A stretch of DNA of 64,000 bases from a virus: positions 1 to 64,000 of the IMG/VR virus record IMGVR_UViG_3300024264_000024. The stretch is one strand, 5' to 3'. The notes beneath the pieces were generated by a model. It made no database searches and was not told where the DNA came from. It saw only the letters and a program-made list of their open reading frames with translations. A program made the position numbers and the translations under genes. Shown here piece after piece: positions 1 through 64,000 of this stretch. Positions within the stretch are counted from its first letter, which is position 1, and each line of letters begins with the position of its first letter.

Positions 1-2
1 GA

Positions 3-539
3 ATTGATACTAGATGTATTAACTTCCTGTTACTTCATCCAGAACTGGTAACGCAAGAAACAAATGCAAGATCTATTACTACATTCTTTAATGCAATATC
101 AAGCTTTGATTCTTTTGAAGATAACCTCAGCATGATTCAGATGATTGGTGAAGGTAGTGTAGGTGATGCTTTTGCTTCTATGTTTACAACCTTTATTAAT
201 AACAAGCTTGATAAGCTAGTAACACCAAAGGATTTGTTGACACATGAAAGTGAGCAGTATATTCTAAATGAACTTAGAAGTTGTATTGGTAAAGATGATA
301 CATACCGTGCAGATATAGCTTCTACACTTGCTACAAGACTAGGTAACTTCTCTGTTGTATATTCTCAAGATAATACAATAGGTCAAAAAGTAACTGATAG
401 ACTTAAAGCATTGTGTACTAAAGATTATTTTACTAATGATCTTAAGTATTTAATTGTACGTACCATATTTAATGGTAATAAAAAGAAGTTTAACAAACTA
501 ATGATGATCCCAGAAATAGTTAAAATGACAATGAAATAA
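3..539 (+). CDS. C-terminal part of a MoxR-like AAA+ ATPase (5' end outside window)
   Basis: The reading frame is open from base 3 to the TAA at 537-539, so this is the last 178 residues of a gene that begins before the window; the internal ATG at 132 is not the real start. No Walker A or B motif is visible because that part is missing. The remaining segment looks like the helical lid of MoxR-type AAA+ ATPases: a TNARSITTFFNAI helix (sensor 2-like region), then GEGSVGDAFASMFTTFI, then a helical tail. MoxR ATPases usually work with a vWA-domain partner to remodel proteins; no partner is visible here. The next gene starts one base after the stop, suggesting an operon. The family call is an inference from a partial, motif-poor segment. 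Confidence 0.55.
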   Translation: MDTRCINFLLLHPELVTQETNARSITTFFNAISSFDSFEDNLSMIQMIGEGSVGDAFASMFTTFINNKLDKLVTPKDLLTHESEQYILNELRSCIGKDDTYRADIASTLATRLGNFSVVYSQDNTIGQKVTDRLKALCTKDYFTNDLKYLIVRTIFNGNKKKFNKLMMIPEIVKMTMK

Positions 540-540
540 A

Positions 541-1578
541 ATGGCAAATAAATCAGTATATCAAGATTTTGATACTGCTGCTTTAACTTACTTTGGATTA
601 GAACAGGACACTATTTATGGTGTCCTTTCTAGTTCAGGGGAGGTTAATAAAGTATTATGTACTCAAGATCAAACAACATATGAAAAAATAAACACTATAT
701 TAAAGGTTGCTACAGAAGATGACCAAACTTTTAGAACTAAAAAGAAAGCTTTTATATTACCTAAGTGTACTGTATCACAAGATAGATTAAAAGCTGCTCT
801 TAAAGAGCATGGTATAACTGTTACAAATGATTATGAACTAGCTGATCTAATTATAGGACATGATGATATTACAACTCACCGTCTAGAAAACTCTGAGAAT
901 ATACCTTCTACTATAATGATGGGCAAGTTGTGGAACTATGAAACAACAAAAGGTAGATCTACAGCAACACATCCTAAAGAAATAGCAATATACAACTCTG
1001 GCCTAGAAGTTATACTAACTCCTAAGCTTACAGAAAGTGTGAGATACTATGATTTAGATATAGAAGATAGTTTGTATGATAGCTGGATGTTAACTGGTAT
1101 GGCTATAAACTTAGCTCATATAATTGATACTACAGATGTTAGTGTTGTTGATCCTGAGACAGTACTTCATGCTTCTGCTAGTAAGATGACTCTTGATGAA
1201 AGTCTGCTTAATGATTTAAAAGTGCAATTAAAGGCTTATGGTGATGATAAGGCCTTAGCTCTTAAAATTATACCAACTATAGATTATAAAAAAAATTATC
1301 ATTTATTATGGCAATTTTCACAAGACTGTAGTAGTATAACATATGCAGATAACAGAGATAAAGATCTACAGTACTGGTTAAATGAATCTGGATTTCTTAA
1401 TTTTGAAAGAAAGAGTGCTCAGGACATGATACTTTGGTTAGAAGAGAGAGAATTGTTATGTAAAACAAGTTTCAGATATTTAGAACCTATAGTAAGAAGA
1501 GAAATAAGCATTCATAACAGGGATCTTTATACGTTTCAAGTAGCTGTTAAAAAAGAATATCAACAATATTTAAAATAA
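541..1578 (+). CDS. Conserved-type phage protein of unknown function (345 aa), paralogue of the next gene
   Basis: Starts one base after the upstream stop and ends 6 bases before the next start. I do not recognise the family. It is acidic and helical with no signal peptide or membrane segment. Residues around 75-108 (from KKKAFILPKC to ADLIIGHDD) alternate hydrophobic strands with a helix and end in a buried-looking LII strand, faintly like a BRCT or Rossmann half. The same pattern recurs in the next gene (SLPRQKLDLLKDKYNIKVT). A second shared stretch is DDKALALKIIPTIDYKKN here versus DDRSIALEMLANCNVNKS there. The pair is therefore probably a diverged tandem duplication. Position between an AAA+ ATPase and a nuclease suggests a replication or early role, by context only. 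Confidence 0.75.
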   Translation: MANKSVYQDFDTAALTYFGLEQDTIYGVLSSSGEVNKVLCTQDQTTYEKINTILKVATEDDQTFRTKKKAFILPKCTVSQDRLKAALKEHGITVTNDYELADLIIGHDDITTHRLENSENIPSTIMMGKLWNYETTKGRSTATHPKEIAIYNSGLEVILTPKLTESVRYYDLDIEDSLYDSWMLTGMAINLAHIIDTTDVSVVDPETVLHASASKMTLDESLLNDLKVQLKAYGDDKALALKIIPTIDYKKNYHLLWQFSQDCSSITYADNRDKDLQYWLNESGFLNFERKSAQDMILWLEERELLCKTSFRYLEPIVRREISIHNRDLYTFQVAVKKEYQQYLK

Positions 1579-1584
1579 AGCATT

Positions 1585-2778
1585 ATGAGAAAAAAATATA
1601 ATTTAAAATTTAGTCTTAATGACGTTGTATTAAAAGAAGGAGGTAAATTAAAAATACATTCTAAAAATATAGAAAGTAAATTTACTTGTTATTGGCTTGG
1701 TACTTGTGCAGGGTATGGTGTTAATGGTGATGATCTTAGAAACATAGGTCTTGGTAGTTTATTGGACTTAAAAAGTACAATGATACAAGACAAAAGTTTT
1801 TATAGATTCCCTGATTTAAGTTTACCTAGACAAAAGCTAGACTTATTAAAGGACAAATATAACATTAAGGTTACCAGAAAAATGGATACTGCAGATTATA
1901 AAGTAATATCTAAAAGATATTTGAATAAACTGTTTACAGTTAGCTGGTATCCTGATTATAACAAGAGCCTTGTATATGAGTTTATGAAAAAACTTAAAGA
2001 GTTAGATTATTTATCTGAATGTGCTTTAAATAGCTTTAGATTGATTTTAGAAGATACTCCATCTGATGCAATGTTTAGAGTTGACATGAATACATACTCT
2101 TGGAATAATGGAAGAAATCAATTATCTACATCTGAACAACAAGATCAAAATACTTTCTTACAGGATCTTGAAAAAGTAAAATCAGAATTCTTTACGGGTG
2201 ATAAGCACAGTATACTTATTGGTGAAGATACTTCAGATGCAAGAAAAAATGATGTAACAATGTTTAATACTATAATAGGGCAAAACAATGTTGTGTTAGA
2301 TGAATCTCTTATTCAAATAATTGATGAAGGTTTAGCTGTGTTAGATAATGATCAGTATGATGACATAGAAAAAATGGTTACTTGTATGAGTATAGATGAC
2401 AGATCTATTGCATTAGAGATGCTTGCTAATTGTAATGTAAATAAATCTTTTGATGTTGTGTCTGGTTTATACTGGTGGCATTATGATTGGATGAAAAATA
2501 CAAACAATTGGAATACCGTCAATGTAAAAGCTTTAAGGAATCAAATGAAAAGATATGAAGGTGGGCAATCTACTCAGAATATTTGGTCATTTAATAATTA
2601 CCTTAAATATTTAGCAGAGGATGGAAAAATGACTAAATTTGCTGTAGACAAAACAAGAGAAAAATTACATAGTACACTATTAAATTCTTTTGTTGGACCA
2701 AGCAGTGAAATGTTTAAGGTAGACTTAGACAGTCTTAAGATAAGTGATAAATATAAAACAAACGTTATAGATGAATAA
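1585..2778 (+). CDS. Unknown phage protein (397 aa), diverged tandem paralogue of the preceding gene
   Basis: Begins with MRKKYNLKFSLND after a short A-rich gap; its last 8 bases overlap the start of the downstream nuclease gene, so the two are probably translated together. No known domain is recognisable. Shared blocks with the preceding protein (a leucine/lysine-rich helix followed by an IKVT strand and a TADYKVIS strand; later DDRSIALEML) support common ancestry despite low identity. It is tryptophan- and tyrosine-rich around residues 290-310 (GLYWWHYDWMKNTNNW), which could be a ligand or nucleic-acid surface, but that is speculation. Function unknown. Confidence 0.75.
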   Translation: MRKKYNLKFSLNDVVLKEGGKLKIHSKNIESKFTCYWLGTCAGYGVNGDDLRNIGLGSLLDLKSTMIQDKSFYRFPDLSLPRQKLDLLKDKYNIKVTRKMDTADYKVISKRYLNKLFTVSWYPDYNKSLVYEFMKKLKELDYLSECALNSFRLILEDTPSDAMFRVDMNTYSWNNGRNQLSTSEQQDQNTFLQDLEKVKSEFFTGDKHSILIGEDTSDARKNDVTMFNTIIGQNNVVLDESLIQIIDEGLAVLDNDQYDDIEKMVTCMSIDDRSIALEMLANCNVNKSFDVVSGLYWWHYDWMKNTNNWNTVNVKALRNQMKRYEGGQSTQNIWSFNNYLKYLAEDGKMTKFAVDKTREKLHSTLLNSFVGPSSEMFKVDLDSLKISDKYKTNVIDE

Positions 2779-3760
2779 AGACCTATTAAAAGAAGAGGAG
2801 TTTTATGCAAAGAAAGATTTTTGCTTTAGCTACTCTTCTTTAAATAAATTACTATTTTCCCCCACCTTATTTTATAAGGACTATATATTACAGGACCGTG
2901 AGGTCAGAACTGATAAACACTTAGTTGAAGGTAAACTAATACACTGTCTCTTGTTTGAGCCAGATGAAGTTAATAATAAGTTTAGTGTTGTACCGGGTAA
3001 AAGCCCAAGTGATAGTATTAGAAAAGTATTGAAAGATATGTCTTTCCGTACAGATGCAAAAAAGTTATCTGATGTTCCATCTGAAGTAGTATTGGATTCA
3101 CTTAAAGAAATAAATTTGTATCAATCTCTTAAAACAGATGAGCAACGTATTGTTAAGATTATACAAGATGAGTTTGAACCTTATTGGGAATTCTTATCTA
3201 ACAAAAACGTTGATGTTGTAGATCAGGACACTTACTTAAAATGTAAAGACAGAGTCAGTATACTTAAAGATAATGAAGATGTAATGTCTTTGTTTAATGA
3301 AGTAAGCACAGACTTTGATTTAGATCCTATAGAAACATATAGTGAGAAGTATCTTAAGTCAGACCTTATTGATTTAGATTTTGGCCTGCATGGTTATGTG
3401 GATTATTATAAAGTTGACTCAGAAAAGAAAGAGGTAACTATATGTGATCTTAAAACAACAGGTAAAACTATATCTGATTTTAGAGATACAGTAGATTTTT
3501 ATAATTATTGGCTTCAAGCTGCTATATACATGAAATTAGTATATGATACTTTAGGAGATGATAAGGATAAATATGATCTAAAGTTTAAGTTTATTGTCAT
3601 AGATGTTTATAATCAAGTTTATGTGTTTGAAGTAAGTGACAAAACTATAAATGATTGGGGAGATGGACTAGGAGGTGCTCTTAAAACGGCAGATTTCCAT
3701 TATAAAAGCAGAAATTACTCATTACCCATTGAATTCTTAGCAAATAAAGTTACCTTATAG
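2771..3760 (+). CDS. PD-(D/E)XK exonuclease, RecB / exonuclease VIII-like
   Basis: 329 residues. The N-terminus has the characteristic YSSLNKLLFSPTLFYKDYI helix and GKLIHCLLFEP motif of the PDDEXK_12/RecE-Exo VIII group. The catalytic core is readable: D211 in HGYVDYY, then CDLKTTG with D226 and K228, then the Q249-x3-Y253 motif in LQAAIYM. This family degrades double-stranded DNA ends in phage recombination or processes replication intermediates. It overlaps the upstream gene by 8 bases and abuts the next gene (one-base gap), so it is part of the replication operon. No recombinase partner is recognised in the window. The stop codon is TAG, which argues against TAG recoding. Confidence 0.85.
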   Translation: MNKDLLKEEEFYAKKDFCFSYSSLNKLLFSPTLFYKDYILQDREVRTDKHLVEGKLIHCLLFEPDEVNNKFSVVPGKSPSDSIRKVLKDMSFRTDAKKLSDVPSEVVLDSLKEINLYQSLKTDEQRIVKIIQDEFEPYWEFLSNKNVDVVDQDTYLKCKDRVSILKDNEDVMSLFNEVSTDFDLDPIETYSEKYLKSDLIDLDFGLHGYVDYYKVDSEKKEVTICDLKTTGKTISDFRDTVDFYNYWLQAAIYMKLVYDTLGDDKDKYDLKFKFIVIDVYNQVYVFEVSDKTINDWGDGLGGALKTADFHYKSRNYSLPIEFLANKVTL

Positions 3761-3761
3761 T

Positions 3762-4340
3762 ATGGGTATATATACAGATTATTTTCAAAAGAGCAAGGTC
3801 TTTCTTTATCCTTTACTAAAGTTAAAGAAGGGCCTGCCTTTTGTTCCTAAAGAAACGTATGTTGCTTGGGATAATGTATATTCTGTTAAAGATTGTAGGT
3901 TTTTCTGTTTGTATAAAGCAAAGTTTACAGACAAGTTTAAAAAATTTATTACTGAATATTTAGAAAACAATCCTTACTTTGAAGATTATGTTGAATTAAA
4001 CAAGGGTAATCATTTATTTATATTTGACTTTACTCCTAAGAAACATGATTATGAAAGATTTATATCAGGAAAGTATTCCCAATTAACATTAGAATCAAAA
4101 GTAACTATATTAGATTTCTTTGCTAATGAAGAGAAAGTATCTGATTATGTACAAGGTTTCTTGTCTCCTGAAAGCATGCATCAAGTATATGCAGACTTTT
4201 TAGCAGTAACATTAGAAACTTTAGAAAATGTATATGAAACGTGTACTCCACCAGACCTAGAAAAAGAAACATTAATTGATAATAATTTAATTATTCAGCA
4301 ATTATTAAAAAGAAGTTCCATATCTTTGACCAATAAATAA
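3762..4340 (+). CDS. Unknown phage protein (192 aa)
   Basis: Starts one base after the nuclease stop (MGIYTDYFQKSKVFLYPLL). It is rich in Lys, Tyr and Phe with an even charge distribution and no membrane segment. The middle (NKGNHLFIFDFT) looks like a beta-strand pair; the C-terminus is helical. I recognise no family. Its tight packing between the PD-(D/E)XK nuclease and the next small gene, and the shared orientation, imply expression in the same transcript and probably a role in DNA metabolism or takeover. Confidence 0.7.
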   Translation: MGIYTDYFQKSKVFLYPLLKLKKGLPFVPKETYVAWDNVYSVKDCRFFCLYKAKFTDKFKKFITEYLENNPYFEDYVELNKGNHLFIFDFTPKKHDYERFISGKYSQLTLESKVTILDFFANEEKVSDYVQGFLSPESMHQVYADFLAVTLETLENVYETCTPPDLEKETLIDNNLIIQQLLKRSSISLTNK

Positions 4341-4347
4341 ATTAATT

Positions 4348-4767
4348 ATGGCAAACCAAATAGGACAAAACATGATGTTAGTAAATTCTACTTTTAGAAA
4401 TGCTAAATCATTTACGTTAATCCCAGTGAGCAATGACTCACCATATGTAGAAGCTATGTTTGACCCAGCGTCAGGCATTTTAGCTGTCATCAGTAAAGTG
4501 ATGAAACAATCTTACCACATGGTACCTAAGTTAGATGATAACGGAGAACCAATGAGATTAAAAACACCTAATCCACAAACAGGTAAGACTGTTAAAGAAG
4601 AGAGAAGATTAGTTGATACATTCTCTGAGTTTTATCTTAGTGATAGAGCTGACATTGACACGTTTATTCATACATTTGCAATAAATGCAGATCATTTTAA
4701 AATAGAAGATTTCTTTGTAGACCTACAAAAAACAGAACCTTCTAAAGTTATATTACCTGGTCAATAG
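4348..4767 (+). CDS. Unknown small protein (139 aa) ending the first operon segment
   Basis: Starts MANQIGQNMMLVNSTFRN after AATTAATT and ends with TAG just before a repeat and a hairpin terminator, so it is the last gene of this transcription segment. The N-terminal half reads as alternating beta-strands (SFTLIPVS, YVEAMFD, GILAVISK), a pattern compatible with a small beta-barrel such as a single-stranded-DNA-binding fold, but no diagnostic residue supports that. The C-terminal half (DTFIHTFAINADHFKIEDFF) is helical. Function unknown. Confidence 0.7.
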   Translation: MANQIGQNMMLVNSTFRNAKSFTLIPVSNDSPYVEAMFDPASGILAVISKVMKQSYHMVPKLDDNGEPMRLKTPNPQTGKTVKEERRLVDTFSEFYLSDRADIDTFIHTFAINADHFKIEDFFVDLQKTEPSKVILPGQ

Positions 4768-4812
4768 TTCTTCTTACTTAAATTGACTAAGCTAGAAGTT
4801 CTTCTTACTTAA
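4766..4812 (+). repeat. 16-bp direct repeat after the operon's last gene
   Basis: AGTTCTTCTTACTTAA occurs at 4766-4781 and again at 4797-4812, 31 bases apart; the sequence between and after the copies is also partly similar (GACTAAGCTAG versus ATCTAGTTAA). The first copy overlaps the stop codon of the preceding gene. It sits directly upstream of a terminator-like hairpin, so it may be a small duplication or a protein-binding site. Confidence 0.7.
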
Positions 4813-4825
4813 TCTAGTTAAAAAG

Positions 4826-4851
4826 AAAGCTCATTGATTTGGGCTTTTTTT
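4826..4851 (+). terminator. Intrinsic terminator-like hairpin before the DNA polymerase gene
   Basis: AAAGCTC (4826-4832) can pair with GGGCTTT (4841-4847) through seven pairs including one G-U, across an 8-base loop, and is followed by T residues to 4851. It lies in the 105-base gap between the 139-residue protein and the DNA polymerase, separating two transcription segments on the + strand. Confidence 0.65.
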
Positions 4852-4872
4852 GGCTCTACTAAAAAACAATAG

Positions 4873-6867
4873 ATGAAGAAACATTGGGTGATGGATTATG
4901 AAACATTAACTAATTGTTTCACAGGCGTATTTGAACATTATAAGACTCAGGAGACTGAGATCTATGTGATACATGACCTGCGTAATGATTTAAATGAATT
5001 CATATCTTTCTTAAAACAAAATATACTAAACAAAGAGTGGCATATATCCTATAATGGATTAGCTTTTGATGGCCAGGTCACTCATTATATATTAGATAAT
5101 CATCAGGGATGGTTGGATAAAAGTGGTTGTGAGATAGCAAATATTATTTATAAGTATGCACAGAGGTGTATACAGAAATCAAATAATAAAGAGTTTTCTG
5201 ACTACCCACAATGGAAAATGCAGATCAAACAGATAGATATATTTAAAATGCATCACTGGGACAATCCTGCTAAACGTTCTAGTCTTAAGTGGATACAATA
5301 CAGTATGGATTGGCAAAACATTTTAGATATGCCTATTCATCATGAGACAGAGATAACTACGCAAGAACAAATAGATATTATTCTTGAGTATTGTGTTAAT
5401 GATGTAAGATCTACTAAAGAGATTTACAATAGATCAAAGTCACAGATTGGATTAAGGAAAGAATTAACTAAAACATATGGTATAAATTTATTCAGTGCTT
5501 CAGAGCCAAGAATAAGTAAAGAACTATTTGGATATTATTTAACTCAAATGCTAAACATACCTAAGAGAGATCTTAGAAACATGAGAACGCATAGAGATAT
5601 AATTAAAATAAAAGATATAATTCTTCCATATGTAAAGTTTACATCACCTGAGTTTAATATGTTACTGCAGAGGTTTAACTCTTTAGAAGTTGATGCAAAT
5701 AATCTTAAGGGTAGCTTTAAGTATAAGTTAGACTATAAAAATGTAATTACTCATTTTGGTTTAGGTGGTGCACATGGTGCTGCTAGCAAAGGTGTTTATG
5801 AAAGTGATGATGATATGATTATAATGTCATCAGATGTTACCAGTTTCTATCCTAATCTTGCTATAAAAAACAAGTGGTCACCTGGGCATTTCCCTACAAA
5901 AGAGTTTTGTGATCAGTATGAGTGGTTCTTTGAAGAACGTAAGAAGATTCCTAAGAGCAATCCAATGAACTATGTATATAAGATTATACTTAATTCTACA
6001 TTTGGCCTTAGCAATGATGTTAACAGCTTCTTTTATGATCCTGAGTTATGTATGCGTATAACTATTAATGGTCAACTAACGTTGATGATGTTGTATGAAC
6101 AAATAATGGAGAGAATACCGGGTGCTATACCTTTGTTACAGAATACTGATGGTGTTGAGACACTAATTCCAAGGTCATATGTAGAAGAGTATATGTTGAT
6201 TTGTAAAGAGTGGGAGGAAACAACTAATCTTAATCTTGAACATGATGAATACCAGAAGCTTGTCTTAGCTGATGTCAATAATTATATTGGTGTGAATAAC
6301 TACATAAATGTTGACATTACTAAATGGAGAGAAGTTAAACAGAGTCAGCCTCATTACCTATTTAAGGTAGAGAATGATAAATTTAGTTTTGCTCCTGTCA
6401 AGCTTAAGGGTAGATTTGATTTTCACAACTTACAGTTACATAAGAATAAGTCTAAGCTAGTAATCCCAAAAGCTATATATCAATACTTTGTTAATGATGT
6501 ATTACCTGAAGATTACTTAGAACAGAATAAAAATATTCTTGATTATTGTATTGGTGGTAAATCTAAAGGTGATTGGAAACAAGTAGCTAGATCAATTCAA
6601 TCCGGTGAACTTGTAGAAGATGACCTTCAGAAGATTAATAGATATTATATTTCTAAAGCTGGTGTTAAAATTACAAAGGTTAACAAGAATGATGGGCGTG
6701 AGATTCAATTAGAAGCGGGCAGGTGGTTACAAACTGTATTTAATAAAATGGAAGTAGAACCTAAATGGACTACGTACAATATTGATAAAGTATATTACTT
6801 GCAAGCAATTGAATCAGAAATAAATTCTATATTATCTGTAAACTCAAATCAATTAAAATTATTTTAA
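4873..6867 (+). CDS. Family B DNA polymerase with 3'-5' exonuclease
   Basis: 664 residues; replicates the phage genome. The exonuclease domain shows Exo I (D8-Y-E10), Exo II (N61...F65-D66) and Exo III (Y173-x3-D177). The polymerase domain shows motif A DVTSFYP (D321), motif [10 protein letters not shown] (N374 region) and motif C NTDG (N424-T-D426). The second motif C aspartate, the metal ligand in this family, is kept, but the first is Asn. Only about 50 residues separate motifs A and B, so the palm is compact; the protein is shorter than T4-type enzymes. Some crAss-like phages use family B polymerases and others family A. It follows a terminator and is followed 10 bases later by groEL, suggesting co-transcription. 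Confidence 0.9.
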
Positions 6868-6871
6868 ATAA

Positions 6872-8509
<1,638 letters not shown>

Positions 8510-8527
8510 TAAACTAAAAACTAAATT

Positions 8528-8827
8528 ATGGATTATTTTGAATTAGAATGTGCAGTTGAAAACTGGGCAGAAGAAAAAGGTATTCTTGCTAAAGCTACAC
8601 CAATGGCCCAGTCATTGAAAACATTAGAAGAAACAACAGAACTTATTACGGCTATCAATAATGATGACCGTGAAGAGATTATAGATGCTATGGGTGACAT
8701 TATGGTCACCTTGATTATTCAAGCTAAGATGCAAAATCTTAGTTTGGAAGAATGTCTTGAAAGTGCTTACAATGTAATTACAAAACGTACAGGTAGAATG
8801 ATTAATGGACAATTTGTAAAAGATTAG
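8528..8827 (+). CDS. MazG-like nucleotide pyrophosphohydrolase
   Basis: 99 residues. The sequence fits the all-alpha NTP pyrophosphatase (MazG/MazG-like) fold: a metal-binding E-x2-E pair in the first helices (LEETTELITAI) and a downstream E-x2-D-type pair (EEIIDAMGDIMVTLI), ending in KRTGRMINGQFVKD. Such enzymes hydrolyse (d)NTPs or ppGpp to the monophosphate and pyrophosphate; phage copies are thought to tune nucleotide or alarmone pools. It follows groEL by 18 bases and ends before a promoter-like region, so it probably closes the polB-groEL transcript. Confidence 0.88.
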   Translation: MDYFELECAVENWAEEKGILAKATPMAQSLKTLEETTELITAINNDDREEIIDAMGDIMVTLIIQAKMQNLSLEECLESAYNVITKRTGRMINGQFVKD

Positions 8828-8858
8828 TTTGCTGTGTCAGATTAATTTATTATATTTA
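8828..8858 (+). promoter_or_regulatory. Flavobacteriia-type promoter ahead of the DUF932 gene
   Basis: TTTG at 8828-8831 and TATATTTA at 8851-8858 are separated by 19 bases, matching the known Bacteroidota/Flavobacteriia pattern (-33 TTTG, -7 TAnnTTTG) at seven of eight -7 positions. The start codon follows 20 bases downstream. This implies transcription by the host RNA polymerase with its primary sigma factor. Confidence 0.55.
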
Positions 8859-8878
8859 CACTTTAAAAGTTTATAACT

Positions 8879-9763
8879 ATGGGTTACAAAAAACCAAAAG
8901 ATGTTACCAGAACATATCTGGAAAATACTCCCTTACCTAACCACGGTAAGAGCTATACAGTAGTATCACATAAGTCTGTGATAGACAATACATTAGCACT
9001 ATTAGCTGCTGGTGGATTTACAATAGAAAAAGAAATATATAGAGCAAACATGAATGCCAATGTAGCACAAGGCATATATCATATCTATCCATCTCAAACA
9101 ACTGATAAAGAAATTAGTGCTGAGAAAGAATTAGGAATGATGTTTGCCTGGACAAACTCTTATGATAAGAGTACAAGATTTCAGTGTGCAGTAGGTGCAT
9201 ATGTAGCAGTTTGCTATAATGGTATGATTGCTGGAGACATGATGAACTTCAAAAGGAAGCACACTGGATCAGCAGATTATGATGTTAAAGTACATTTAGC
9301 TGATCAAATTAAGAATGCTGAAAAGTATTATAAGCGTATTATAGCAGATAAAGAAACCTTAAAGAGTGTGGGATTGTCTGCATGTCAGCAAGCTGAGCTT
9401 GTTGGTAGATTGTTTATTGAAGAAGATTTACTTGACTCACAACAAATGAGCTGTGTTAAGTCTGAATTAGATAAACCATCTTATGATTATGAGACTGAAT
9501 CTACTTCAGCATGGTCCTTTTACAATCATGTTACGCATGCATTAAAGAAAGCACATCCAAGAGATTGGTTGTCTGATCAGCAGAACTTCCATGATTTTAT
9601 GACTGCCAACTGTTTGAATAACGGTTTGAATTTAAATGCATTTGAAATAAATACTGACAATACTGATTTAGGTATTACTATGTCTGATACAGATAATGCA
9701 ATTGAGATAGATGAAGACATTAGTCACTCTATATTAGTTCAAGATGTATATATGGGCAGATGA
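8879..9763 (+). CDS. DUF932 (phage/plasmid-like TIGR03299-type) protein
   Basis: 294 residues. Recognised from the family's typical sequence course: an N-terminal segment ending in TVVSHKSVIDNTLA, a central beta-rich part (MFAWTNSYDKSTRF, AYVAVCYNGMI), and the long helical C-terminus with YDYETESTSAWSFYNHVTHALK and HDFMTANC. DUF932 proteins are common in phages and plasmids; their biochemical role is not established. No membrane segment or signal peptide. A promoter-like site lies upstream, and a 26-codon ORF overlaps its stop by four bases. Confidence 0.85.
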   Translation: MGYKKPKDVTRTYLENTPLPNHGKSYTVVSHKSVIDNTLALLAAGGFTIEKEIYRANMNANVAQGIYHIYPSQTTDKEISAEKELGMMFAWTNSYDKSTRFQCAVGAYVAVCYNGMIAGDMMNFKRKHTGSADYDVKVHLADQIKNAEKYYKRIIADKETLKSVGLSACQQAELVGRLFIEEDLLDSQQMSCVKSELDKPSYDYETESTSAWSFYNHVTHALKKAHPRDWLSDQQNFHDFMTANCLNNGLNLNAFEINTDNTDLGITMSDTDNAIEIDEDISHSILVQDVYMGR

Positions 9764-9840
9764 TTGAATTCCTTTGTATCATATTAGGAATTGTCTTTTG
9801 CATATGGCTAACAAGTAAGAATAAAATGAAACCATTTTAA
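9760..9840 (+). CDS. 26-residue single-pass membrane mini-protein
   Basis: ATG at 9760 overlaps the TGA stop of the DUF932 gene (ATGA), a classic coupling arrangement, and the frame runs to TAA at 9838-9840. The peptide is almost entirely one hydrophobic helix (MIEFLCIILGIVFCIWL) followed by a positively charged tail (TSKNKMKPF), which predicts insertion with the C-terminus on the cytoplasmic side. Phage peptides like this can modulate lysis or superinfection, but the function here is unknown. The support is start-stop overlap plus the coherent membrane-protein composition; it is otherwise too short to be certain. Confidence 0.55.
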   Translation: MIEFLCIILGIVFCIWLTSKNKMKPF

Positions 9841-9890
9841 AGGGAAAACCAACCGGGGTCTAAGTTTTTGCATTCTTAGGCTCCGGCCCT
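9841..9890 (+). ncRNA. G+C-rich hairpin element in the intergenic region
   Basis: CCGGGGTCTAAG (9853-9864) pairs with CTTAGGCTCCGG (9875-9886) in a 12-pair stem (ten Watson-Crick, two G-U) around a 10-base loop TTTTTGCATT. AGGG (9841-9844) can add an outer stem with CCCT (9887-9890), and AAAA at 9845-9848 could pair with the U-rich loop as a pseudoknot. There is no T-run after it on the + strand, so it is not a standard intrinsic terminator. It is strikingly G+C-rich for this genome and lies just ahead of the next gene. It could be a regulatory leader, an RNA-stability element or an unusual terminator. Confidence 0.5.
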
Positions 9891-9900
9891 TACTGTTATT

Positions 9901-10119
9901 ATGAAAAGATTTATCATATTTACTATTGTCTGGATTAGTCAACAGCTTGCTATACCATTTTGGATAGTAGGACACATACATTTATCAATACATAACTATC
10001 AGGACCTATATGAAATATTAACTAGTATAGGCCTGCATGTTATTGTTGCAATTGGATTTATTATAGATTACAAATTAAACAGAGAAAACTACAAATTTCC
10101 TCCTTCTAAAAAAGAATAA
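9901..10119 (+). CDS. Small two-helix membrane protein (72 aa)
   Basis: Two hydrophobic segments are visible, roughly residues 4-24 (IIFTIVWISQQLAIPFWIVG) and 42-58 (IGLHVIVAIGFIIDYKL), followed by a charged tail (PPSKKE). The start is the ATG at 9901, 11 bases after the hairpin element. It ends 3 bases before the next gene. No family is recognised; small membrane proteins at such positions often act in superinfection exclusion or lysis timing, which is a guess. Confidence 0.7.
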   Translation: MKRFIIFTIVWISQQLAIPFWIVGHIHLSIHNYQDLYEILTSIGLHVIVAIGFIIDYKLNRENYKFPPSKKE

Positions 10120-10122
10120 CAC

Positions 10123-10476
10123 ATGGACGCTAAAGATAGAAAAGAAAGACCAGTATTTACTGGCGTATTAAAATACTTCCCAGATGCTATTATGGAGATA
10201 GCAAGAGTTTCCTTACAAGGAAACAAACAACACCATCCAGATAAACCATTACATTGGGATCGTAATAAGTCAACAGATGATTATGATGCATTGGCTAGAC
10301 ATTTAATTGACGCAGGAACTGTAGATGATGATGGAATTCGTCATACTGCAAAAGTTGCTTGGCGTGCACTTGCATGCCTACAAAAAGAATTAGAAAATGA
10401 AAAAGAAAGTTTTTATGTAGAACAATATAATAGGAACCGTGGTACAACGGATCACATTATAGCAGGAACAGAATAA
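10123..10476 (+). CDS. dATP/dGTP diphosphohydrolase-like protein (DUF5664 type)
   Basis: 117 residues. The pattern fits the MazG-related dATP/dGTP diphosphohydrolase N-terminal family: FPDAIMEIARVSLQGNKQH, a conserved HWDRN, DDYDALARHLIDAG, then the H-x3-VAWRALACLQ helix. These proteins are predicted to hydrolyse dATP/dGTP-type nucleotides. With the MazG-like gene at 8528 and the ribonucleotide reductase further right, it completes a nucleotide-pool set. It is the last + strand gene here: a convergent - strand gene ends only 6 bases away. Substrate is not readable from sequence. Confidence 0.75.
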   Translation: MDAKDRKERPVFTGVLKYFPDAIMEIARVSLQGNKQHHPDKPLHWDRNKSTDDYDALARHLIDAGTVDDDGIRHTAKVAWRALACLQKELENEKESFYVEQYNRNRGTTDHIIAGTE

Positions 10477-10482
10477 AAGAAA

Positions 10483-10662
10483 TTACTTTCCTTCGTACTG
10501 ATCCTTTATTATACCATTCATAGTACCTAATACAGTAGTGTTTGGATCAGGTCTAAAACCACCTTTACCTCCACCTTCTGAATACTTTACAATAGAACCA
10601 GATTCTCTTTTTATACCTGGTTCTACATTACCTAATACTTTATTTGTTTTTTCTTTTGACAT
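10483..10662 (-). CDS. Small Gly-rich basic protein (59 aa)
   Basis: ATG at 10662 (MSKEKTNKVL) to TAA at 10483. The middle contains KYSEGGGKGGFRPDP, sharing the Gly-Gly pattern seen in many late proteins of this phage. It overlaps the 40-residue upstream ORF by 23 bases and converges with the + strand gene ending at 10476. Codon use and composition look like those of its neighbours. Function unknown; a minor virion or assembly protein is plausible. Confidence 0.6.
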   Translation of the reverse strand: MSKEKTNKVLGNVEPGIKRESGSIVKYSEGGGKGGFRPDPNTTVLGTMNGIIKDQYEGK

Positions 10663-10762
10663 AACCTTTTAGTTTTTGTTTTAACCATTCATAATCAGGA
10701 TGAGATTTAGTAGCTAATAGTCTAAAAGAGATCTCATCTGCTAATTTATCTGCCTTATCCAT
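10640..10762 (-). CDS. Small basic protein (40 aa) coupled to the fibre gene
   Basis: ATG at 10762-10760 overlaps the TAA of the 1073-residue fibre gene by one base (TAATG), an arrangement repeated elsewhere in this phage. The peptide begins MDKADKLADEISFRLL and ends in a Lys-rich tail (LKGYVKRKNK); it is predicted to be helical and amphipathic. It may be a fibre chaperone or simply a coupled minor protein; nothing specific is recognised. Confidence 0.55.
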   Translation of the reverse strand: MDKADKLADEISFRLLATKSHPDYEWLKQKLKGYVKRKNK

Positions 10763-13700
10763 TACAGTGTGTATCCAATATTATTTAATGCAGCTTTTAC
10801 AATATTATAATAATACAGATTAGTATTACCATCAGCAATTTCTGCATTATAAGTTAAATAAGTTGGAGACCCTGTTGACTCTGGGTACAACGTTTGTGTA
10901 TTTATATTATATGCACTAGCTGCTGGTGGGAATCCAAATCCATTTGCAGTTACACCGCCCGTTGCCATTAAACCATTATCAGCTAATAAAGGATTAAGTT
11001 GTACTCCGTTTATTCCTGTGTTATAATCAACCGGGAAGAATATACCTCTATATATAGAATTGCTTCCTGATGCTGCTACTATGTTACTAATAAAGTTTTT
11101 AACGGTAGTTACATCATCTGTTATAGTAGTTACTGTACTATTGGCTCTATCTCCCCAATCTCCAGTACCATTACCTGCTAAATTATATGAACTTGATTCA
11201 TCACCAAAACAAAGTAATTGTACTCTATCAGCATTTGGCCAAATTAATTGATAATTAGTTCCATCTGCTGGAGTTCCGTTTTCACCTCCTGAGAAGAATG
11301 CTATCTGTCTTTCTTGATTTTGATGACACCAATAAACGTGTGTATTATATTGATCACGTCCATTTGTAGCTGGGTCTCCATTTCCACTTGCTTCAGTTCC
11401 TCCTGTTGCATAGAAATCTTGAAGTAAGTTTCTGAAGTTAGCTGGATCAGCATAATCTGCTGCCATTATAGCATTTGTTGTTTCAAATTTTACAATATCA
11501 TTTTGATTAAGAGTATGTGGATTACTTAATACTGCCGTAGCTTGATTAGGTATTGTCCCATCTGTATAAGATACTACAGTTGTTCCTGCTGGAACTCTAG
11601 CAGCTGCAGGCCCAACACCTACAACAGTCATACCTACTTGAACACAGTAAAATGATTTTGCTGTTTCACCATCTGCTGCATTAACTCTACCACTAGTTAA
11701 ATTTGCTTGTAAAGTATTTCCAAACCTTAGAGTAGTTGTTCCGCTTCCAGTATTAGTATCAGTTATTCTAGTAATTACTTCTGGAACACTTGCCATTTTA
11801 GCAGTTCTTCTAATTGTAGTAACCATAGATCCTGAAGTATCACTCCAGTATTGGAAGTATGTGTTTACTGTAACACCTAATCCACCAATTGTAAAAGTTT
11901 GTGTGTCAGAACTTCCATCATTATCAGTTACGTTTAATACAACCGGGAAGTTACCTCCAGATGCTGGCATAATTCCACTTAAAGTTCCTGTACAGTCTCC
12001 ATTGTTGGTAAAAGTTAACCATGATGGTAAACTTGGCGTTGAAAAAGATAATTGATTACACGGTGTATCATCATCAGCTACTGTCCAACTATAAGTCCAC
12101 GTGTCTCCTCCTGTTAAATTAGGGTATGTACCGGCTGTTACTGGATCAGTAGATGTCCAGATAACTGGATCTGCTACTGCTCTTACAGTTATAGTTTGTG
12201 TAGCTATATTACTATCACAATAGCCATCATTTACTGACCATTGGAATGAAGTAACACCAAAAAAGTTAGGTTCTGGTGTATAAACCCAATTACCATTTGC
12301 AGGATCAAGAGTTATTGAACCCTCACCTGCGGGTATCTGAGTTACTAATGTATATGTTAAACCATATGAACCAAATCCATCATCATTTGCTATTACTGTA
12401 CCACCTACTGAAGTATCTTCATCAATAGTAACAGTACCATTATTAGCTATAGGACATGTGTTTCCTGAATTAGACTTACAACATGCATCCCAGTATAACA
12501 TATTGTTACCACCTGGTTTATCATAATTGATATAACTAAACTTCACTGACTCACCAAATAAAAGACCTGATGTTGGGTATCCATTATCTAAACCAGGAGT
12601 CCAAGTAACAGTATTATCAAATAAGTTACCTACAGTACCCCATCCATTAGGAAATCTAATAACATCATCTGGTAGTACAGATCCTTGTTGAATATTTTCT
12701 GCTACAACCACACCGTGTTGACCATCAGTTAAGTTGTCCATTCCTTTAATATCAACAAATGCTTGCTTAGATAAGTCTAAAGCTATGTATGCATTTAAAA
12801 AGGTTTGAGTCCATGTACCGGTTGGTCCACCATTAGCATTCATTGTTAATGTATCAAATCCTCTTTGAGGAATTATTGTTGATGCATCTCTGAACTTAAC
12901 TTCATTAGCTGAACCACTATCTCTTACTAATACTTCTGTAAGAGTATCATCTTGTGTAACTGTGTCTAGTCTTACTTCACCTGTTTGATGTAATTTACCA
13001 TCATTTTTTACTTCAGTAGCTGGTGTACCTAATCCATCACCATCTTGAATCATTAATGAGCAACCTATAGTTTCATTATCAGGTGCCCATAAAGGAATTC
13101 TAAATACTTCACATAATACATCAGGTAATTGAACTGATGGATTATCTTGCCATGCAAAAGTGACTCCGTCAGATATAAGAATCTGATCTGCAGTACCAAT
13201 AGCTAACTCTTGCTTTAAATTATTTATATTACCTTGCCATAAGCTTCCATAAGTTAAAGCTTCTACTACATCATCATCAGACCATACTACTCTTCCGTCA
13301 GCTAAACCTACAAGTACTTGAGATAGTTGACCTACATTTCCTTGTGAATCAGTTATTGGTCCATTAAGTACAGTATTAGAGTTTATTGTTGTAGTTGTAG
13401 GAGGTACTGGAGCCATTGTAATACTACCATGTTGTACATTTACTAATGCAGTAAATGTAACTCCATCCATTGTAAAGTTACCATCATCTTCTAACTCTCC
13501 GTTTGGTCCTACAATAACTATTCTATCTTCAGTTAAGTCTAATATATTAGCTGAACCTGCTGTGAGCTGTAAATTTACATTTGCGTTTTGATCAACCTGT
13601 AAGTCTCCTTCTACAGTAGCATCTCCTTCAACAACAAGATTACCATTATTAATAGTAATAGTATCACCAAGAGCGTTCTGAGTTATGATTGAGTCCATAA

Positions 13701-13983
13701 CAGTGTCCCATGCACAACTTCCTTCTGGTACAGTATAAACTGGTACAAAACCTAAATTACCAGAACCTGGTTGTGTTCTAGTAAGATTTTCAGTTGCTTG
13801 ACATACAAGATCACCCCATTTAACTACAAAAGGTTCCATTCTTGGACCGTAGGTACCTGCATTGTTTAAAGAACTATTTTGATATAGTTTACCAAATTCA
13901 AAATGATCTCTTTGTTTATCAAGGACCAGTTTCTTTTTGTTTCTTTTTAGTAGGCCTAAGACCTCTTGTATGTATACACTCAT
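10762..13983 (-). CDS. Tail-fibre-like protein with Ig/cadherin-like and vWA-like domains (1073 aa)
   Basis: Modular adhesin-like protein. Residues 1-12 (IQEVLGLLKR) match the N-terminal peptide of the other two fibre proteins, probably the virion anchor. Residues about 60-500 are beta-rich, with trimeric-fibre-like repeats such as LTMNANGGPTGTWTQTF. About 516-600 resembles a cadherin/Ig-like tandem unit (TIDEDTSVGGTV ... PEPNFFGVTSFQWSVNDGY). About 603-702 looks like a putative-Ig (He_PIG) domain (LPSWLTFTNNGDCTGTLSG, NVTDNDGSSDTQTF). From about 708 a DTSGSM motif (D715, S717, S719) gives a vWA MIDAS D-x-S-x-S signature. Likely role: receptor binding. Whether the C-terminal segment is a true vWA fold needs a structure prediction. 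There is no signal peptide, as expected for a phage structural protein. Confidence 0.78.
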   Translation of the reverse strand: MSVYIQEVLGLLKRNKKKLVLDKQRDHFEFGKLYQNSSLNNAGTYGPRMEPFVVKWGDLVCQATENLTRTQPGSGNLGFVPVYTVPEGSCAWDTVMDSIITQNALGDTITINNGNLVVEGDATVEGDLQVDQNANVNLQLTAGSANILDLTEDRIVIVGPNGELEDDGNFTMDGVTFTALVNVQHGSITMAPVPPTTTTINSNTVLNGPITDSQGNVGQLSQVLVGLADGRVVWSDDDVVEALTYGSLWQGNINNLKQELAIGTADQILISDGVTFAWQDNPSVQLPDVLCEVFRIPLWAPDNETIGCSLMIQDGDGLGTPATEVKNDGKLHQTGEVRLDTVTQDDTLTEVLVRDSGSANEVKFRDASTIIPQRGFDTLTMNANGGPTGTWTQTFLNAYIALDLSKQAFVDIKGMDNLTDGQHGVVVAENIQQGSVLPDDVIRFPNGWGTVGNLFDNTVTWTPGLDNGYPTSGLLFGESVKFSYINYDKPGGNNMLYWDACCKSNSGNTCPIANNGTVTIDEDTSVGGTVIANDDGFGSYGLTYTLVTQIPAGEGSITLDPANGNWVYTPEPNFFGVTSFQWSVNDGYCDSNIATQTITVRAVADPVIWTSTDPVTAGTYPNLTGGDTWTYSWTVADDDTPCNQLSFSTPSLPSWLTFTNNGDCTGTLSGIMPASGGNFPVVLNVTDNDGSSDTQTFTIGGLGVTVNTYFQYWSDTSGSMVTTIRRTAKMASVPEVITRITDTNTGSGTTTLRFGNTLQANLTSGRVNAADGETAKSFYCVQVGMTVVGVGPAAARVPAGTTVVSYTDGTIPNQATAVLSNPHTLNQNDIVKFETTNAIMAADYADPANFRNLLQDFYATGGTEASGNGDPATNGRDQYNTHVYWCHQNQERQIAFFSGGENGTPADGTNYQLIWPNADRVQLLCFGDESSSYNLAGNGTGDWGDRANSTVTTITDDVTTVKNFISNIVAASGSNSIYRGIFFPVDYNTGINGVQLNPLLADNGLMATGGVTANGFGFPPAASAYNINTQTLYPESTGSPTYLTYNAEIADGNTNLYYYNIVKAALNNIGYTL

Positions 13984-14003
13984 TTTATTTCTTTTTTATA
14001 CTT

Positions 14004-16967
14004 TTATTTTGCTACTGTTGGATAAAATCTAATTTCAATATTACCTTGATGTAAGCCCATTGTAGTTGGTGTATTGTCTTCATTTAGAAAATCAATCTCA
14101 ACTGTACGTGGTCCACTTATTGAAACAGGAACTTCTCTAAAATATAGTTCTGCAGGATCAATTCCTTCTGTTATTGTAGATCTACCACCTACTAAACACC
14201 ATATAGTTTTAGTACGTGCATCTTCACATGCAGTTGTAGGTTGACCTGGTGCATGTATAGTAAAAGTGTACTGACCTACTTTTGATAGAGTACAAGTAAT
14301 TTCACAGCCTGTTGTGTTTTCTAACTGAGTCAATGTGATAGGAGCACCTTTTGGGTGAGTCCATGTTGCAACGTATGTTTCATAAGGTAGAACAGCACCG
14401 CCTGATCCATTACTAGCTGCAGTAACTTGACCTTGTGCATTTACTGTAATATTAGCATTTGTATAAGCACCTGCAGTTACAGCAGTGTTATCTAAGTCAA
14501 CTGTTAATGTATCTGTTGCAGTTACTGTAGTTGTTAAACCAACACCACCAGCAATCTTTGCTGTGTTTCCATCTTTAATATCTTCAGAAGTTCCTAAGTC
14601 ACCACCAAGCAACCAACCATCATATGCAGTAGGTATTGTTGGGAATGTTTGTAGTTTAAAAGTACCATCTATGTATTGTGCTGTAGTACCTTGAACGTCC
14701 CAATTAAGTTGTGTATTTGGACCATTTAAGTTAACTTCTGTTAAAGTCATTGCTACATTTGCACCGCTTGGCCATGATGTACTTAATGACTCAATACCTG
14801 AAGCTGATTGAGCAAAATCAATTATAGCATCTATACCTCCAGTACCGTTAGACATTGTAACTCCTGGACCTGTAAACTCAAATTTACCTATTTTGGTAGA
14901 ACTACCTACTTTGATACTATTTACAATTGATGGAAGACTTGTATTTAGTTGTATTGTTTTAATCCCACTACCATCAGTAGATGTAGTTTGAGATATACCA
15001 GAACCCATACTTATTTTGTCAAGCCAGTAACCTGCTTGAGTATCTGCTGCATCAATTTTAAATTTTTCATCAGTTGATACCCCACTTGTTGACCAAGGTA
15101 CATTTACAACTAATTGATCATCTGAATTAAATTGAACACCGTATGTTCTATCTTTAACAGTTGATACTGCCTCAGCTGCTTCAAGCTGTACTGTATCATC
15201 CCATAATTTACCTGTTCCAGTTACCGTAGATGTCATCACTGGTACTGCTGCAGGAATAACAGGGAATGTTTCTAATGCACCATCACCTCTAACATATTGA
15301 CCTGGTACCCCTTTAAATTCTAAAGTTAAGAAAGGTGTAGTAGTTGAATTTGCTACAGCAGGTACTATTGAATCTGCTATACCTGGAGTTACATCACATC
15401 CAAAGTCAGTTACAGTCCCAACATTACCTCCTGGAACTGCTGCCCAAGTATTATCACCTCTTAAGAAAGTTGTACTATCTGCAGTTCCTGTTGCTGAAAG
15501 ATCTGCTGTAACAACAACAGCTCCACTTGTAGCAGATGCAGGTGTAAGTGCTATAAATGTACCATCTGTAGTATCTACTGTCTCAACTATATTTGCTGGT
15601 ACACTTGGAATAGAAGGGAAAGCTTGTAAAGCACCTGTCCCATCTATATAATCTGTTGTTGCTCCTGCACCTGCAAGAGTTAATACTCCACTAGTTGTTA
15701 CAGGACTATTAGTTACAGTGAATGCTGAAGGTGCAGCTAAACCAACACTAGTTACTGTTCCACCACTTGCTGGAAAAGTAGATATTAATCCTTTTTTAAT
15801 ATCACCATTATCACTAGAATCACTAAACCAAATGTAATCCTCTGCTGTTGGTGCCACTGTAGGTGCAATAATTATTGCATTACTAGGTCCTGCATATTCT
15901 ACGTTTACTACTGGATCAGTAGCTGTACCTGTTACAACTATTCCGTTACCTTCTGTTACACTTGTAACTGTTCCTCCACCACCTGATCCTTCAACCCATG
16001 GTACATTAACAACAAGTTGGTCTGCATCATTAAATTGAACTCCATATGTTCTTTCACCTATTTCTGATACAGCTGCTGCTGGTTGTACTTGTACAATATC
16101 ACTCCATAGTTTACCAGTACCAAAAACGGTTGATGTCATTTTTGGTACAGTTGACTCTCTAGGTAAGGTTACTGTTTTAACATTTACTGCTGTTGGGTGT
16201 CCTGTTGCATCTTGTGTAATAGAATCTACTACTGTAAATGTATCTCCACCTGCTGGTGATACTGCTGATGTTGTATCAGTTCTAGTTGTATTATCATGAC
16301 TAAATGTAACTGATTGATTTCCACTGCTAGCTATAGAAGTAAGCTTTGTTCCTCCTATAAATAAAACACTTTCTCCATCTGTTACTGAAAAACCACCTTC
16401 ACCACCTACATTCCATGAGCTCATTGATCCAACTATTGGAAAAGTTTCTAAGTCTCCAGCACCATTAACATACTGAGTTGCATTACCTAAATAATTAAAT
16501 GTAAGAACACCTGAAGTTGTAACAGGACCTCCAGAGACTGCAATTGCATTTCCATTAGTAGCAGCGTCTACACTAGTAACAGTTCCAACAAACTGATCTG
16601 TACTATTTATAGTAACATTATTAGAGCCATCATCAACTAAAGAGATGTTTGTACCACCAATAAGTTTTACTATATCTATAGTAGCATCTGACCCTGTAAG
16701 TATTAAGTTAACAGAACCATCTATATTTCCTGCACTACTATAATCATATGTAGTATTACCACCACCAGCAATAACTGCTGCAAGATCATATATAGAAATT
16801 AACTCTTGTTCTAGTTTTGGCAGGTATGCCATAACATTTAAAGAACTATCTACTTTAGTAGATAAAATTAAGTAATCTTCCTTACCATCTTTATTAAGAT
16901 CATATGGTTTTGGTGCGTATTTCTTTTTGGAAAATAATCCAATTACGTCTTGCAGTAGTGAACCCAT
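14004..16967 (-). CDS. Repetitive tail-fibre-like protein (987 aa)
   Basis: Starts MGSLLQDVIGLFSKKK, matching the shared N-terminal anchor peptide, then has a calcium-loop-like DLNKDGKED (residues 23-31). Most of the chain is Gly/Thr/Val-rich beta structure made of repeated modules: units starting GTVTSV and ending QYVNGAGDLETFP or close variants near residues 127, 400, 517 and 768, and two copies of a unit starting MTSTVFGTGKLW / MTSTVTGTGKLW near 277 and 578. The C-terminus ends in IEIRFYPTVAK, echoing the IEIRIYQ end of the 372-residue fibre. It is very probably a trimeric fibre binding the host surface. Confidence 0.8.
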   Translation of the reverse strand: MGSLLQDVIGLFSKKKYAPKPYDLNKDGKEDYLILSTKVDSSLNVMAYLPKLEQELISIYDLAAVIAGGGNTTYDYSSAGNIDGSVNLILTGSDATIDIVKLIGGTNISLVDDGSNNVTINSTDQFVGTVTSVDAATNGNAIAVSGGPVTTSGVLTFNYLGNATQYVNGAGDLETFPIVGSMSSWNVGGEGGFSVTDGESVLFIGGTKLTSIASSGNQSVTFSHDNTTRTDTTSAVSPAGGDTFTVVDSITQDATGHPTAVNVKTVTLPRESTVPKMTSTVFGTGKLWSDIVQVQPAAAVSEIGERTYGVQFNDADQLVVNVPWVEGSGGGGTVTSVTEGNGIVVTGTATDPVVNVEYAGPSNAIIIAPTVAPTAEDYIWFSDSSDNGDIKKGLISTFPASGGTVTSVGLAAPSAFTVTNSPVTTSGVLTLAGAGATTDYIDGTGALQAFPSIPSVPANIVETVDTTDGTFIALTPASATSGAVVVTADLSATGTADSTTFLRGDNTWAAVPGGNVGTVTDFGCDVTPGIADSIVPAVANSTTTPFLTLEFKGVPGQYVRGDGALETFPVIPAAVPVMTSTVTGTGKLWDDTVQLEAAEAVSTVKDRTYGVQFNSDDQLVVNVPWSTSGVSTDEKFKIDAADTQAGYWLDKISMGSGISQTTSTDGSGIKTIQLNTSLPSIVNSIKVGSSTKIGKFEFTGPGVTMSNGTGGIDAIIDFAQSASGIESLSTSWPSGANVAMTLTEVNLNGPNTQLNWDVQGTTAQYIDGTFKLQTFPTIPTAYDGWLLGGDLGTSEDIKDGNTAKIAGGVGLTTTVTATDTLTVDLDNTAVTAGAYTNANITVNAQGQVTAASNGSGGAVLPYETYVATWTHPKGAPITLTQLENTTGCEITCTLSKVGQYTFTIHAPGQPTTACEDARTKTIWCLVGGRSTITEGIDPAELYFREVPVSISGPRTVEIDFLNEDNTPTTMGLHQGNIEIRFYPTVAK
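14640..16590 (-). repeat. Internal repeat modules of the 987-residue fibre
   Basis: Two repeat types alternate in the fibre coding sequence. Type A (GTVTSV, then TTSGVLTF-like, then QYVxGxGxLETFP-like) occurs about four times. Type B (MTSTVxGTGKLW, then RTYGVQFN, then DQLVVNVPW) occurs twice with high similarity. The repeats could recombine to lengthen or shorten the fibre. Confidence 0.7.
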
Positions 16968-16978
16968 TTTTTTTTATT

Positions 16979-17182
16979 TTATTTACAATATCCACTTTTG
17001 AAAGCAGCAGATTGAACTGGCTCACTTGCTCTAGTAGATTTTTGTGGTGGATTTAAATTTGTTTTCTTAGCCAATTTAATTCTTGCTTCAACCTTTCTTC
17101 TATTCTTTTTTTGCTGTATAGCTTGTGGAATAGATGTAGGGTTAAAATAACCGTTAGTTACTTCTTTTATTTTTTTTGCCAT
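16979..17182 (-). CDS. Small very basic protein (67 aa)
   Basis: Starts MAKKIKEVTNGYFNP; the centre is a Lys/Arg-rich helix (KKNRRKVEARIKLAKK), ending FKSGYCK. Net charge is strongly positive, suggesting a nucleic-acid-binding or structural minor protein. It lies between the CDGSH mini-protein and the 987-residue fibre with 11-base spacing on the fibre side. Similar short MAKK-starting basic proteins occur nearby (17273 and 19005). No family recognised. Confidence 0.65.
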   Translation of the reverse strand: MAKKIKEVTNGYFNPTSIPQAIQQKKNRRKVEARIKLAKKTNLNPPQKSTRASEPVQSAAFKSGYCK

Positions 17183-17184
17183 GA

Positions 17185-17268
17185 CTATTTATTTTTTACG
17201 TGAGAGCCATCACAATTTCCACTTGGATCTTGTGATTGTCCACATTTACATTTTACTTTGTTTTCCAT
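17185..17268 (-). CDS. 27-residue CDGSH-type iron-sulfur mini-protein
   Basis: ATG at 17268 to TAG at 17185, in a 90-base gap otherwise without a gene. The peptide contains CKCGQSQDPSGNCDGSH, i.e. C-x-C-x9-C-D-G-S-H, very close to the CDGSH consensus in which three Cys and one His bind a [2Fe-2S] cluster; the spacing to the third Cys is one residue longer than in mitoNEET. The four ligands and the CDGSH signature are all present in this tiny protein. It is 5 bases after the previous stop and 3 bases before the next start, fitting the operon. A redox-sensing or metal-binding role is inferred; CDGSH proteins normally act as dimers, which is open here. Confidence 0.65.
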   Translation of the reverse strand: MENKVKCKCGQSQDPSGNCDGSHVKNK

Positions 17269-17272
17269 AATC

Positions 17273-17473
17273 TTATTTCTTTTTAGCTCTTCCCATGTTA
17301 CCATAAGATGCTTTATTCATAAGTGGATCTAATACAGAACCGCCAGCCATAAAACCTTTTAGTCCACCACCTGCAGCCATTGATGTCATTGCTACTTTTT
17401 GTGGAGACATATCTCCATCTCCAGCTCCATAAGTTGCACCACCTACGTTGTATTTTTCTTTTGCTTTTGCCAT
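17273..17473 (-). CDS. Small Gly/Ala-rich protein (66 aa)
   Basis: Starts MAKAKEKYNVGGATYG with its ATG overlapping the stop of the holin-like gene by one base (TAATG at 17473). It contains three Gly-Gly patterns (NVGGAT, AAGGGLKGF, MAGGSVLDP) and ends GRAKKK. The composition resembles the Gly-Gly-containing segments of the giant cargo proteins. Unknown function; a minor virion component is plausible. Confidence 0.6.
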   Translation of the reverse strand: MAKAKEKYNVGGATYGAGDGDMSPQKVAMTSMAAGGGLKGFMAGGSVLDPLMNKASYGNMGRAKKK

Positions 17474-17883
17474 TATTTATCTTTTTTAATTGAATTTACT
17501 TTTTCAAGAGACCTTCCCCCAAAATATGAACCTATTACTGTTATTAAAACTAACTGCAATAAGTCTGTCCATTTATCTTCTACATTAAAGTCTATAACAC
17601 CTGCGTCTATAAATATTAAAATGACAGTTGATATAACTAAAAATATAAGAACCATTGGTCTTACGTTTTTACTTAGCCAGCTATCACTGGCCATATCTGC
17701 AGCCCATCTAGTAGAGATTTCTTTTTCCATCTCTACTTCATGCTTTGCAATTAGTTCTTTAATTTTTCTTGCAGCTTCTAACTTTTCATCTTTTGATGTT
17801 ATAAGTTCATCTAAGACACCACCTATACCTTCAACTAGTTTTGTTGCTCCGCCTGAAAATAATCTTGTTATAAAGTTTGGCAT
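17473..17883 (-). CDS. Holin-like protein, 3-TM gene-transfer-agent holin type (136 aa)
   Basis: The N-terminal half is a charged helix (DELITSKDEKLEAARKIKELIAKHEVEMEKE), followed by RWAADMASDSWLSKNVRPMVLI and two hydrophobic spans (MVLIFLVISTVILIFIDAGV and LLQLVLITVIGSYFGGRS). This layout, with the SWLSKNVRP-type motif before the membrane part, matches the GTA_holin_3TM family. Expected role: pore formation in the inner membrane at lysis. Flanked by fibre and small genes in a - strand late operon. A second, different holin-like gene is at 23100. Confidence 0.8.
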   Translation of the reverse strand: MPNFITRLFSGGATKLVEGIGGVLDELITSKDEKLEAARKIKELIAKHEVEMEKEISTRWAADMASDSWLSKNVRPMVLIFLVISTVILIFIDAGVIDFNVEDKWTDLLQLVLITVIGSYFGGRSLEKVNSIKKDK

Positions 17884-17889
17884 AATTTT

Positions 17890-19008
17890 CTATTGATAAA
17901 TTCTTATTTCTATTGGTGTGTCTAACAATACACTATCTTCTTCAGGTGCTAAACTAGCATCAAGCTTATTAGTAACTACTGTAAAACTAGAATTAGTAGC
18001 TGCAATTACATTTATACTGTTAGGAGCATTTTTAAATACTGGCATAGGGTTTATTATAAAGTCATCTCCAGCAGTTATTGGTGTAGACCAAGTTGCTCTA
18101 TATTGTCCTACACCCACTCTTGACCATGTTAATGTTAATCCTGTGTCATTATATACTATAGTCTCTGTTGGGTCATTAGTAAGACTTTGAGTTATCTTAC
18201 ATATATATGCTTTATAATAATGATCTAATGCTATTGCTACTGACTTAGGATTAGCTGTTGAACCTAAAGGAACACCAGTTATTGTTCCTACTCCATTACG
18301 TCCCCAAAATAAAACATTATCTGAATCATTTACAGTAAAGCCTGGTCCTGCACCACTTGGATTCTCATCATATACATTGAAGCTAGTCATACCGCCACCT
18401 CCACCTGATGCATAATTAGGAATATTTAAAACACCACTTGCTAAAGTTGCTGCTCCAGATGTTCCATTTGTAGTTAGGCTTAAACCTGCACCTGCGGGAA
18501 CACTAAGTGATATTTGATTTGTACTTTGTGCTACAACTATATTGCTTCCCTGTACTATACTTCTAAAGTTAAGTGTCTCACCAACTTTATCTTTCCATAC
18601 TTCAGCACCACTTCCTACATTAGCTGCAAGATTAGGTTCTCCTTCTGTTGTTAGCTCAATGTAATTATCATCAGCAGAAATAGCAAGAGTAAGATTGCTG
18701 CTTAAAGATTTTAATGAACGGAAATAATTAGTACACTTTTCTGTTACAGGATCTATATCTGTTTTCTGATAGACACCTGGTGTATTAGGGTTTTTAATTG
18801 CTGGTACATTTTCTAGATCACATGATTCTGATGCCACTTTAAGATCTTTAATCTTAATTAGCTTTACACTTTTATAAGGTATAGGTGAAGCAACCCCAGT
18901 CATATCAGGCTCTTCATTAACACCCAACACTAAGACATCATTAGGTTCTGCTTTCTTTGCAAAGACACCTCTTCTTAATAAACTTAATACATCCGTTAAG
19001 ATATTCAT
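17890..19008 (-). CDS. Tail-fibre-like protein, short (372 aa)
   Basis: Begins MNILTDVLSLLRRG, the shared N-terminal anchor peptide, followed by a linker and a Gly-rich middle (SGGGGGMTSFNVYDEN) resembling the MSSWNVGGEGG module of the 987-residue fibre. The C-terminal about 110 residues are a beta-sandwich-like segment (YNDTGLTLTWSRVGVGQYRATW) ending IEIRIYQ, close to the end of the larger fibre. Likely a receptor-binding or fibre-tip protein. Its start overlaps the TGA of the following small gene (ATGA at 19005-19008). Confidence 0.72.
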   Translation of the reverse strand: MNILTDVLSLLRRGVFAKKAEPNDVLVLGVNEEPDMTGVASPIPYKSVKLIKIKDLKVASESCDLENVPAIKNPNTPGVYQKTDIDPVTEKCTNYFRSLKSLSSNLTLAISADDNYIELTTEGEPNLAANVGSGAEVWKDKVGETLNFRSIVQGSNIVVAQSTNQISLSVPAGAGLSLTTNGTSGAATLASGVLNIPNYASGGGGGMTSFNVYDENPSGAGPGFTVNDSDNVLFWGRNGVGTITGVPLGSTANPKSVAIALDHYYKAYICKITQSLTNDPTETIVYNDTGLTLTWSRVGVGQYRATWSTPITAGDDFIINPMPVFKNAPNSINVIAATNSSFTVVTNKLDASLAPEEDSVLLDTPIEIRIYQ

Positions 19009-19268
19009 TTCTTTCTATTTTTACTTCTCTTAGTTTTAGATGGTCCACTATATGTGTTATGGGTTCCACCTCCTAATTTATAAGCTTGCTTTGATTCTAC
19101 TCCTGTTTCATTGTTTCTTACAATTCTCTCAGCATTACCGCCTCTATTCATCTTTTCTATTACAGAAGACATCATGATTTCTTCTAGCTCACCGCCAGAT
19201 CTCATAAGCATCTTTGTTTTTTGTCTACTCATTTTTCCTTTTGATAGACATGGTCTTTTCTTTGCCAT
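19005..19268 (-). CDS. Small basic Gly-Gly-containing protein (87 aa)
   Basis: Starts MAKKRPCLSKGKMSRQKTK; carries LMRSGGELEEIMMSS and YKLGGGTHNTYSG and ends in a Lys/Arg tail (KTKRSKNRKK). The GGELEE element resembles GGEIEE near the C-terminus of the 1670-residue virion protein. It overlaps the 372-residue fibre start by 4 bases. Probably a minor structural or DNA-binding protein. Confidence 0.65.
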   Translation of the reverse strand: MAKKRPCLSKGKMSRQKTKMLMRSGGELEEIMMSSVIEKMNRGGNAERIVRNNETGVESKQAYKLGGGTHNTYSGPSKTKRSKNRKK

Positions 19269-19271
19269 AAT

Positions 19272-19418
19272 TTAAAAATCAAAAGTTAATGTTACTATAA
19301 ACAAATATAATTTAATAGTTCTATAATCATATTCCTTATCACTATCTATAAACTCCCATCCTAGTGCAAATCTATTGTGGGGCCAATGAAATGCTATTTC
19401 TAATTGCCAATCTTCCAT
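19272..19418 (-). CDS. Small conserved-looking protein (48 aa)
   Basis: ATG at 19418 overlaps the TAA of the 33-residue ORF (TAATG); stop TAA at 19272, 3 bases before the next gene. The peptide starts MEDWQLEIAFHWPHNRF and continues ALGWEFIDSDKEYDY, with a C-terminal strand LYLFIVTLTFDF. The Trp/His/Pro-rich start and coherent beta-type pattern make a random ORF unlikely. Function unknown. Confidence 0.6.
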   Translation of the reverse strand: MEDWQLEIAFHWPHNRFALGWEFIDSDKEYDYRTIKLYLFIVTLTFDF

Positions 19419-19519
19419 TATAATTTACTTTTTGTTTTGTTACATAATCCTTGACGGCAATATCCTAAACAGACTTTACCCTTTGTAATCCATTGAATTA
19501 ACAAACACACTTGTCTCAT
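19418..19519 (-). CDS. Cysteine-rich mini-protein (33 aa)
   Basis: ATG at 19519 overlaps the TAA of the preceding gene (TAATG), and its own TAA overlaps the next ATG the same way. The peptide has four Cys (positions 5, 17, 21, 26), with KVCLGYCRQGLCNK giving C-x3-C-x4-C spacing that could bind metal. N-terminal LLIQWITKG is hydrophobic. Unknown role; the double stop-start overlap is the best evidence that it is translated. Confidence 0.55.
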   Translation of the reverse strand: MRQVCLLIQWITKGKVCLGYCRQGLCNKTKSKL

Positions 19520-19773
19520 TACTTGACTTCTTTTTTCTTTCTGCCTTTTCTAGCTTTACCTTTTACAGCACCACTAACATCAGCAAGTTGACTGCCAACT
19601 TCTTTAATTGCTCTACCTACATCAGCTAATTCATCTGCGGTAAGCTTATATCTTTTAACTATTTCAACCAAAGTCTTCTCAGCTTTTTCATCTATAGAAG
19701 TCTTTGACCATACAGCTCTCCAATAATCTTGAGGGCCATACGTCCATAAAACGTTTACTATTTTTTTAAACAT
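19519..19773 (-). CDS. Small Lys-rich protein (84 aa), first gene of the - strand fibre operon
   Basis: I take the ATG at 19773 (MFKKIVNVLWTYGPQDY) rather than the in-frame ATG at 19842, because the intervening 23 codons are low-quality and lie in the A+T-rich promoter region. The body is helical and acidic (TLVEIVKRYKLTADELADVG) and the C-terminus is strongly basic (KGKARKGRKKKEVK). It begins the leftward transcript leading through the small genes, fibres and holin. No family recognised. Confidence 0.65.
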   Translation of the reverse strand: MFKKIVNVLWTYGPQDYWRAVWSKTSIDEKAEKTLVEIVKRYKLTADELADVGRAIKEVGSQLADVSGAVKGKARKGRKKKEVK

Positions 19774-19930
19774 GATAAAGTATTTTAATGTACTATATAA
19801 ATAATATACAAATTTTGTATCACTTAAGCAACTCAAACACATATATTAATGCTATCTTTGTCTTGCTTGCATATGTATAATATACAAAATTTTACTAACA
19901 AAATTAGACATTAACCAATAAGAAAACCAC
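19774..19930. promoter_or_regulatory. Divergent promoter region with repeated ATATACAAA boxes
   Basis: This A+T-rich gap separates the leftward fibre operon from the rightward RNR operon. ATATACAAA occurs at 19804-19812 and 19880-19888. The first copy is part of an inverted repeat ATACAAA-T-TTTGTAT (19806-19820). A perfect Flavobacteriia -7 element TATCTTTG lies at 19853-19860 on the + strand, though without a good -33 box, and TAATTTTG reads on the - strand at 19906-19899. Together these suggest divergent promoters with operator-like repeats. Confidence 0.45.
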
Positions 19931-20119
19931 ATGAACAAAATTGATCACCTACAATTTAAATCTAAATTTTCCTTAGAACTCTTTCCAACAGAAACACTTT
20001 TGGGCATAAAAACAGTCAACTGTGAAGTACTTTGTGAAGATGATAACTACCGTCCTATGGGTGGTGTTGAATTAGGTTTTATTTTTTTTACTATAACATT
20101 TGTAAAATTGTTTGTATAG
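19931..20119 (+). CDS. Possible small protein (62 aa) upstream of nrdB
   Basis: ATG after AGAAAACCAC; peptide MNKIDHLQFKSKFSLELF with a hydrophobic C-terminus (LGFIFFTITFVKLFV). It is followed by a terminator-like hairpin at 20164-20199, so it may be an independent short transcript or a leader for the RNR genes. No family recognised; coding status is moderately supported by its start context and isolated position. Confidence 0.45.
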   Translation: MNKIDHLQFKSKFSLELFPTETLLGIKTVNCEVLCEDDNYRPMGGVELGFIFFTITFVKLFV

Positions 20120-20163
20120 ACTTTTCAGTCTAATCAAAATTTCTTACATTATATATACCAAGC

Positions 20164-20199
20164 AGCTGTATTTCTCTTATGTAGATATACAGCTTTTTT
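20164..20199 (+). terminator. Intrinsic terminator before nrdB
   Basis: AGCTGTAT (20164-20171) and ATACAGCT (20187-20194) form a perfect 8-pair stem with a 15-base loop, followed directly by a T-run to 20199. It lies 21 bases upstream of nrdB, so it could end the 62-codon transcript or act as an attenuator in the RNR leader. Confidence 0.7.
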
Positions 20200-20220
20200 A
20201 ACCCATAAAAAATTTTAATT

Positions 20221-21201
20221 ATGAATAAAGACATCTTTAAGTCTAGAGTAAATATATTACCTTATGAGTACCCACAACTATTAGCATACAAGGATGCTAT
20301 CAGACATTCCTACTGGATTGACACAGAGTTTAACTTCACAGAAGACATACAAGATTTTAAAGTAAATATAACTAGCAAAGAAAAAGATGTCATTAAAAAG
20401 ACAATGCTTGCAATTGCACAGATAGAAGTAAATGTAAAAACCTTTTGGGGTGATCTCTATAAACGCATGCCTATAACAGAAGTAGGTGATGTAGGTTTTA
20501 CTTTTGCTGAGTCAGAAGTAAGACATAAAGATGCTTACGCTAGACTACTTAGAATATTAGGGTTAGAAGAAGAATTTCAATCAGTAGTTAAAGTGCCTGC
20601 AATAGAAGGTAGACTTAAGTACTTAAAGAAGTACCTAGATGGTACACGTTCTAGAGACAATAAAATGTATACTAAGTCTGTGCTACTGTTCTCTTTATTT
20701 ATAGAGCACGTAAGTCTATTTAGTCAGTTCTTAATTATGATGAGCTTTAACAAAGAAAAAAATGTACTCAAGGGTATATCTAATGTTGTTGAAGCTACTA
20801 GTAAAGAAGAAGAGATACATGGTAACTTTGGTGCTGAACTTATTAATATTATTAAGAAAGAAAACCCTGAGTGGTTTGATGCAGAGTTTGAAGAGCTCAT
20901 TTATTCTGCATGTAGAAAAGCATATAGAGCAGAGTGTAGCATACTAGATTGGATCTTTGAACAAGGAGAGCTTGAGTTCTTACCAAAACAAACAATCTAT
21001 CACTTTATAAAAAACAGATTTAATAACTCTCTAGAAAAGATAGGTATGAAACCAATCTTTGAAGTAAATAAAGAAATATTAAAATCAGTAGAATGGTTTG
21101 ACATAGAGATAACAGGAACCAAGGAGGGAGACTTCTTTTACAAAAAGAGTGTAGACTATAATAAAAAAAGCAAGAGCATCACAGTTGATGACTTGTTCTA
21201 A
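20221..21201 (+). CDS. nrdB: Class I ribonucleotide reductase, small (beta) subunit
   Basis: 326 residues. Houses the di-metal centre and radical that activate the large subunit to make dNDPs. The ligand region ESEVRHKDAY shows the E-x2-H-x3-Y spacing of E. coli E115-H118-Y122, so the radical tyrosine is present. The second ligand pair is in KEEEIHGNFG, and the C-terminus ends VDDLF, the tail that docks on the large subunit. It precedes nrdA by 10 bases, forming a beta-alpha operon. Length is slightly short of bacterial NrdB (about 375). This + strand island lies inside a - strand late region. Confidence 0.95.
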   Translation: MNKDIFKSRVNILPYEYPQLLAYKDAIRHSYWIDTEFNFTEDIQDFKVNITSKEKDVIKKTMLAIAQIEVNVKTFWGDLYKRMPITEVGDVGFTFAESEVRHKDAYARLLRILGLEEEFQSVVKVPAIEGRLKYLKKYLDGTRSRDNKMYTKSVLLFSLFIEHVSLFSQFLIMMSFNKEKNVLKGISNVVEATSKEEEIHGNFGAELINIIKKENPEWFDAEFEELIYSACRKAYRAECSILDWIFEQGELEFLPKQTIYHFIKNRFNNSLEKIGMKPIFEVNKEILKSVEWFDIEITGTKEGDFFYKKSVDYNKKSKSITVDDLF

Positions 21202-21211
21202 AACCAAAGAC

Positions 21212-22837
21212 ATGGAATATAATAAGTATTACTGGCTAAATGAAGACAGCCGCACATTTTTATCAAGGGGATATATTACTGAATCACCAGAACAAAGAAT
21301 CAAAGACATTGCTATTAAAGCAGAAAAGTATTTGAATATAAAAGGATTTGCAGAAAAGTTTGAGGACTATATGGCAAGAGGGTTTTACTCTCTGTCTACT
21401 CCTGTATGGATTAACTTTGGTAAACAAAAAGGTTTGCCTATAAGCTGCTATGGATCCAACATAGATGATAACTTAGACAGTATACTTAACGCAGGACGTG
21501 AAATAGGAATGATGTCTAAGTATGGTGGTGGTACTAGTGCTTACTTAGGTAACATTAGACCAAGAGGAAGTGAAATATCTACAGGAGGTCATGCTGACGG
21601 TCCTATTCACTATGCTAGAATGTATGACACTGTGGTAGATGTATGTAAACAATCTGAAGCTAGACGTGGTGCTTGTGCAGTATATTTACCTGTAGAACAT
21701 CAAGACATTGATGAGTTCCTAGATATTGGTACTGAGGGAAACCCAATACAAAATCTACAGTATGGTGTTACAGTTGGTGATACTTGGATGGAAGAGATGA
21801 AAGAAGGAGATAGAAAGAAACGTAAGATATGGGCAAAAATAATACAGCGTAGATCTGAGTTTGGCTTTCCATACATAATGTTTAAAGATAGTAGCAATAA
21901 TAACTCTCCTTACAAAGAACTTGGTATGGAGATCACAGCCTCTAACTTGTGCTCTGAGATTCAGCTTCCTACAGATAGCTATAATTCTTTTGTATGTTGC
22001 TTAGGTTCTATTAATCTTTTACACTGGGACCAGATAAAAGAAACTGATGCAATTGAGACATATGTATATTTCTTAAACGCAGTAATGGATGAATTCATTA
22101 TTAAGTCTGAGACTATGCCAGGCATGAAGAGAGCGTTTAACTTTGCTGAAAAGCATAGAGCTATTGGCCTTGGTGTATTAGGTTATCATTCTTTATTTCA
22201 ATCTAAGCTTCTTGAGTTTGACTCACTCCAAGCTAAAGGGTTGAACAGTGAGATCTTTAGAACTCTTAAAGACAGAAGTGAAATTGCTTCTAGAGAGTTA
22301 CACAATGAGTATGGTTATTCATCTCTTAGAGAAGGGTATGCTAACACTACTCTTATGGCCATTGCTCCTACTAAGTCTAGTTCATTTATTCACGGTGCTG
22401 TGTCTATGGGTATAGAGCCTATTAAGTCTAACTACTTCATTAAAGATCTTGCTAAGTCTAAGACTGTATATAAAAACCCATTCTTAGAAAAAGAGCTTGA
22501 AATGTATGGTCTAAACAATGACAAAACTTGGAAGTCTATTCTAAGTAAAGATGGGTCTGTGCAACACCTTGACTTTCCTACTAAAGAAGTATTTAAATCC
22601 TTTGTTGAAATATCTCCTAAAGAACTTGTTTTACAAGCTGCACAAAGACAGAAGTATATTGATCAATCACAATCTCTTAATTTAATGATTGATCCATCTG
22701 TATCAGCTAAGCAGATTAATCAACTGTATTTGTATGCTTGGGAAGAAGGTGTAAAAACTTTGTACTATCAATTTAGTAAGAGTAGTGCTCAGGATTTTGC
22801 ACGTAACATATTAGAATGTTCAAGTTGTGAAGGTTAA
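21212..22837 (+). CDS. nrdA: Class I ribonucleotide reductase, large (alpha) subunit, short form
   Basis: 541 residues from the ATG at 21212; an in-frame TTG at 21185 would overlap nrdB and is less likely. Active-site residues are visible: C79 in PISCYGSN, the thiyl-radical motif N245-x-C247-x-E249 in NLCSEIQ, the Tyr pair in KTLYYQF, and the C-terminal re-reducing pair C536-S-S-C539. Typical NrdA is about 750 residues; this protein lacks the N-terminal ATP-cone, so overall-activity regulation by dATP is probably absent, which would favour phage dNTP supply. The end overlaps the following small ORF by 11 bases. Confidence 0.95.
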   Translation: MEYNKYYWLNEDSRTFLSRGYITESPEQRIKDIAIKAEKYLNIKGFAEKFEDYMARGFYSLSTPVWINFGKQKGLPISCYGSNIDDNLDSILNAGREIGMMSKYGGGTSAYLGNIRPRGSEISTGGHADGPIHYARMYDTVVDVCKQSEARRGACAVYLPVEHQDIDEFLDIGTEGNPIQNLQYGVTVGDTWMEEMKEGDRKKRKIWAKIIQRRSEFGFPYIMFKDSSNNNSPYKELGMEITASNLCSEIQLPTDSYNSFVCCLGSINLLHWDQIKETDAIETYVYFLNAVMDEFIIKSETMPGMKRAFNFAEKHRAIGLGVLGYHSLFQSKLLEFDSLQAKGLNSEIFRTLKDRSEIASRELHNEYGYSSLREGYANTTLMAIAPTKSSSFIHGAVSMGIEPIKSNYFIKDLAKSKTVYKNPFLEKELEMYGLNNDKTWKSILSKDGSVQHLDFPTKEVFKSFVEISPKELVLQAAQRQKYIDQSQSLNLMIDPSVSAKQINQLYLYAWEEGVKTLYYQFSKSSAQDFARNILECSSCEG

Positions 22838-23090
22838 AGAAAAAATACTCCAATTGTTAGCTTATAATAATAAGCTTACAGCGTATCAGAAGGTTGCATC
22901 CCGTATAGGTTATATGGGTGCAGGCTTTTTGATAGCAGCTCAGTGGACATTGCATCCGGGATTATTTATACTAGGTTTTATATGTGTACTTGTACAGACT
23001 TCATCACGTAAGCAATGGAATCTTGTTGTTCTTAATGTAAATGGATTAATTGCTTGGATAGGACACTTCCTTAAAGACTTTTTGACATAA
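22827..23090 (+). CDS. Small membrane protein (87 aa), GTG start
   Basis: Begins with GTG at 22827 inside the end of nrdA (KVKEKILQLLAYNNK) and runs to TAA at 23088-23090. It has two or three hydrophobic stretches (YMGAGFLIAAQWTL, LFILGFICVLVQT, LVVLNVNGLIAWIGHFL), so it is an integral membrane protein. Coupled to the RNR genes by overlap. It converges with the holin-like gene, the two stops sharing a palindrome. No family is recognised. Confidence 0.65.
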   Translation: MKVKEKILQLLAYNNKLTAYQKVASRIGYMGAGFLIAAQWTLHPGLFILGFICVLVQTSSRKQWNLVVLNVNGLIAWIGHFLKDFLT

Positions 23091-23103
23091 ACTAATAGTT
23101 TAT
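23087..23103. terminator. Palindrome covering both convergent stop codons
   Basis: ATAAACTA-A-TAGTTTAT is a perfect 8+8 inverted repeat with a one-base centre. It contains the TAA of the + strand 87-residue gene (23088-23090) and the TAA of the - strand holin gene (23102-23100). On the + strand it is followed by TTTTCTT, so it may be a compact bidirectional terminator, although the stem is all weak pairs but one and the loop is too small to form as drawn. Confidence 0.35.
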
Positions 23104-23513
23104 TTTCTTAATCCTTTATGATTATCAATCCTATCTAGAATTTTGTTAAGCTCATCTGTTTTTATCAAACCTGCCATTGAAGCATTCTTTAGAGCACTTA
23201 TAAGTTGTAGTATCATAAAGGGAACTACAATTACTTCTGATAGCCAGCCTGTTCCATCAAAACCTTTTTCTATCATAAGTATGACTGTTAGAATTGCCAG
23301 CCATGTAAAGGTGTTCTTGGTTATCCTTAATGCTTTATAGGTTTTAAAGCCTTCTCTTTTACAGCCAGCCCACACTCCAAAAATGCCATCTAACCATAAT
23401 ACTGAACAAACCGCCAGGTACTGTTCCATGTTTTCCATTGATAAATCAAAAAAGTACGTACATAAATACGTACAGAAGGCTGTTATACTCACTATTGATA
23501 ATTTAGTTGTCAT
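23100..23513 (-). CDS. Holin-like protein with four membrane spans (137 aa)
   Basis: Four hydrophobic spans (IVSITAFCTYLCTYFF; YLAVCSVLWLDGIFGVWAG; FTWLAILTVILMIE; VIVVPFMILQLISAL) and the LDGIFGVWAG...KTYKALRITKN pattern fit the toxin-secretion/phage-lysis holin family (Phage_holin_4 type). It would form the lysis pore or act as antiholin to the 3-TM holin at 17473. It sits at the downstream end of the giant-gene block, transcribed leftwards, separated from the 1922-residue gene by 103 bases. Confidence 0.75.
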   Translation of the reverse strand: MTTKLSIVSITAFCTYLCTYFFDLSMENMEQYLAVCSVLWLDGIFGVWAGCKREGFKTYKALRITKNTFTWLAILTVILMIEKGFDGTGWLSEVIVVPFMILQLISALKNASMAGLIKTDELNKILDRIDNHKGLRK

Positions 23514-23616
23514 TTATTAATTCTTTGAGCCATTTAATATTCAACGGTTATACAATAATATACACTTTCTAAGTGGTACATTAAAATTATTTACCTGTTA
23601 ATATGTCTGGTATTAG
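23514..23616 (-). other. 103-base gap between the nuclease giant and the holin gene
   Basis: A+T-rich. A small hairpin CACTT-AGA-AAGTG lies here on the - strand. A 15-codon ORF (23581 to 23534, MYHLESVYY...) is open but too short to call. The region probably carries the promoter or RNA-processing site for the holin gene; no convincing promoter boxes are seen. Confidence 0.4.
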
Positions 23617-26600
23617 TTATTTAGTTCCCATATAAAAATCATCATTCTGTAAGTATGAGTTGTATTTCTGTATAGAGTATATAATAGGAAGAACATCTTT
23701 CCAGTTTTTATAAACTTTTAAACTACCTTTTTTACTTCCTCTTTGATATACATGTTCAGAGTTTAAATAAAATTCATCTTTGCTTTGTGTTGTATATGCT
23801 AAAGGTGTAGCTACAAGATAATACATTGCTTCTGCTAGCTCTCCCATAGTTCTTGATGCAGCTAATGGTGAGTCAAACATCTGACGCATTTGTGTATATC
23901 CACCTAAACCTGGAATAGGATTAAATATTACAGTTTCTTTATAAGCTCTCTGTGCTTGATACTTAATCATATTCTTAAGTCTTTTAGTTAAGTCATCATC
24001 GTCATCATCAGAAAGTATATTATCTAAGATCATGCTGATTGCTAATGTGCTTAATATGATACCTATCTCACCCATAGTTCTGTAAAAACCAAACAGTTTA
24101 TTCTGAGCACGTTGATCTGCATTACCACCTTTACCATCATATCCTATTTTCCTTTTAACACCATCTTTTCCCGTCACTGTCTTAACCTGGGCTTCCATAA
24201 ACCCTTGACCGTAAGTAGTAAAGGCAATATTACCTTTCATAATTTCTCTCTTAGCATAACCTAAGAAAGACCAAAAAGATAAATATCTTCCTTCCATCCA
24301 ACCTAAGTTTTGATCAAAGTATTCTCTTTGGTATCTAGCTCTTACTGCTGGTGCCACCCACTTTTTAAATTGAGCTGCAAGGTTTCCAATAGTATTACTT
24401 TGAATAACCATTCTATCTTCTTTAGCATAGTTACCATGTATCTGTTTGTTTACCTCACGTATTTTATTTCTAATCTCATATCTAATTGCATCAGTGTACT
24501 CTTGCTCAACCCCATTATATATGATTGTATTAAAACCTTCTTTAATTTCATTTTTATGAGTCTCTGAATTATAAGTAAATGCATCATAAAAAGATAGTTC
24601 TGTCCCTTCTAATGGATGGCCTTTAGTTGTGTTCTTAACCACAATATCCATAAGCATTGCCATACCTACTTTAGTTTGTACATTATATTCTGCAGCATCT
24701 TGCATAACATAACCCCATTCAGAAGCTCTTTCAAACCAGCTCCTACCTTGAGAAGTTTCATAACCTGCTCCTTGTTCACGTAAGTCTGACATACTGTCCA
24801 TCATTCTAAACATATCTACAAAAGCTTCCCACTTATTATTAGCTTTCTTTGGATCATAATCAGATTTTCCTAAACCAGGTATCATACCAAACGTTGCTAT
24901 ATCAGCAAGATCACGTGTGCTTTCTCCTGTATAAGAAGTTCTTTGTACTAAAGACATTAAAGCTTTTTTATTAAACTCAGCAGAAGACCTCATATAAGAT
25001 CCTTTCTTGTAGAACCTGCCTCCCAACATTTCTATGTTGTTATTTATTCTACCTATAACGTAGTTATTAAAGTTACCAAATGGGTTAAATGCTACATAAG
25101 ATAAAGAAGACAGTTGTATTAACCCATCTGCTATTTTATCAAAAGCACCTTTACTTATAAGCTCATTGTCATAGAAGACCATGTTTATCCACTTCTTTGC
25201 TCTTCTTTCTACATTACTTTGTTGTGTGCTTGTACTTGCTTTTACACCAACTGCTTTCTTTATACCATCTTTAGTTACTGTAGTTAGTTTAGTATCACCA
25301 GAAGGTTCATACTCTCTACTTTCTATAACCTTAACAAAAGCATTCATGGTATCTTCTACAGTACTCATAGTCTCATAGTTTTGTGCCATTGCACTAAACT
25401 TTAATAGACTTGAAGTTAAGTCTGTACTTATCTGACCCATTGATGGTTTTGATCTTAACCGTTGTCTTTTACCATTAAGTGCTGCTATATCTGTTTTATA
25501 ATCATCTGAACTAATTTCACCTTTTTTTAACTCATCTTTTTTAGCTTGTATTTCTTTAGATACTTTGTCTAGCTCAGCATCTGTTCTAGGTACACCAGTA
25601 TAAAATATAGGCATTGAGTTTACCAAGTTGTTGTTTTCATCTAATGAAATACCTTTAGTTGATGATGTTCTTTTAAATGTATTCCAAGCTCTGCTTCCTA
25701 TTGTTGATGCATAAAGTTTATTATAAAGACTGCTCTTTCCTTTAAGCTCATTTAAGACACCATTCATCACTAAAGGAACTCTACCTGTCATTTGATTCAT
25801 AACACCACCTGGTAGCATTTTTAATAACTCTCCTTCAAACATTCCAACAAAAAGTTCATAAAATTCTTTTTGAGCTTGTTCTAATGCATTGTTAGGCTTC
25901 ATTATTTTCCCATACTTTTCACTAGTCATATCTCTACCAGATCTTGATGTGCTAAGTGCAGTAACAAATTTCTTTTTAGCTGCACGGAAACTTTGATCTT
26001 TAACTATTGATCCAATAGGTTGACCGTTTACTCTAACAGCTTTGGTATACGCATGCATGTCATAATACTTAGCTTCATATGTTGTATACTTTGCATCAGA
26101 TATGTTGGGTTTTCTATACCAATTACCGTAAGGATTAGATTCATCACCAGGAACAAAGTACTCATAAATGTCTCTTGCATCTTTAAACTCTTGTGTATAA
26201 CCATGGTACTCTCCATCTACTGGGTTTCCTGATTCATTTTTAATCTCAGCTCTAAAGAAATCACTAAGTGCTCTTTTATCATTTGCTAACTTTATATTAT
26301 AGTCTATGTCTTCTTTAGAAGCATCATCTAGATTGGTAATGTCTCTATAGTAATATGGGTCTCCTTCATTATCATATAATCTAGATCTTATCTCATCTTG
26401 CATTTGATAATATTGTTGACCTATTCTTTTAACATAGAATCCTGTAAATTGACCATCATCAGAATATTCTAACATAAAGTCATAAAGCTTTTCTAAATCC
26501 TTATTGTTTGAAAGCTTTAATAATTTTTGTCCAGCATTTCTTATAAGAGTTTCTCTTTGTCCAATCTTATCTAAAAGCTCTTGCTTTTTTGCTTTGTAGA

Positions 26601-29385
26601 TTTTATCCATAACAGCTAACATAACATCTGTTGACGTAGCCATATCTCTTGTATAAAGATCTACCAAACTAATATCATCTGCTTGAGTCATTAAATCATC
26701 CAAGTCTTCCTTAGTAAAGTAACTACCATCAGCACCAAATTCATTTGATGATCTAGTTCTTATAACTTCTTTTACATAATTGTTTAGTGCGTCTTTTATA
26801 AGTCCTAAGTCAGTCTTTGATGATCCTCCTGTAAGTTTGTTAATGCTTTGACCCATTGTTAAAACCAATGATCTCTGTGTAGCATTTAACTCTTTTATCT
26901 CAGTACCTTCTAAAGTATGTAAACCTTTAAATTTGTTTATGAATCTATCAAAATTAAGTACATAAGTAATATATTCAGGCTTGCCAACATTCTTTGGATC
27001 TTCTATATACTCAGTAAAAGATCTAATTTGTTTTATTGCATCTTGTAATAGCTGAGTAAAAGCAACTGATCTAGCAATTGGACCCTCACTCTTTGCTATA
27101 CTTATAAAAGCAATAGCTAAAGCAAGTGATTCTGTTTCTGCAGTTTTTGTTCTATCCATATAGATAGAGCTTCTTACTTGTTCTATTGCAGTTTTAGTAT
27201 CTATCATAGCTGATTGATAAGTATTCAGTGCAGTTGCAATGACATTATACTCTGGAAACTTTTCTGCTTCTATCTTATCTGCTAATGTAGCATCTTCTTC
27301 TATTTGTTCTGAACCTCTAAACACTGCATCTTCAGCATTTTTTGTTTCTTCCTCAAGTCTTTCTGCATTAAGGTTATCTTGCAATAGTGGAACTAACATG
27401 TTAACCATGTTTATATTTTCACTAGATGGATGGTCAATTAATTGATCATATGTTATCCCTCCTGTAAATTTTTGATTTTGACCCTTACCTGTTATGCCTA
27501 CTGTAACATGTATAGTAGATGCAGCACGGTCCCCTTCAAATACTTTATACCCCATATTCTCAAACATTCTTCTGTACAAGTTCACTTGTAAGTTATGTTG
27601 AGTTCTAGTTGACAGCTTGTCTATACCTTGTTGTTTTAATAAACTCTCAGGAGAAAGGCCCCACTCTTTATCATAATATGACTTCTGTTGTCTACCGGCT
27701 TTAGTATCTATTATAGCTTGAGTACTTAAAGCATTCTTGCTTGTTTTTAAATCTACTATTCTAATACTACCATCTCTATCAACAATTACTAAATCAGCTG
27801 TACCAGCAAGTTTTGTTGCTTCATCAAAAACTACAACTTGTGTTAATGCTATTGAGCCTTCTGGCTTAATATTCTTTAATGTAGTATCTAGAATGTTGTA
27901 TGCTTCTTTTGCTTGCTCTTCATTTAACATGATCATTTGATCCATAACACTAGCTACAGATTCATTTGCTACCAAAGCATCTAACAATGCATCAACATCA
28001 TTTCCAATATCTAAATTAAGCTGTACATCTTTCTGATTAGCCAGCTTACCTTTAATTGCTGTAGTAACTGAAGTAAATATTTCACCATTAGTTATATCAA
28101 CATATGTATGGTCTGCTTTATTAAGTGTAACAATTGTTGATCCATCACTTGCATTAGCTGAATATGAATCAATAACTTCATCAACATTCATTGCTTGATG
28201 AAACAAGCGTTTGATGACTGCTCTTTGTGGACCACTTGATTCAGAAATAATTTTATCAATTAACTTTTGTTTCTTAGGCGTTAAGCTATATCTAACTTTA
28301 CCATCAACTCTCTTAGTTAATTTAAATTGGATACCCTCAGTATTTAATAGTTTAGCTATATCAGACATAGAACTATTTGAGTTAATAACATCTACAGTTA
28401 ATGGTCTACCTGTAATGTATTCATTAAGATTATTGATTACATTCTTAAACCATTCTAATAACTCTTTAATTTTTTCTACAAATCTTTGTGTAGGATTCTG
28501 CTCAAATTCTTTTTTAAAGTATCTAGCCAATCCTTGAGTTACTATTTCTAAGTCTCTCTCAACATCATTAAAGGTTCTTCCTTTGTTGTATTCTGCTTCA
28601 ATCTCTTGAACCATAGCAGGGAAGTTAGTAGTTACTTCACCAAGCAAACTGTTAAATAAACCTTCATTGTCTACTTTAACTGCGTCTATAAATGGGTGTA
28701 GTATTTCCTCAATTGCTGTCTCGTCTGTTACTCTTCCTTTTATTAAGTAAGCTGTACCATCTACATAAAATGAATTAACTCTAGAAAAGTTTACATTATT
28801 TTTTTTCCATGCAGGTAAAGACTCATATAGATTTTTTGCATCTGCTACACTTAACATTTTTATATCTACTTGTGGAAACATTTTCTTTAAATGTAATACC
28901 ACAGCTCTTGATCTTGGAGTATCCCATGATCTTGTTTTCTCTATTAAGTCTCTTGCTGTGAACATGTCTTCATTGACTTGCACAACATATGATTTAGGAG
29001 TTCTAGTTATACTTACAGTAGATTCAGGTATATTATTTATTTCTAAATATCTTTTTAATCTTTTTAAATTGCTAGATAAAAACATTTCATCATACTCCCT
29101 GGTTGCTGGATTAGAGTTATTCAAAAAGAATACCCCTTGATACATAGATCCTATTCTCTCTCTGCTTAAGTTTGTCAAAAGACTATCAGCAAAATCTTTT
29201 TGCTTTAATGAAAAAGCTATCTTTTGATCATTAACCATTTCTGCTGCTTCTAATACAGTAGGAAAAGCATCTGAGTTATTTAGCTCTTGCCATGTATTAA
29301 TAACATCATTAGTAACTAATTCAGTATTGTATACATCTTGCAATGCTCTATATTCTCCTGTATTTTTATTAGGACATTTTGCCAT
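23617..29385 (-). CDS. Giant virion (cargo) protein with PD-(D/E)XK nuclease and degenerate zincin segment (1922 aa)
   Basis: Last giant gene of the block. Residues about 150-350 resemble the zincin-containing region of the neighbouring 4659-residue protein, but the expected HExxH reads EEILH (226-230), with the first His replaced by Glu, so metal binding is probably lost. A PD-(D/E)XK nuclease is visible at about 430-640: E522, D531 in GTADLVIVD, then VDLKTSK with D545 and K547, then a Q-x3-Y-type helix (LQVNLYRRMF). Near the C-terminus are a hydrophobic span (IGIILSTLAISMIL) and a run of six Asp. The protein is probably packaged and ejected with the polymerase; the nuclease could attack host DNA or process the incoming genome. 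Function otherwise inferred from position. Confidence 0.75.
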   Translation of the reverse strand: MAKCPNKNTGEYRALQDVYNTELVTNDVINTWQELNNSDAFPTVLEAAEMVNDQKIAFSLKQKDFADSLLTNLSRERIGSMYQGVFFLNNSNPATREYDEMFLSSNLKRLKRYLEINNIPESTVSITRTPKSYVVQVNEDMFTARDLIEKTRSWDTPRSRAVVLHLKKMFPQVDIKMLSVADAKNLYESLPAWKKNNVNFSRVNSFYVDGTAYLIKGRVTDETAIEEILHPFIDAVKVDNEGLFNSLLGEVTTNFPAMVQEIEAEYNKGRTFNDVERDLEIVTQGLARYFKKEFEQNPTQRFVEKIKELLEWFKNVINNLNEYITGRPLTVDVINSNSSMSDIAKLLNTEGIQFKLTKRVDGKVRYSLTPKKQKLIDKIISESSGPQRAVIKRLFHQAMNVDEVIDSYSANASDGSTIVTLNKADHTYVDITNGEIFTSVTTAIKGKLANQKDVQLNLDIGNDVDALLDALVANESVASVMDQMIMLNEEQAKEAYNILDTTLKNIKPEGSIALTQVVVFDEATKLAGTADLVIVDRDGSIRIVDLKTSKNALSTQAIIDTKAGRQQKSYYDKEWGLSPESLLKQQGIDKLSTRTQHNLQVNLYRRMFENMGYKVFEGDRAASTIHVTVGITGKGQNQKFTGGITYDQLIDHPSSENINMVNMLVPLLQDNLNAERLEEETKNAEDAVFRGSEQIEEDATLADKIEAEKFPEYNVIATALNTYQSAMIDTKTAIEQVRSSIYMDRTKTAETESLALAIAFISIAKSEGPIARSVAFTQLLQDAIKQIRSFTEYIEDPKNVGKPEYITYVLNFDRFINKFKGLHTLEGTEIKELNATQRSLVLTMGQSINKLTGGSSKTDLGLIKDALNNYVKEVIRTRSSNEFGADGSYFTKEDLDDLMTQADDISLVDLYTRDMATSTDVMLAVMDKIYKAKKQELLDKIGQRETLIRNAGQKLLKLSNNKDLEKLYDFMLEYSDDGQFTGFYVKRIGQQYYQMQDEIRSRLYDNEGDPYYYRDITNLDDASKEDIDYNIKLANDKRALSDFFRAEIKNESGNPVDGEYHGYTQEFKDARDIYEYFVPGDESNPYGNWYRKPNISDAKYTTYEAKYYDMHAYTKAVRVNGQPIGSIVKDQSFRAAKKKFVTALSTSRSGRDMTSEKYGKIMKPNNALEQAQKEFYELFVGMFEGELLKMLPGGVMNQMTGRVPLVMNGVLNELKGKSSLYNKLYASTIGSRAWNTFKRTSSTKGISLDENNNLVNSMPIFYTGVPRTDAELDKVSKEIQAKKDELKKGEISSDDYKTDIAALNGKRQRLRSKPSMGQISTDLTSSLLKFSAMAQNYETMSTVEDTMNAFVKVIESREYEPSGDTKLTTVTKDGIKKAVGVKASTSTQQSNVERRAKKWINMVFYDNELISKGAFDKIADGLIQLSSLSYVAFNPFGNFNNYVIGRINNNIEMLGGRFYKKGSYMRSSAEFNKKALMSLVQRTSYTGESTRDLADIATFGMIPGLGKSDYDPKKANNKWEAFVDMFRMMDSMSDLREQGAGYETSQGRSWFERASEWGYVMQDAAEYNVQTKVGMAMLMDIVVKNTTKGHPLEGTELSFYDAFTYNSETHKNEIKEGFNTIIYNGVEQEYTDAIRYEIRNKIREVNKQIHGNYAKEDRMVIQSNTIGNLAAQFKKWVAPAVRARYQREYFDQNLGWMEGRYLSFWSFLGYAKREIMKGNIAFTTYGQGFMEAQVKTVTGKDGVKRKIGYDGKGGNADQRAQNKLFGFYRTMGEIGIILSTLAISMILDNILSDDDDDDLTKRLKNMIKYQAQRAYKETVIFNPIPGLGGYTQMRQMFDSPLAASRTMGELAEAMYYLVATPLAYTTQSKDEFYLNSEHVYQRGSKKGSLKVYKNWKDVLPIIYSIQKYNSYLQNDDFYMGTK

Positions 29386-29391
29386 TTCTAT

Positions 29392-32300
29392 CTATTTTAA
29401 TATGCAACGTTTAATATTATCTATAAAATCTTTCTGACTCTCTTCAGATGTCTTTGCTGCATCTTTAGAAAACCTGCTTTCATATGCCTCAATCATATTA
29501 GACAAAGGAAACAAATTTTGATTAATTAATGTCAGTCTAGCAGCTTTATCTTTTGTAATAGCATCAAACTCTTCAGTAATTATATCATAAGAATCAGCAA
29601 GTTCAAATTGTAAATCTAATGTAAGTTGTTCTTGTTCAGCTGTCATCTCTGGCATTGCTTGATCAACATCTTCTATTATATTTCCTTCTAATTCTTGTTC
29701 ATTTATTGATTGTTTATCATCTTTCTTTTGAGCCTTGAGTTGTTTTATATCTGATATATTAACACCTCTGCCTTCTACATCATAACTAATATTTACACCC
29801 TCTTCAGTAGCTGTAATTATTGAACTTTCATTTTTTAAAGCCTCTTGCTGAACAAACTTATTTTCATCAATTGACATTTCACTTATTTCTGATTCAATCT
29901 TTTTAACATCTAAAGCAGTACCTGCTACCCCTCCGTTGCTTCTTACATATTCTCTAACTTCAGTATATGTTGGTCTATCTCCAAACATAAATCCAATTCC
30001 ATTTTGTTGATTAGACCCCATTGTATCTACTTCATTAAATACATTTTGTTTGATAGATGATAACTGAGTGTTATATCTAAATGTCTTATATACTTTTTGA
30101 CCTGTTACATTACCAAAACCAACTCTTAAGTATTTAACTAATGGTGCCTCAGCAGATCCTTCTGTATTCTTTATTACTAATTTCTTTTCTGTTCTATCAT
30201 ATCTAACTGTGCTTGGTAATGGTGTTATTTCATCTGTCTCAATTGTAAACAACTTAGAGTTATTTGCATTAGATAATAAATAACCATCAGAAAATTCAGC
30301 TTTCATCTCATCTACTGTTATACCAAATGTATCTACAAATGATATTTCACCTTTCAGTGCTTTCTCAACAGATGGTAATGTATCTAAATAAGAAGTTAAT
30401 ACTACAGGGCTTATTACTGATAGTAAAGAACCATAGCCCAATTGTAAACCACCTTTAACCATTTCATAGTTAATGATTGTTTTAGCATCATTTCTAGTTT
30501 CTAATGAACCATACAGCTTAGCAAAGTCATTTTGAAGTTGAATCTTTTGACCCGCATTAAGTTGTCTAAATGTATTAGAGTTTGCTTGATTAAATCCTGC
30601 ATTACTTTCTGATGCTTTTGTTGTAATCACATAATTATCTAAGAAGAAATTATTCTTACCTACATCAGTAGTACGCAATCTATCAATAACATCTACTATA
30701 GAATTATATTCTGTTGGATAAATTATATCATTGCTTAATGTTGCTACTGACTGAGCATCACTATCCAAACCTTTTTTCTGATATGCTTTAATAGATAAGT
30801 AAGAAAGTAAATCTAATCTCACCTTTGCCATCACATCTTCTGTAAACTCTATTGTATTAGTGTTCATTTGACTAATAGCAGGATCTAATATTTCATTAAA
30901 CTGTGGTATTGTAGATATAAAAGTAGCAGGCAATAAATCATTTGTTATTTGAGTAAATATTTTCAAATAAGTATTTTGCCAAGTGTTTCCATAATATATA
31001 GGTTTTACATCCATAGGTAACTCTAAACCAGGAGCAGCATTAAATAAAGAAGCAGTGTCTTTATATTTTTGATTTACTTCAGCAATGCTAGCACCTAAAC
31101 CTTTTGTTAAACTAGTAGGAGCTCCCATCTTAGATGTAAATTCTTTTAGCTGTGTTCCTTTTGAAAACACATTAAGTATGCTCCACATTTCATCTGTACT
31201 CACATCTTCAGGGTTATTAAGTGCATCTATTAATAATGCATCATCAACACGTACAAATTTTCTTTTGCCTTTTACCCTTTCTAATTGTGCTATTGTAAGA
31301 TCTGTAAGCTTACTAACTCCCGGATCTAATTTAGAAGATTTGTTTAATGCCTGAGAATATATATCCTGTATAGTAGGATTATTAACTAATAGTAATGCTG
31401 TCTTTAATGGTACAGTCAATGCTGTTAAATTAGCCAATAAACCAACAGCATGTCTATTTAAACCTAACTTAGCAACCAAACGGTCTTTAGCATTATCAGT
31501 AGCCATTGTTATTAAAGCTGAAAGAACATCTTGCTTTCTACCTCCTTGTTTATATTCTGTCTTACCATAATCATTATAGGCTTGACCATTCAAATATATT
31601 GCAGCTTTCTTAGTAAGTTTAACGTTATACTCTGTAAGCAAGCTTAAGTATAAGTTAGGTAATACAACTGCTCCAATTGATGCCCCTTTATTAGCAGTAA
31701 ATGCTTTTATCTTACCGGTCATATTATCTACATCAATATTCCCTTCTTCAATTCTTTCTTTAAATACATCAGAAACTTCTGCTAGCTCAGCAAGAACACC
31801 TGTTCTAGTCTTAGCATCCCAAAGAACATTTGTATTTGCAGCTTGATAAGAAATAGGCACCCCATCCTTAGATTCAGAAACACCTTTGTTACCAATTAAA
31901 GCATATCTATAATCTAAAACTTGATTGTTTAATGGAGCTGCAAATGGTACACCATGTTTTTCATTATATGTATCAAATTGACTTGACGTAACTGGCAAAC
32001 CTAATGTTTGTAATGCTCTTATAGTTCTTTTTTCTAATCCTGCTTTTAATGCTGATTTTATTTGAGCATCTGTAACTTCAGTTGCTCCCTTTAATTCATT
32101 GCCTGCAAATAAACTTAATGCCTCAGAGTAAGTTGTACCTGGTGTATTTGTTTTTTGATTTGCATATCTAATATACTCTTCATATAAATTACCTTTACCA
32201 TACTCTATAAATTCTCCGTCTTGCACATAGAATTCTTTCATCAAAGAGAAAACCTTATCTATATCAAAATCTGCTCCTGATACTTCAACAAGTTCTTTTG

Positions 32301-35300
32301 CAAACATTGCTGTTGATCCATAGTATGCTGGTAGGAAATCTACCATCTTCATGTTTACAGCAGAATGATTATCTTGAGAAGGAATTCTTACACCAAACAT
32401 TTTTGATATTGCTTCTGGTAATTTAGCACTTGGTACATTTTCAATTAAGTCCATCACATTTTTATAATGTGAAGGCATCATCATCTCAGTATACCTCAGA
32501 CCAGTAGAAGTATTTTTATCTTTTGGGTCTGTATATTCCATAAGACCATGTCTTAAATCATCCAATACAATTAAACCTTCTGATAAACCTTTTGTGTCAG
32601 ATGTAATAGTATTTAGGTCAGTTAAATCATTTGTAGAATATTCTTCAGCAAATGTTTTTTCTCTAATTATCTCTGATCTAACAGGTATAGTAATAAAGTC
32701 TCCATTCTTTTCTATGGTTTCTACTTCATAAACTCTTCTATATACTTTGTTACCAAAATCTGATAACAGTGTAAGTGAAGTACCCGGTGATTTTTCTGAC
32801 AACACTCCCTTGCTAAAATAAGATAAGAATAGCTGTTCTGCTTTTTGAACAACCAACGGATTGTTAAGATCATAATTTTGAACACCATCAGTCATAGAAA
32901 AGAAATCTAATATTTGTTGACTAGACTTTGATGCTTTTAAACCTTCTTGTGCATAAGTAAGGAATGCTGCTAAATTTGGAGTAACCCCTCCTCCTGGTTT
33001 TGAAGATAATTTTAATTCATCTAATGCAGTCTCTAATGTAAAGACTAAGTTTCTTTTGTTTTTATAATTTAAAACAACTCTTTGTGAAATAGCTTTATTA
33101 TATGCTTTCTTAATTTCACCAACAGTTAATCCTAATGCCTCAACCTTTACATTATCTTTTTGTTCAGATGTAATTATTTGTTTGATCTGTGTAGGATCTA
33201 ACATCTCTAATTTATTACTTGGGTTAATTACTTGTAGACCCATATATCTAGCATCTAATTGTGTTGCAGGATTTGTAAATGGTTTAGGGTTATCTAATTC
33301 TTCTAAAGTATTAACACCTTGCTTCTTCATTTTAATTGCACTCAATGGAGCTGCAATACCTAATGTTTCTGCATTTGGTTCTGACTCAATTGCTTCTAAT
33401 TTAACTCTTAAATTGTGTAGCTTAACTCTATGTGGTTTAGCAATCCAGGTTCCATCTTCTAGTTGTCTAGAAGTAAACTCAGGTGTAAGAACAAAAGCAG
33501 ACATCTTAAGAAAAGTAGAACCATCTCCGTATACAAGCTTTTTAGAATTAAGCATTGCACCTTTTTTAATATATCCTTCTGATGCTTCAACTGATCCAAA
33601 TATATCATCAGAGGTAATGCTTTGACCTGCTTCTATATTATCTATCATAGCTGCTTGACTTGGGCTAAGTCTACCAAAACCAAACCATAAATATCTAAAT
33701 GCTTTAGTTGTAAGATACATTTGTGCATCAGCTTGATCAATGTTTTGTCCTGTTATACTAGATTCACCAACAGGCTCTTGTAAAGTTACCAGAGATATTT
33801 TTTCTACATTGTGTGTTACTCCATGTGATGGAGCACTAACAGCACTGTATGCACTATCATATGCAGCATTCTGCATTTTTGCTCTTTTAATTCTATCAAC
33901 TGAATCTTTTAAAGAGACAGCTTGATCACCAAGAATAATTTCATTAATTGCTCCTGTGTTTGCCCAGTCATTAAAAAATATTTGTTTTAAGTTATGAGTA
34001 GTATCATAATTAAGGTTGAGTAATCTAGCTGAATCAACTAATTCTTTTCTTTGTACACCTGCTGCATTAACCGGGCCTTCTGATACATTGTTAGATATAT
34101 CATTAAGCATGTTCAATTCAGTCAAGGTATTCATAAACTGATCAAAAGAGTTATTAAGATTAAGCTTGACATTATTCTTTAAAGCTTTTAATGTAGAGAT
34201 TTCTTTTATTGCAGCATCAAGAGTTATTTCTTTTTTTGCTTTTCCTTCTCTAATAGCTATTTGTCTTAGCTTTTCCTGTACATCACTTGATATTACTGTA
34301 GAGTTATTAGTAAACTGATATGCTCTACCATTTTTTGTATTGTAACCTAGAATTTCATTCTCTTGAGTAAGAGAGTCCATTGTAAATGCTTCTCTATTTA
34401 TTCTTGCAAACTCAGTTCTAATTCTATCTACAAATACATTAATTAATTTATCTGATAAAGTTGATGTACCATTATTAAAATCAACAGCCTTTAATACAGG
34501 CAGTGATATTAAATCTCCAGTATTAGACGCTTCCATTACTCTAATTAATACTGGTGCCAATGCTCTTTTAAACTTGTTTCCTTTTACATCTACTCCCTCA
34601 ACACTATCTACTTTATTACTCTTAGTATTTAATAATGCTGTATAGTTATTGATTACAGCTAATGCAAACTCTTGAGATGTAAAATCTCCATATGTTTGTG
34701 TAGAAGTAATTCCTGTGATACTATCATTTAAATCTTGTTCAGATGATAAAACTTGTCCAACTTTACTCCCCGCTATTCTTAAAACCTTTAATCTATTTTC
34801 AGCAGATAACAATTCAAAAGCTGCACTATTCAATAAGAAGTTATTTAATAAATATTCATCAGAAAGTTTTAACTCATCTATTTTACCTGGGTTATTTAAA
34901 TCAGCAATTGATTTTAAATGTAACGTAGGTTTTTGATGAGCGTATACTAAATCACCATTTGGATTTTTAAATACTGATGCACCAATAGTTTCATCAAACG
35001 GTGCACTGTGTATACTCATTTCTCTTAACCTAGAGTCCATACCAGAATCATCAGTAGCAAAAATATCAGCATTGTTTTGTATTATATCAGACATCATTTT
35101 TATATCTGTAGCAAGCAATGGTGTTTCATCACTATATAAATTAACTAATGCTTTTTGTTTTACTGTGTTTTTAGGTCTGTTTTGTAATATACTATATTGT
35201 AAATACAAAGGGCTTAACCTTATACCTACCAAATCAAATAGTTTTCTTGAAAAATCTAGTGATATATCTGAAAGAGCTTGATTAGTCAATGTTGTTTTAG

Positions 35301-38300
35301 AGCTAGCTTTCTTATCTTTTTTTGCAGGTTGTTTCTTTCCACTCAGATAAGTTTCAAACTCTTCAAGCATAGTAAGCGTTTGGTCTTTTGTATTTTTATC
35401 TGATTTAATTATTTTCCATTTGCTTATCCAAGCTTGATTCCATCTGTCAAGTTGAGAGTTTATATCATCTCTTTGAGCTGCAGAATAAATTCTAATATTA
35501 CCAAGCTCATCTCTTTCATTAAATATGTAATCTACTCTAAAGTTTTCAAATGCTTTTACAACAGATTGTAATAAACTAGGATTAGTAAGATTACCCAATG
35601 ACTTAGAACTTACTAATTCATCAGTAGTAATTCCAACATCTTGTAATAATCTATTTACTACTGCACCTACTTGTGCATTTTCCTGACCAAAGAAATACAT
35701 GCTTTGTAAAATCTTTTTTGGATCAGATATATTTTTAACTGCTTTAAGCAAACCATTGTAAGCTTCTACAAAATCTACAGCAACAATTAAAGGTACCCCA
35801 TCTTTTAATTCTGTATTACCAAAGTAATCTGTTTCAGATAAAGTAGTAGTAGCAATATATGTTTTTAGCTTAGAGGATAAAGAGGTATGTCCTCCTATTA
35901 AAGAAGCATCAATATCATATTGTGATGTGCTTCTTAAACCTGTACTATCTTCTAATTCATCTAATGTATAATCAGTTTCATTAATTTGATCACCTAAAAC
36001 ATTTAGTAATTTGATTACTTCTGTTTTAATTTCTACATCATATATATCAAAAGCTTCTTCAATCTCTTCTAACTTTTCAATCTGAGTATCACTCTTTTCT
36101 AAGTTATTTGGATTTGATGGGCTATATAACCATGCAAAATCATTTAGTATTTCATCCATTTCAACGGCAGGACTATATGTTGCTTCTGTAATTTTAGATG
36201 TCCTATCTAAATACATAGCAGCAATACTTCTAATCAAAGGATCTGCAATATCATTATCTAAGTATAAATAACCTGTTCTTACATTTCCACTGTTATCTTC
36301 CGTTTGTATTGGACTATAAGGTACTAATGCATTTGCTTCTAGTGTTACACCTTCCTGTAAACTTTGTGTAAACTCATTACTAGCTAATGGAGCATTTTGA
36401 TATTTACCAGCGTCAATGCTTTCAAATAAAACTGATAGCTCATTTTTAGCAGGTGTGCTAAATAAAGTTTTAATAAAATCAAGAATTCTTGTAAACAAAG
36501 ATTTTATCTCTGGAGAACTCTTAGTTTTTGATGGAGACATTTTAAACTTCTCAAACTCATCTGCTAAATATTCTTCATAGTATTCATTCATTAACTCTTT
36601 CTCAGTCATATTACTATATGTATCTGCAGAGTTTCTAAATATTTCTAATTCTGTTTTAAAGTTTTTACCCTCAGATCTTAACTTAGCTCTTACTTCTTTT
36701 CTAGCAATAGAACGGTATCTTTGTATTTCTGTATCAGATAATAACATTCTAAACACACTATGAAAAGCTTCATGATATTTAAAAGGAGATGTGGCACCAG
36801 TATAAATAGTTCCGTCAACTGTAAGTCCTCCAGCAATATTTTTTAAAGACATTACAAAGGCTCCAACTCTCATACCGCCAGCCTTTTGATTGTTTCTTAG
36901 CTGATCTATATCTTCTATAGTAATGTATGATGGTAAAGCTCCTAATGCCCAAGCACTAAATGTATCTATATTCTCAATTTCTTGTTCATTTAATTCTGTA
37001 AAAGGAAGAATCTTATTACTTATGTTACCTAGCTTTCTTACTTTTTCTTTTAGCTTCTGATACTCTTCATTATTCTTTAATACTTTACGTACACTTCTGC
37101 CATCTACACCTTCAGACAATTTAGCTTTTAAAGCTTGTAATTCAGCTTGAGCTACAGCCAATGGTGTATTTGAAGTTTGTTGTGTTGGTTCTAAATAATC
37201 AACACCTCTTTGAAACCAAGCCTGTATTTTTCCTCCTAGACCAGGTATTGCAGATTTGGCTTGTTCTAGTGATACTCCGTTAGCTTTAAGTGACTCTGCT
37301 ACCTCAAAACCTGAAGCATCTATGTTAAAAAATAAACCTCCTCCAGTGTAGATAGATATTAATTCTTTTACACCAGGGCTTCTTTCACCAGTATACTCTA
37401 TGTCATTGTTAATAGTTACAGATCCTGCACCACCTTCTTTTGCAACTAACATATTGATTTTACTTTCTAAAAACTTATATGCTTGTTGTTCACGTGCTGA
37501 TAACTCTTCACCTCTTACTATTTTGTTTACTATGTGACCTAAGAATTCTTTTTTAAAGGTTGCAAACTCTTCTTCCAGTTGTGCATCAAACTCTGCATCA
37601 GATAAATCAAGTATACTTTCTGCTGCTTCTTCAGCAATTGTATATTGAGCATTAGGTTTTACATCATTAGTTTTATTATCATTAACTGTTGCAGCAGCAT
37701 CTCTTGAAGCTTGAATGTCTGCAGATGTTCCTATAACTCTTAAAGACTGATTTTCTATAACACTTGGTAATACATTAGTTTCAGAATTATTTATAACTTC
37801 TTCAACTGATGCTGTATCAGCAAATGATCTTCTTAAATTGTTTACTGTAACATTTACTCCAGCAAGATTAATTTCTGTGTCTTCATTAAAATTGTTAATT
37901 AAAGTTTGAATTTTTTTAACAGAAGACATCTTCTTGTCATTTATAATCTTTTGATTAATGGTTATAGTCTCACCTACTTGCTTCTTACTATTCTTATCAA
38001 AAACATCCATTTGTATTTTACCCCATGGAGTTACTTGTAAAGCTACACTGAAACCTGGTTTAGTACTTATGAATAAACCATTGGACAAATCATCATTGTA
38101 TTCTATATTATATGCTTCATTTTTTGCTTCACCTTTCTCATCTAGGTTTTCTTTTTGAGTTAGCTGTGCTCTCTCAATAAGTTCTGTATATAAATTTTCA
38201 ACTTCTTCCTGTGAAAATCTAGTGGTTTTTAAATTAACTAATCCGTATTGACCGTTAGGTAAAAGTACAGCAGCTAAATATCTATCTGTTCCTGCAATCA

Positions 38301-41300
38301 TAGCATCCCATTGCCCAGACTGCTCTAGTGCTGTCTTAACTTTATTTCTTAATGCTGTTGCATCTCTTCCTTCTAAGTTAGTTTTAGATTGGATAGTTCT
38401 TCCTCTACCTCCTTTATCTCTTTTAAGATCATAAACCAAGTAGTTACCTTCTGTATCTGCATGTTGATAGTTTAAAGAACTTAAGCTTCTTGATTCTTGT
38501 AGCTCTTTTGGACCATATGCCATTTGTGCTCCACCTATAGAAAGCCCAATATCTTTTGGAAAAGCTTGTAATAACATAGCTGTTGGCTCAGATATATTCA
38601 TACCATCTAATGTTTCAACTAACATTGCATTTAATGCAAAATTATTACGTGCTAATTCTAGTGTCTCTTCTTTTGTTAGATTATTAGATATTGCTTTAGG
38701 TACATATAATGTATTTAAAGCTTGTTCTTTTGTTATATTACGTGGGTCAATTGGGTTTTTCTGGTTATCATAAAACACATATGACTCATTAGGTAAGTAT
38801 GCAAAAATACCATTTACATCTTCTGATACTTGAAACCCTGCTTCTCTTAAGCTTTGATTAACTTTATTTCTAACTTTTTCATCTGCTATTCTAATTCCAA
38901 TATCATACTTAGATTTTATTCTACGTATATATGGATTAGATTCTTTATATACTTTACCATCAGAACTTTCTATAGCATAGTATCTACCTAACTTCCCTGC
39001 TTCTGGGTTTGGAATTACGTATAATTCAAGTTGAGCAAGTTCAACAGGGGATAACTGTGATATAATATGATTATATCTTTGTTGAGCTAATGCTCTGCTT
39101 TCTTGATTGTTCTTATAAGGATATGGAGATATAACATCATTGATCTCTAATCTACTTGTAGTTGCAGGAAGCAGATCCATTTTAATTTCTTGTAATGAAT
39201 ACCTTCCTTTAAATTGTCCAGGTTGTAATTTAATTACAGACTTTTCTCTTTCTTGTAAGTTATTAGTATTCTTACTTGCTTCTATAATTCTTAAGTATCC
39301 ACCTTGAACTTGTTTAGGTGTACTCAGCACTATATACTTGTTACCCAGTTTATCAAATAATATTTCACCTTGTTGTAACTCAACTTCATCAAATAAAAAT
39401 GTAGCTGTATCTGGTGCAGTTGCTTCAATCTTTTTAAGTGCTGCTACTGCTTCTGCAGGCGTACTAAAAGCACCAAACTTAGAGTCTATAAGTTCTAGTA
39501 GTTTGTTTGATATTGGATTACCATTGTTGTCAACCAATTTATATATTTCTACTAGCTCTCCAGTTTCTTGGTCTTTAGTTTTTATTCTAATTATACTAGC
39601 TTTTGCACCTCTTTTATATATCTTTCTATTCTTATTTCCTTTAAGAGTATCACCTTCTTGACCTAAATCAGTTTCTGACTCAACAATATCAGTTATAACT
39701 AAACCTGCTTGATCTAATATTCTTTTTACAATAGGGCTTTCTTTAACTTCTCTTGTTTTAAACCAATCTTTGAATCCTTCTTCTTTAGTAACATTCTCTC
39801 TAGTTACAACTGTCTTATAAGGATTACCTTCACTATCTGCCTGTAGTACAACTCCTGATGCCCATACTCTCTTTAAAGCATTAAACGTGTTCTGAAAATT
39901 TAAACCATCTATACTGTTTCTCCACTCTTCAAATAGTAATACATTCTCTCCACTTATTGCTGCTGTTGCTTTATACTTTCTATATTGTCTTTCTAACAAT
40001 TCATTTAGCATAGGTGTGTCATTAGTTTTTTCTAATTCTACATCTACACCTAAATCTTTTAGGATGTCATTTTGGTCTGTTCTGGTTTCTTCTGCCTTTT
40101 CTGTTTCTTTTTTTTCTGTGGCTTCTGTTTTTTCTTCAGTTGCCCTAGTGCTGGTATAGTGTTCAATAATCCTTTCAATTTGACCATATAATATTGTATC
40201 TATTTTAGGTTCTACTTTACCATTCTCATTATAAAAAGTCTTTAGATTTGATATATCACCTGTTTGCAAAAACGCTTTTGTTTCTGATGGATCAGGATAG
40301 ACACCTAATGCAGCCAACTGATTCATTACTTCATTTGTCTCAGTAATTTCTAAATACTTTTCAATAGATGCTTGCACTTGACTTTTAATATTCTTATACA
40401 AGTTTTGACCATACTCAACAGTTCTTTGTGTTATCTCATTAAGTCTTGCTGGATTAGATAAATACTCTACAGCTTTATCATATACCTGAGCTCTTCCTTT
40501 TAATGCGTGATAATCAACTAACTGTTTTAAAGCATTGTCTACTTTATCTCTCTCTAAAAAAGATCCTTCTGTAGATGCTAAGTATCTTACATAGTTTTTA
40601 AACGCTGGTCTTAGCTTTGTAATTTTTCTTCTATCAAATGCACCATTCTTAGTTTGATTCTTTGGATCAGAAATAACTTTTAATATACTTTGTAAGTTAT
40701 CAATCTTTTGTTGTTTTCTTTTATTTGTTTCTCCTACACCTTGATTAGGTACTTTTGCAGAATTCTCATCTATCTCAATAGTACTCATTATCTCTTGTGT
40801 AAGCAATGCTATCTCTCTATTTATATTATCAATAGAAGTTAAAATAGAAATGTCTTTAGCTGCCATTTTTTCAAATAAAGGCTCCATCTCTAAACTACTA
40901 AAAATAGATTCTGATCTCTCTAAGGCTCTCTCAAAATTATCTTGAGTATACATAAGCAAATACTTTGCATGCTGGTACCCTTGATAATTTAATGCTTCTA
41001 AAGCAAACTCTCTTGTGCCTACTTCATATGCTGATGGGTCATAAGGGTTTTCAAACTTATCATTAAGATTATTGTAGTTTGATTCTGTTTTTTCTGCATA
41101 GTTGATAAAGTCTTGTATACGCCCTCTAATCTTTCCATTTGCAATATCCTTAGCTTCCCCAGGGAATGCTTGTAATAACTCTTCATCAGTTAGCTTTAAA
41201 TAATCTTCAAGTTGTTCAGTAAATTGTTGTATACCCCCTTGAGATAATAATGTATGTATCTGACTAAACTTAGCAAGATCTTTTTGATCAATGAAACCAA

Positions 41301-43371
41301 ACATATCTTGATCATATGAACTGGTTTTCATTCCTTCTGAAACTTGCTTCTGAATTAAATAATTAAATTTTGTCTTATCAAATATAGCACCTGGGTTATC
41401 TACTTGACTGTTCCATGCTTTATTCCAACCATTTACTGCTTCTTGAACTAAATCTTTTCTGTTCTTTTTATATTCAGCATATTCAGCTTTCATTTTTTCT
41501 GTACCAAACTTACCCTTACCAGCTTCATATATAGCAGGAACCCCTTGGAAAAATAACTTTTGTGGTCCTTGGATAGCACCACCCATTAAGAACCCAGACA
41601 TAAATACACTAAAACCTTCTCCAGATAATTGATGTCCCATACCTGATGAAATCATTTGATTTCTAAGCGTAATACCACCAGCCATTGGGTCATTTAATAC
41701 AGCAGTAAAGTATCCTTTAGTTGCTGCTGATACAGCTTCTTGAGAAACTTCTTGTATACCTTCTGCCACATTATTAGAAAAGTATCTTAAGGATGCACCA
41801 GCTGCATTAGATAAACTACCTTTAACACCTGCCGCTCTTAATCCTCTTAAGTATCCTTTTAAACCTGTTCCTGAAGCTTCAAAAACATTTTTGTTAAGTG
41901 CTCCCGTTGCTGATCTTGTGGCTTTTGTTTTTATTATCTTTCCTCCTAATCCTTTTCTAAAGGTATCATTCATCATTCTACCTAAAGACTTATTAAAACC
42001 ACCTAATGCATTTCCTAATACAAACCAGTTACTTGCATATATAATAGGTGCGTTAGCCATTTGAGTATAAAATCCTGCCTTGCTTGATTTCTCTCTTATA
42101 ACTTTCATCTCTTCAGGAGAAACCTGAGCATTATTTCTTACATTAAACTTTATCTCTTTGCCATCAACAATTTTTGTTTCTAGATTATTTTTGTTATAAG
42201 TATCAATACCAGTTCTCATAACATCATTATAAACCATACCAGCTTCCATCTTGGATTCAGCCATTGCATAATTTACCATTCTTACATCTCTATAAAAACC
42301 ACCAAAAGTGCTAGACATCTTTGCTAAGTTTACACCATTTTGAGTTGCATTTTGTGCAGTCTTAAAATTCTTAAGAGCATACATTGTATTAGGAACAAAC
42401 ATTTGTCCTAAAACTTTACCTCCTGTTTTAGCTGCATCATAGAAACTCTTAGCATGTTCAGCATTTCTTAAAGTTCTATATATGTCTCTAGTTGTACCTG
42501 CAAATCTACTAACATTAAAAAAGTTTTTAAATGCATTACCTGCTCTACCAACATTTATAGCGGTTCTAACTCCAGCAGCAGGTGCTGCTCCTCCTCCAGT
42601 TAGTACTGTTGCTCCTGCCATAGCTAATTCTTCTACAGCAATAGAGCTTAATATACCAACAGTATAAGCACTGTTTAATAGAAAGTTGTTTGTCCATGCC
42701 ATACCACCACTTCTGCTTGAATTACCAATGCCCATTGCATCTTCAAACTCACTTGCAGATTCTAAATCAGGTGCTGACCAGTATGAATCTCCATCAAAAG
42801 CATCACCAATAGATCTGTATACACTACTAAATCCTGAGCCAGCTAAACTTGTATACTGACTCCACATTCTAGTCATATCATCGTATACTGTACTGTTAAC
42901 ATTATAATAAGATTCCATATTTGCATATGGACTAAAACCTAAATCACTAAAATCTGGATGTTTGTAATATCTCATAAATTGACTCTGTCTCATACCAGCA
43001 AAGCCAGGTGCTACTCTTTCATCTCCTGTTGTATCATTTAATGTAAATGCACTTTTTAATTTTGAATAAGTATTATCAGGAGGATTTTGTTGATCAACAG
43101 GATTGTATGTATCTGTTGCAAAACTTGGAACAGCTATGCCCAAACTTGCCATAGCATCAATACCATACTTTTGTATATCAGTTTTGTATAAATCTACTCT
43201 AGCCACAGAATCAGGATCAGTTGCAAGAGCATCTGCCAGAAGCGTGTCTGGTGTATCAAACATTTCTGTTATAGGTATAAAGTTAGGTTGACCTGCAGGT
43301 GTTATACTCATTGCAGGTCTTTGGTTGTTATCTATAGTTTCCTTTAAGGCGTTCTTAGATTGGTTCTCCAT
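29392..43371 (-). CDS. Giant fused virion RNA polymerase of crAss-like type with zincin-like domain (4659 aa)
   Basis: One uninterrupted frame of 4659 codons. The catalytic signature SGADFDIDK (DFDID, residues 3701-3705) with upstream RIPSQDNHSAVNMK and DFLPAYYGS is that of the crAss-like virion RNA polymerase (phi14:2 gp66 type), which carries the Mg-binding aspartates of the double-psi beta-barrel; NKGASIGAVVLPN and RKQDVLSALITMATDNAKD lie further on. The N-terminal about 700 residues contain alternating Ala/Gly-rich hydrophobic helices, suggestive of membrane passage. A HEAFH motif at 2200-2204, followed by EEYLADEFEKF, indicates a zinc-metallopeptidase-like domain. A charged Glu/Lys/Thr linker lies near 1075-1105. 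In known relatives the polymerase is ejected and transcribes early genes. phi14:2 gp66 is about half this size, so this is a multi-domain fusion. Confidence 0.9.
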   Translation of the reverse strand: MENQSKNALKETIDNNQRPAMSITPAGQPNFIPITEMFDTPDTLLADALATDPDSVARVDLYKTDIQKYGIDAMASLGIAVPSFATDTYNPVDQQNPPDNTYSKLKSAFTLNDTTGDERVAPGFAGMRQSQFMRYYKHPDFSDLGFSPYANMESYYNVNSTVYDDMTRMWSQYTSLAGSGFSSVYRSIGDAFDGDSYWSAPDLESASEFEDAMGIGNSSRSGGMAWTNNFLLNSAYTVGILSSIAVEELAMAGATVLTGGGAAPAAGVRTAINVGRAGNAFKNFFNVSRFAGTTRDIYRTLRNAEHAKSFYDAAKTGGKVLGQMFVPNTMYALKNFKTAQNATQNGVNLAKMSSTFGGFYRDVRMVNYAMAESKMEAGMVYNDVMRTGIDTYNKNNLETKIVDGKEIKFNVRNNAQVSPEEMKVIREKSSKAGFYTQMANAPIIYASNWFVLGNALGGFNKSLGRMMNDTFRKGLGGKIIKTKATRSATGALNKNVFEASGTGLKGYLRGLRAAGVKGSLSNAAGASLRYFSNNVAEGIQEVSQEAVSAATKGYFTAVLNDPMAGGITLRNQMISSGMGHQLSGEGFSVFMSGFLMGGAIQGPQKLFFQGVPAIYEAGKGKFGTEKMKAEYAEYKKNRKDLVQEAVNGWNKAWNSQVDNPGAIFDKTKFNYLIQKQVSEGMKTSSYDQDMFGFIDQKDLAKFSQIHTLLSQGGIQQFTEQLEDYLKLTDEELLQAFPGEAKDIANGKIRGRIQDFINYAEKTESNYNNLNDKFENPYDPSAYEVGTREFALEALNYQGYQHAKYLLMYTQDNFERALERSESIFSSLEMEPLFEKMAAKDISILTSIDNINREIALLTQEIMSTIEIDENSAKVPNQGVGETNKRKQQKIDNLQSILKVISDPKNQTKNGAFDRRKITKLRPAFKNYVRYLASTEGSFLERDKVDNALKQLVDYHALKGRAQVYDKAVEYLSNPARLNEITQRTVEYGQNLYKNIKSQVQASIEKYLEITETNEVMNQLAALGVYPDPSETKAFLQTGDISNLKTFYNENGKVEPKIDTILYGQIERIIEHYTSTRATEEKTEATEKKETEKAEETRTDQNDILKDLGVDVELEKTNDTPMLNELLERQYRKYKATAAISGENVLLFEEWRNSIDGLNFQNTFNALKRVWASGVVLQADSEGNPYKTVVTRENVTKEEGFKDWFKTREVKESPIVKRILDQAGLVITDIVESETDLGQEGDTLKGNKNRKIYKRGAKASIIRIKTKDQETGELVEIYKLVDNNGNPISNKLLELIDSKFGAFSTPAEAVAALKKIEATAPDTATFLFDEVELQQGEILFDKLGNKYIVLSTPKQVQGGYLRIIEASKNTNNLQEREKSVIKLQPGQFKGRYSLQEIKMDLLPATTSRLEINDVISPYPYKNNQESRALAQQRYNHIISQLSPVELAQLELYVIPNPEAGKLGRYYAIESSDGKVYKESNPYIRRIKSKYDIGIRIADEKVRNKVNQSLREAGFQVSEDVNGIFAYLPNESYVFYDNQKNPIDPRNITKEQALNTLYVPKAISNNLTKEETLELARNNFALNAMLVETLDGMNISEPTAMLLQAFPKDIGLSIGGAQMAYGPKELQESRSLSSLNYQHADTEGNYLVYDLKRDKGGRGRTIQSKTNLEGRDATALRNKVKTALEQSGQWDAMIAGTDRYLAAVLLPNGQYGLVNLKTTRFSQEEVENLYTELIERAQLTQKENLDEKGEAKNEAYNIEYNDDLSNGLFISTKPGFSVALQVTPWGKIQMDVFDKNSKKQVGETITINQKIINDKKMSSVKKIQTLINNFNEDTEINLAGVNVTVNNLRRSFADTASVEEVINNSETNVLPSVIENQSLRVIGTSADIQASRDAAATVNDNKTNDVKPNAQYTIAEEAAESILDLSDAEFDAQLEEEFATFKKEFLGHIVNKIVRGEELSAREQQAYKFLESKINMLVAKEGGAGSVTINNDIEYTGERSPGVKELISIYTGGGLFFNIDASGFEVAESLKANGVSLEQAKSAIPGLGGKIQAWFQRGVDYLEPTQQTSNTPLAVAQAELQALKAKLSEGVDGRSVRKVLKNNEEYQKLKEKVRKLGNISNKILPFTELNEQEIENIDTFSAWALGALPSYITIEDIDQLRNNQKAGGMRVGAFVMSLKNIAGGLTVDGTIYTGATSPFKYHEAFHSVFRMLLSDTEIQRYRSIARKEVRAKLRSEGKNFKTELEIFRNSADTYSNMTEKELMNEYYEEYLADEFEKFKMSPSKTKSSPEIKSLFTRILDFIKTLFSTPAKNELSVLFESIDAGKYQNAPLASNEFTQSLQEGVTLEANALVPYSPIQTEDNSGNVRTGYLYLDNDIADPLIRSIAAMYLDRTSKITEATYSPAVEMDEILNDFAWLYSPSNPNNLEKSDTQIEKLEEIEEAFDIYDVEIKTEVIKLLNVLGDQINETDYTLDELEDSTGLRSTSQYDIDASLIGGHTSLSSKLKTYIATTTLSETDYFGNTELKDGVPLIVAVDFVEAYNGLLKAVKNISDPKKILQSMYFFGQENAQVGAVVNRLLQDVGITTDELVSSKSLGNLTNPSLLQSVVKAFENFRVDYIFNERDELGNIRIYSAAQRDDINSQLDRWNQAWISKWKIIKSDKNTKDQTLTMLEEFETYLSGKKQPAKKDKKASSKTTLTNQALSDISLDFSRKLFDLVGIRLSPLYLQYSILQNRPKNTVKQKALVNLYSDETPLLATDIKMMSDIIQNNADIFATDDSGMDSRLREMSIHSAPFDETIGASVFKNPNGDLVYAHQKPTLHLKSIADLNNPGKIDELKLSDEYLLNNFLLNSAAFELLSAENRLKVLRIAGSKVGQVLSSEQDLNDSITGITSTQTYGDFTSQEFALAVINNYTALLNTKSNKVDSVEGVDVKGNKFKRALAPVLIRVMEASNTGDLISLPVLKAVDFNNGTSTLSDKLINVFVDRIRTEFARINREAFTMDSLTQENEILGYNTKNGRAYQFTNNSTVISSDVQEKLRQIAIREGKAKKEITLDAAIKEISTLKALKNNVKLNLNNSFDQFMNTLTELNMLNDISNNVSEGPVNAAGVQRKELVDSARLLNLNYDTTHNLKQIFFNDWANTGAINEIILGDQAVSLKDSVDRIKRAKMQNAAYDSAYSAVSAPSHGVTHNVEKISLVTLQEPVGESSITGQNIDQADAQMYLTTKAFRYLWFGFGRLSPSQAAMIDNIEAGQSITSDDIFGSVEASEGYIKKGAMLNSKKLVYGDGSTFLKMSAFVLTPEFTSRQLEDGTWIAKPHRVKLHNLRVKLEAIESEPNAETLGIAAPLSAIKMKKQGVNTLEELDNPKPFTNPATQLDARYMGLQVINPSNKLEMLDPTQIKQIITSEQKDNVKVEALGLTVGEIKKAYNKAISQRVVLNYKNKRNLVFTLETALDELKLSSKPGGGVTPNLAAFLTYAQEGLKASKSSQQILDFFSMTDGVQNYDLNNPLVVQKAEQLFLSYFSKGVLSEKSPGTSLTLLSDFGNKVYRRVYEVETIEKNGDFITIPVRSEIIREKTFAEEYSTNDLTDLNTITSDTKGLSEGLIVLDDLRHGLMEYTDPKDKNTSTGLRYTEMMMPSHYKNVMDLIENVPSAKLPEAISKMFGVRIPSQDNHSAVNMKMVDFLPAYYGSTAMFAKELVEVSGADFDIDKVFSLMKEFYVQDGEFIEYGKGNLYEEYIRYANQKTNTPGTTYSEALSLFAGNELKGATEVTDAQIKSALKAGLEKRTIRALQTLGLPVTSSQFDTYNEKHGVPFAAPLNNQVLDYRYALIGNKGVSESKDGVPISYQAANTNVLWDAKTRTGVLAELAEVSDVFKERIEEGNIDVDNMTGKIKAFTANKGASIGAVVLPNLYLSLLTEYNVKLTKKAAIYLNGQAYNDYGKTEYKQGGRKQDVLSALITMATDNAKDRLVAKLGLNRHAVGLLANLTALTVPLKTALLLVNNPTIQDIYSQALNKSSKLDPGVSKLTDLTIAQLERVKGKRKFVRVDDALLIDALNNPEDVSTDEMWSILNVFSKGTQLKEFTSKMGAPTSLTKGLGASIAEVNQKYKDTASLFNAAPGLELPMDVKPIYYGNTWQNTYLKIFTQITNDLLPATFISTIPQFNEILDPAISQMNTNTIEFTEDVMAKVRLDLLSYLSIKAYQKKGLDSDAQSVATLSNDIIYPTEYNSIVDVIDRLRTTDVGKNNFFLDNYVITTKASESNAGFNQANSNTFRQLNAGQKIQLQNDFAKLYGSLETRNDAKTIINYEMVKGGLQLGYGSLLSVISPVVLTSYLDTLPSVEKALKGEISFVDTFGITVDEMKAEFSDGYLLSNANNSKLFTIETDEITPLPSTVRYDRTEKKLVIKNTEGSAEAPLVKYLRVGFGNVTGQKVYKTFRYNTQLSSIKQNVFNEVDTMGSNQQNGIGFMFGDRPTYTEVREYVRSNGGVAGTALDVKKIESEISEMSIDENKFVQQEALKNESSIITATEEGVNISYDVEGRGVNISDIKQLKAQKKDDKQSINEQELEGNIIEDVDQAMPEMTAEQEQLTLDLQFELADSYDIITEEFDAITKDKAARLTLINQNLFPLSNMIEAYESRFSKDAAKTSEESQKDFIDNIKRCILK

Positions 43372-43382
43372 CTTTTAATCTT

Positions 43383-46300
43383 TTATTTTTTACCGTTAAC
43401 AGATACATCTTTTTCTTTGGCTAATCTATTTTGTTCTCTTAAATTAAACAAAACTTGTTGCCAAGACACAACTTGTTTATCTAGACCTTCAAGCCCTTGA
43501 CTCATATCTATTTGTGTAGTATTTTCTTCAACAAGATATTGTCCTCCTTCTTGATAGGTGTGTGTTTTAGAGTATACATAGTATCCACCTTTTTCTTGAA
43601 CAATTCTATATGTACCTGTAGGATTAAGCCCATCTGCAACAGTATAATCTGCAAAACCTTTTTTTGCAATATCAGCTTGTACAAAAGAATAATATGTTTT
43701 TTTATCTGCTTTTGTATTTTGATCAACCTCTTGTTCATAGAGAAAGAATACACCTGAATCTGTAGTTGGATCATCTTCATCATTTGTAATACCTTGTAAA
43801 AATTTTATCTCTTCACCTGTTAAAGCTCCTATCTCACTTGAGTTTGCAGTATTAGTTCCTATTCTTTTGCTTGCTAACCAATCTGAACTGAATACAATTC
43901 TATATCCAGCAAAATTTTTCTCACCATCTTCTGATAAACCAACAACTGGCATGTATACAATTTTAGCAGCTGGTGCTTTTTGACCTGTAGAAACAGCAGG
44001 TCTTTTATTACTTAACCATAATGCTGCATCATCCTTCCATATATTAAATGCTTTAACTGCTATCTCACTCTTCATATTAGTTAACTCATCACTTGATCCA
44101 AATTGATCAATTGACCCAGCAAACATTCCATATGGTCTTCCTTCTGCATCTAATGTATTCATTTGTGTAATCATCTGGAAAACTTCTTTTTCAGCTAGCT
44201 CATTTTTAACCATAGGATTAAAATTTCTTTCATAACTATTGTTACTAACTACATCAGAATAATTTCCACTATAACCATATATTTCTGAATCAAGATCTCT
44301 TACTTCAAAGTTCCCTGTCTTACCTGATAATGCATCATTAAGATTTGTATATAATGCATTATAGATTAACTCAGCTTCTTCTTTCACAGCAGACATATCT
44401 ATAACCTTTCTACCTGTTTTTTCTGATCTAACTTTATCTACTATAGGTCCTTCACCACTTCTACCCTTATATGTTGTATACTTGATCTCATCCATCAGAT
44501 AACCAGAATCTGAAGTACCGGTATCCCACCCATCTAGATCTGGATTAGTAATATTACCATTATTAATTCCTTCTACTACTTTATCAAGATATTCATCTTT
44601 TGTAAGTATTGTTCTATCAGTATCTAGAATATCAGGGAAGCCAGATTTATATATAGATACTAAATTTGCATCAGTACCATCAACTACATTTCCTCTTGTA
44701 GCTTCATATGCTTTTGCATAGTTATCATGCACATTAGTAATAAAAGTATTCAGTGCATTAACTTGTGTGTTGGTTCCATTAAGACCGGCAATCTCATTAT
44801 ATAAATCATCATATTGAGTTCTTTGATCACTACCTAAAGTTAATTCTGGATTAAGTCTAGTAACATCAGCTGTATTAGTAAAGCCTGTAGATACATAACC
44901 ATATATAGAATTAATTGCATCTCTGTTTATATACCCAACCATTTGTTGATCTTCTCCTTTACCTTCAATTTGTGGATCTAATAATAAAGAAGTCATTTCA
45001 TCTAATGAGTTTGCAGTAAACTTATCTGTACCTCCTGTACTGTTTGGTATTTCTATTTCATAAATGCCTGTACCCATTTGCTCTGGAGTTGCATCTGTTC
45101 CTGTTGGATATAATAATTTTAAAGCTCTTGTTATTTTATCAACTTGATTAACAGCTAAAGCATTATCCTTTTCTAGGTACTGTGCTGCTGTTCTTTCAAT
45201 CATATTAGCATTTTGAGTAACTTCTCCATCTTCATCTACTGGTACATCTATTGTATTACTATTACCTCTAGTAACTCTATTACCTTTTAAAAGCTCAATC
45301 AACGGATCATTTTCACCATTCTCATTTACCAACTCACCTTTCTTTCTTGCTAAATCTTCATCAAGTTCAGCCTTATATTTTATTCTAGCAAGATGGTTAA
45401 TTTGATTAGCTTTCATCTTAGCTAGATCATATTGATATTGCTGATCATTTAAAGCAAATTTACTTTCTCTTATTAAATATTCTTGATCTCTTGCAGAGTA
45501 TGATTGTGCAGCTGCTGTTAAATCACTCATTATATTATGATTCATTAACATACTATAAGCCTGATTTAATGAACCATCAACAGTATTTGGTTGATTATTA
45601 CCTTGAGTTTGAATACCTTTTAATTTATCTAAAGCTATTTGTGTTGCTTCTGCTGCAGATAAATTTTCTAACATTGCATTATCATCATCAGACCCTTCTA
45701 TAATTCCATTTTTCTTTTTATAGTTTGCCCATCTAACATTTGCATTTTCTAATTTAGTTAACTCTTGACCAGTTTCTTCAATTCTTTTATTGTTAATCTC
45801 AGTAATTCTACCTATTGTTTCACTAGCCCATGCTTGTTGACCTTGTTCAACATTACTAAATGTACCTTCTTGTATACCTTTATCTGCAAATTGTCTGCTT
45901 TGCACAAAAGATCTTTCTGCATATGCTCTTTGAACTCTAGGGTCATTCAACAATGCTCCTTCTAAAGTTTGTAAAGCAGCTCCAGTTATGAGTCTACCAT
46001 TCTTTTCAGTAATAATAAAATTACCATTAGGCCCTGGTCTATCCATCTTCATACTAAGATTAGGATCCATGTCCTCTAAGATTTGTGTAGCTAATTTAAA
46101 TAGCTTTACATCATCTACATACTTTGGTACTGTCATGCCTAATGCTTGTTCTGATGAAGCATTAACAAAATCTTGCATTCTATAATTTAAACCTTGTTCT
46201 CCTATATCCCAATATCTTTCATGCATATCTTCACTAGGACTATTTCTTAATCTTTCAGCATGTTTCATTTGATCTTTATAGTTTGAAGTATAAACTATAT

Positions 46301-46622
46301 CTTTAACTGTAAGATCATCATCAAAGAATGGGGCAAACACAGATTTAGCAGCATTAACATTTTGAGCTAAAGATAAATCCATTCCAGATATTTTCTCTAA
46401 ATGAGGCCCTATTTGTTCTGCATATTGATCTCTTCTTTCTTTTGTATCTTCTCTAGAAAGATCAGCATATACTACTTTATTATAGAGTTCATTAGTTGCT
46501 TTAAAATTTGTGTCATATTTATCTTGTCTTGTTTCCAAAACGGCAGACAGAAATTTATAATCCGGTGTAAACGGTTTAATATCTGGTGTATATTGCTGTG
46601 CTCCTTTAACGTATGTTGCCAT
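43383..46622 (-). CDS. Virion cargo/structural protein (1079 aa)
   Basis: Starts MATYVKGAQQYTPDIKPF and is mainly charged, helical and Gln/Asn-rich, with no enzymatic motif that I can read. Its place immediately upstream of the polymerase and its composition fit the crAss-like cargo proteins ejected with the RNA polymerase. Residues about 1045-1050 contain YQEGGQYL, another instance of the Gly-Gly motif. It starts 59 bases from the stop of the 941-residue gene (transcribed earlier) and is followed 11 bases later by the polymerase. Function inferred from context. Confidence 0.7.
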   Translation of the reverse strand: MATYVKGAQQYTPDIKPFTPDYKFLSAVLETRQDKYDTNFKATNELYNKVVYADLSREDTKERRDQYAEQIGPHLEKISGMDLSLAQNVNAAKSVFAPFFDDDLTVKDIVYTSNYKDQMKHAERLRNSPSEDMHERYWDIGEQGLNYRMQDFVNASSEQALGMTVPKYVDDVKLFKLATQILEDMDPNLSMKMDRPGPNGNFIITEKNGRLITGAALQTLEGALLNDPRVQRAYAERSFVQSRQFADKGIQEGTFSNVEQGQQAWASETIGRITEINNKRIEETGQELTKLENANVRWANYKKKNGIIEGSDDDNAMLENLSAAEATQIALDKLKGIQTQGNNQPNTVDGSLNQAYSMLMNHNIMSDLTAAAQSYSARDQEYLIRESKFALNDQQYQYDLAKMKANQINHLARIKYKAELDEDLARKKGELVNENGENDPLIELLKGNRVTRGNSNTIDVPVDEDGEVTQNANMIERTAAQYLEKDNALAVNQVDKITRALKLLYPTGTDATPEQMGTGIYEIEIPNSTGGTDKFTANSLDEMTSLLLDPQIEGKGEDQQMVGYINRDAINSIYGYVSTGFTNTADVTRLNPELTLGSDQRTQYDDLYNEIAGLNGTNTQVNALNTFITNVHDNYAKAYEATRGNVVDGTDANLVSIYKSGFPDILDTDRTILTKDEYLDKVVEGINNGNITNPDLDGWDTGTSDSGYLMDEIKYTTYKGRSGEGPIVDKVRSEKTGRKVIDMSAVKEEAELIYNALYTNLNDALSGKTGNFEVRDLDSEIYGYSGNYSDVVSNNSYERNFNPMVKNELAEKEVFQMITQMNTLDAEGRPYGMFAGSIDQFGSSDELTNMKSEIAVKAFNIWKDDAALWLSNKRPAVSTGQKAPAAKIVYMPVVGLSEDGEKNFAGYRIVFSSDWLASKRIGTNTANSSEIGALTGEEIKFLQGITNDEDDPTTDSGVFFLYEQEVDQNTKADKKTYYSFVQADIAKKGFADYTVADGLNPTGTYRIVQEKGGYYVYSKTHTYQEGGQYLVEENTTQIDMSQGLEGLDKQVVSWQQVLFNLREQNRLAKEKDVSVNGKK

Positions 46623-46681
46623 AATGTAAAATTAATATAATTTAATAAGTGTACAAAGTGTATTACATAAACTCTTTAAGT
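46623..46681 (-). other. 59-base A+T-rich intergenic gap in the late operon
   Basis: Holds GTGTACAAAGTGTATTAC, a short imperfect dyad, upstream of the 1079-residue gene. It could be a promoter or RNA-processing site; no clear -33/-7 pair is seen. Confidence 0.3.
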
Positions 46682-49507
46682 TTATATTCCCACCTTACCT
46701 GTATAAAACGGTACTGCCCACTTAGCTATTTTTCCTATTTCTAATCCTTTTTTACCTTCTACTGTTTTTTGAGTATTATATTCACCTGTGTTTCCGGCTG
46801 CTCTGTTTTTTCTATACTCTTCTTGAGCTGCAGTGAGTTGTTCATTAGAAGTTACTGCTCCCGGATAAAGTTGTTCCATTAGTTTATCAGGCATAGGTTT
46901 ACCTGTTTTAATTTCATAGTCAGCAACTCTATCATAATAAGCATTTAATGCATCTTGTTGATTAGTCTTAACAAGCTTTCTACCATCTGTTGTAAATTCA
47001 GCATCCCCATATACTTGTGGGTTTATATTATAATTATCATAAAGCTGATTAAGATTATATGTATTAGCTGCATTAGTTGCACCTGCATTAAACAACTCAT
47101 TAGCTTTGATCTTTCTTTTATTAGCATTTTGCTCATAGTTTTCTAATGCTAATTGAGTATTATCATATACTCCTTGATTCATTTGATTATTAAACATATC
47201 AACTTTAAGATCTAACTGTGGCTGTAAACTTGCAACTCTATTCATAGTGTTAACATTCTTTTGATTTACATCTGTCTGAGCTTTTATATTACCTGCCATT
47301 GTTTTACCAAAAAGATCACTTGCTAATAAAGCCTGTGGACCACCTGCTGCAGTTAAAGCATCTCCTGCAGTTTTTAATGCTGAATTATTAGCACCTACTT
47401 GAGATGCCCAATCATCTAATACATAATCAATTTTTTGACGTTCAAGAGGTACACCAAAAGGAGTTCTTAATGTATCATCTAAAGAAGCTAAAGTGATTAA
47501 ATTATTTTCATCTTGTGCCCACCATCTTTTTGGTATTCCTTCTGGTGTTTCTAACTCTATCTTTTTCTCAACTTCAGGTTCATCAGGAAGATCCATTGAA
47601 TACCTTTCTTCTTTTGTAAAATCTACATCAAGTCTAGGTGTATTATATGTATGTAAACCTAAAGCTCCATCATAACCTTCTCCTTGTACATATCCATCTG
47701 AGCCTTTTTCCTTAAAATATGGAACATAAGGTATACCCATTGTTTCTGCTTCTTCTTTTCTTTTAGCTTCAGATTTTCTTTGAAACTCTGTCCATTGCTT
47801 TTTATATTGTGGTGTACCCCTTTGAGCTTTATAATCAAAGCCATCTATTGTTTCTGTAACATCTCCCCATCTATCTTGAAAATCAAGTTGACTTTCTTCT
47901 AGCTCAATATCAGCAGAACCAAAACTTGATGTCCCTGTCTTTTTTTGTTTTCTGTCTCTTGAACCTTCTGATAGACTTCCATATCTATATCTACCTATTC
48001 CACTTTCATTTACTACATCACCTTGACCTTCTATATCTTCAGAATAAATTGGTACACCTTTACCATCTGTTGGTGTTCCAGAACCTGAACCTCTAGCATT
48101 AGTATTCTTTTCCCACTTAGATGTTCCTGCTTTAAAAATATCTATCTTACCATCTTTCTCTGTTATAGTATAACCTTCATCATGATACTTTTGTAATTTT
48201 TTATAGTTATCACTACCTTCTGGATATGGATTTTTAAAATTATCGTTAGCAGTAGTTACTACAGTACCATCTGATTGCTCACCTGATACTCCAAGATCAA
48301 GTGGTGGTTTCATGCCTGGGTTGATTGACAAGTCTCCTTGTAATGGTACTGTATTGAATGGATCATAATTTTCAACAGTAGGTTGTAAAGCTTGTCCATA
48401 CATTTGTTTTTCTTCTTCTGTTAGATCACTTATTTTATCATTTAATGAACCATCCATATTTCTATGCATATTATTTCTAATTACATAGTCTATATATGTA
48501 GCTCTATCTACATCTTGACCATTAATAGTATATGTTGATGTGGTTCTTTCTGCATTACCTTTTTGTGCTTTTTCTAAAAAATCACCAAGTTCAGAACCAA
48601 ATTTTGCAGTTTGCATCATGTCATTGTTGGCAACATTTAAATCCATTTGATCTATTTGACCTTGTGGTGGATTGCCTTCCATAGCCATTTGCTCTTCAGG
48701 TCCAACATTACCTTGTTGATTACCCTGTTGAGATTGTGCAATCATCATTTGTAAAAATTGCAATTGCTCTTGTTCAGCTGGAGATAATGCTTCTATAGCT
48801 TTTTGTCTAGCTTGTTCAACACTAATCTTTTCCATTTTTGCAGTAAACTCTAATGGATCTATTCCTGCAGATATTAAATAAGGATGAGATGCTAATGGTA
48901 CACCATCTTCAAAATCTTTTTTAGACTCTTGCATAAATGCTAATTTAGATAAATCTTCCATATTCTTTTTTAACATAAGTTCTGCACTACGTGATGAAAT
49001 ATTATCAGCATAGTCAGAATTTAATTCAGCATAAAATTCATTTAAACCAAAAGTGTTTGATATTTTAGCTGGTGTTTTTTTATCACCTCCCATACCAAAC
49101 TCACTCATTTCATCTTTAGTAAATTTTAATTTTGGTGTATCAGAATAAATAAAAGATTGTTCAGGTAAAAACATAGGAACTCCACCTTGAGAATGTCTAG
49201 GACCCCTTATGTTATATAATCCAAAATCTCCATTGTCATTTAAATCTGTCAATACAGTTTCTCCACCTTCTGCTTCTATGTTAGCATTATCTCTTGGAAC
49301 ACTAGATAAACTATACCTAACACTTTCATCAGATGTATTATTAAATGTTGTGTCACCAACATAATTTTGTGGAGTTGTTACCAAACCATAATCAGCTTGA
49401 TCACCCGTTCTTAGATCACCACCGTATCTCATTAACTTATCTTCTACAACTTTACCATCAACAAGTTTAAATCCTTTAGGTAGTTTATTTATTTTTATTT
49501 TTTTCAT
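46682..49507 (-). CDS. Virion cargo/structural protein (941 aa)
   Basis: Starts MKKIKINKLPKGFKLVDG. Residues 60-120 (SLSSVPRDN, AEGGETVLTDLN, GPRHSQGGVPMFLPEQSF) follow a pattern that I associate with virion proteins of Bacteroidota phages. Gly-Gly motifs occur at 29-30, 81-82 and about 138, and a DxNxNG calcium-type loop at 88-93. The middle is Gln-rich, and the C-terminal half is helical (ALENYEQNANKRKIKANEL). No enzymatic motif is readable. Probably cargo or an inner-core protein; it sits between two other cargo genes with a 2-base gap to the 905-residue gene. Confidence 0.7.
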   Translation of the reverse strand: MKKIKINKLPKGFKLVDGKVVEDKLMRYGGDLRTGDQADYGLVTTPQNYVGDTTFNNTSDESVRYSLSSVPRDNANIEAEGGETVLTDLNDNGDFGLYNIRGPRHSQGGVPMFLPEQSFIYSDTPKLKFTKDEMSEFGMGGDKKTPAKISNTFGLNEFYAELNSDYADNISSRSAELMLKKNMEDLSKLAFMQESKKDFEDGVPLASHPYLISAGIDPLEFTAKMEKISVEQARQKAIEALSPAEQEQLQFLQMMIAQSQQGNQQGNVGPEEQMAMEGNPPQGQIDQMDLNVANNDMMQTAKFGSELGDFLEKAQKGNAERTTSTYTINGQDVDRATYIDYVIRNNMHRNMDGSLNDKISDLTEEEKQMYGQALQPTVENYDPFNTVPLQGDLSINPGMKPPLDLGVSGEQSDGTVVTTANDNFKNPYPEGSDNYKKLQKYHDEGYTITEKDGKIDIFKAGTSKWEKNTNARGSGSGTPTDGKGVPIYSEDIEGQGDVVNESGIGRYRYGSLSEGSRDRKQKKTGTSSFGSADIELEESQLDFQDRWGDVTETIDGFDYKAQRGTPQYKKQWTEFQRKSEAKRKEEAETMGIPYVPYFKEKGSDGYVQGEGYDGALGLHTYNTPRLDVDFTKEERYSMDLPDEPEVEKKIELETPEGIPKRWWAQDENNLITLASLDDTLRTPFGVPLERQKIDYVLDDWASQVGANNSALKTAGDALTAAGGPQALLASDLFGKTMAGNIKAQTDVNQKNVNTMNRVASLQPQLDLKVDMFNNQMNQGVYDNTQLALENYEQNANKRKIKANELFNAGATNAANTYNLNQLYDNYNINPQVYGDAEFTTDGRKLVKTNQQDALNAYYDRVADYEIKTGKPMPDKLMEQLYPGAVTSNEQLTAAQEEYRKNRAAGNTGEYNTQKTVEGKKGLEIGKIAKWAVPFYTGKVGI

Positions 49508-49509
49508 AA

Positions 49510-52227
49510 TTATAACATTTCTATGTCTGCACCAGCTGCAATTAGTTTTGCTAACATTGTTGAATCAACACTCACTGTTTCTCCTCCTTGTTGATTTCTC
49601 CAAGTGGCCCCGTCAGATGTCATTCCTCTGCTTTTTCTATGTTCATTATCAAACTTTAATTTTTCCCCTTCTTCTTTACTATTACCTCTAAACATTTCTA
49701 AAAATGGTAATCCAGTCATAGTCGCAAGTATTGCAGGATCAATCATAGCAAAACTGTTCATATATTCATTAAATGCATTGGGTCCATTCTGTGGTATATC
49801 ATCAGCTCCAAATCCTTTAAAGCTTACATAAGGATTGGCTTTATCACTATTTCCAAAATATGTTTTAAGTTTTCTTAAAGCACCAGGTAATTGTTCAACA
49901 CCTTCTTTAATGAGTCTTCCTAACCCTGCCTTTCCCGCTATTGGACCACCTGTAGCCAGATAAGCTTCTGGACCTGTAGATCCACCATAAGCAAGATTGC
50001 TAAGTATGTTATGCTGAACAGATGCAGGTAATGCTTTAAATCCAGCATTATTAGTACCACCACCCATCTTGGATGTTACTACTCCTTGATTTAAATATAA
50101 ACCTGTTGTTCTATCTGCTTCAGAACCTTTAGGTCCACCTTGAATATTATTAGTTCCTCTAGAATTAAATGGATCTGTTTCAATTGCAAATAATTCATCA
50201 GCTACAATTCTACTTCTTTTATCTTTATCCTGGTTTAAAGCATTCTTTCTGTTTTTCAAAGGATTAAATATGTTTGCAGTAAGATCTATAATACCACCAC
50301 TTACACCTTCAAAGCCTTTCATAAGACTGCTATCGTATGCTCTTTTAGCAAATCCACCTACTCCTCCAAAGTCTACATCTACTGTAGGTTTCACAACCTT
50401 ATCATATGCAGATTGAAAGTCACCTGCTACACCAGTGCCATCACCCATATCAATATCTATTCCCATATCAGGAATACCATCACCATCCTTATCCCATTCT
50501 GTTGGACTAATAATACCAGCAGGTTCAGGTAAAGGAACTGTGCTAGCTTCTGGTATTTGCTCTTCACTACCTATGCTTTCAACATAAGCTTGATACTCTT
50601 GTGGAGCGTTAGCACCACCTCTTCCAACAGAGTCTTGCATCACCCACTCTTGGAAACTTAGTGTTTCAGTAGCATCTTCTGCAGGTTCTTCCATTGGGTT
50701 TGCAAAAGGTGCACCACTATCTGGAACACTAAATTGTGCTTTAGCCAATGAACCACCAAGTTGAAAACCTAATTTTTTTCTTAATGCCTCATATGTTGCT
50801 TTTGCTGTATCACCTAATAGATCTGTATTTTTTTCTATAAAATCTTTGTATTCTTCTTCTGTACCTTGAGGAATCTCAATCTTAGGTATATTGTTGTCTT
50901 CTAACCCTGCATTAACTAGATTACCTACTGCATCATACTGATCATCTGCTGTTGGGTTTTCAAAAATAAATTTTTTGTATGCAACCTGAGCATTGTTTAA
51001 ATTCTCTTCAGTAACTACATCATCTAGATTTATATTGTAATTTGCATTTGCATATTTATCAATTTTTGCATTTATTGCTTTTGGTTTTAAGTCTCTTAAA
51101 TAACCATCTTTAGTTCCATCACCATCAAGGTCTTTACTACTAAAGGCATTGTTACCTACTCTTAAAACAGAATTAAAAGCATTCCCTAAAGAAAAACCAT
51201 CTTTCTCATATAGGTTAGGAGAAACATATAATGGTCCTTGAGATATAGTATTATTTACTTTTTTTATAGTGTTGTCTCCCTGTGTATTTTGTTCACCAAG
51301 AGTAGTGTTCATATTATTCATAAACTGAGTCATGAAATCAACTTCATCTGTGTCCTGCCCTGCTTCACCTGCTGCTACTGCTGCCGCTGCTGCTTCCTTC
51401 TTTTGTAACTCAAGTCCATCATTTGCTTGAGGCATCATTGCAAACGGAAGTGCATTAGATGATGTAGCTGCACCAACTGGATATATCATATCTCCACCTT
51501 TTCTTGCTTTTTTACGTTCATCAGCATGAACATAACCATCTTCTTTTAATCTTAAATGATCTTCAATAGTATTTGCTTTTACAGCTTGTTGACCCTTGTA
51601 CATCATATGAGCAGTAAATGCTTCTCCACCTTCTTCCTTTTTCCATCCTGCAGCATTCTTTGCAAAATTAGCCATCTTAACTACAGATGGAGGGTAAGCC
51701 TTACTATTAGACATAACCTTGTTATATGCTTCCTTAACAGTCATACCACGTGCTTTAGCCCATCTAGTAAACTTACCCTCATTTTTAGGATTTATTTCTA
51801 TACCAGACTTAGCAATCATGGTCTCAGATATTTCTGTATCAATTGATTCAGTTTCAACAGGTCCTTGTTGACGTTGCTCTATCTGTTGATTACGTGCTAA
51901 TTGTTGAGGATTTTGATTTACTTCATTTGCACCAGCTTGTTTTTGTTGTGCTAATACTTGAACCTGCTCAAATAAAGTAACAACATCTTCTTGCTGATAC
52001 CCAACCATCATAAATGCTTGACCAATAATTTGTTGATCAACTTCTTGTTGTACTAAACTCATTACTAGTTCTTCAGGTTTTGCACCATCTTCTAGTGATT
52101 GTTTAATAAACTCACTAATTTGTTGAACAGCAGGATCAACCTCTGGTTGCTGTAGCATACCAGGTTGTTCAGGAATCATTGCTCCTCCATCTTGTTTTAC
52201 ACTTTTTTTGTTTACTTTCAAACTCAT
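49510..52227 (-). CDS. Virion cargo/structural protein (905 aa) with Gly-Gly motifs and calcium-type loops
   Basis: N-terminal about 110 residues are Gln-rich helices (FIKQSLEDGAKPEEL). At about 146-200 is a segment of the type IEINPKNEGKFTRWAKARG, which recurs in crAss-like and related phage proteins, ending KMANFAKNAAGW. Gly-Gly patterns occur near residues 14, 200, 244, 491, 721, 745 and 881. Two DxDxDG calcium-binding-type loops start at D366 and D579. An Ala-rich run is near 270-280. Role inferred: ejected cargo or core protein. The 54-base gap upstream carries an ATATACAAA box. Confidence 0.7.
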   Translation of the reverse strand: MSLKVNKKSVKQDGGAMIPEQPGMLQQPEVDPAVQQISEFIKQSLEDGAKPEELVMSLVQQEVDQQIIGQAFMMVGYQQEDVVTLFEQVQVLAQQKQAGANEVNQNPQQLARNQQIEQRQQGPVETESIDTEISETMIAKSGIEINPKNEGKFTRWAKARGMTVKEAYNKVMSNSKAYPPSVVKMANFAKNAAGWKKEEGGEAFTAHMMYKGQQAVKANTIEDHLRLKEDGYVHADERKKARKGGDMIYPVGAATSSNALPFAMMPQANDGLELQKKEAAAAAVAAGEAGQDTDEVDFMTQFMNNMNTTLGEQNTQGDNTIKKVNNTISQGPLYVSPNLYEKDGFSLGNAFNSVLRVGNNAFSSKDLDGDGTKDGYLRDLKPKAINAKIDKYANANYNINLDDVVTEENLNNAQVAYKKFIFENPTADDQYDAVGNLVNAGLEDNNIPKIEIPQGTEEEYKDFIEKNTDLLGDTAKATYEALRKKLGFQLGGSLAKAQFSVPDSGAPFANPMEEPAEDATETLSFQEWVMQDSVGRGGANAPQEYQAYVESIGSEEQIPEASTVPLPEPAGIISPTEWDKDGDGIPDMGIDIDMGDGTGVAGDFQSAYDKVVKPTVDVDFGGVGGFAKRAYDSSLMKGFEGVSGGIIDLTANIFNPLKNRKNALNQDKDKRSRIVADELFAIETDPFNSRGTNNIQGGPKGSEADRTTGLYLNQGVVTSKMGGGTNNAGFKALPASVQHNILSNLAYGGSTGPEAYLATGGPIAGKAGLGRLIKEGVEQLPGALRKLKTYFGNSDKANPYVSFKGFGADDIPQNGPNAFNEYMNSFAMIDPAILATMTGLPFLEMFRGNSKEEGEKLKFDNEHRKSRGMTSDGATWRNQQGGETVSVDSTMLAKLIAAGADIEML

Positions 52228-52281
52228 AATATTATATTATTAATATACAAATAATTAGGGAGATTCACTAATCTTTAGGGT
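52228..52281 (-). promoter_or_regulatory. Short regulatory gap upstream of the 905-residue gene
   Basis: Contains ATATACAAA (52243-52251), the same box found twice in the divergent region near 19.8 kb, and a small hairpin AGATT-CACT-AATCT (52261-52274) flanked by TTAGGG on one side and TTTAGGG on the other. Both could mark a late promoter or an RNA-processing site between the cell-wall protein and the cargo genes. Confidence 0.35.
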
Positions 52282-55200
52282 TTAAGAATTGGGAATTATA
52301 TAAGTCATAACATAATTAGAAGGTGTCATTCCTTGTTCTCTTGCTTTACTTAAATACTTTCTGTTTAACTTATCATATATGTTTTCTCCTTTAGAATCCA
52401 TTTTAGTTCCTTCATATCTACCATCCATATAGTTTTTATAAATTAGTTTTTCTTCTATTTCTCCTCCTGCTTTCATTATATCTAATTGTTCTATATCTAA
52501 GTATTTAGAATTTTGTTCTACCCTTTTAGCATAATTACTTCTATTATTCCATTTAGAAGGTAAGTACTTCATTGGATTCTTTTTTTGAGAAGGTGTTAAT
52601 TGTTCATTATATCTAATACCTAATACTACAGCTGTAGCTATTGCAGACTTTTCAGGATCTAACATATCTGAATTGTTTGTAATATTAAACTTCTTTAAAG
52701 CAGCTTTCTCAGTATCATTTAAAAATGAAAATCTTATTTGTGTATATCCTACACTATTAGAATCACTATCAGCACCATATGTAGAATATTTAGATTGTAC
52801 ATCAGGACTTGATGATTGTTTTGGATTAAAATATTTATTAACAGCTCTACTAAAATTACCTGTTGCAGAATGAGTATCTCCATAATTTGATTCAGTACCG
52901 TATATTCCAAAAGCAATTTTTGCTATTTGATTATATATATCACTAGGTATTTGAGAAGTTTGCATAATCTTTTTCTTATTATCCATTAATGCATTTATAA
53001 ATGGAATAGTTGTTTTATACAATTCATCTTCATCATTAAAATCAAGTGCAGTAAATATATCTTCTTTAAATTTTTCTACATCAAACTGTGCACGTATAGG
53101 TTTATAGTTTAATGTATTAATAGTATAGTTACCTCCTTGACCTTTATATGTTTGACCATTTCTTTCATAGCTTTGGTAACTTTCTCTATTTTCTCTATTC
53201 ATTCTTAATACAGCCTGACCATCAACCATTTCAAAAGCATTACCCTCATCATCAGGTAAAATATACACGTTTGTATTATTTGGTAAACCCATATCATATA
53301 AACCTTGCAGATCACTACATTTACCGTTTATACAACCATTAGAACTTCTGTTATCTGTTATATCATTATTATCAAAATACTTTTGTCTATAAGAAGGTGC
53401 TCCGTGAATTGCTGTACTAACTTCTATACCTGCTTCATTTATTAAATTAAAACTTGGAGCATTCATATATTTTTTACTACTTGTTGGACTAGAATTACTA
53501 ATTTTAAATTTACCTGCTCCTGTAGATAAATTACCTTTGCTCCAATCTACTTGATATATACCATTTATCTTATCCTCCTCAGTAATTTTACCATCTCTAT
53601 TTTTATCAATGGGTTGCGTAACAGTTTGTTGATCTCCTTCATTCTTTCCTGTCAACACTTCAAAATCAGTAATAACCTCATCACCATGGTAAAGTTTTAA
53701 CCTTCCATTCTTTTTATCTATAACAACATATCTTTCATTAGGACTATTTAATAATTGAGATTTAACAATTACTTGTTCATCAGCTAATGAATTAATGTCT
53801 TCATTGTTTTTCTTTAATACATCTGTACTTATCCATGATTCTTCAGCTAAAGGTACTTCTTCTCTGTAGTCTTCAGGTAATAAAATATCTTGATTAACAC
53901 GTATCATGTTTGGATCAGATATGTTATTTATTTTAGCTAGCTTTTGATATGACGTATTATGTCTTGAAGCAATCTTTCCTAACGTATCTCCTGGCTTAAC
54001 TGTATAGCTAGAACGTGTATTGCCAAGTGATACACCTTGTGGCATTAATAACTCTTGATCAATACTAATCATACTTGGATTAGGTATATCATTTATACTT
54101 ACTATTTCATCTACAGAAGTATTATAGTTTCTTGCTATTCTACTTAAGTTATCTCCTTTTTTTACTTTATAAATATTTTCACCACCATCTTGATAAAACT
54201 CATTAGTAATTTTCAAATAGTCTTTAGGAGTTTTATTTGGTTGCTTAACATTTTCTCCAAACAATTTTGGAAAGACCTCACCTAATGGCATACCATCTCT
54301 TATAACGTTTCCAAAGTATTTTCTAGTACCACCTCTACCTAAATAATTAGATAATGCTGCTACATCTTCATATGAAAAATTCCAGTCATCACCTAGCTGA
54401 TCTTTGTATTCAGCAGTTAATTCAAATGCATCTCTTAATAATGGAGTTGTTTCATTAGACTCTATTCCTTCATTTAAACGCATTCTAAAAAATCTGTCTT
54501 GTGCTTCTAAATCTTCTGAAAATTCTTCTCTTGTTCCTTTATATAATTCTTCAATTTCAGAAAATCTTTGACCATAGTTTCCTGTTGCTGTAGAATATGG
54601 GTTCATCATTAATGTACCATCAGCACTTTCAACTCTTCTAAGACCTTTCATTAATCCTTCCACATTAATATTTAAATCTTTCCAAGAAGTAGGAGTAGAA
54701 CCTTTATCAGTTCCAGGACCTTTTTGTTGTTGACTTAATCCATACCCCCCTATTGTTAATGGTACTGCTGCTCTATAAATATTTTTGTCCATTAAATTAA
54801 AATTACCATCGTTACCAAATAATGATTTAGCATATTTACCTTTTTTGTTATTATGAATAAGAACATCTCCTACACCAAAATCATATACATTTTTTATTGT
54901 AGCTCTATCTCCTCCTACTTGTTCAAGTAATGATGCCACATCATCTGTTGCAAATGTTTCTTTATATAAAGCATTAGGGTCATACATAACTGAGTTGCCT
55001 CCAGTTGGTCTAGCTCTTTTTGATGCTGCTTGTAATTCAGGAGACATCATATCCCAAACATAAGGCTCATTAAGATTTGTCCAATCTCTACGTCCTGCAT
55101 CAAATTGAATATGCTTAGCATCATCTACATTAGGTATAGCCAACTTGTATATACCACCTTCATCACCAAATTTAAGAGCACTTTTTTTATTACCACCAGC

Positions 55201-57294
55201 AGCTATAATATCATCTAATGTTTTTTGAGTAGATGTAAAATATGGAAAAGAACCACTCTTAAGAGCAAAATTACCATATTCACTTGCTAAGTCTAAATTT
55301 CCAGTAAACAAACCAGAACCTACCTTTGGTCTAACAACATCATTATTGTATATACTAGAAAATTCTCCTCTCATACCGTCAGGTATATGTTGATCAGCTC
55401 CTCTATAAGTTACATCCATGCCATCAGGATATGCCTTTTTAAAGTTCTTACTATTTGTTTGAACAAACTGTTCTGCTGTACCTAAGCTTCCATCTGGTAA
55501 TGTAAATGCAGATCCATCAGCGTTCTTCATCCATGATCCATCTGCTTTAGCAAGTTTCTCAATTTCTGTATATTCATCTACTAAACCTTTATTACTTGGA
55601 ATGTCTTTATTCCATTTACCCCAATTTATTTCTGACTTAAAATTATCAACATTCTTTAGTATATCATCTGTGCTTTTTGCTCCTTTAGAAGTTATGGTTT
55701 TTATTACTTTAGGTATTACCTTTTTACCTCCCTTTGCTAACATATTTTTAAGTACACCAACGCCTAAATAAGAAGTAGGATCTGTAAGCAAATCAACTCC
55801 AAGCCCTCCCCAAAAATTATCTATACCTAAAGTTTGTGATACTGTTTTTTGTTTTGCATCATCATCTAGTATAGTGGTATTATATAGATCAGGGAGAATA
55901 TTACCCCAATTAAATTCACCATCTCCTTGGTCACTTAACCCTTCAATACTTTCTCTAACTAAATTAGCAGGTATACCTAAAACTTGTAGTGCATTATCAG
56001 CAACAAGTAAAGGATTAAAAGTATTATTCAAAGTATTTAAAAACCAATTCTTTTTCTTTTTACCAATAACCTCTACTTCAGGTAAATTTACAGTTTGGAT
56101 ATTGTCATCTTCTGTTGTTTCTCCTGCCTCTTGCATAACACGTCCACCCATTCTTTTCATCTTCTCTAAGTTAGAGATAATGGTTTTATCTAGAGGGATT
56201 ATTTGATATGCATCTCTTATGTCTGCACCTTTGTAGTCTTGTGTTATAATAGCATCAAATCCATCATCAATAAGTTTCTGTACATCTTCTACTGAATAAG
56301 TTCTTGGTTGTTGTTCTATAAATGGGTTTTTAGGATTTATTTTTGCTCCCCATTTTTCTGCACCATAGTCATTAAATGCATAATTGTTTGGTGTAAAGAA
56401 ACTTAAGTTTTGAGGAGCTTTCCAATTTGCATATTCTCTTGGATTTACAAAATCAAGAGGCTCCATTATAGTTTCCGGATTGCTTGTATTTCTATAAAAT
56501 ATGTAATCTTCTGCAGGAGGTCTATTTAGTTGTTTAGGTGTATCAGAAAAAAATGACATTGCATTTGGAGTTTCTTCAACAACTTCTTCAACAACTTCAT
56601 CTCCTTGTTTAGAGAATAGGTTTTTTATATAACTAGCTGCATCATCCATATATGGTGCTGCTTTTTTTGCTATGTTTTTAATTATACCTCTTTGTGCTTT
56701 AGGTAATGAACCTCCGTATTCAGCTTTTGGTTTCCAAGAACCTTCACCAAACTTTATTGCACTTTCTCTATCAGTACCAAAGTCTATAACCTCACCTCTT
56801 CTTTTAGCTTCTTCATATACAGGCTTCCAATTTTTCTTTGCTTGTTCAGACATGTCAAGCCATGTGCCATCTTCATTTTGAAATAATGTAGGAAAAGAAA
56901 ACCAGTTTTTTTTATCAAAAGTTTCCGTCTTCATTATGTGACTTGACTCACCAATTACATTACCTTGTTCATCATAGTTTAGTCTAACACCATCTCTTTT
57001 TGGAAGTGGGCTATCTGATAGACCATATTGAGCCATAGGTATTTCCATTACCATATCACCTGGAAATTGGTATTCATTCTCAGGGAACATCATTTGTGAA
57101 TTGCCTAAGTTATCTGCACCCAATATAGGAAAGTCAACATTCTTCATGCTTATATCCCCTGACGGAATCAGATTAACCGGATTGGTTTTATCTGGGCTAT
57201 CATTTCTATATCCATCTACAGATATATATTGTGTTATATCTTGTAGGAATTCATTTGGTCCTCCTGGTAGTCCTATGCTTTTTTTATGTCCCAT
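52282..57294 (-). CDS. Cell-wall-penetration virion protein: transglycosylase-like, LysM, L,D-transpeptidase and possible ART-like domains (1670 aa)
   Basis: A multi-enzyme virion protein. Possible ADP-ribosyltransferase-like folds: about 262-385 (FYRNTSN with R268, SFFTPNNYAFNDYG, GFDAIITQDYKG) and about 625-820 (TYRGADQ with R631, GLFTGNLDLASEYG, MYDPNALYK). A first lysozyme/transglycosylase-like domain has E889 (RRVESADG) and YLGRGGTRKYFG. Two LysM domains start about 1041 (YKVKKGDNLSRIA) and 1096 (YTVKPGDTLGKIA). A YkuD-type domain follows, with H1297 and C1321 in SSNGCIN. A final SLT-like domain has E1468 (GTESNYG) and VGYTQI. A perfect EF-hand-like loop (DKNRDGKITEED, 1230-1241) is inserted in the YkuD domain. 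It probably opens peptidoglycan at infection. Its start overlaps the muzzle stop (TAATG). Confidence 0.85.
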   Translation of the reverse strand: MGHKKSIGLPGGPNEFLQDITQYISVDGYRNDSPDKTNPVNLIPSGDISMKNVDFPILGADNLGNSQMMFPENEYQFPGDMVMEIPMAQYGLSDSPLPKRDGVRLNYDEQGNVIGESSHIMKTETFDKKNWFSFPTLFQNEDGTWLDMSEQAKKNWKPVYEEAKRRGEVIDFGTDRESAIKFGEGSWKPKAEYGGSLPKAQRGIIKNIAKKAAPYMDDAASYIKNLFSKQGDEVVEEVVEETPNAMSFFSDTPKQLNRPPAEDYIFYRNTSNPETIMEPLDFVNPREYANWKAPQNLSFFTPNNYAFNDYGAEKWGAKINPKNPFIEQQPRTYSVEDVQKLIDDGFDAIITQDYKGADIRDAYQIIPLDKTIISNLEKMKRMGGRVMQEAGETTEDDNIQTVNLPEVEVIGKKKKNWFLNTLNNTFNPLLVADNALQVLGIPANLVRESIEGLSDQGDGEFNWGNILPDLYNTTILDDDAKQKTVSQTLGIDNFWGGLGVDLLTDPTSYLGVGVLKNMLAKGGKKVIPKVIKTITSKGAKSTDDILKNVDNFKSEINWGKWNKDIPSNKGLVDEYTEIEKLAKADGSWMKNADGSAFTLPDGSLGTAEQFVQTNSKNFKKAYPDGMDVTYRGADQHIPDGMRGEFSSIYNNDVVRPKVGSGLFTGNLDLASEYGNFALKSGSFPYFTSTQKTLDDIIAAGGNKKSALKFGDEGGIYKLAIPNVDDAKHIQFDAGRRDWTNLNEPYVWDMMSPELQAASKRARPTGGNSVMYDPNALYKETFATDDVASLLEQVGGDRATIKNVYDFGVGDVLIHNNKKGKYAKSLFGNDGNFNLMDKNIYRAAVPLTIGGYGLSQQQKGPGTDKGSTPTSWKDLNINVEGLMKGLRRVESADGTLMMNPYSTATGNYGQRFSEIEELYKGTREEFSEDLEAQDRFFRMRLNEGIESNETTPLLRDAFELTAEYKDQLGDDWNFSYEDVAALSNYLGRGGTRKYFGNVIRDGMPLGEVFPKLFGENVKQPNKTPKDYLKITNEFYQDGGENIYKVKKGDNLSRIARNYNTSVDEIVSINDIPNPSMISIDQELLMPQGVSLGNTRSSYTVKPGDTLGKIASRHNTSYQKLAKINNISDPNMIRVNQDILLPEDYREEVPLAEESWISTDVLKKNNEDINSLADEQVIVKSQLLNSPNERYVVIDKKNGRLKLYHGDEVITDFEVLTGKNEGDQQTVTQPIDKNRDGKITEEDKINGIYQVDWSKGNLSTGAGKFKISNSSPTSSKKYMNAPSFNLINEAGIEVSTAIHGAPSYRQKYFDNNDITDNRSSNGCINGKCSDLQGLYDMGLPNNTNVYILPDDEGNAFEMVDGQAVLRMNRENRESYQSYERNGQTYKGQGGNYTINTLNYKPIRAQFDVEKFKEDIFTALDFNDEDELYKTTIPFINALMDNKKKIMQTSQIPSDIYNQIAKIAFGIYGTESNYGDTHSATGNFSRAVNKYFNPKQSSSPDVQSKYSTYGADSDSNSVGYTQIRFSFLNDTEKAALKKFNITNNSDMLDPEKSAIATAVVLGIRYNEQLTPSQKKNPMKYLPSKWNNRSNYAKRVEQNSKYLDIEQLDIMKAGGEIEEKLIYKNYMDGRYEGTKMDSKGENIYDKLNRKYLSKAREQGMTPSNYVMTYIIPNS

Positions 57295-60200
57295 TATCTT
57301 TGTGATAGTAAAAGTTTAGTATTATTTAATCTCAATAACATCTTTCTATTTCCAGACACATTTTTTCTAAGTATAACATTATTTGAGTAATGTCTAAACT
57401 TTTTACGCTGTGTTGCTGATTTAGCATAGTTAATATTAGTTGAATTTAAAGGTCTGATGTATCCATTACAATCTGTATTAAATATAGACTGTTGAGTTAT
57501 TACTCCTGATGGATCAGGGAACTCACCTCTATTATTTGTTACATCCCAAAATTGATTAAATCTAAATTTATGTTCTACTTTAGAAGATAATATATCTATG
57601 TTGTTAGCATTTATAATTGGATAATTTAAATTACCCCATGGATCATTTGTAGCTTGTTGATTAATAACTAGCAATCCAGAAGTCTGATCATTATTATATA
57701 CTATAGCTGCATCAAAATTAAAATTTAAATCTTCCCATTTATCACCACCACACATATTGTATTGAGGATCTCCTTTGTATACATATGATTCTAATTGATA
57801 TTCAAAACTTCTAATTGTATTTACCGCTTGCCCTGTATTAGATATTAAATCTATTTCCCATGGATAGTCAACATTATAAAAATTAGCAAATGAATCACAC
57901 CTAACATTATGTCTCCAAAAACCACCAACTTCATAATTAGGTATAGTACTTATGTAAAAGAAATAATTACATTGTCTATCACTTACAAAATTTGGATCTC
58001 CTACTTGATATATTAAAGGAGCACTATCTGGACATGTACCTAATTCTGTAGTTACTGTACCTGGTATTGTAGCGGGTGGACATTCACAAGTTACCTTTCT
58101 ACATATAGGAGGAGTAACATCATCACATACACCTGAGTCAGCTGTATATGTATTGGTTGCTGGGTCTAAATAAACTTTAGTATATCCTGTAGGACACTCA
58201 CACACAAATGGTGTTGAACATACATCTCCTGCAATTTGATTAGCTGATGCATTTAATTCACCAACAACATCAGTATTCATTGCATATTGATTTGGACCTG
58301 GTATAGAATTAGGAACATCATATGTTGTATTAGAAATACTATCTAATAATATTGGATCATCAGGTACTGCATTACTGTTACCACAGAATACTGCATAAAT
58401 TTCTTGCTTAGTTGCATCTTGTAAATCTATATCTGCTGATTGATTTGCTCCTGCCGCCCAAGCTCCAGTATTAGTTGCTTGAGGAGGATTATTTGGAACA
58501 TTAGGAGATTGCATAGCAGCTATACCTGTAGCTTCAGTACCATCAGTTCCATCCGTAACAACAATTAAAATTTGTTTGAAAGAAGGATCTTGAGTTCTAG
58601 CTGGATATTGAGCAGCATAAGAAGAGTTTGCTTTATCATTTAATTGACCTAATCCTCCAGTACCACTAAATGGATTTGCTGCATTAATAGCTGCTTCAGC
58701 ACTAGTTGAATTAGTAGTATTCCAATTAGCACTATATAAAGCAATTAGTCCTGCACCAGTAGCATTACTACTCATACTTAAAGAACCTTGATTTAAATGC
58801 ATACTTTGGGTACCCCAACCAGTAATACCAACTTGCATTGTTCCTGCAGCTAATGAATCTCTAACATTTGGATTAGCCATAAATACATCTAACCAACGCA
58901 TCTGTGCTGTAGCAGCTGAATTATTACCCATATTACCACCACCAGTTTGATTACCAGCAGAATCAAAAGTCATGGGTGTATAATTAATATTACCAGTACT
59001 TCCTGACCAATCTATAGCAATCACAATATCTAGTAAACAGTTTGTTGCACCACCTGTTACTGTTGCTGCTAATTCATCAATATTTATTTCTGCACCAATA
59101 GTTTCATTTACACTTTGCTCACATAAATTTGTAACTGGATTAAAATTATATCCAGGAGGACACTGAGGTACTGTTGTTGTTGCACTGCTTGTTGTAAAGA
59201 AATGATTAATGCTTGGTAAGGCTAATTGAGGATGCCAGTCATGAAATGAAATCCACGCTTTTAATTTAGGATCATATGATATAGTCCATGAGCAATCATC
59301 AAAGTATATTGGATCTCCAATGTCAACGTTAAGACTTCCATAAACTCCTGAAGATATAGTTACAGGTTTTGTTAATCCATCTGTAAATACTGCACCGTCT
59401 ATATATGCTGGTTTTAATTGGTAATCTTTTTTCATAAAGTAGACTATATCATCTACTGAATCATACATTACTTGACAACCAACACCGTTTACTGGGTTAT
59501 CTACCCACACAGAATTTTCTGAATTAGGAAATTGTTTTATAAATTTAGAAGGTAAATATTTAGCAAACCACCATTTCATTCCAGCATTAGATATAGGATC
59601 TAAAGCTTTACCACCGTAATGAAATATTTTTCCTTGTGCTTGAGACATAAAGAATAATCCCATTGGTGTATTTATAACACCTCTCAAACTTTCCATTGAT
59701 CCGTACTCAGTAGATATATCAGCGTTAGCAATATTTTGTAAAGGTTGATTAAATAATTTACCATCTCCTATTGTAACGTTAGTACCTGAACCTAATTTTA
59801 AAGCATCAACACCTTGAAATAGTTGAGGAGACATATAAGGGAAAAATATTATTGCACCTGATTTGCTTATAGGTTTAATTACACTAACAGCATTTTTAAA
59901 GTCTTTATAATTAAAATTTAAAAACACTCTCCAATAATCTCTTCTTGCTTCATTTTGAGCTTGCAATGAATAAATCAATCTCTTAGGATAATTAATAAAA
60001 CATTGCTCACTAACTAATGGATCATAATCTCTAAGCTGTAGTGCACCAAATGTACTTAATTGTGTTACAAACTTTGATGGGCTTAATGATTCATCATACT
60101 TATAAAAGTTACCTGACTTCTCAATCTTAGCATGAAAGAGTTCATCTATATCATTGTTATTATATACATCATATATTTTTTTAGCAGGATGTTCTTCCCA

Positions 60201-63200
60201 ATCTCTTTGATCTAAATTAACTTCTGATTCAACATAGAAATCTAATATACCATTAGTATGAGTGTACATATATGCAAACTCCATTGCTAACATTGGATTA
60301 GGATCACTACTTCCTTTCATTATTCTATTCCATGCAGTATTCCCACATGATTGATTACCTCTATCTAAATAAAATAAATCTCCTGGCATAGCTTCACTTA
60401 ATTGGCCTGGTTGAAATACTCCAAGACCAATTATCTCATCTGCCAATGGTGTTATATCATATCTTTGTGAGTTTAACCAAAACCTTGGGTAAGGTAGATT
60501 TACATATAGTGAATAATCAAATGTAAACTCATTAGGTTGACCAATAAGAAAGTTAGAGAATACAGGCATAATTACTTTCTCAGTAAATCTACCAACAAAA
60601 GTATCCCCTGCAAAAATTGGTCTGCTTGAATATATTGTTGCTTCAGGTGCATCAAGATCTAACAGCTCAAGACAACCTCTCATAGGAACTTGTTTTATAC
60701 CATCTAGTTGACCATATTGATTATCAAAATTATATTTCAATGCTCCATAGTGAGCTGATATAGCTGCTTTTTTACTTTCTTTAGGATCTAATAAATAATT
60801 GTTACTCCATTTAATTCCAGTACCAGCACTATTAACATATCCACCTACACAAAATCTAGACTTATCTTCTACATCTGGATTATCAATATCATCTTTTAAT
60901 GCAACTGCTACTGTTTCAGGTCTAAATAAATTGTTTATTTTATAATTACCATCATCAAACATTTGAAAAGATGATCCTAAATAATTTGAAGCAGTATTTT
61001 TAATTCTCCATAATCCTGAATTTACTGGTGCAAAATTTGTAAACAAACCATATGAATTATATTTCCATGCAAAATCAGATTCTTTAATTAAATTATAAAA
61101 TAATTCAATCATCTCATTTCCTCCTAAAGCAATGTTTGCTCTAGAAACTGTTGCTGATATTATTGTTCTTAATAGTAATGGCATTGAAGACAACGGTGTT
61201 GTTGTTTCTTGTGATGATTCTTCATAACCACCCTGGATACCAGGTATATCTCCTTGATTTTGACCAGCTATGCTTTTTATTGTTTGTTGAGCATAAAAAA
61301 GAGCACCACCAGTATATAAATCAGCAACACCTGCTACTGTTTCAAATATTGCTTCCAGGACCTCATTTATCACTGTTGAAGCTCCATTACTTGCTGCAGT
61401 AGCTGTAAGATATGCTGCCATAGCAAGACCTGGTTGATTACCAACACCAGCAAATCCTCCAAATGTTCCTGATTGAGAAGATAGGTTTCCTCTTGGTCCT
61501 ACCACTTTCTGTTTTTGTGAACCTCTAATTTGCTGCATTGCATACCCTACACCAAGAACTGCACTGATAATTGCAGCACCTCCTCTTAGTAATTTAAACT
61601 TAGGGTGTTCTTCTGAAGGTATAAAGTATCCACTAGAATTTCCTGAAACTTGTCCATACAATCTAGTTTCATATGCATTTAAAAATGGTTTAGTAAACAT
61701 TAACTCCGGTGAAGATAATGTAAATACTTTTTTAGAATATCCACTTAGCGGTGGGTAATCACGTATTGATTCTGACCAACTATCACAACCCTTAGTTATA
61801 TTAGTACCACTAGTACCTGAACCAGTATGAAAATATGGATCTGGTCTTAAATCATTATAAGGATGATTAGGATATAATCCTTGTACACTTCCTCCTATAA
61901 GGTTTTCTGCATTAGGTAAATCATACTCACGCATATTTCTAAATAACCCTTTAGCAAGGATAGATCTAGCACCTTGTCTTGAACCTCTAAGCAATTCATA
62001 TCCTACTACATTTGTAATGTATGTACCATCATTATATTTTGGTCTTTTTATATTTGCAAACTCAACACCTAAAACATTAATTAAATCAGCATTTGTACTA
62101 GATAAATGTAAATATGGTCCTAATTCTTCTGTTGGCATTTTATGGTGTCTAATGAACTCACCACATAAATCATATTGTGTATCATTAGTTCCTCCAATAT
62201 TTACTCCTGTTTCTGGATCAACATAAGTTGAATTCCATATGTCTGGTTTTCTTGTTGGGTATCTTTCTGATGATTGCCAGTATCCCATTTCACCACGGGC
62301 TATAACTATCCCTGCACCATCAACAGGTTCTGCTAACCCTGACGCTGTAGTAGATGCTGTATTATATACTTTAAATAATAAATCTCCATCAGGATCTAAA
62401 ACATTATTTCCATATACTTTCTCATTCTCCATTGTTCCATTGTACATTTCTGCAGCTCTTCCAGGTATATGGTATGAAGAAGATCTTTCACCTGTATTAT
62501 ATATCCATCTAATAAAAAATGCATATTGTTCATCACGCATCAAACCAGTCTTATTACCACCTTTGTAGTAATATTCACTTTGTACTTGATTAACAACCCA
62601 GTTTACTTTAATTTGATTTGCTATAGGTTGATAGTTAAAATCAAATTGTTCTGTTGGCCCTTGTCTTATTAACCAGTCATTTACAACAAACATTGACTCA
62701 GATTTTTCATAAGCTGGACTCATCTGAGGAAGTTCTGCAATAGGGATATTTTTTAATTCAACTGCAATAAAATCTATATTGACTTCTTTTATTTCTGTAC
62801 TATATATTCCTATTTGTTTTGCATCTGTTTGACCTTGGTTTCTTCTTAGTATTACTAATTCAAAATAAAAATAATCTTGATCAATATTAGAAAATGATAC
62901 ATCTAATGAACCATCTGTACCTAAATGACTCCATAAACTTTGTACATTAGACATGCCTATGTAATCTGTTACTCTCTGGTCATTTTCAATATATGCTACA
63001 AAAGCCTGATATGTTCCATTTGCTAACATACCACTATCTGTAGATTTATTTAACTTGACACAAGGAGTATCTAATAATGGAGCAAGTCTTATTTGCTCAC
63101 AATCTAACATCTTAGGTTCTATAACTTCAAATACTGTACAAGGTAATCCATCAACATCTAACCCAGATACTTTAATTTTTTTATAAGGTATATTGTCTAG

Positions 63201-63662
63201 GTTTAATGAGCGTGAAGGATTATTGCCGTCATCCCAATAAACTTGCCATGAACAATCAAAATTTTCTTTTGCTGCTCCAGTTATTAAAAACTTCTTGCTA
63301 AAATTTAAACATGTATCATTTACTAATGTAGTATACTTACATTCACTATCATCAAATAAACCTATTTCAGAATTTATGTTATCAGTAGAATAAACAATCC
63401 ACTCATCACCGTATCTATGTATAGCTCCTATAACTGTATAGGGTATTACTCCACATAATAAATTTGATGGCTCATTTCCAATAATACCTAAGTCACCATC
63501 TTCAGAATTATTTGCAACATTTCTAGCATGCCACCATGCTTGGTTATTCTCCATAGATGGAGTAATATCCTTATTCATCCCTTTTACAAATGTATTTGTA
63601 TTTACAGATGAGCTAGTTTGACTGCTTGGTGCACTCTTTGGTGTAGACTTTTTCTTTGCCAT
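57294..63662 (-). CDS. Muzzle/stabilization tail protein with an inserted vWA domain (2122 aa)
   Basis: Residues about 17-60 (NTFVKGMNKDITPS, WWHARNVANNSEDG) match the start of crAss-like 'stabilization' (muzzle) proteins, which close the tail tip. The large middle is beta-rich. Hydrophobic helical segments lie near 695-715 and 740-800. From about 1543 comes a vWA-like domain: the MIDAS motif DWSGS (D1551, S1553, S1555) and a later ILIVVTDGTDG strand. It is flanked by two Cys-rich CPxGY elements (CPPGYNFNP before, CPTGYTKVY after) that look like EGF-type linkers. The C-terminus returns to muzzle-like sequence ending NTKLLLSQR. It follows the partial gene at the right edge by 14 bases. Confidence 0.8.
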   Translation of the reverse strand: MAKKKSTPKSAPSSQTSSSVNTNTFVKGMNKDITPSMENNQAWWHARNVANNSEDGDLGIIGNEPSNLLCGVIPYTVIGAIHRYGDEWIVYSTDNINSEIGLFDDSECKYTTLVNDTCLNFSKKFLITGAAKENFDCSWQVYWDDGNNPSRSLNLDNIPYKKIKVSGLDVDGLPCTVFEVIEPKMLDCEQIRLAPLLDTPCVKLNKSTDSGMLANGTYQAFVAYIENDQRVTDYIGMSNVQSLWSHLGTDGSLDVSFSNIDQDYFYFELVILRRNQGQTDAKQIGIYSTEIKEVNIDFIAVELKNIPIAELPQMSPAYEKSESMFVVNDWLIRQGPTEQFDFNYQPIANQIKVNWVVNQVQSEYYYKGGNKTGLMRDEQYAFFIRWIYNTGERSSSYHIPGRAAEMYNGTMENEKVYGNNVLDPDGDLLFKVYNTASTTASGLAEPVDGAGIVIARGEMGYWQSSERYPTRKPDIWNSTYVDPETGVNIGGTNDTQYDLCGEFIRHHKMPTEELGPYLHLSSTNADLINVLGVEFANIKRPKYNDGTYITNVVGYELLRGSRQGARSILAKGLFRNMREYDLPNAENLIGGSVQGLYPNHPYNDLRPDPYFHTGSGTSGTNITKGCDSWSESIRDYPPLSGYSKKVFTLSSPELMFTKPFLNAYETRLYGQVSGNSSGYFIPSEEHPKFKLLRGGAAIISAVLGVGYAMQQIRGSQKQKVVGPRGNLSSQSGTFGGFAGVGNQPGLAMAAYLTATAASNGASTVINEVLEAIFETVAGVADLYTGGALFYAQQTIKSIAGQNQGDIPGIQGGYEESSQETTTPLSSMPLLLRTIISATVSRANIALGGNEMIELFYNLIKESDFAWKYNSYGLFTNFAPVNSGLWRIKNTASNYLGSSFQMFDDGNYKINNLFRPETVAVALKDDIDNPDVEDKSRFCVGGYVNSAGTGIKWSNNYLLDPKESKKAAISAHYGALKYNFDNQYGQLDGIKQVPMRGCLELLDLDAPEATIYSSRPIFAGDTFVGRFTEKVIMPVFSNFLIGQPNEFTFDYSLYVNLPYPRFWLNSQRYDITPLADEIIGLGVFQPGQLSEAMPGDLFYLDRGNQSCGNTAWNRIMKGSSDPNPMLAMEFAYMYTHTNGILDFYVESEVNLDQRDWEEHPAKKIYDVYNNNDIDELFHAKIEKSGNFYKYDESLSPSKFVTQLSTFGALQLRDYDPLVSEQCFINYPKRLIYSLQAQNEARRDYWRVFLNFNYKDFKNAVSVIKPISKSGAIIFFPYMSPQLFQGVDALKLGSGTNVTIGDGKLFNQPLQNIANADISTEYGSMESLRGVINTPMGLFFMSQAQGKIFHYGGKALDPISNAGMKWWFAKYLPSKFIKQFPNSENSVWVDNPVNGVGCQVMYDSVDDIVYFMKKDYQLKPAYIDGAVFTDGLTKPVTISSGVYGSLNVDIGDPIYFDDCSWTISYDPKLKAWISFHDWHPQLALPSINHFFTTSSATTTVPQCPPGYNFNPVTNLCEQSVNETIGAEINIDELAATVTGGATNCLLDIVIAIDWSGSTGNINYTPMTFDSAGNQTGGGNMGNNSAATAQMRWLDVFMANPNVRDSLAAGTMQVGITGWGTQSMHLNQGSLSMSSNATGAGLIALYSANWNTTNSTSAEAAINAANPFSGTGGLGQLNDKANSSYAAQYPARTQDPSFKQILIVVTDGTDGTEATGIAAMQSPNVPNNPPQATNTGAWAAGANQSADIDLQDATKQEIYAVFCGNSNAVPDDPILLDSISNTTYDVPNSIPGPNQYAMNTDVVGELNASANQIAGDVCSTPFVCECPTGYTKVYLDPATNTYTADSGVCDDVTPPICRKVTCECPPATIPGTVTTELGTCPDSAPLIYQVGDPNFVSDRQCNYFFYISTIPNYEVGGFWRHNVRCDSFANFYNVDYPWEIDLISNTGQAVNTIRSFEYQLESYVYKGDPQYNMCGGDKWEDLNFNFDAAIVYNNDQTSGLLVINQQATNDPWGNLNYPIINANNIDILSSKVEHKFRFNQFWDVTNNRGEFPDPSGVITQQSIFNTDCNGYIRPLNSTNINYAKSATQRKKFRHYSNNVILRKNVSGNRKMLLRLNNTKLLLSQR

Positions 63663-63676
63663 AATATATTAACTCT

Positions 63677-64000
63677 TTAACAAGTTGGACATTCAGTTGT
63701 TGCACTTGTTGATGTTCTTGGTCCTGCAACTACTTGAGGGTTTACTGGTGCATAACTTAAAAACATGTTATAATAATTATGATATTGTGCTCTTCTATTC
63801 ATTGTCCAAAGCTTTTTCATTTCTTGGAAATTAGGAGTATTAACAAAACCTAAAGCATTATTTCTTGCTGCTCTTAATCTTCCTTCTACTAATGATAATT
63901 GTTGAGAAACATTTTCACCAGCCCATACCATATTTTCTAATATTCTTTGTTTTATAGCATACTCATAATATTCATTACAATATGGTTGATCTAAAACTAA
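63677..64000 (-). CDS. C-terminal part of a tail-assembly protein (5' end outside window)
   Basis: The - strand frame is open to base 64000, so the ATG at 63931 is internal; the visible 107 residues include DQPYCNEYYEYAIKQRI, then a helical stretch (RLRAARNNALGF, MKKLWTMNRRAQYHN), and end PRTSTSATTECPTC. In crAss-like genomes the gene just before the muzzle encodes a ring/tail-tubular-type adapter protein, so this is likely the tail-ring protein's C-terminus. The assignment rests on position only. Confidence 0.5.
   Translation of the reverse strand, partial: LVLDQPYCNEYYEYAIKQRILENMVWAGENVSQQLSLVEGRLRAARNNALGFVNTPNFQEMKKLWTMNRRAQYHNYYNMFLSYAPVNPQVVAGPRTSTSATTECPTC

Follow-up and report, generated by a model that had tools for sequence, protein, structure and literature searches.

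The window analysed here comprises bases 1-64,000 of a 71,646-base virus record, a linear metagenomic contig. On its minus strand, an open reading frame at 29392-43371 encodes 4,659 amino acids with 0 internal stops, corresponding to a calculated mass of about 519 kDa. The first-pass annotation described it as one fused protein, roughly double the size of the virion RNA polymerase gp66 of phage phi14:2, and this is correct, with 4,659 against 2,180 residues and a frame that is open throughout. The encoded chain begins with an ejection-type portion and also contains a protease-like domain and an RNA polymerase. The features of the protein and its neighbours are as follows.

29392..43371, minus strand: complete fused protein of 4,659 aa, with N-terminal module, zincin-like domain and virion RNA polymerase
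37372..43371, minus strand: N-terminal module, residues 1-2000, corresponding in position to the N-terminal portion of crAss001 gp47
42604..42660, minus strand: residues 238-256 (VGILSSIAVEELAMAGATV), a hydrophobic and conserved segment, borderline for a transmembrane helix
37012..37674, minus strand: variable stretch, residues ~1900-2120, a linker directly preceding the zincin-like domain
36367..36972, minus strand: zincin-like domain, residues ~2134-2335, with homologues in the Suoliviridae giants and at the C-terminal end of crAss001 gp47
36760..36774, minus strand: HEAFH motif, residues 2200-2204
29392..36354, minus strand: virion RNA polymerase region, residues ~2340-4659, equivalent to phi14:2 gp66 (2,180 aa) and crAss001 gp50 (2,412 aa)
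32257..32271, minus strand: catalytic DFDID motif, residues 3701-3705
23617..29385, minus strand: next gene, a 1,922-aa protein with C-terminal homology to crAss001 gp49 ('RNA polymerase subunit')
43383..46622, minus strand: upstream gene of 1,079 aa at the crAss001 gp45/gp46 cargo-gene position, its putative function assigned from position only
52282-57294, minus strand: 1,670-aa protein encoded among the virion genes, carrying a YkuD domain (L,D-transpeptidase-like) and two LysM domains
57294..63662, minus strand: crassvirus muzzle protein of 2,122 aa (PF25731, E 7e-24, above cut-off)

The gene content identifies the phage as crAss-like. Upstream of the giant gene lie three large genes at cargo-gene positions, the LysM/L,D-transpeptidase-like protein and the muzzle protein, while the next gene is the gp49 homologue, which also carries a PD-(D/E)XK nuclease domain at residues 463-568. 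This assignment rests on the muzzle protein, the virion RNA polymerase and the gp49 homologue, together with TerL homologues (E 1e-18 to 1e-23) on eight of ten relatives' contigs. The window's own 71.6-kb record, which is a fragment, yielded no TerL, and the search for the major capsid protein was weak (two of ten contigs).

The DFDID motif at residues 3701-3705, taken in the first-pass annotation as the mark of the polymerase, belongs to a genuine crAss-type virion RNA polymerase, as indicated by both profile and structural matches. The degenerate DNA pattern for DFDID has a chance expectation of 0.01 occurrences. Using the C-terminal 3,000 residues as query, tblastn matched annotated crAss RNA polymerases around this motif, and the context G(A/S)DFD(I/V)D is kept across relatives. 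In hhalign comparisons, residues 2950-4150 matched the phi14:2 enzyme (gp77 in the record, published as gp66) at 98.7% with an E-value of 2e-16 over 883 columns, crAss001 gp50 at 99.0% and Intestiviridae gp44 at 99.1%. An AlphaFold model of residues 2950-4149 reached a moderate mean pLDDT of 66.7, and Foldseek returned the phi14:2 structure 6VR4_A as its sole significant match (E 1.3e-19). VIA-align of the same model gave Z 17.9 against 6VR4, with 559 aligned residues at an rmsd of 14.2, with the two-barrel polymerases QDE-1 and RDR2 ranking next (Z 5-6). Segment 213-435 of the model superposes on QDE-1, RDR2 and bacterial beta' regions, with pLDDT below 50 near DFDID; since confidence is that low there, it is homology, not the model, that supports a barrel at the motif. 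When the core alignment was run as a HMMER profile against PDB sequences, nothing matched at E up to 1. That the motif is incidental and the protein a structural or tape-measure-like one devoid of polymerase activity would agree with the 0 significant Pfam or PHROGs matches for the whole 4,659-aa protein and with the weak model at the motif, but this reading is highly improbable given the 883-column profile match, the unique significant structural match to 6VR4 and the G(A/S)DFDID context kept in relatives.

The polymerase is located C-terminally, as proposed in the first-pass annotation, but it occupies the C-terminal half of the protein (residues ~2340-4659) and not the C-terminal third. The distance from the end of the zincin-like domain to DFDID is about 1,366 residues, compared with 1,361 separating DFDID from the N-terminus in the phi14:2 enzyme, and from these nearly equal distances we place the start of the polymerase near residue 2340.

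A zincin-like motif had also been noted in the middle of the protein, and it is found there as a conserved HEAFH at residues 2200-2204. Together with a downstream EExxA(D/E)xF it is common to the sampled members of the window clade, crAss001 gp47 and the Suoliviridae, apart from one clade member with EExxAN, and both HExxH and EExxA(D/E) rank among the most conserved positions. The candidate third metal ligand is Glu 2266/2267 in EEYLADEF. The region matches crAss001 gp47 at 96.5% in hhalign; a Pfam search for a zincin in the domain gave no match, and a 1,081-residue model containing the domain gave no significant PDB match. The domain is probably an active or ancestral metalloprotease. It is directly preceded by the conservation minimum at residues 1900-2100 (0.27-0.36 for 1901-2100).

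The N-terminal module is the least well connected part. Residues 1-2000 matched no characterised protein; their best match was weak (57.9%), to a 1,552-aa protein of Leptolyngbya phage Lbo-JY46, and hhalign detected no profile homology to the N-terminus of gp47. Of the membrane-type helices previously proposed at the N-terminus, one conserved hydrophobic segment at residues 238-256 could be retained, but with a Kyte-Doolittle value of 1.48 and two Glu residues it is moderately hydrophobic and lies under the usual transmembrane threshold. As a separate observation, phage Lbo-JY46 (L016 30603-35261 and 42845-47809), which is on record from the cyanobacterium Leptolyngbya, encodes a homologue of the muzzle, and a DFDxD motif is absent from the stretch that was read.

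The fusion is not peculiar to this contig. Intact homologous reading frames occur in further IMG/VR contigs (L002, 4,639 aa; L003, 4,659 aa; L004, 4,641 aa; L005 and L006, 4,491 aa; L007, 4,755 aa), and a wider IMG/VR scan yielded 302 relatives, from which 78 loci were analysed, several of them corresponding to contigs of the L002-L007 set. HExxH lies upstream of DFDxD within one reading frame at 70 of the 78 loci (69 with HEAxH, and L084 with HEGFH), at a spacing of 1448-1755 residues compared with 1501 in the window protein. The remaining loci comprise five cut by the contig end, two split by frame breaks and one, L082, that carries no zincin motif. We had considered L084 as a zincin-less locus and rejected this on account of its HEGFH. 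L082 is the same contig as L022, which encodes a shorter giant of 3,288 aa (4088-13969) without the zincin motif that matches the window protein solely from residue 3056 onward. A split N-terminal module was considered for L022 and rejected, as its upstream reading frame has no match to the window protein; the region before the matching part has no match either, and its GDNTQRKGIGGQA stretch looks macro-domain-like by eye. The C-terminal tail also varies among relatives: relative to the near-identical L032 and L042, L044 carries an insertion at residues 4436-4614 and L033 at ~4455-4579, with net sizes of 163 and 146 aa, respectively.

An assembly error or chimera joining separate genes, an objection raised in the first-pass annotation, might be suspected for a linear metagenomic contig with a few relatives split by frame breaks (L020/L080, L043 and L139), but it has practically no chance of being correct, as the intact fused frame recurs with similar spacing in dozens of contigs and is also found in Suoliviridae genomes.

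Within the Suoliviridae, cr50_1 encodes a protein of 4,774 aa with HEAFH at 1665 and DFDID at 3154, a distance of 1,489 compared with 1,501 in the window protein. Five further giants of 4,328-4,946 aa (cr118_1, cr1_1, cr10_1, cr53_1 and cr109_1) have the same order, so that all six Suoliviridae giants examined share with the window protein the arrangement of an N-terminal module, a HEA(F/Y/W)H zincin and a DFD(I/V)D polymerase in one reading frame; in cr109_1 and cr53_1 this frame requires readthrough of recoded stop codons. Profiles of the window family and the Suoliviridae giants are collinear over the zincin (98.3%), the region between (95.6%) and the polymerase core (99.5%), whereas their N-terminal modules have no detectable homology and the C-terminal extension of cr50_1 is longer than that of the window protein. 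Using the zincin-polymerase stretch of cr50_1 as a tblastn query, at least 80% of the stretch was matched in one place in 25 phage records. The deposited giants carry diverse labels: cr50_1 (L059 16826-31150), cr118_1 (L060 2865-17705) and cr109_1 (L061 2994-15980) are labelled DNA helicase or DprA-like, and the others nuclear pore-like, exonuclease V or hypothetical.

The statement that these parts are separate genes in other crAss-like phages thus needs to be narrowed. It is true of phi14:2, crAss001 and p-crAssphage, but not of the six Suoliviridae giants, and polymerase fusions of other kinds exist in p-crAssphage and Flavobacterium phage Fpv1. The phi14:2 enzyme (2,180 aa, PDB 6VR4), a two-barrel virion RNA polymerase, shares DFDID with the window protein, but it is encoded by a separate gene, and the upstream gp78 (1,797 aa) has no HExxH; gp76-gp78 are annotated in the record as virion proteins from MS/MS. 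In crAss001, the C-terminal zincin of gp47 and the polymerase gp50 match the two halves of the window protein and gp49 matches the next gene, but three genes encode them, gp49 and gp50 on one strand and gp47 on the other. All three are virion cargo by mass spectrometry (PMC10172136). In p-crAssphage (Carjivirus communis), gp44 is a 4,070-aa polymerase fusion adjoining a zincin-bearing protein; unlike in the window, the polymerase is N-terminal and joined to a downstream partner, and the zincin lies on the neighbouring gene. Fpv1 gp33 (4,401 aa) resembles the window protein in joining a DYDID polymerase to a long N-terminal module, and its gene likewise follows the muzzle and two smaller genes, but HExxH is absent upstream of the polymerase. 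A more distant parallel, compared by its description (PMC10770324), is gp96 of Thermus phage P23-45 (5,002 aa), a single virion protein in which RNA polymerase, metallopeptidase and transmembrane domains are combined; unlike the window protein, it is a siphophage tape-measure protein with an N-terminal polymerase. Chaban et al. 2024 (PMC10770324) report gp96 as full-length in virions and note that fusions of virion RNA polymerases to large proteins occur in crAss-like phages, and a review describes crAss RNA polymerases of up to ~6,000 aa as a hallmark (PMC10136315). A literature search on a crAss zincin or crAss fusion found no match, the transcription-gene-block figure of Yutin 2021 lying outside its scope. 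Since the same fusion is already present in deposited crAss-like gut phages, the window protein does not represent a new machine.

In a tree of the RNA polymerase core, the window clade is separate and does not group with the Suoliviridae but sits on its own long branch with support of 100. The Suoliviridae, phi14:2 and Fpv1 form a group (support 90-94), as do crAss001 and the Intestiviridae (76). Because of the long branches, the rooting is uncertain and the tree does not decide the order of fusion and separation. No annotated genome was found for the window clade, for which one IMG/VR scan gave 302 relatives. The zincin-polymerase fusion is conserved in this large crAss-like clade and reaches beyond the gut Suoliviridae.

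Overall, the reading frame very probably encodes a virion RNA polymerase, packaged by an environmental crAss-like phage and made as one chain with the counterpart of crAss001 gp47 and p-crAssphage gp45. Because the zincin is homologous to the C-terminus of gp47, the protein reads as a gp47-like and a gp50-like part head to tail, followed by the gp49 homologue, and the distances to DFDID fit a gp47-gp50 junction. Packaging, ejection and early transcription are functions we infer from the relatives crAss001 and phi14:2. By analogy with crAss001, the capsid would hold the fused protein until it leaves via the tail barrel before the DNA does, probably in a partly unfolded state, with the N-terminal module leading or docking at an envelope channel. 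The polymerase of the C-terminal half, with its two predicted barrels, would then refold in the cytoplasm and transcribe early genes, perhaps, more speculatively, while still attached at the entry channel. The zincin-like domain directly precedes the polymerase, and any cleavage of the chain, of cargo or of an envelope target is speculative. The self-contained ejection, processing and transcription machine envisaged in the first-pass annotation goes beyond the evidence, given the marginal N-terminal segment and the separate large proteins encoded at cargo positions and as the gp49 homologue.

Regarding the role of the zincin, there is close to an even chance that it is an entry tool acting on the host envelope or on other cargo proteins, with the polymerase attached for co-delivery only. 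This would account for its retention in fused giants as well as on a separate virion protein of crAss001, and metallopeptidase domains have been described as characteristic of many tape-measure proteins (PMC10770324); however, we found no substrate, signal or structural match to a known envelope protease. Alternatively, the giant might be a self-processing polyprotein, in which the zincin, acting in assembly or on entry, would cut close to either the variable linker or the 2335-2400 junction and release a gp47-like piece and a gp50-like polymerase. The strong conservation of the HExxH and EExxA(D/E) motifs, the highly variable linker in front of the domain and the occurrence of the halves as separate genes in Steigviridae and Intestiviridae are compatible with this unlikely scenario. 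However, Fpv1 gp33 and the 3,288-aa L022 protein stay fused without a recognisable zincin, and P23-45 gp96, also with a metallopeptidase, is full-length in virions (PMC10770324). Moreover, crAss001 keeps the zincin although its halves are separate genes, and the domain must therefore have a use besides cutting the junction. As the zincin is kept where the halves are separate and some fused proteins do without it, self-cleavage is possible but not favoured. An elaborate variant, which we regard as improbable, is a self-timed entry machine: after ejection the zincin would free the polymerase from an envelope-anchored N-terminal module and so make transcription begin in step with the entry of the DNA; in this variant fusion would be the ancestral condition, with gp47 and gp50 arising by gene splitting.

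The fused protein ties the zincin on crAss001 gp47 to the polymerase as a consistent partner, and this offers a direct mutational test of the domain's role in ejection. Furthermore, labels such as DNA helicase, DprA-like or nuclear pore-like on deposited giants are misleading, and the finding should be useful for their annotation.

Two further observations concern other genes of the window. A full-length phage-encoded GroEL/Cpn60 lies at 6878-8509 on the plus strand (PF00118, E 6.5e-74); among 15 records searched, 11 gave no match, the relatives G002 and G005 gave full-length matches, and G009 gave partial matches in one frame. The C-terminal stretch of the muzzle protein shows von Willebrand-like motifs by eye (DIVIAIDWSGST...VTDGTDG), and a similar stretch is present in a 742-aa protein at L012 12857-15085.
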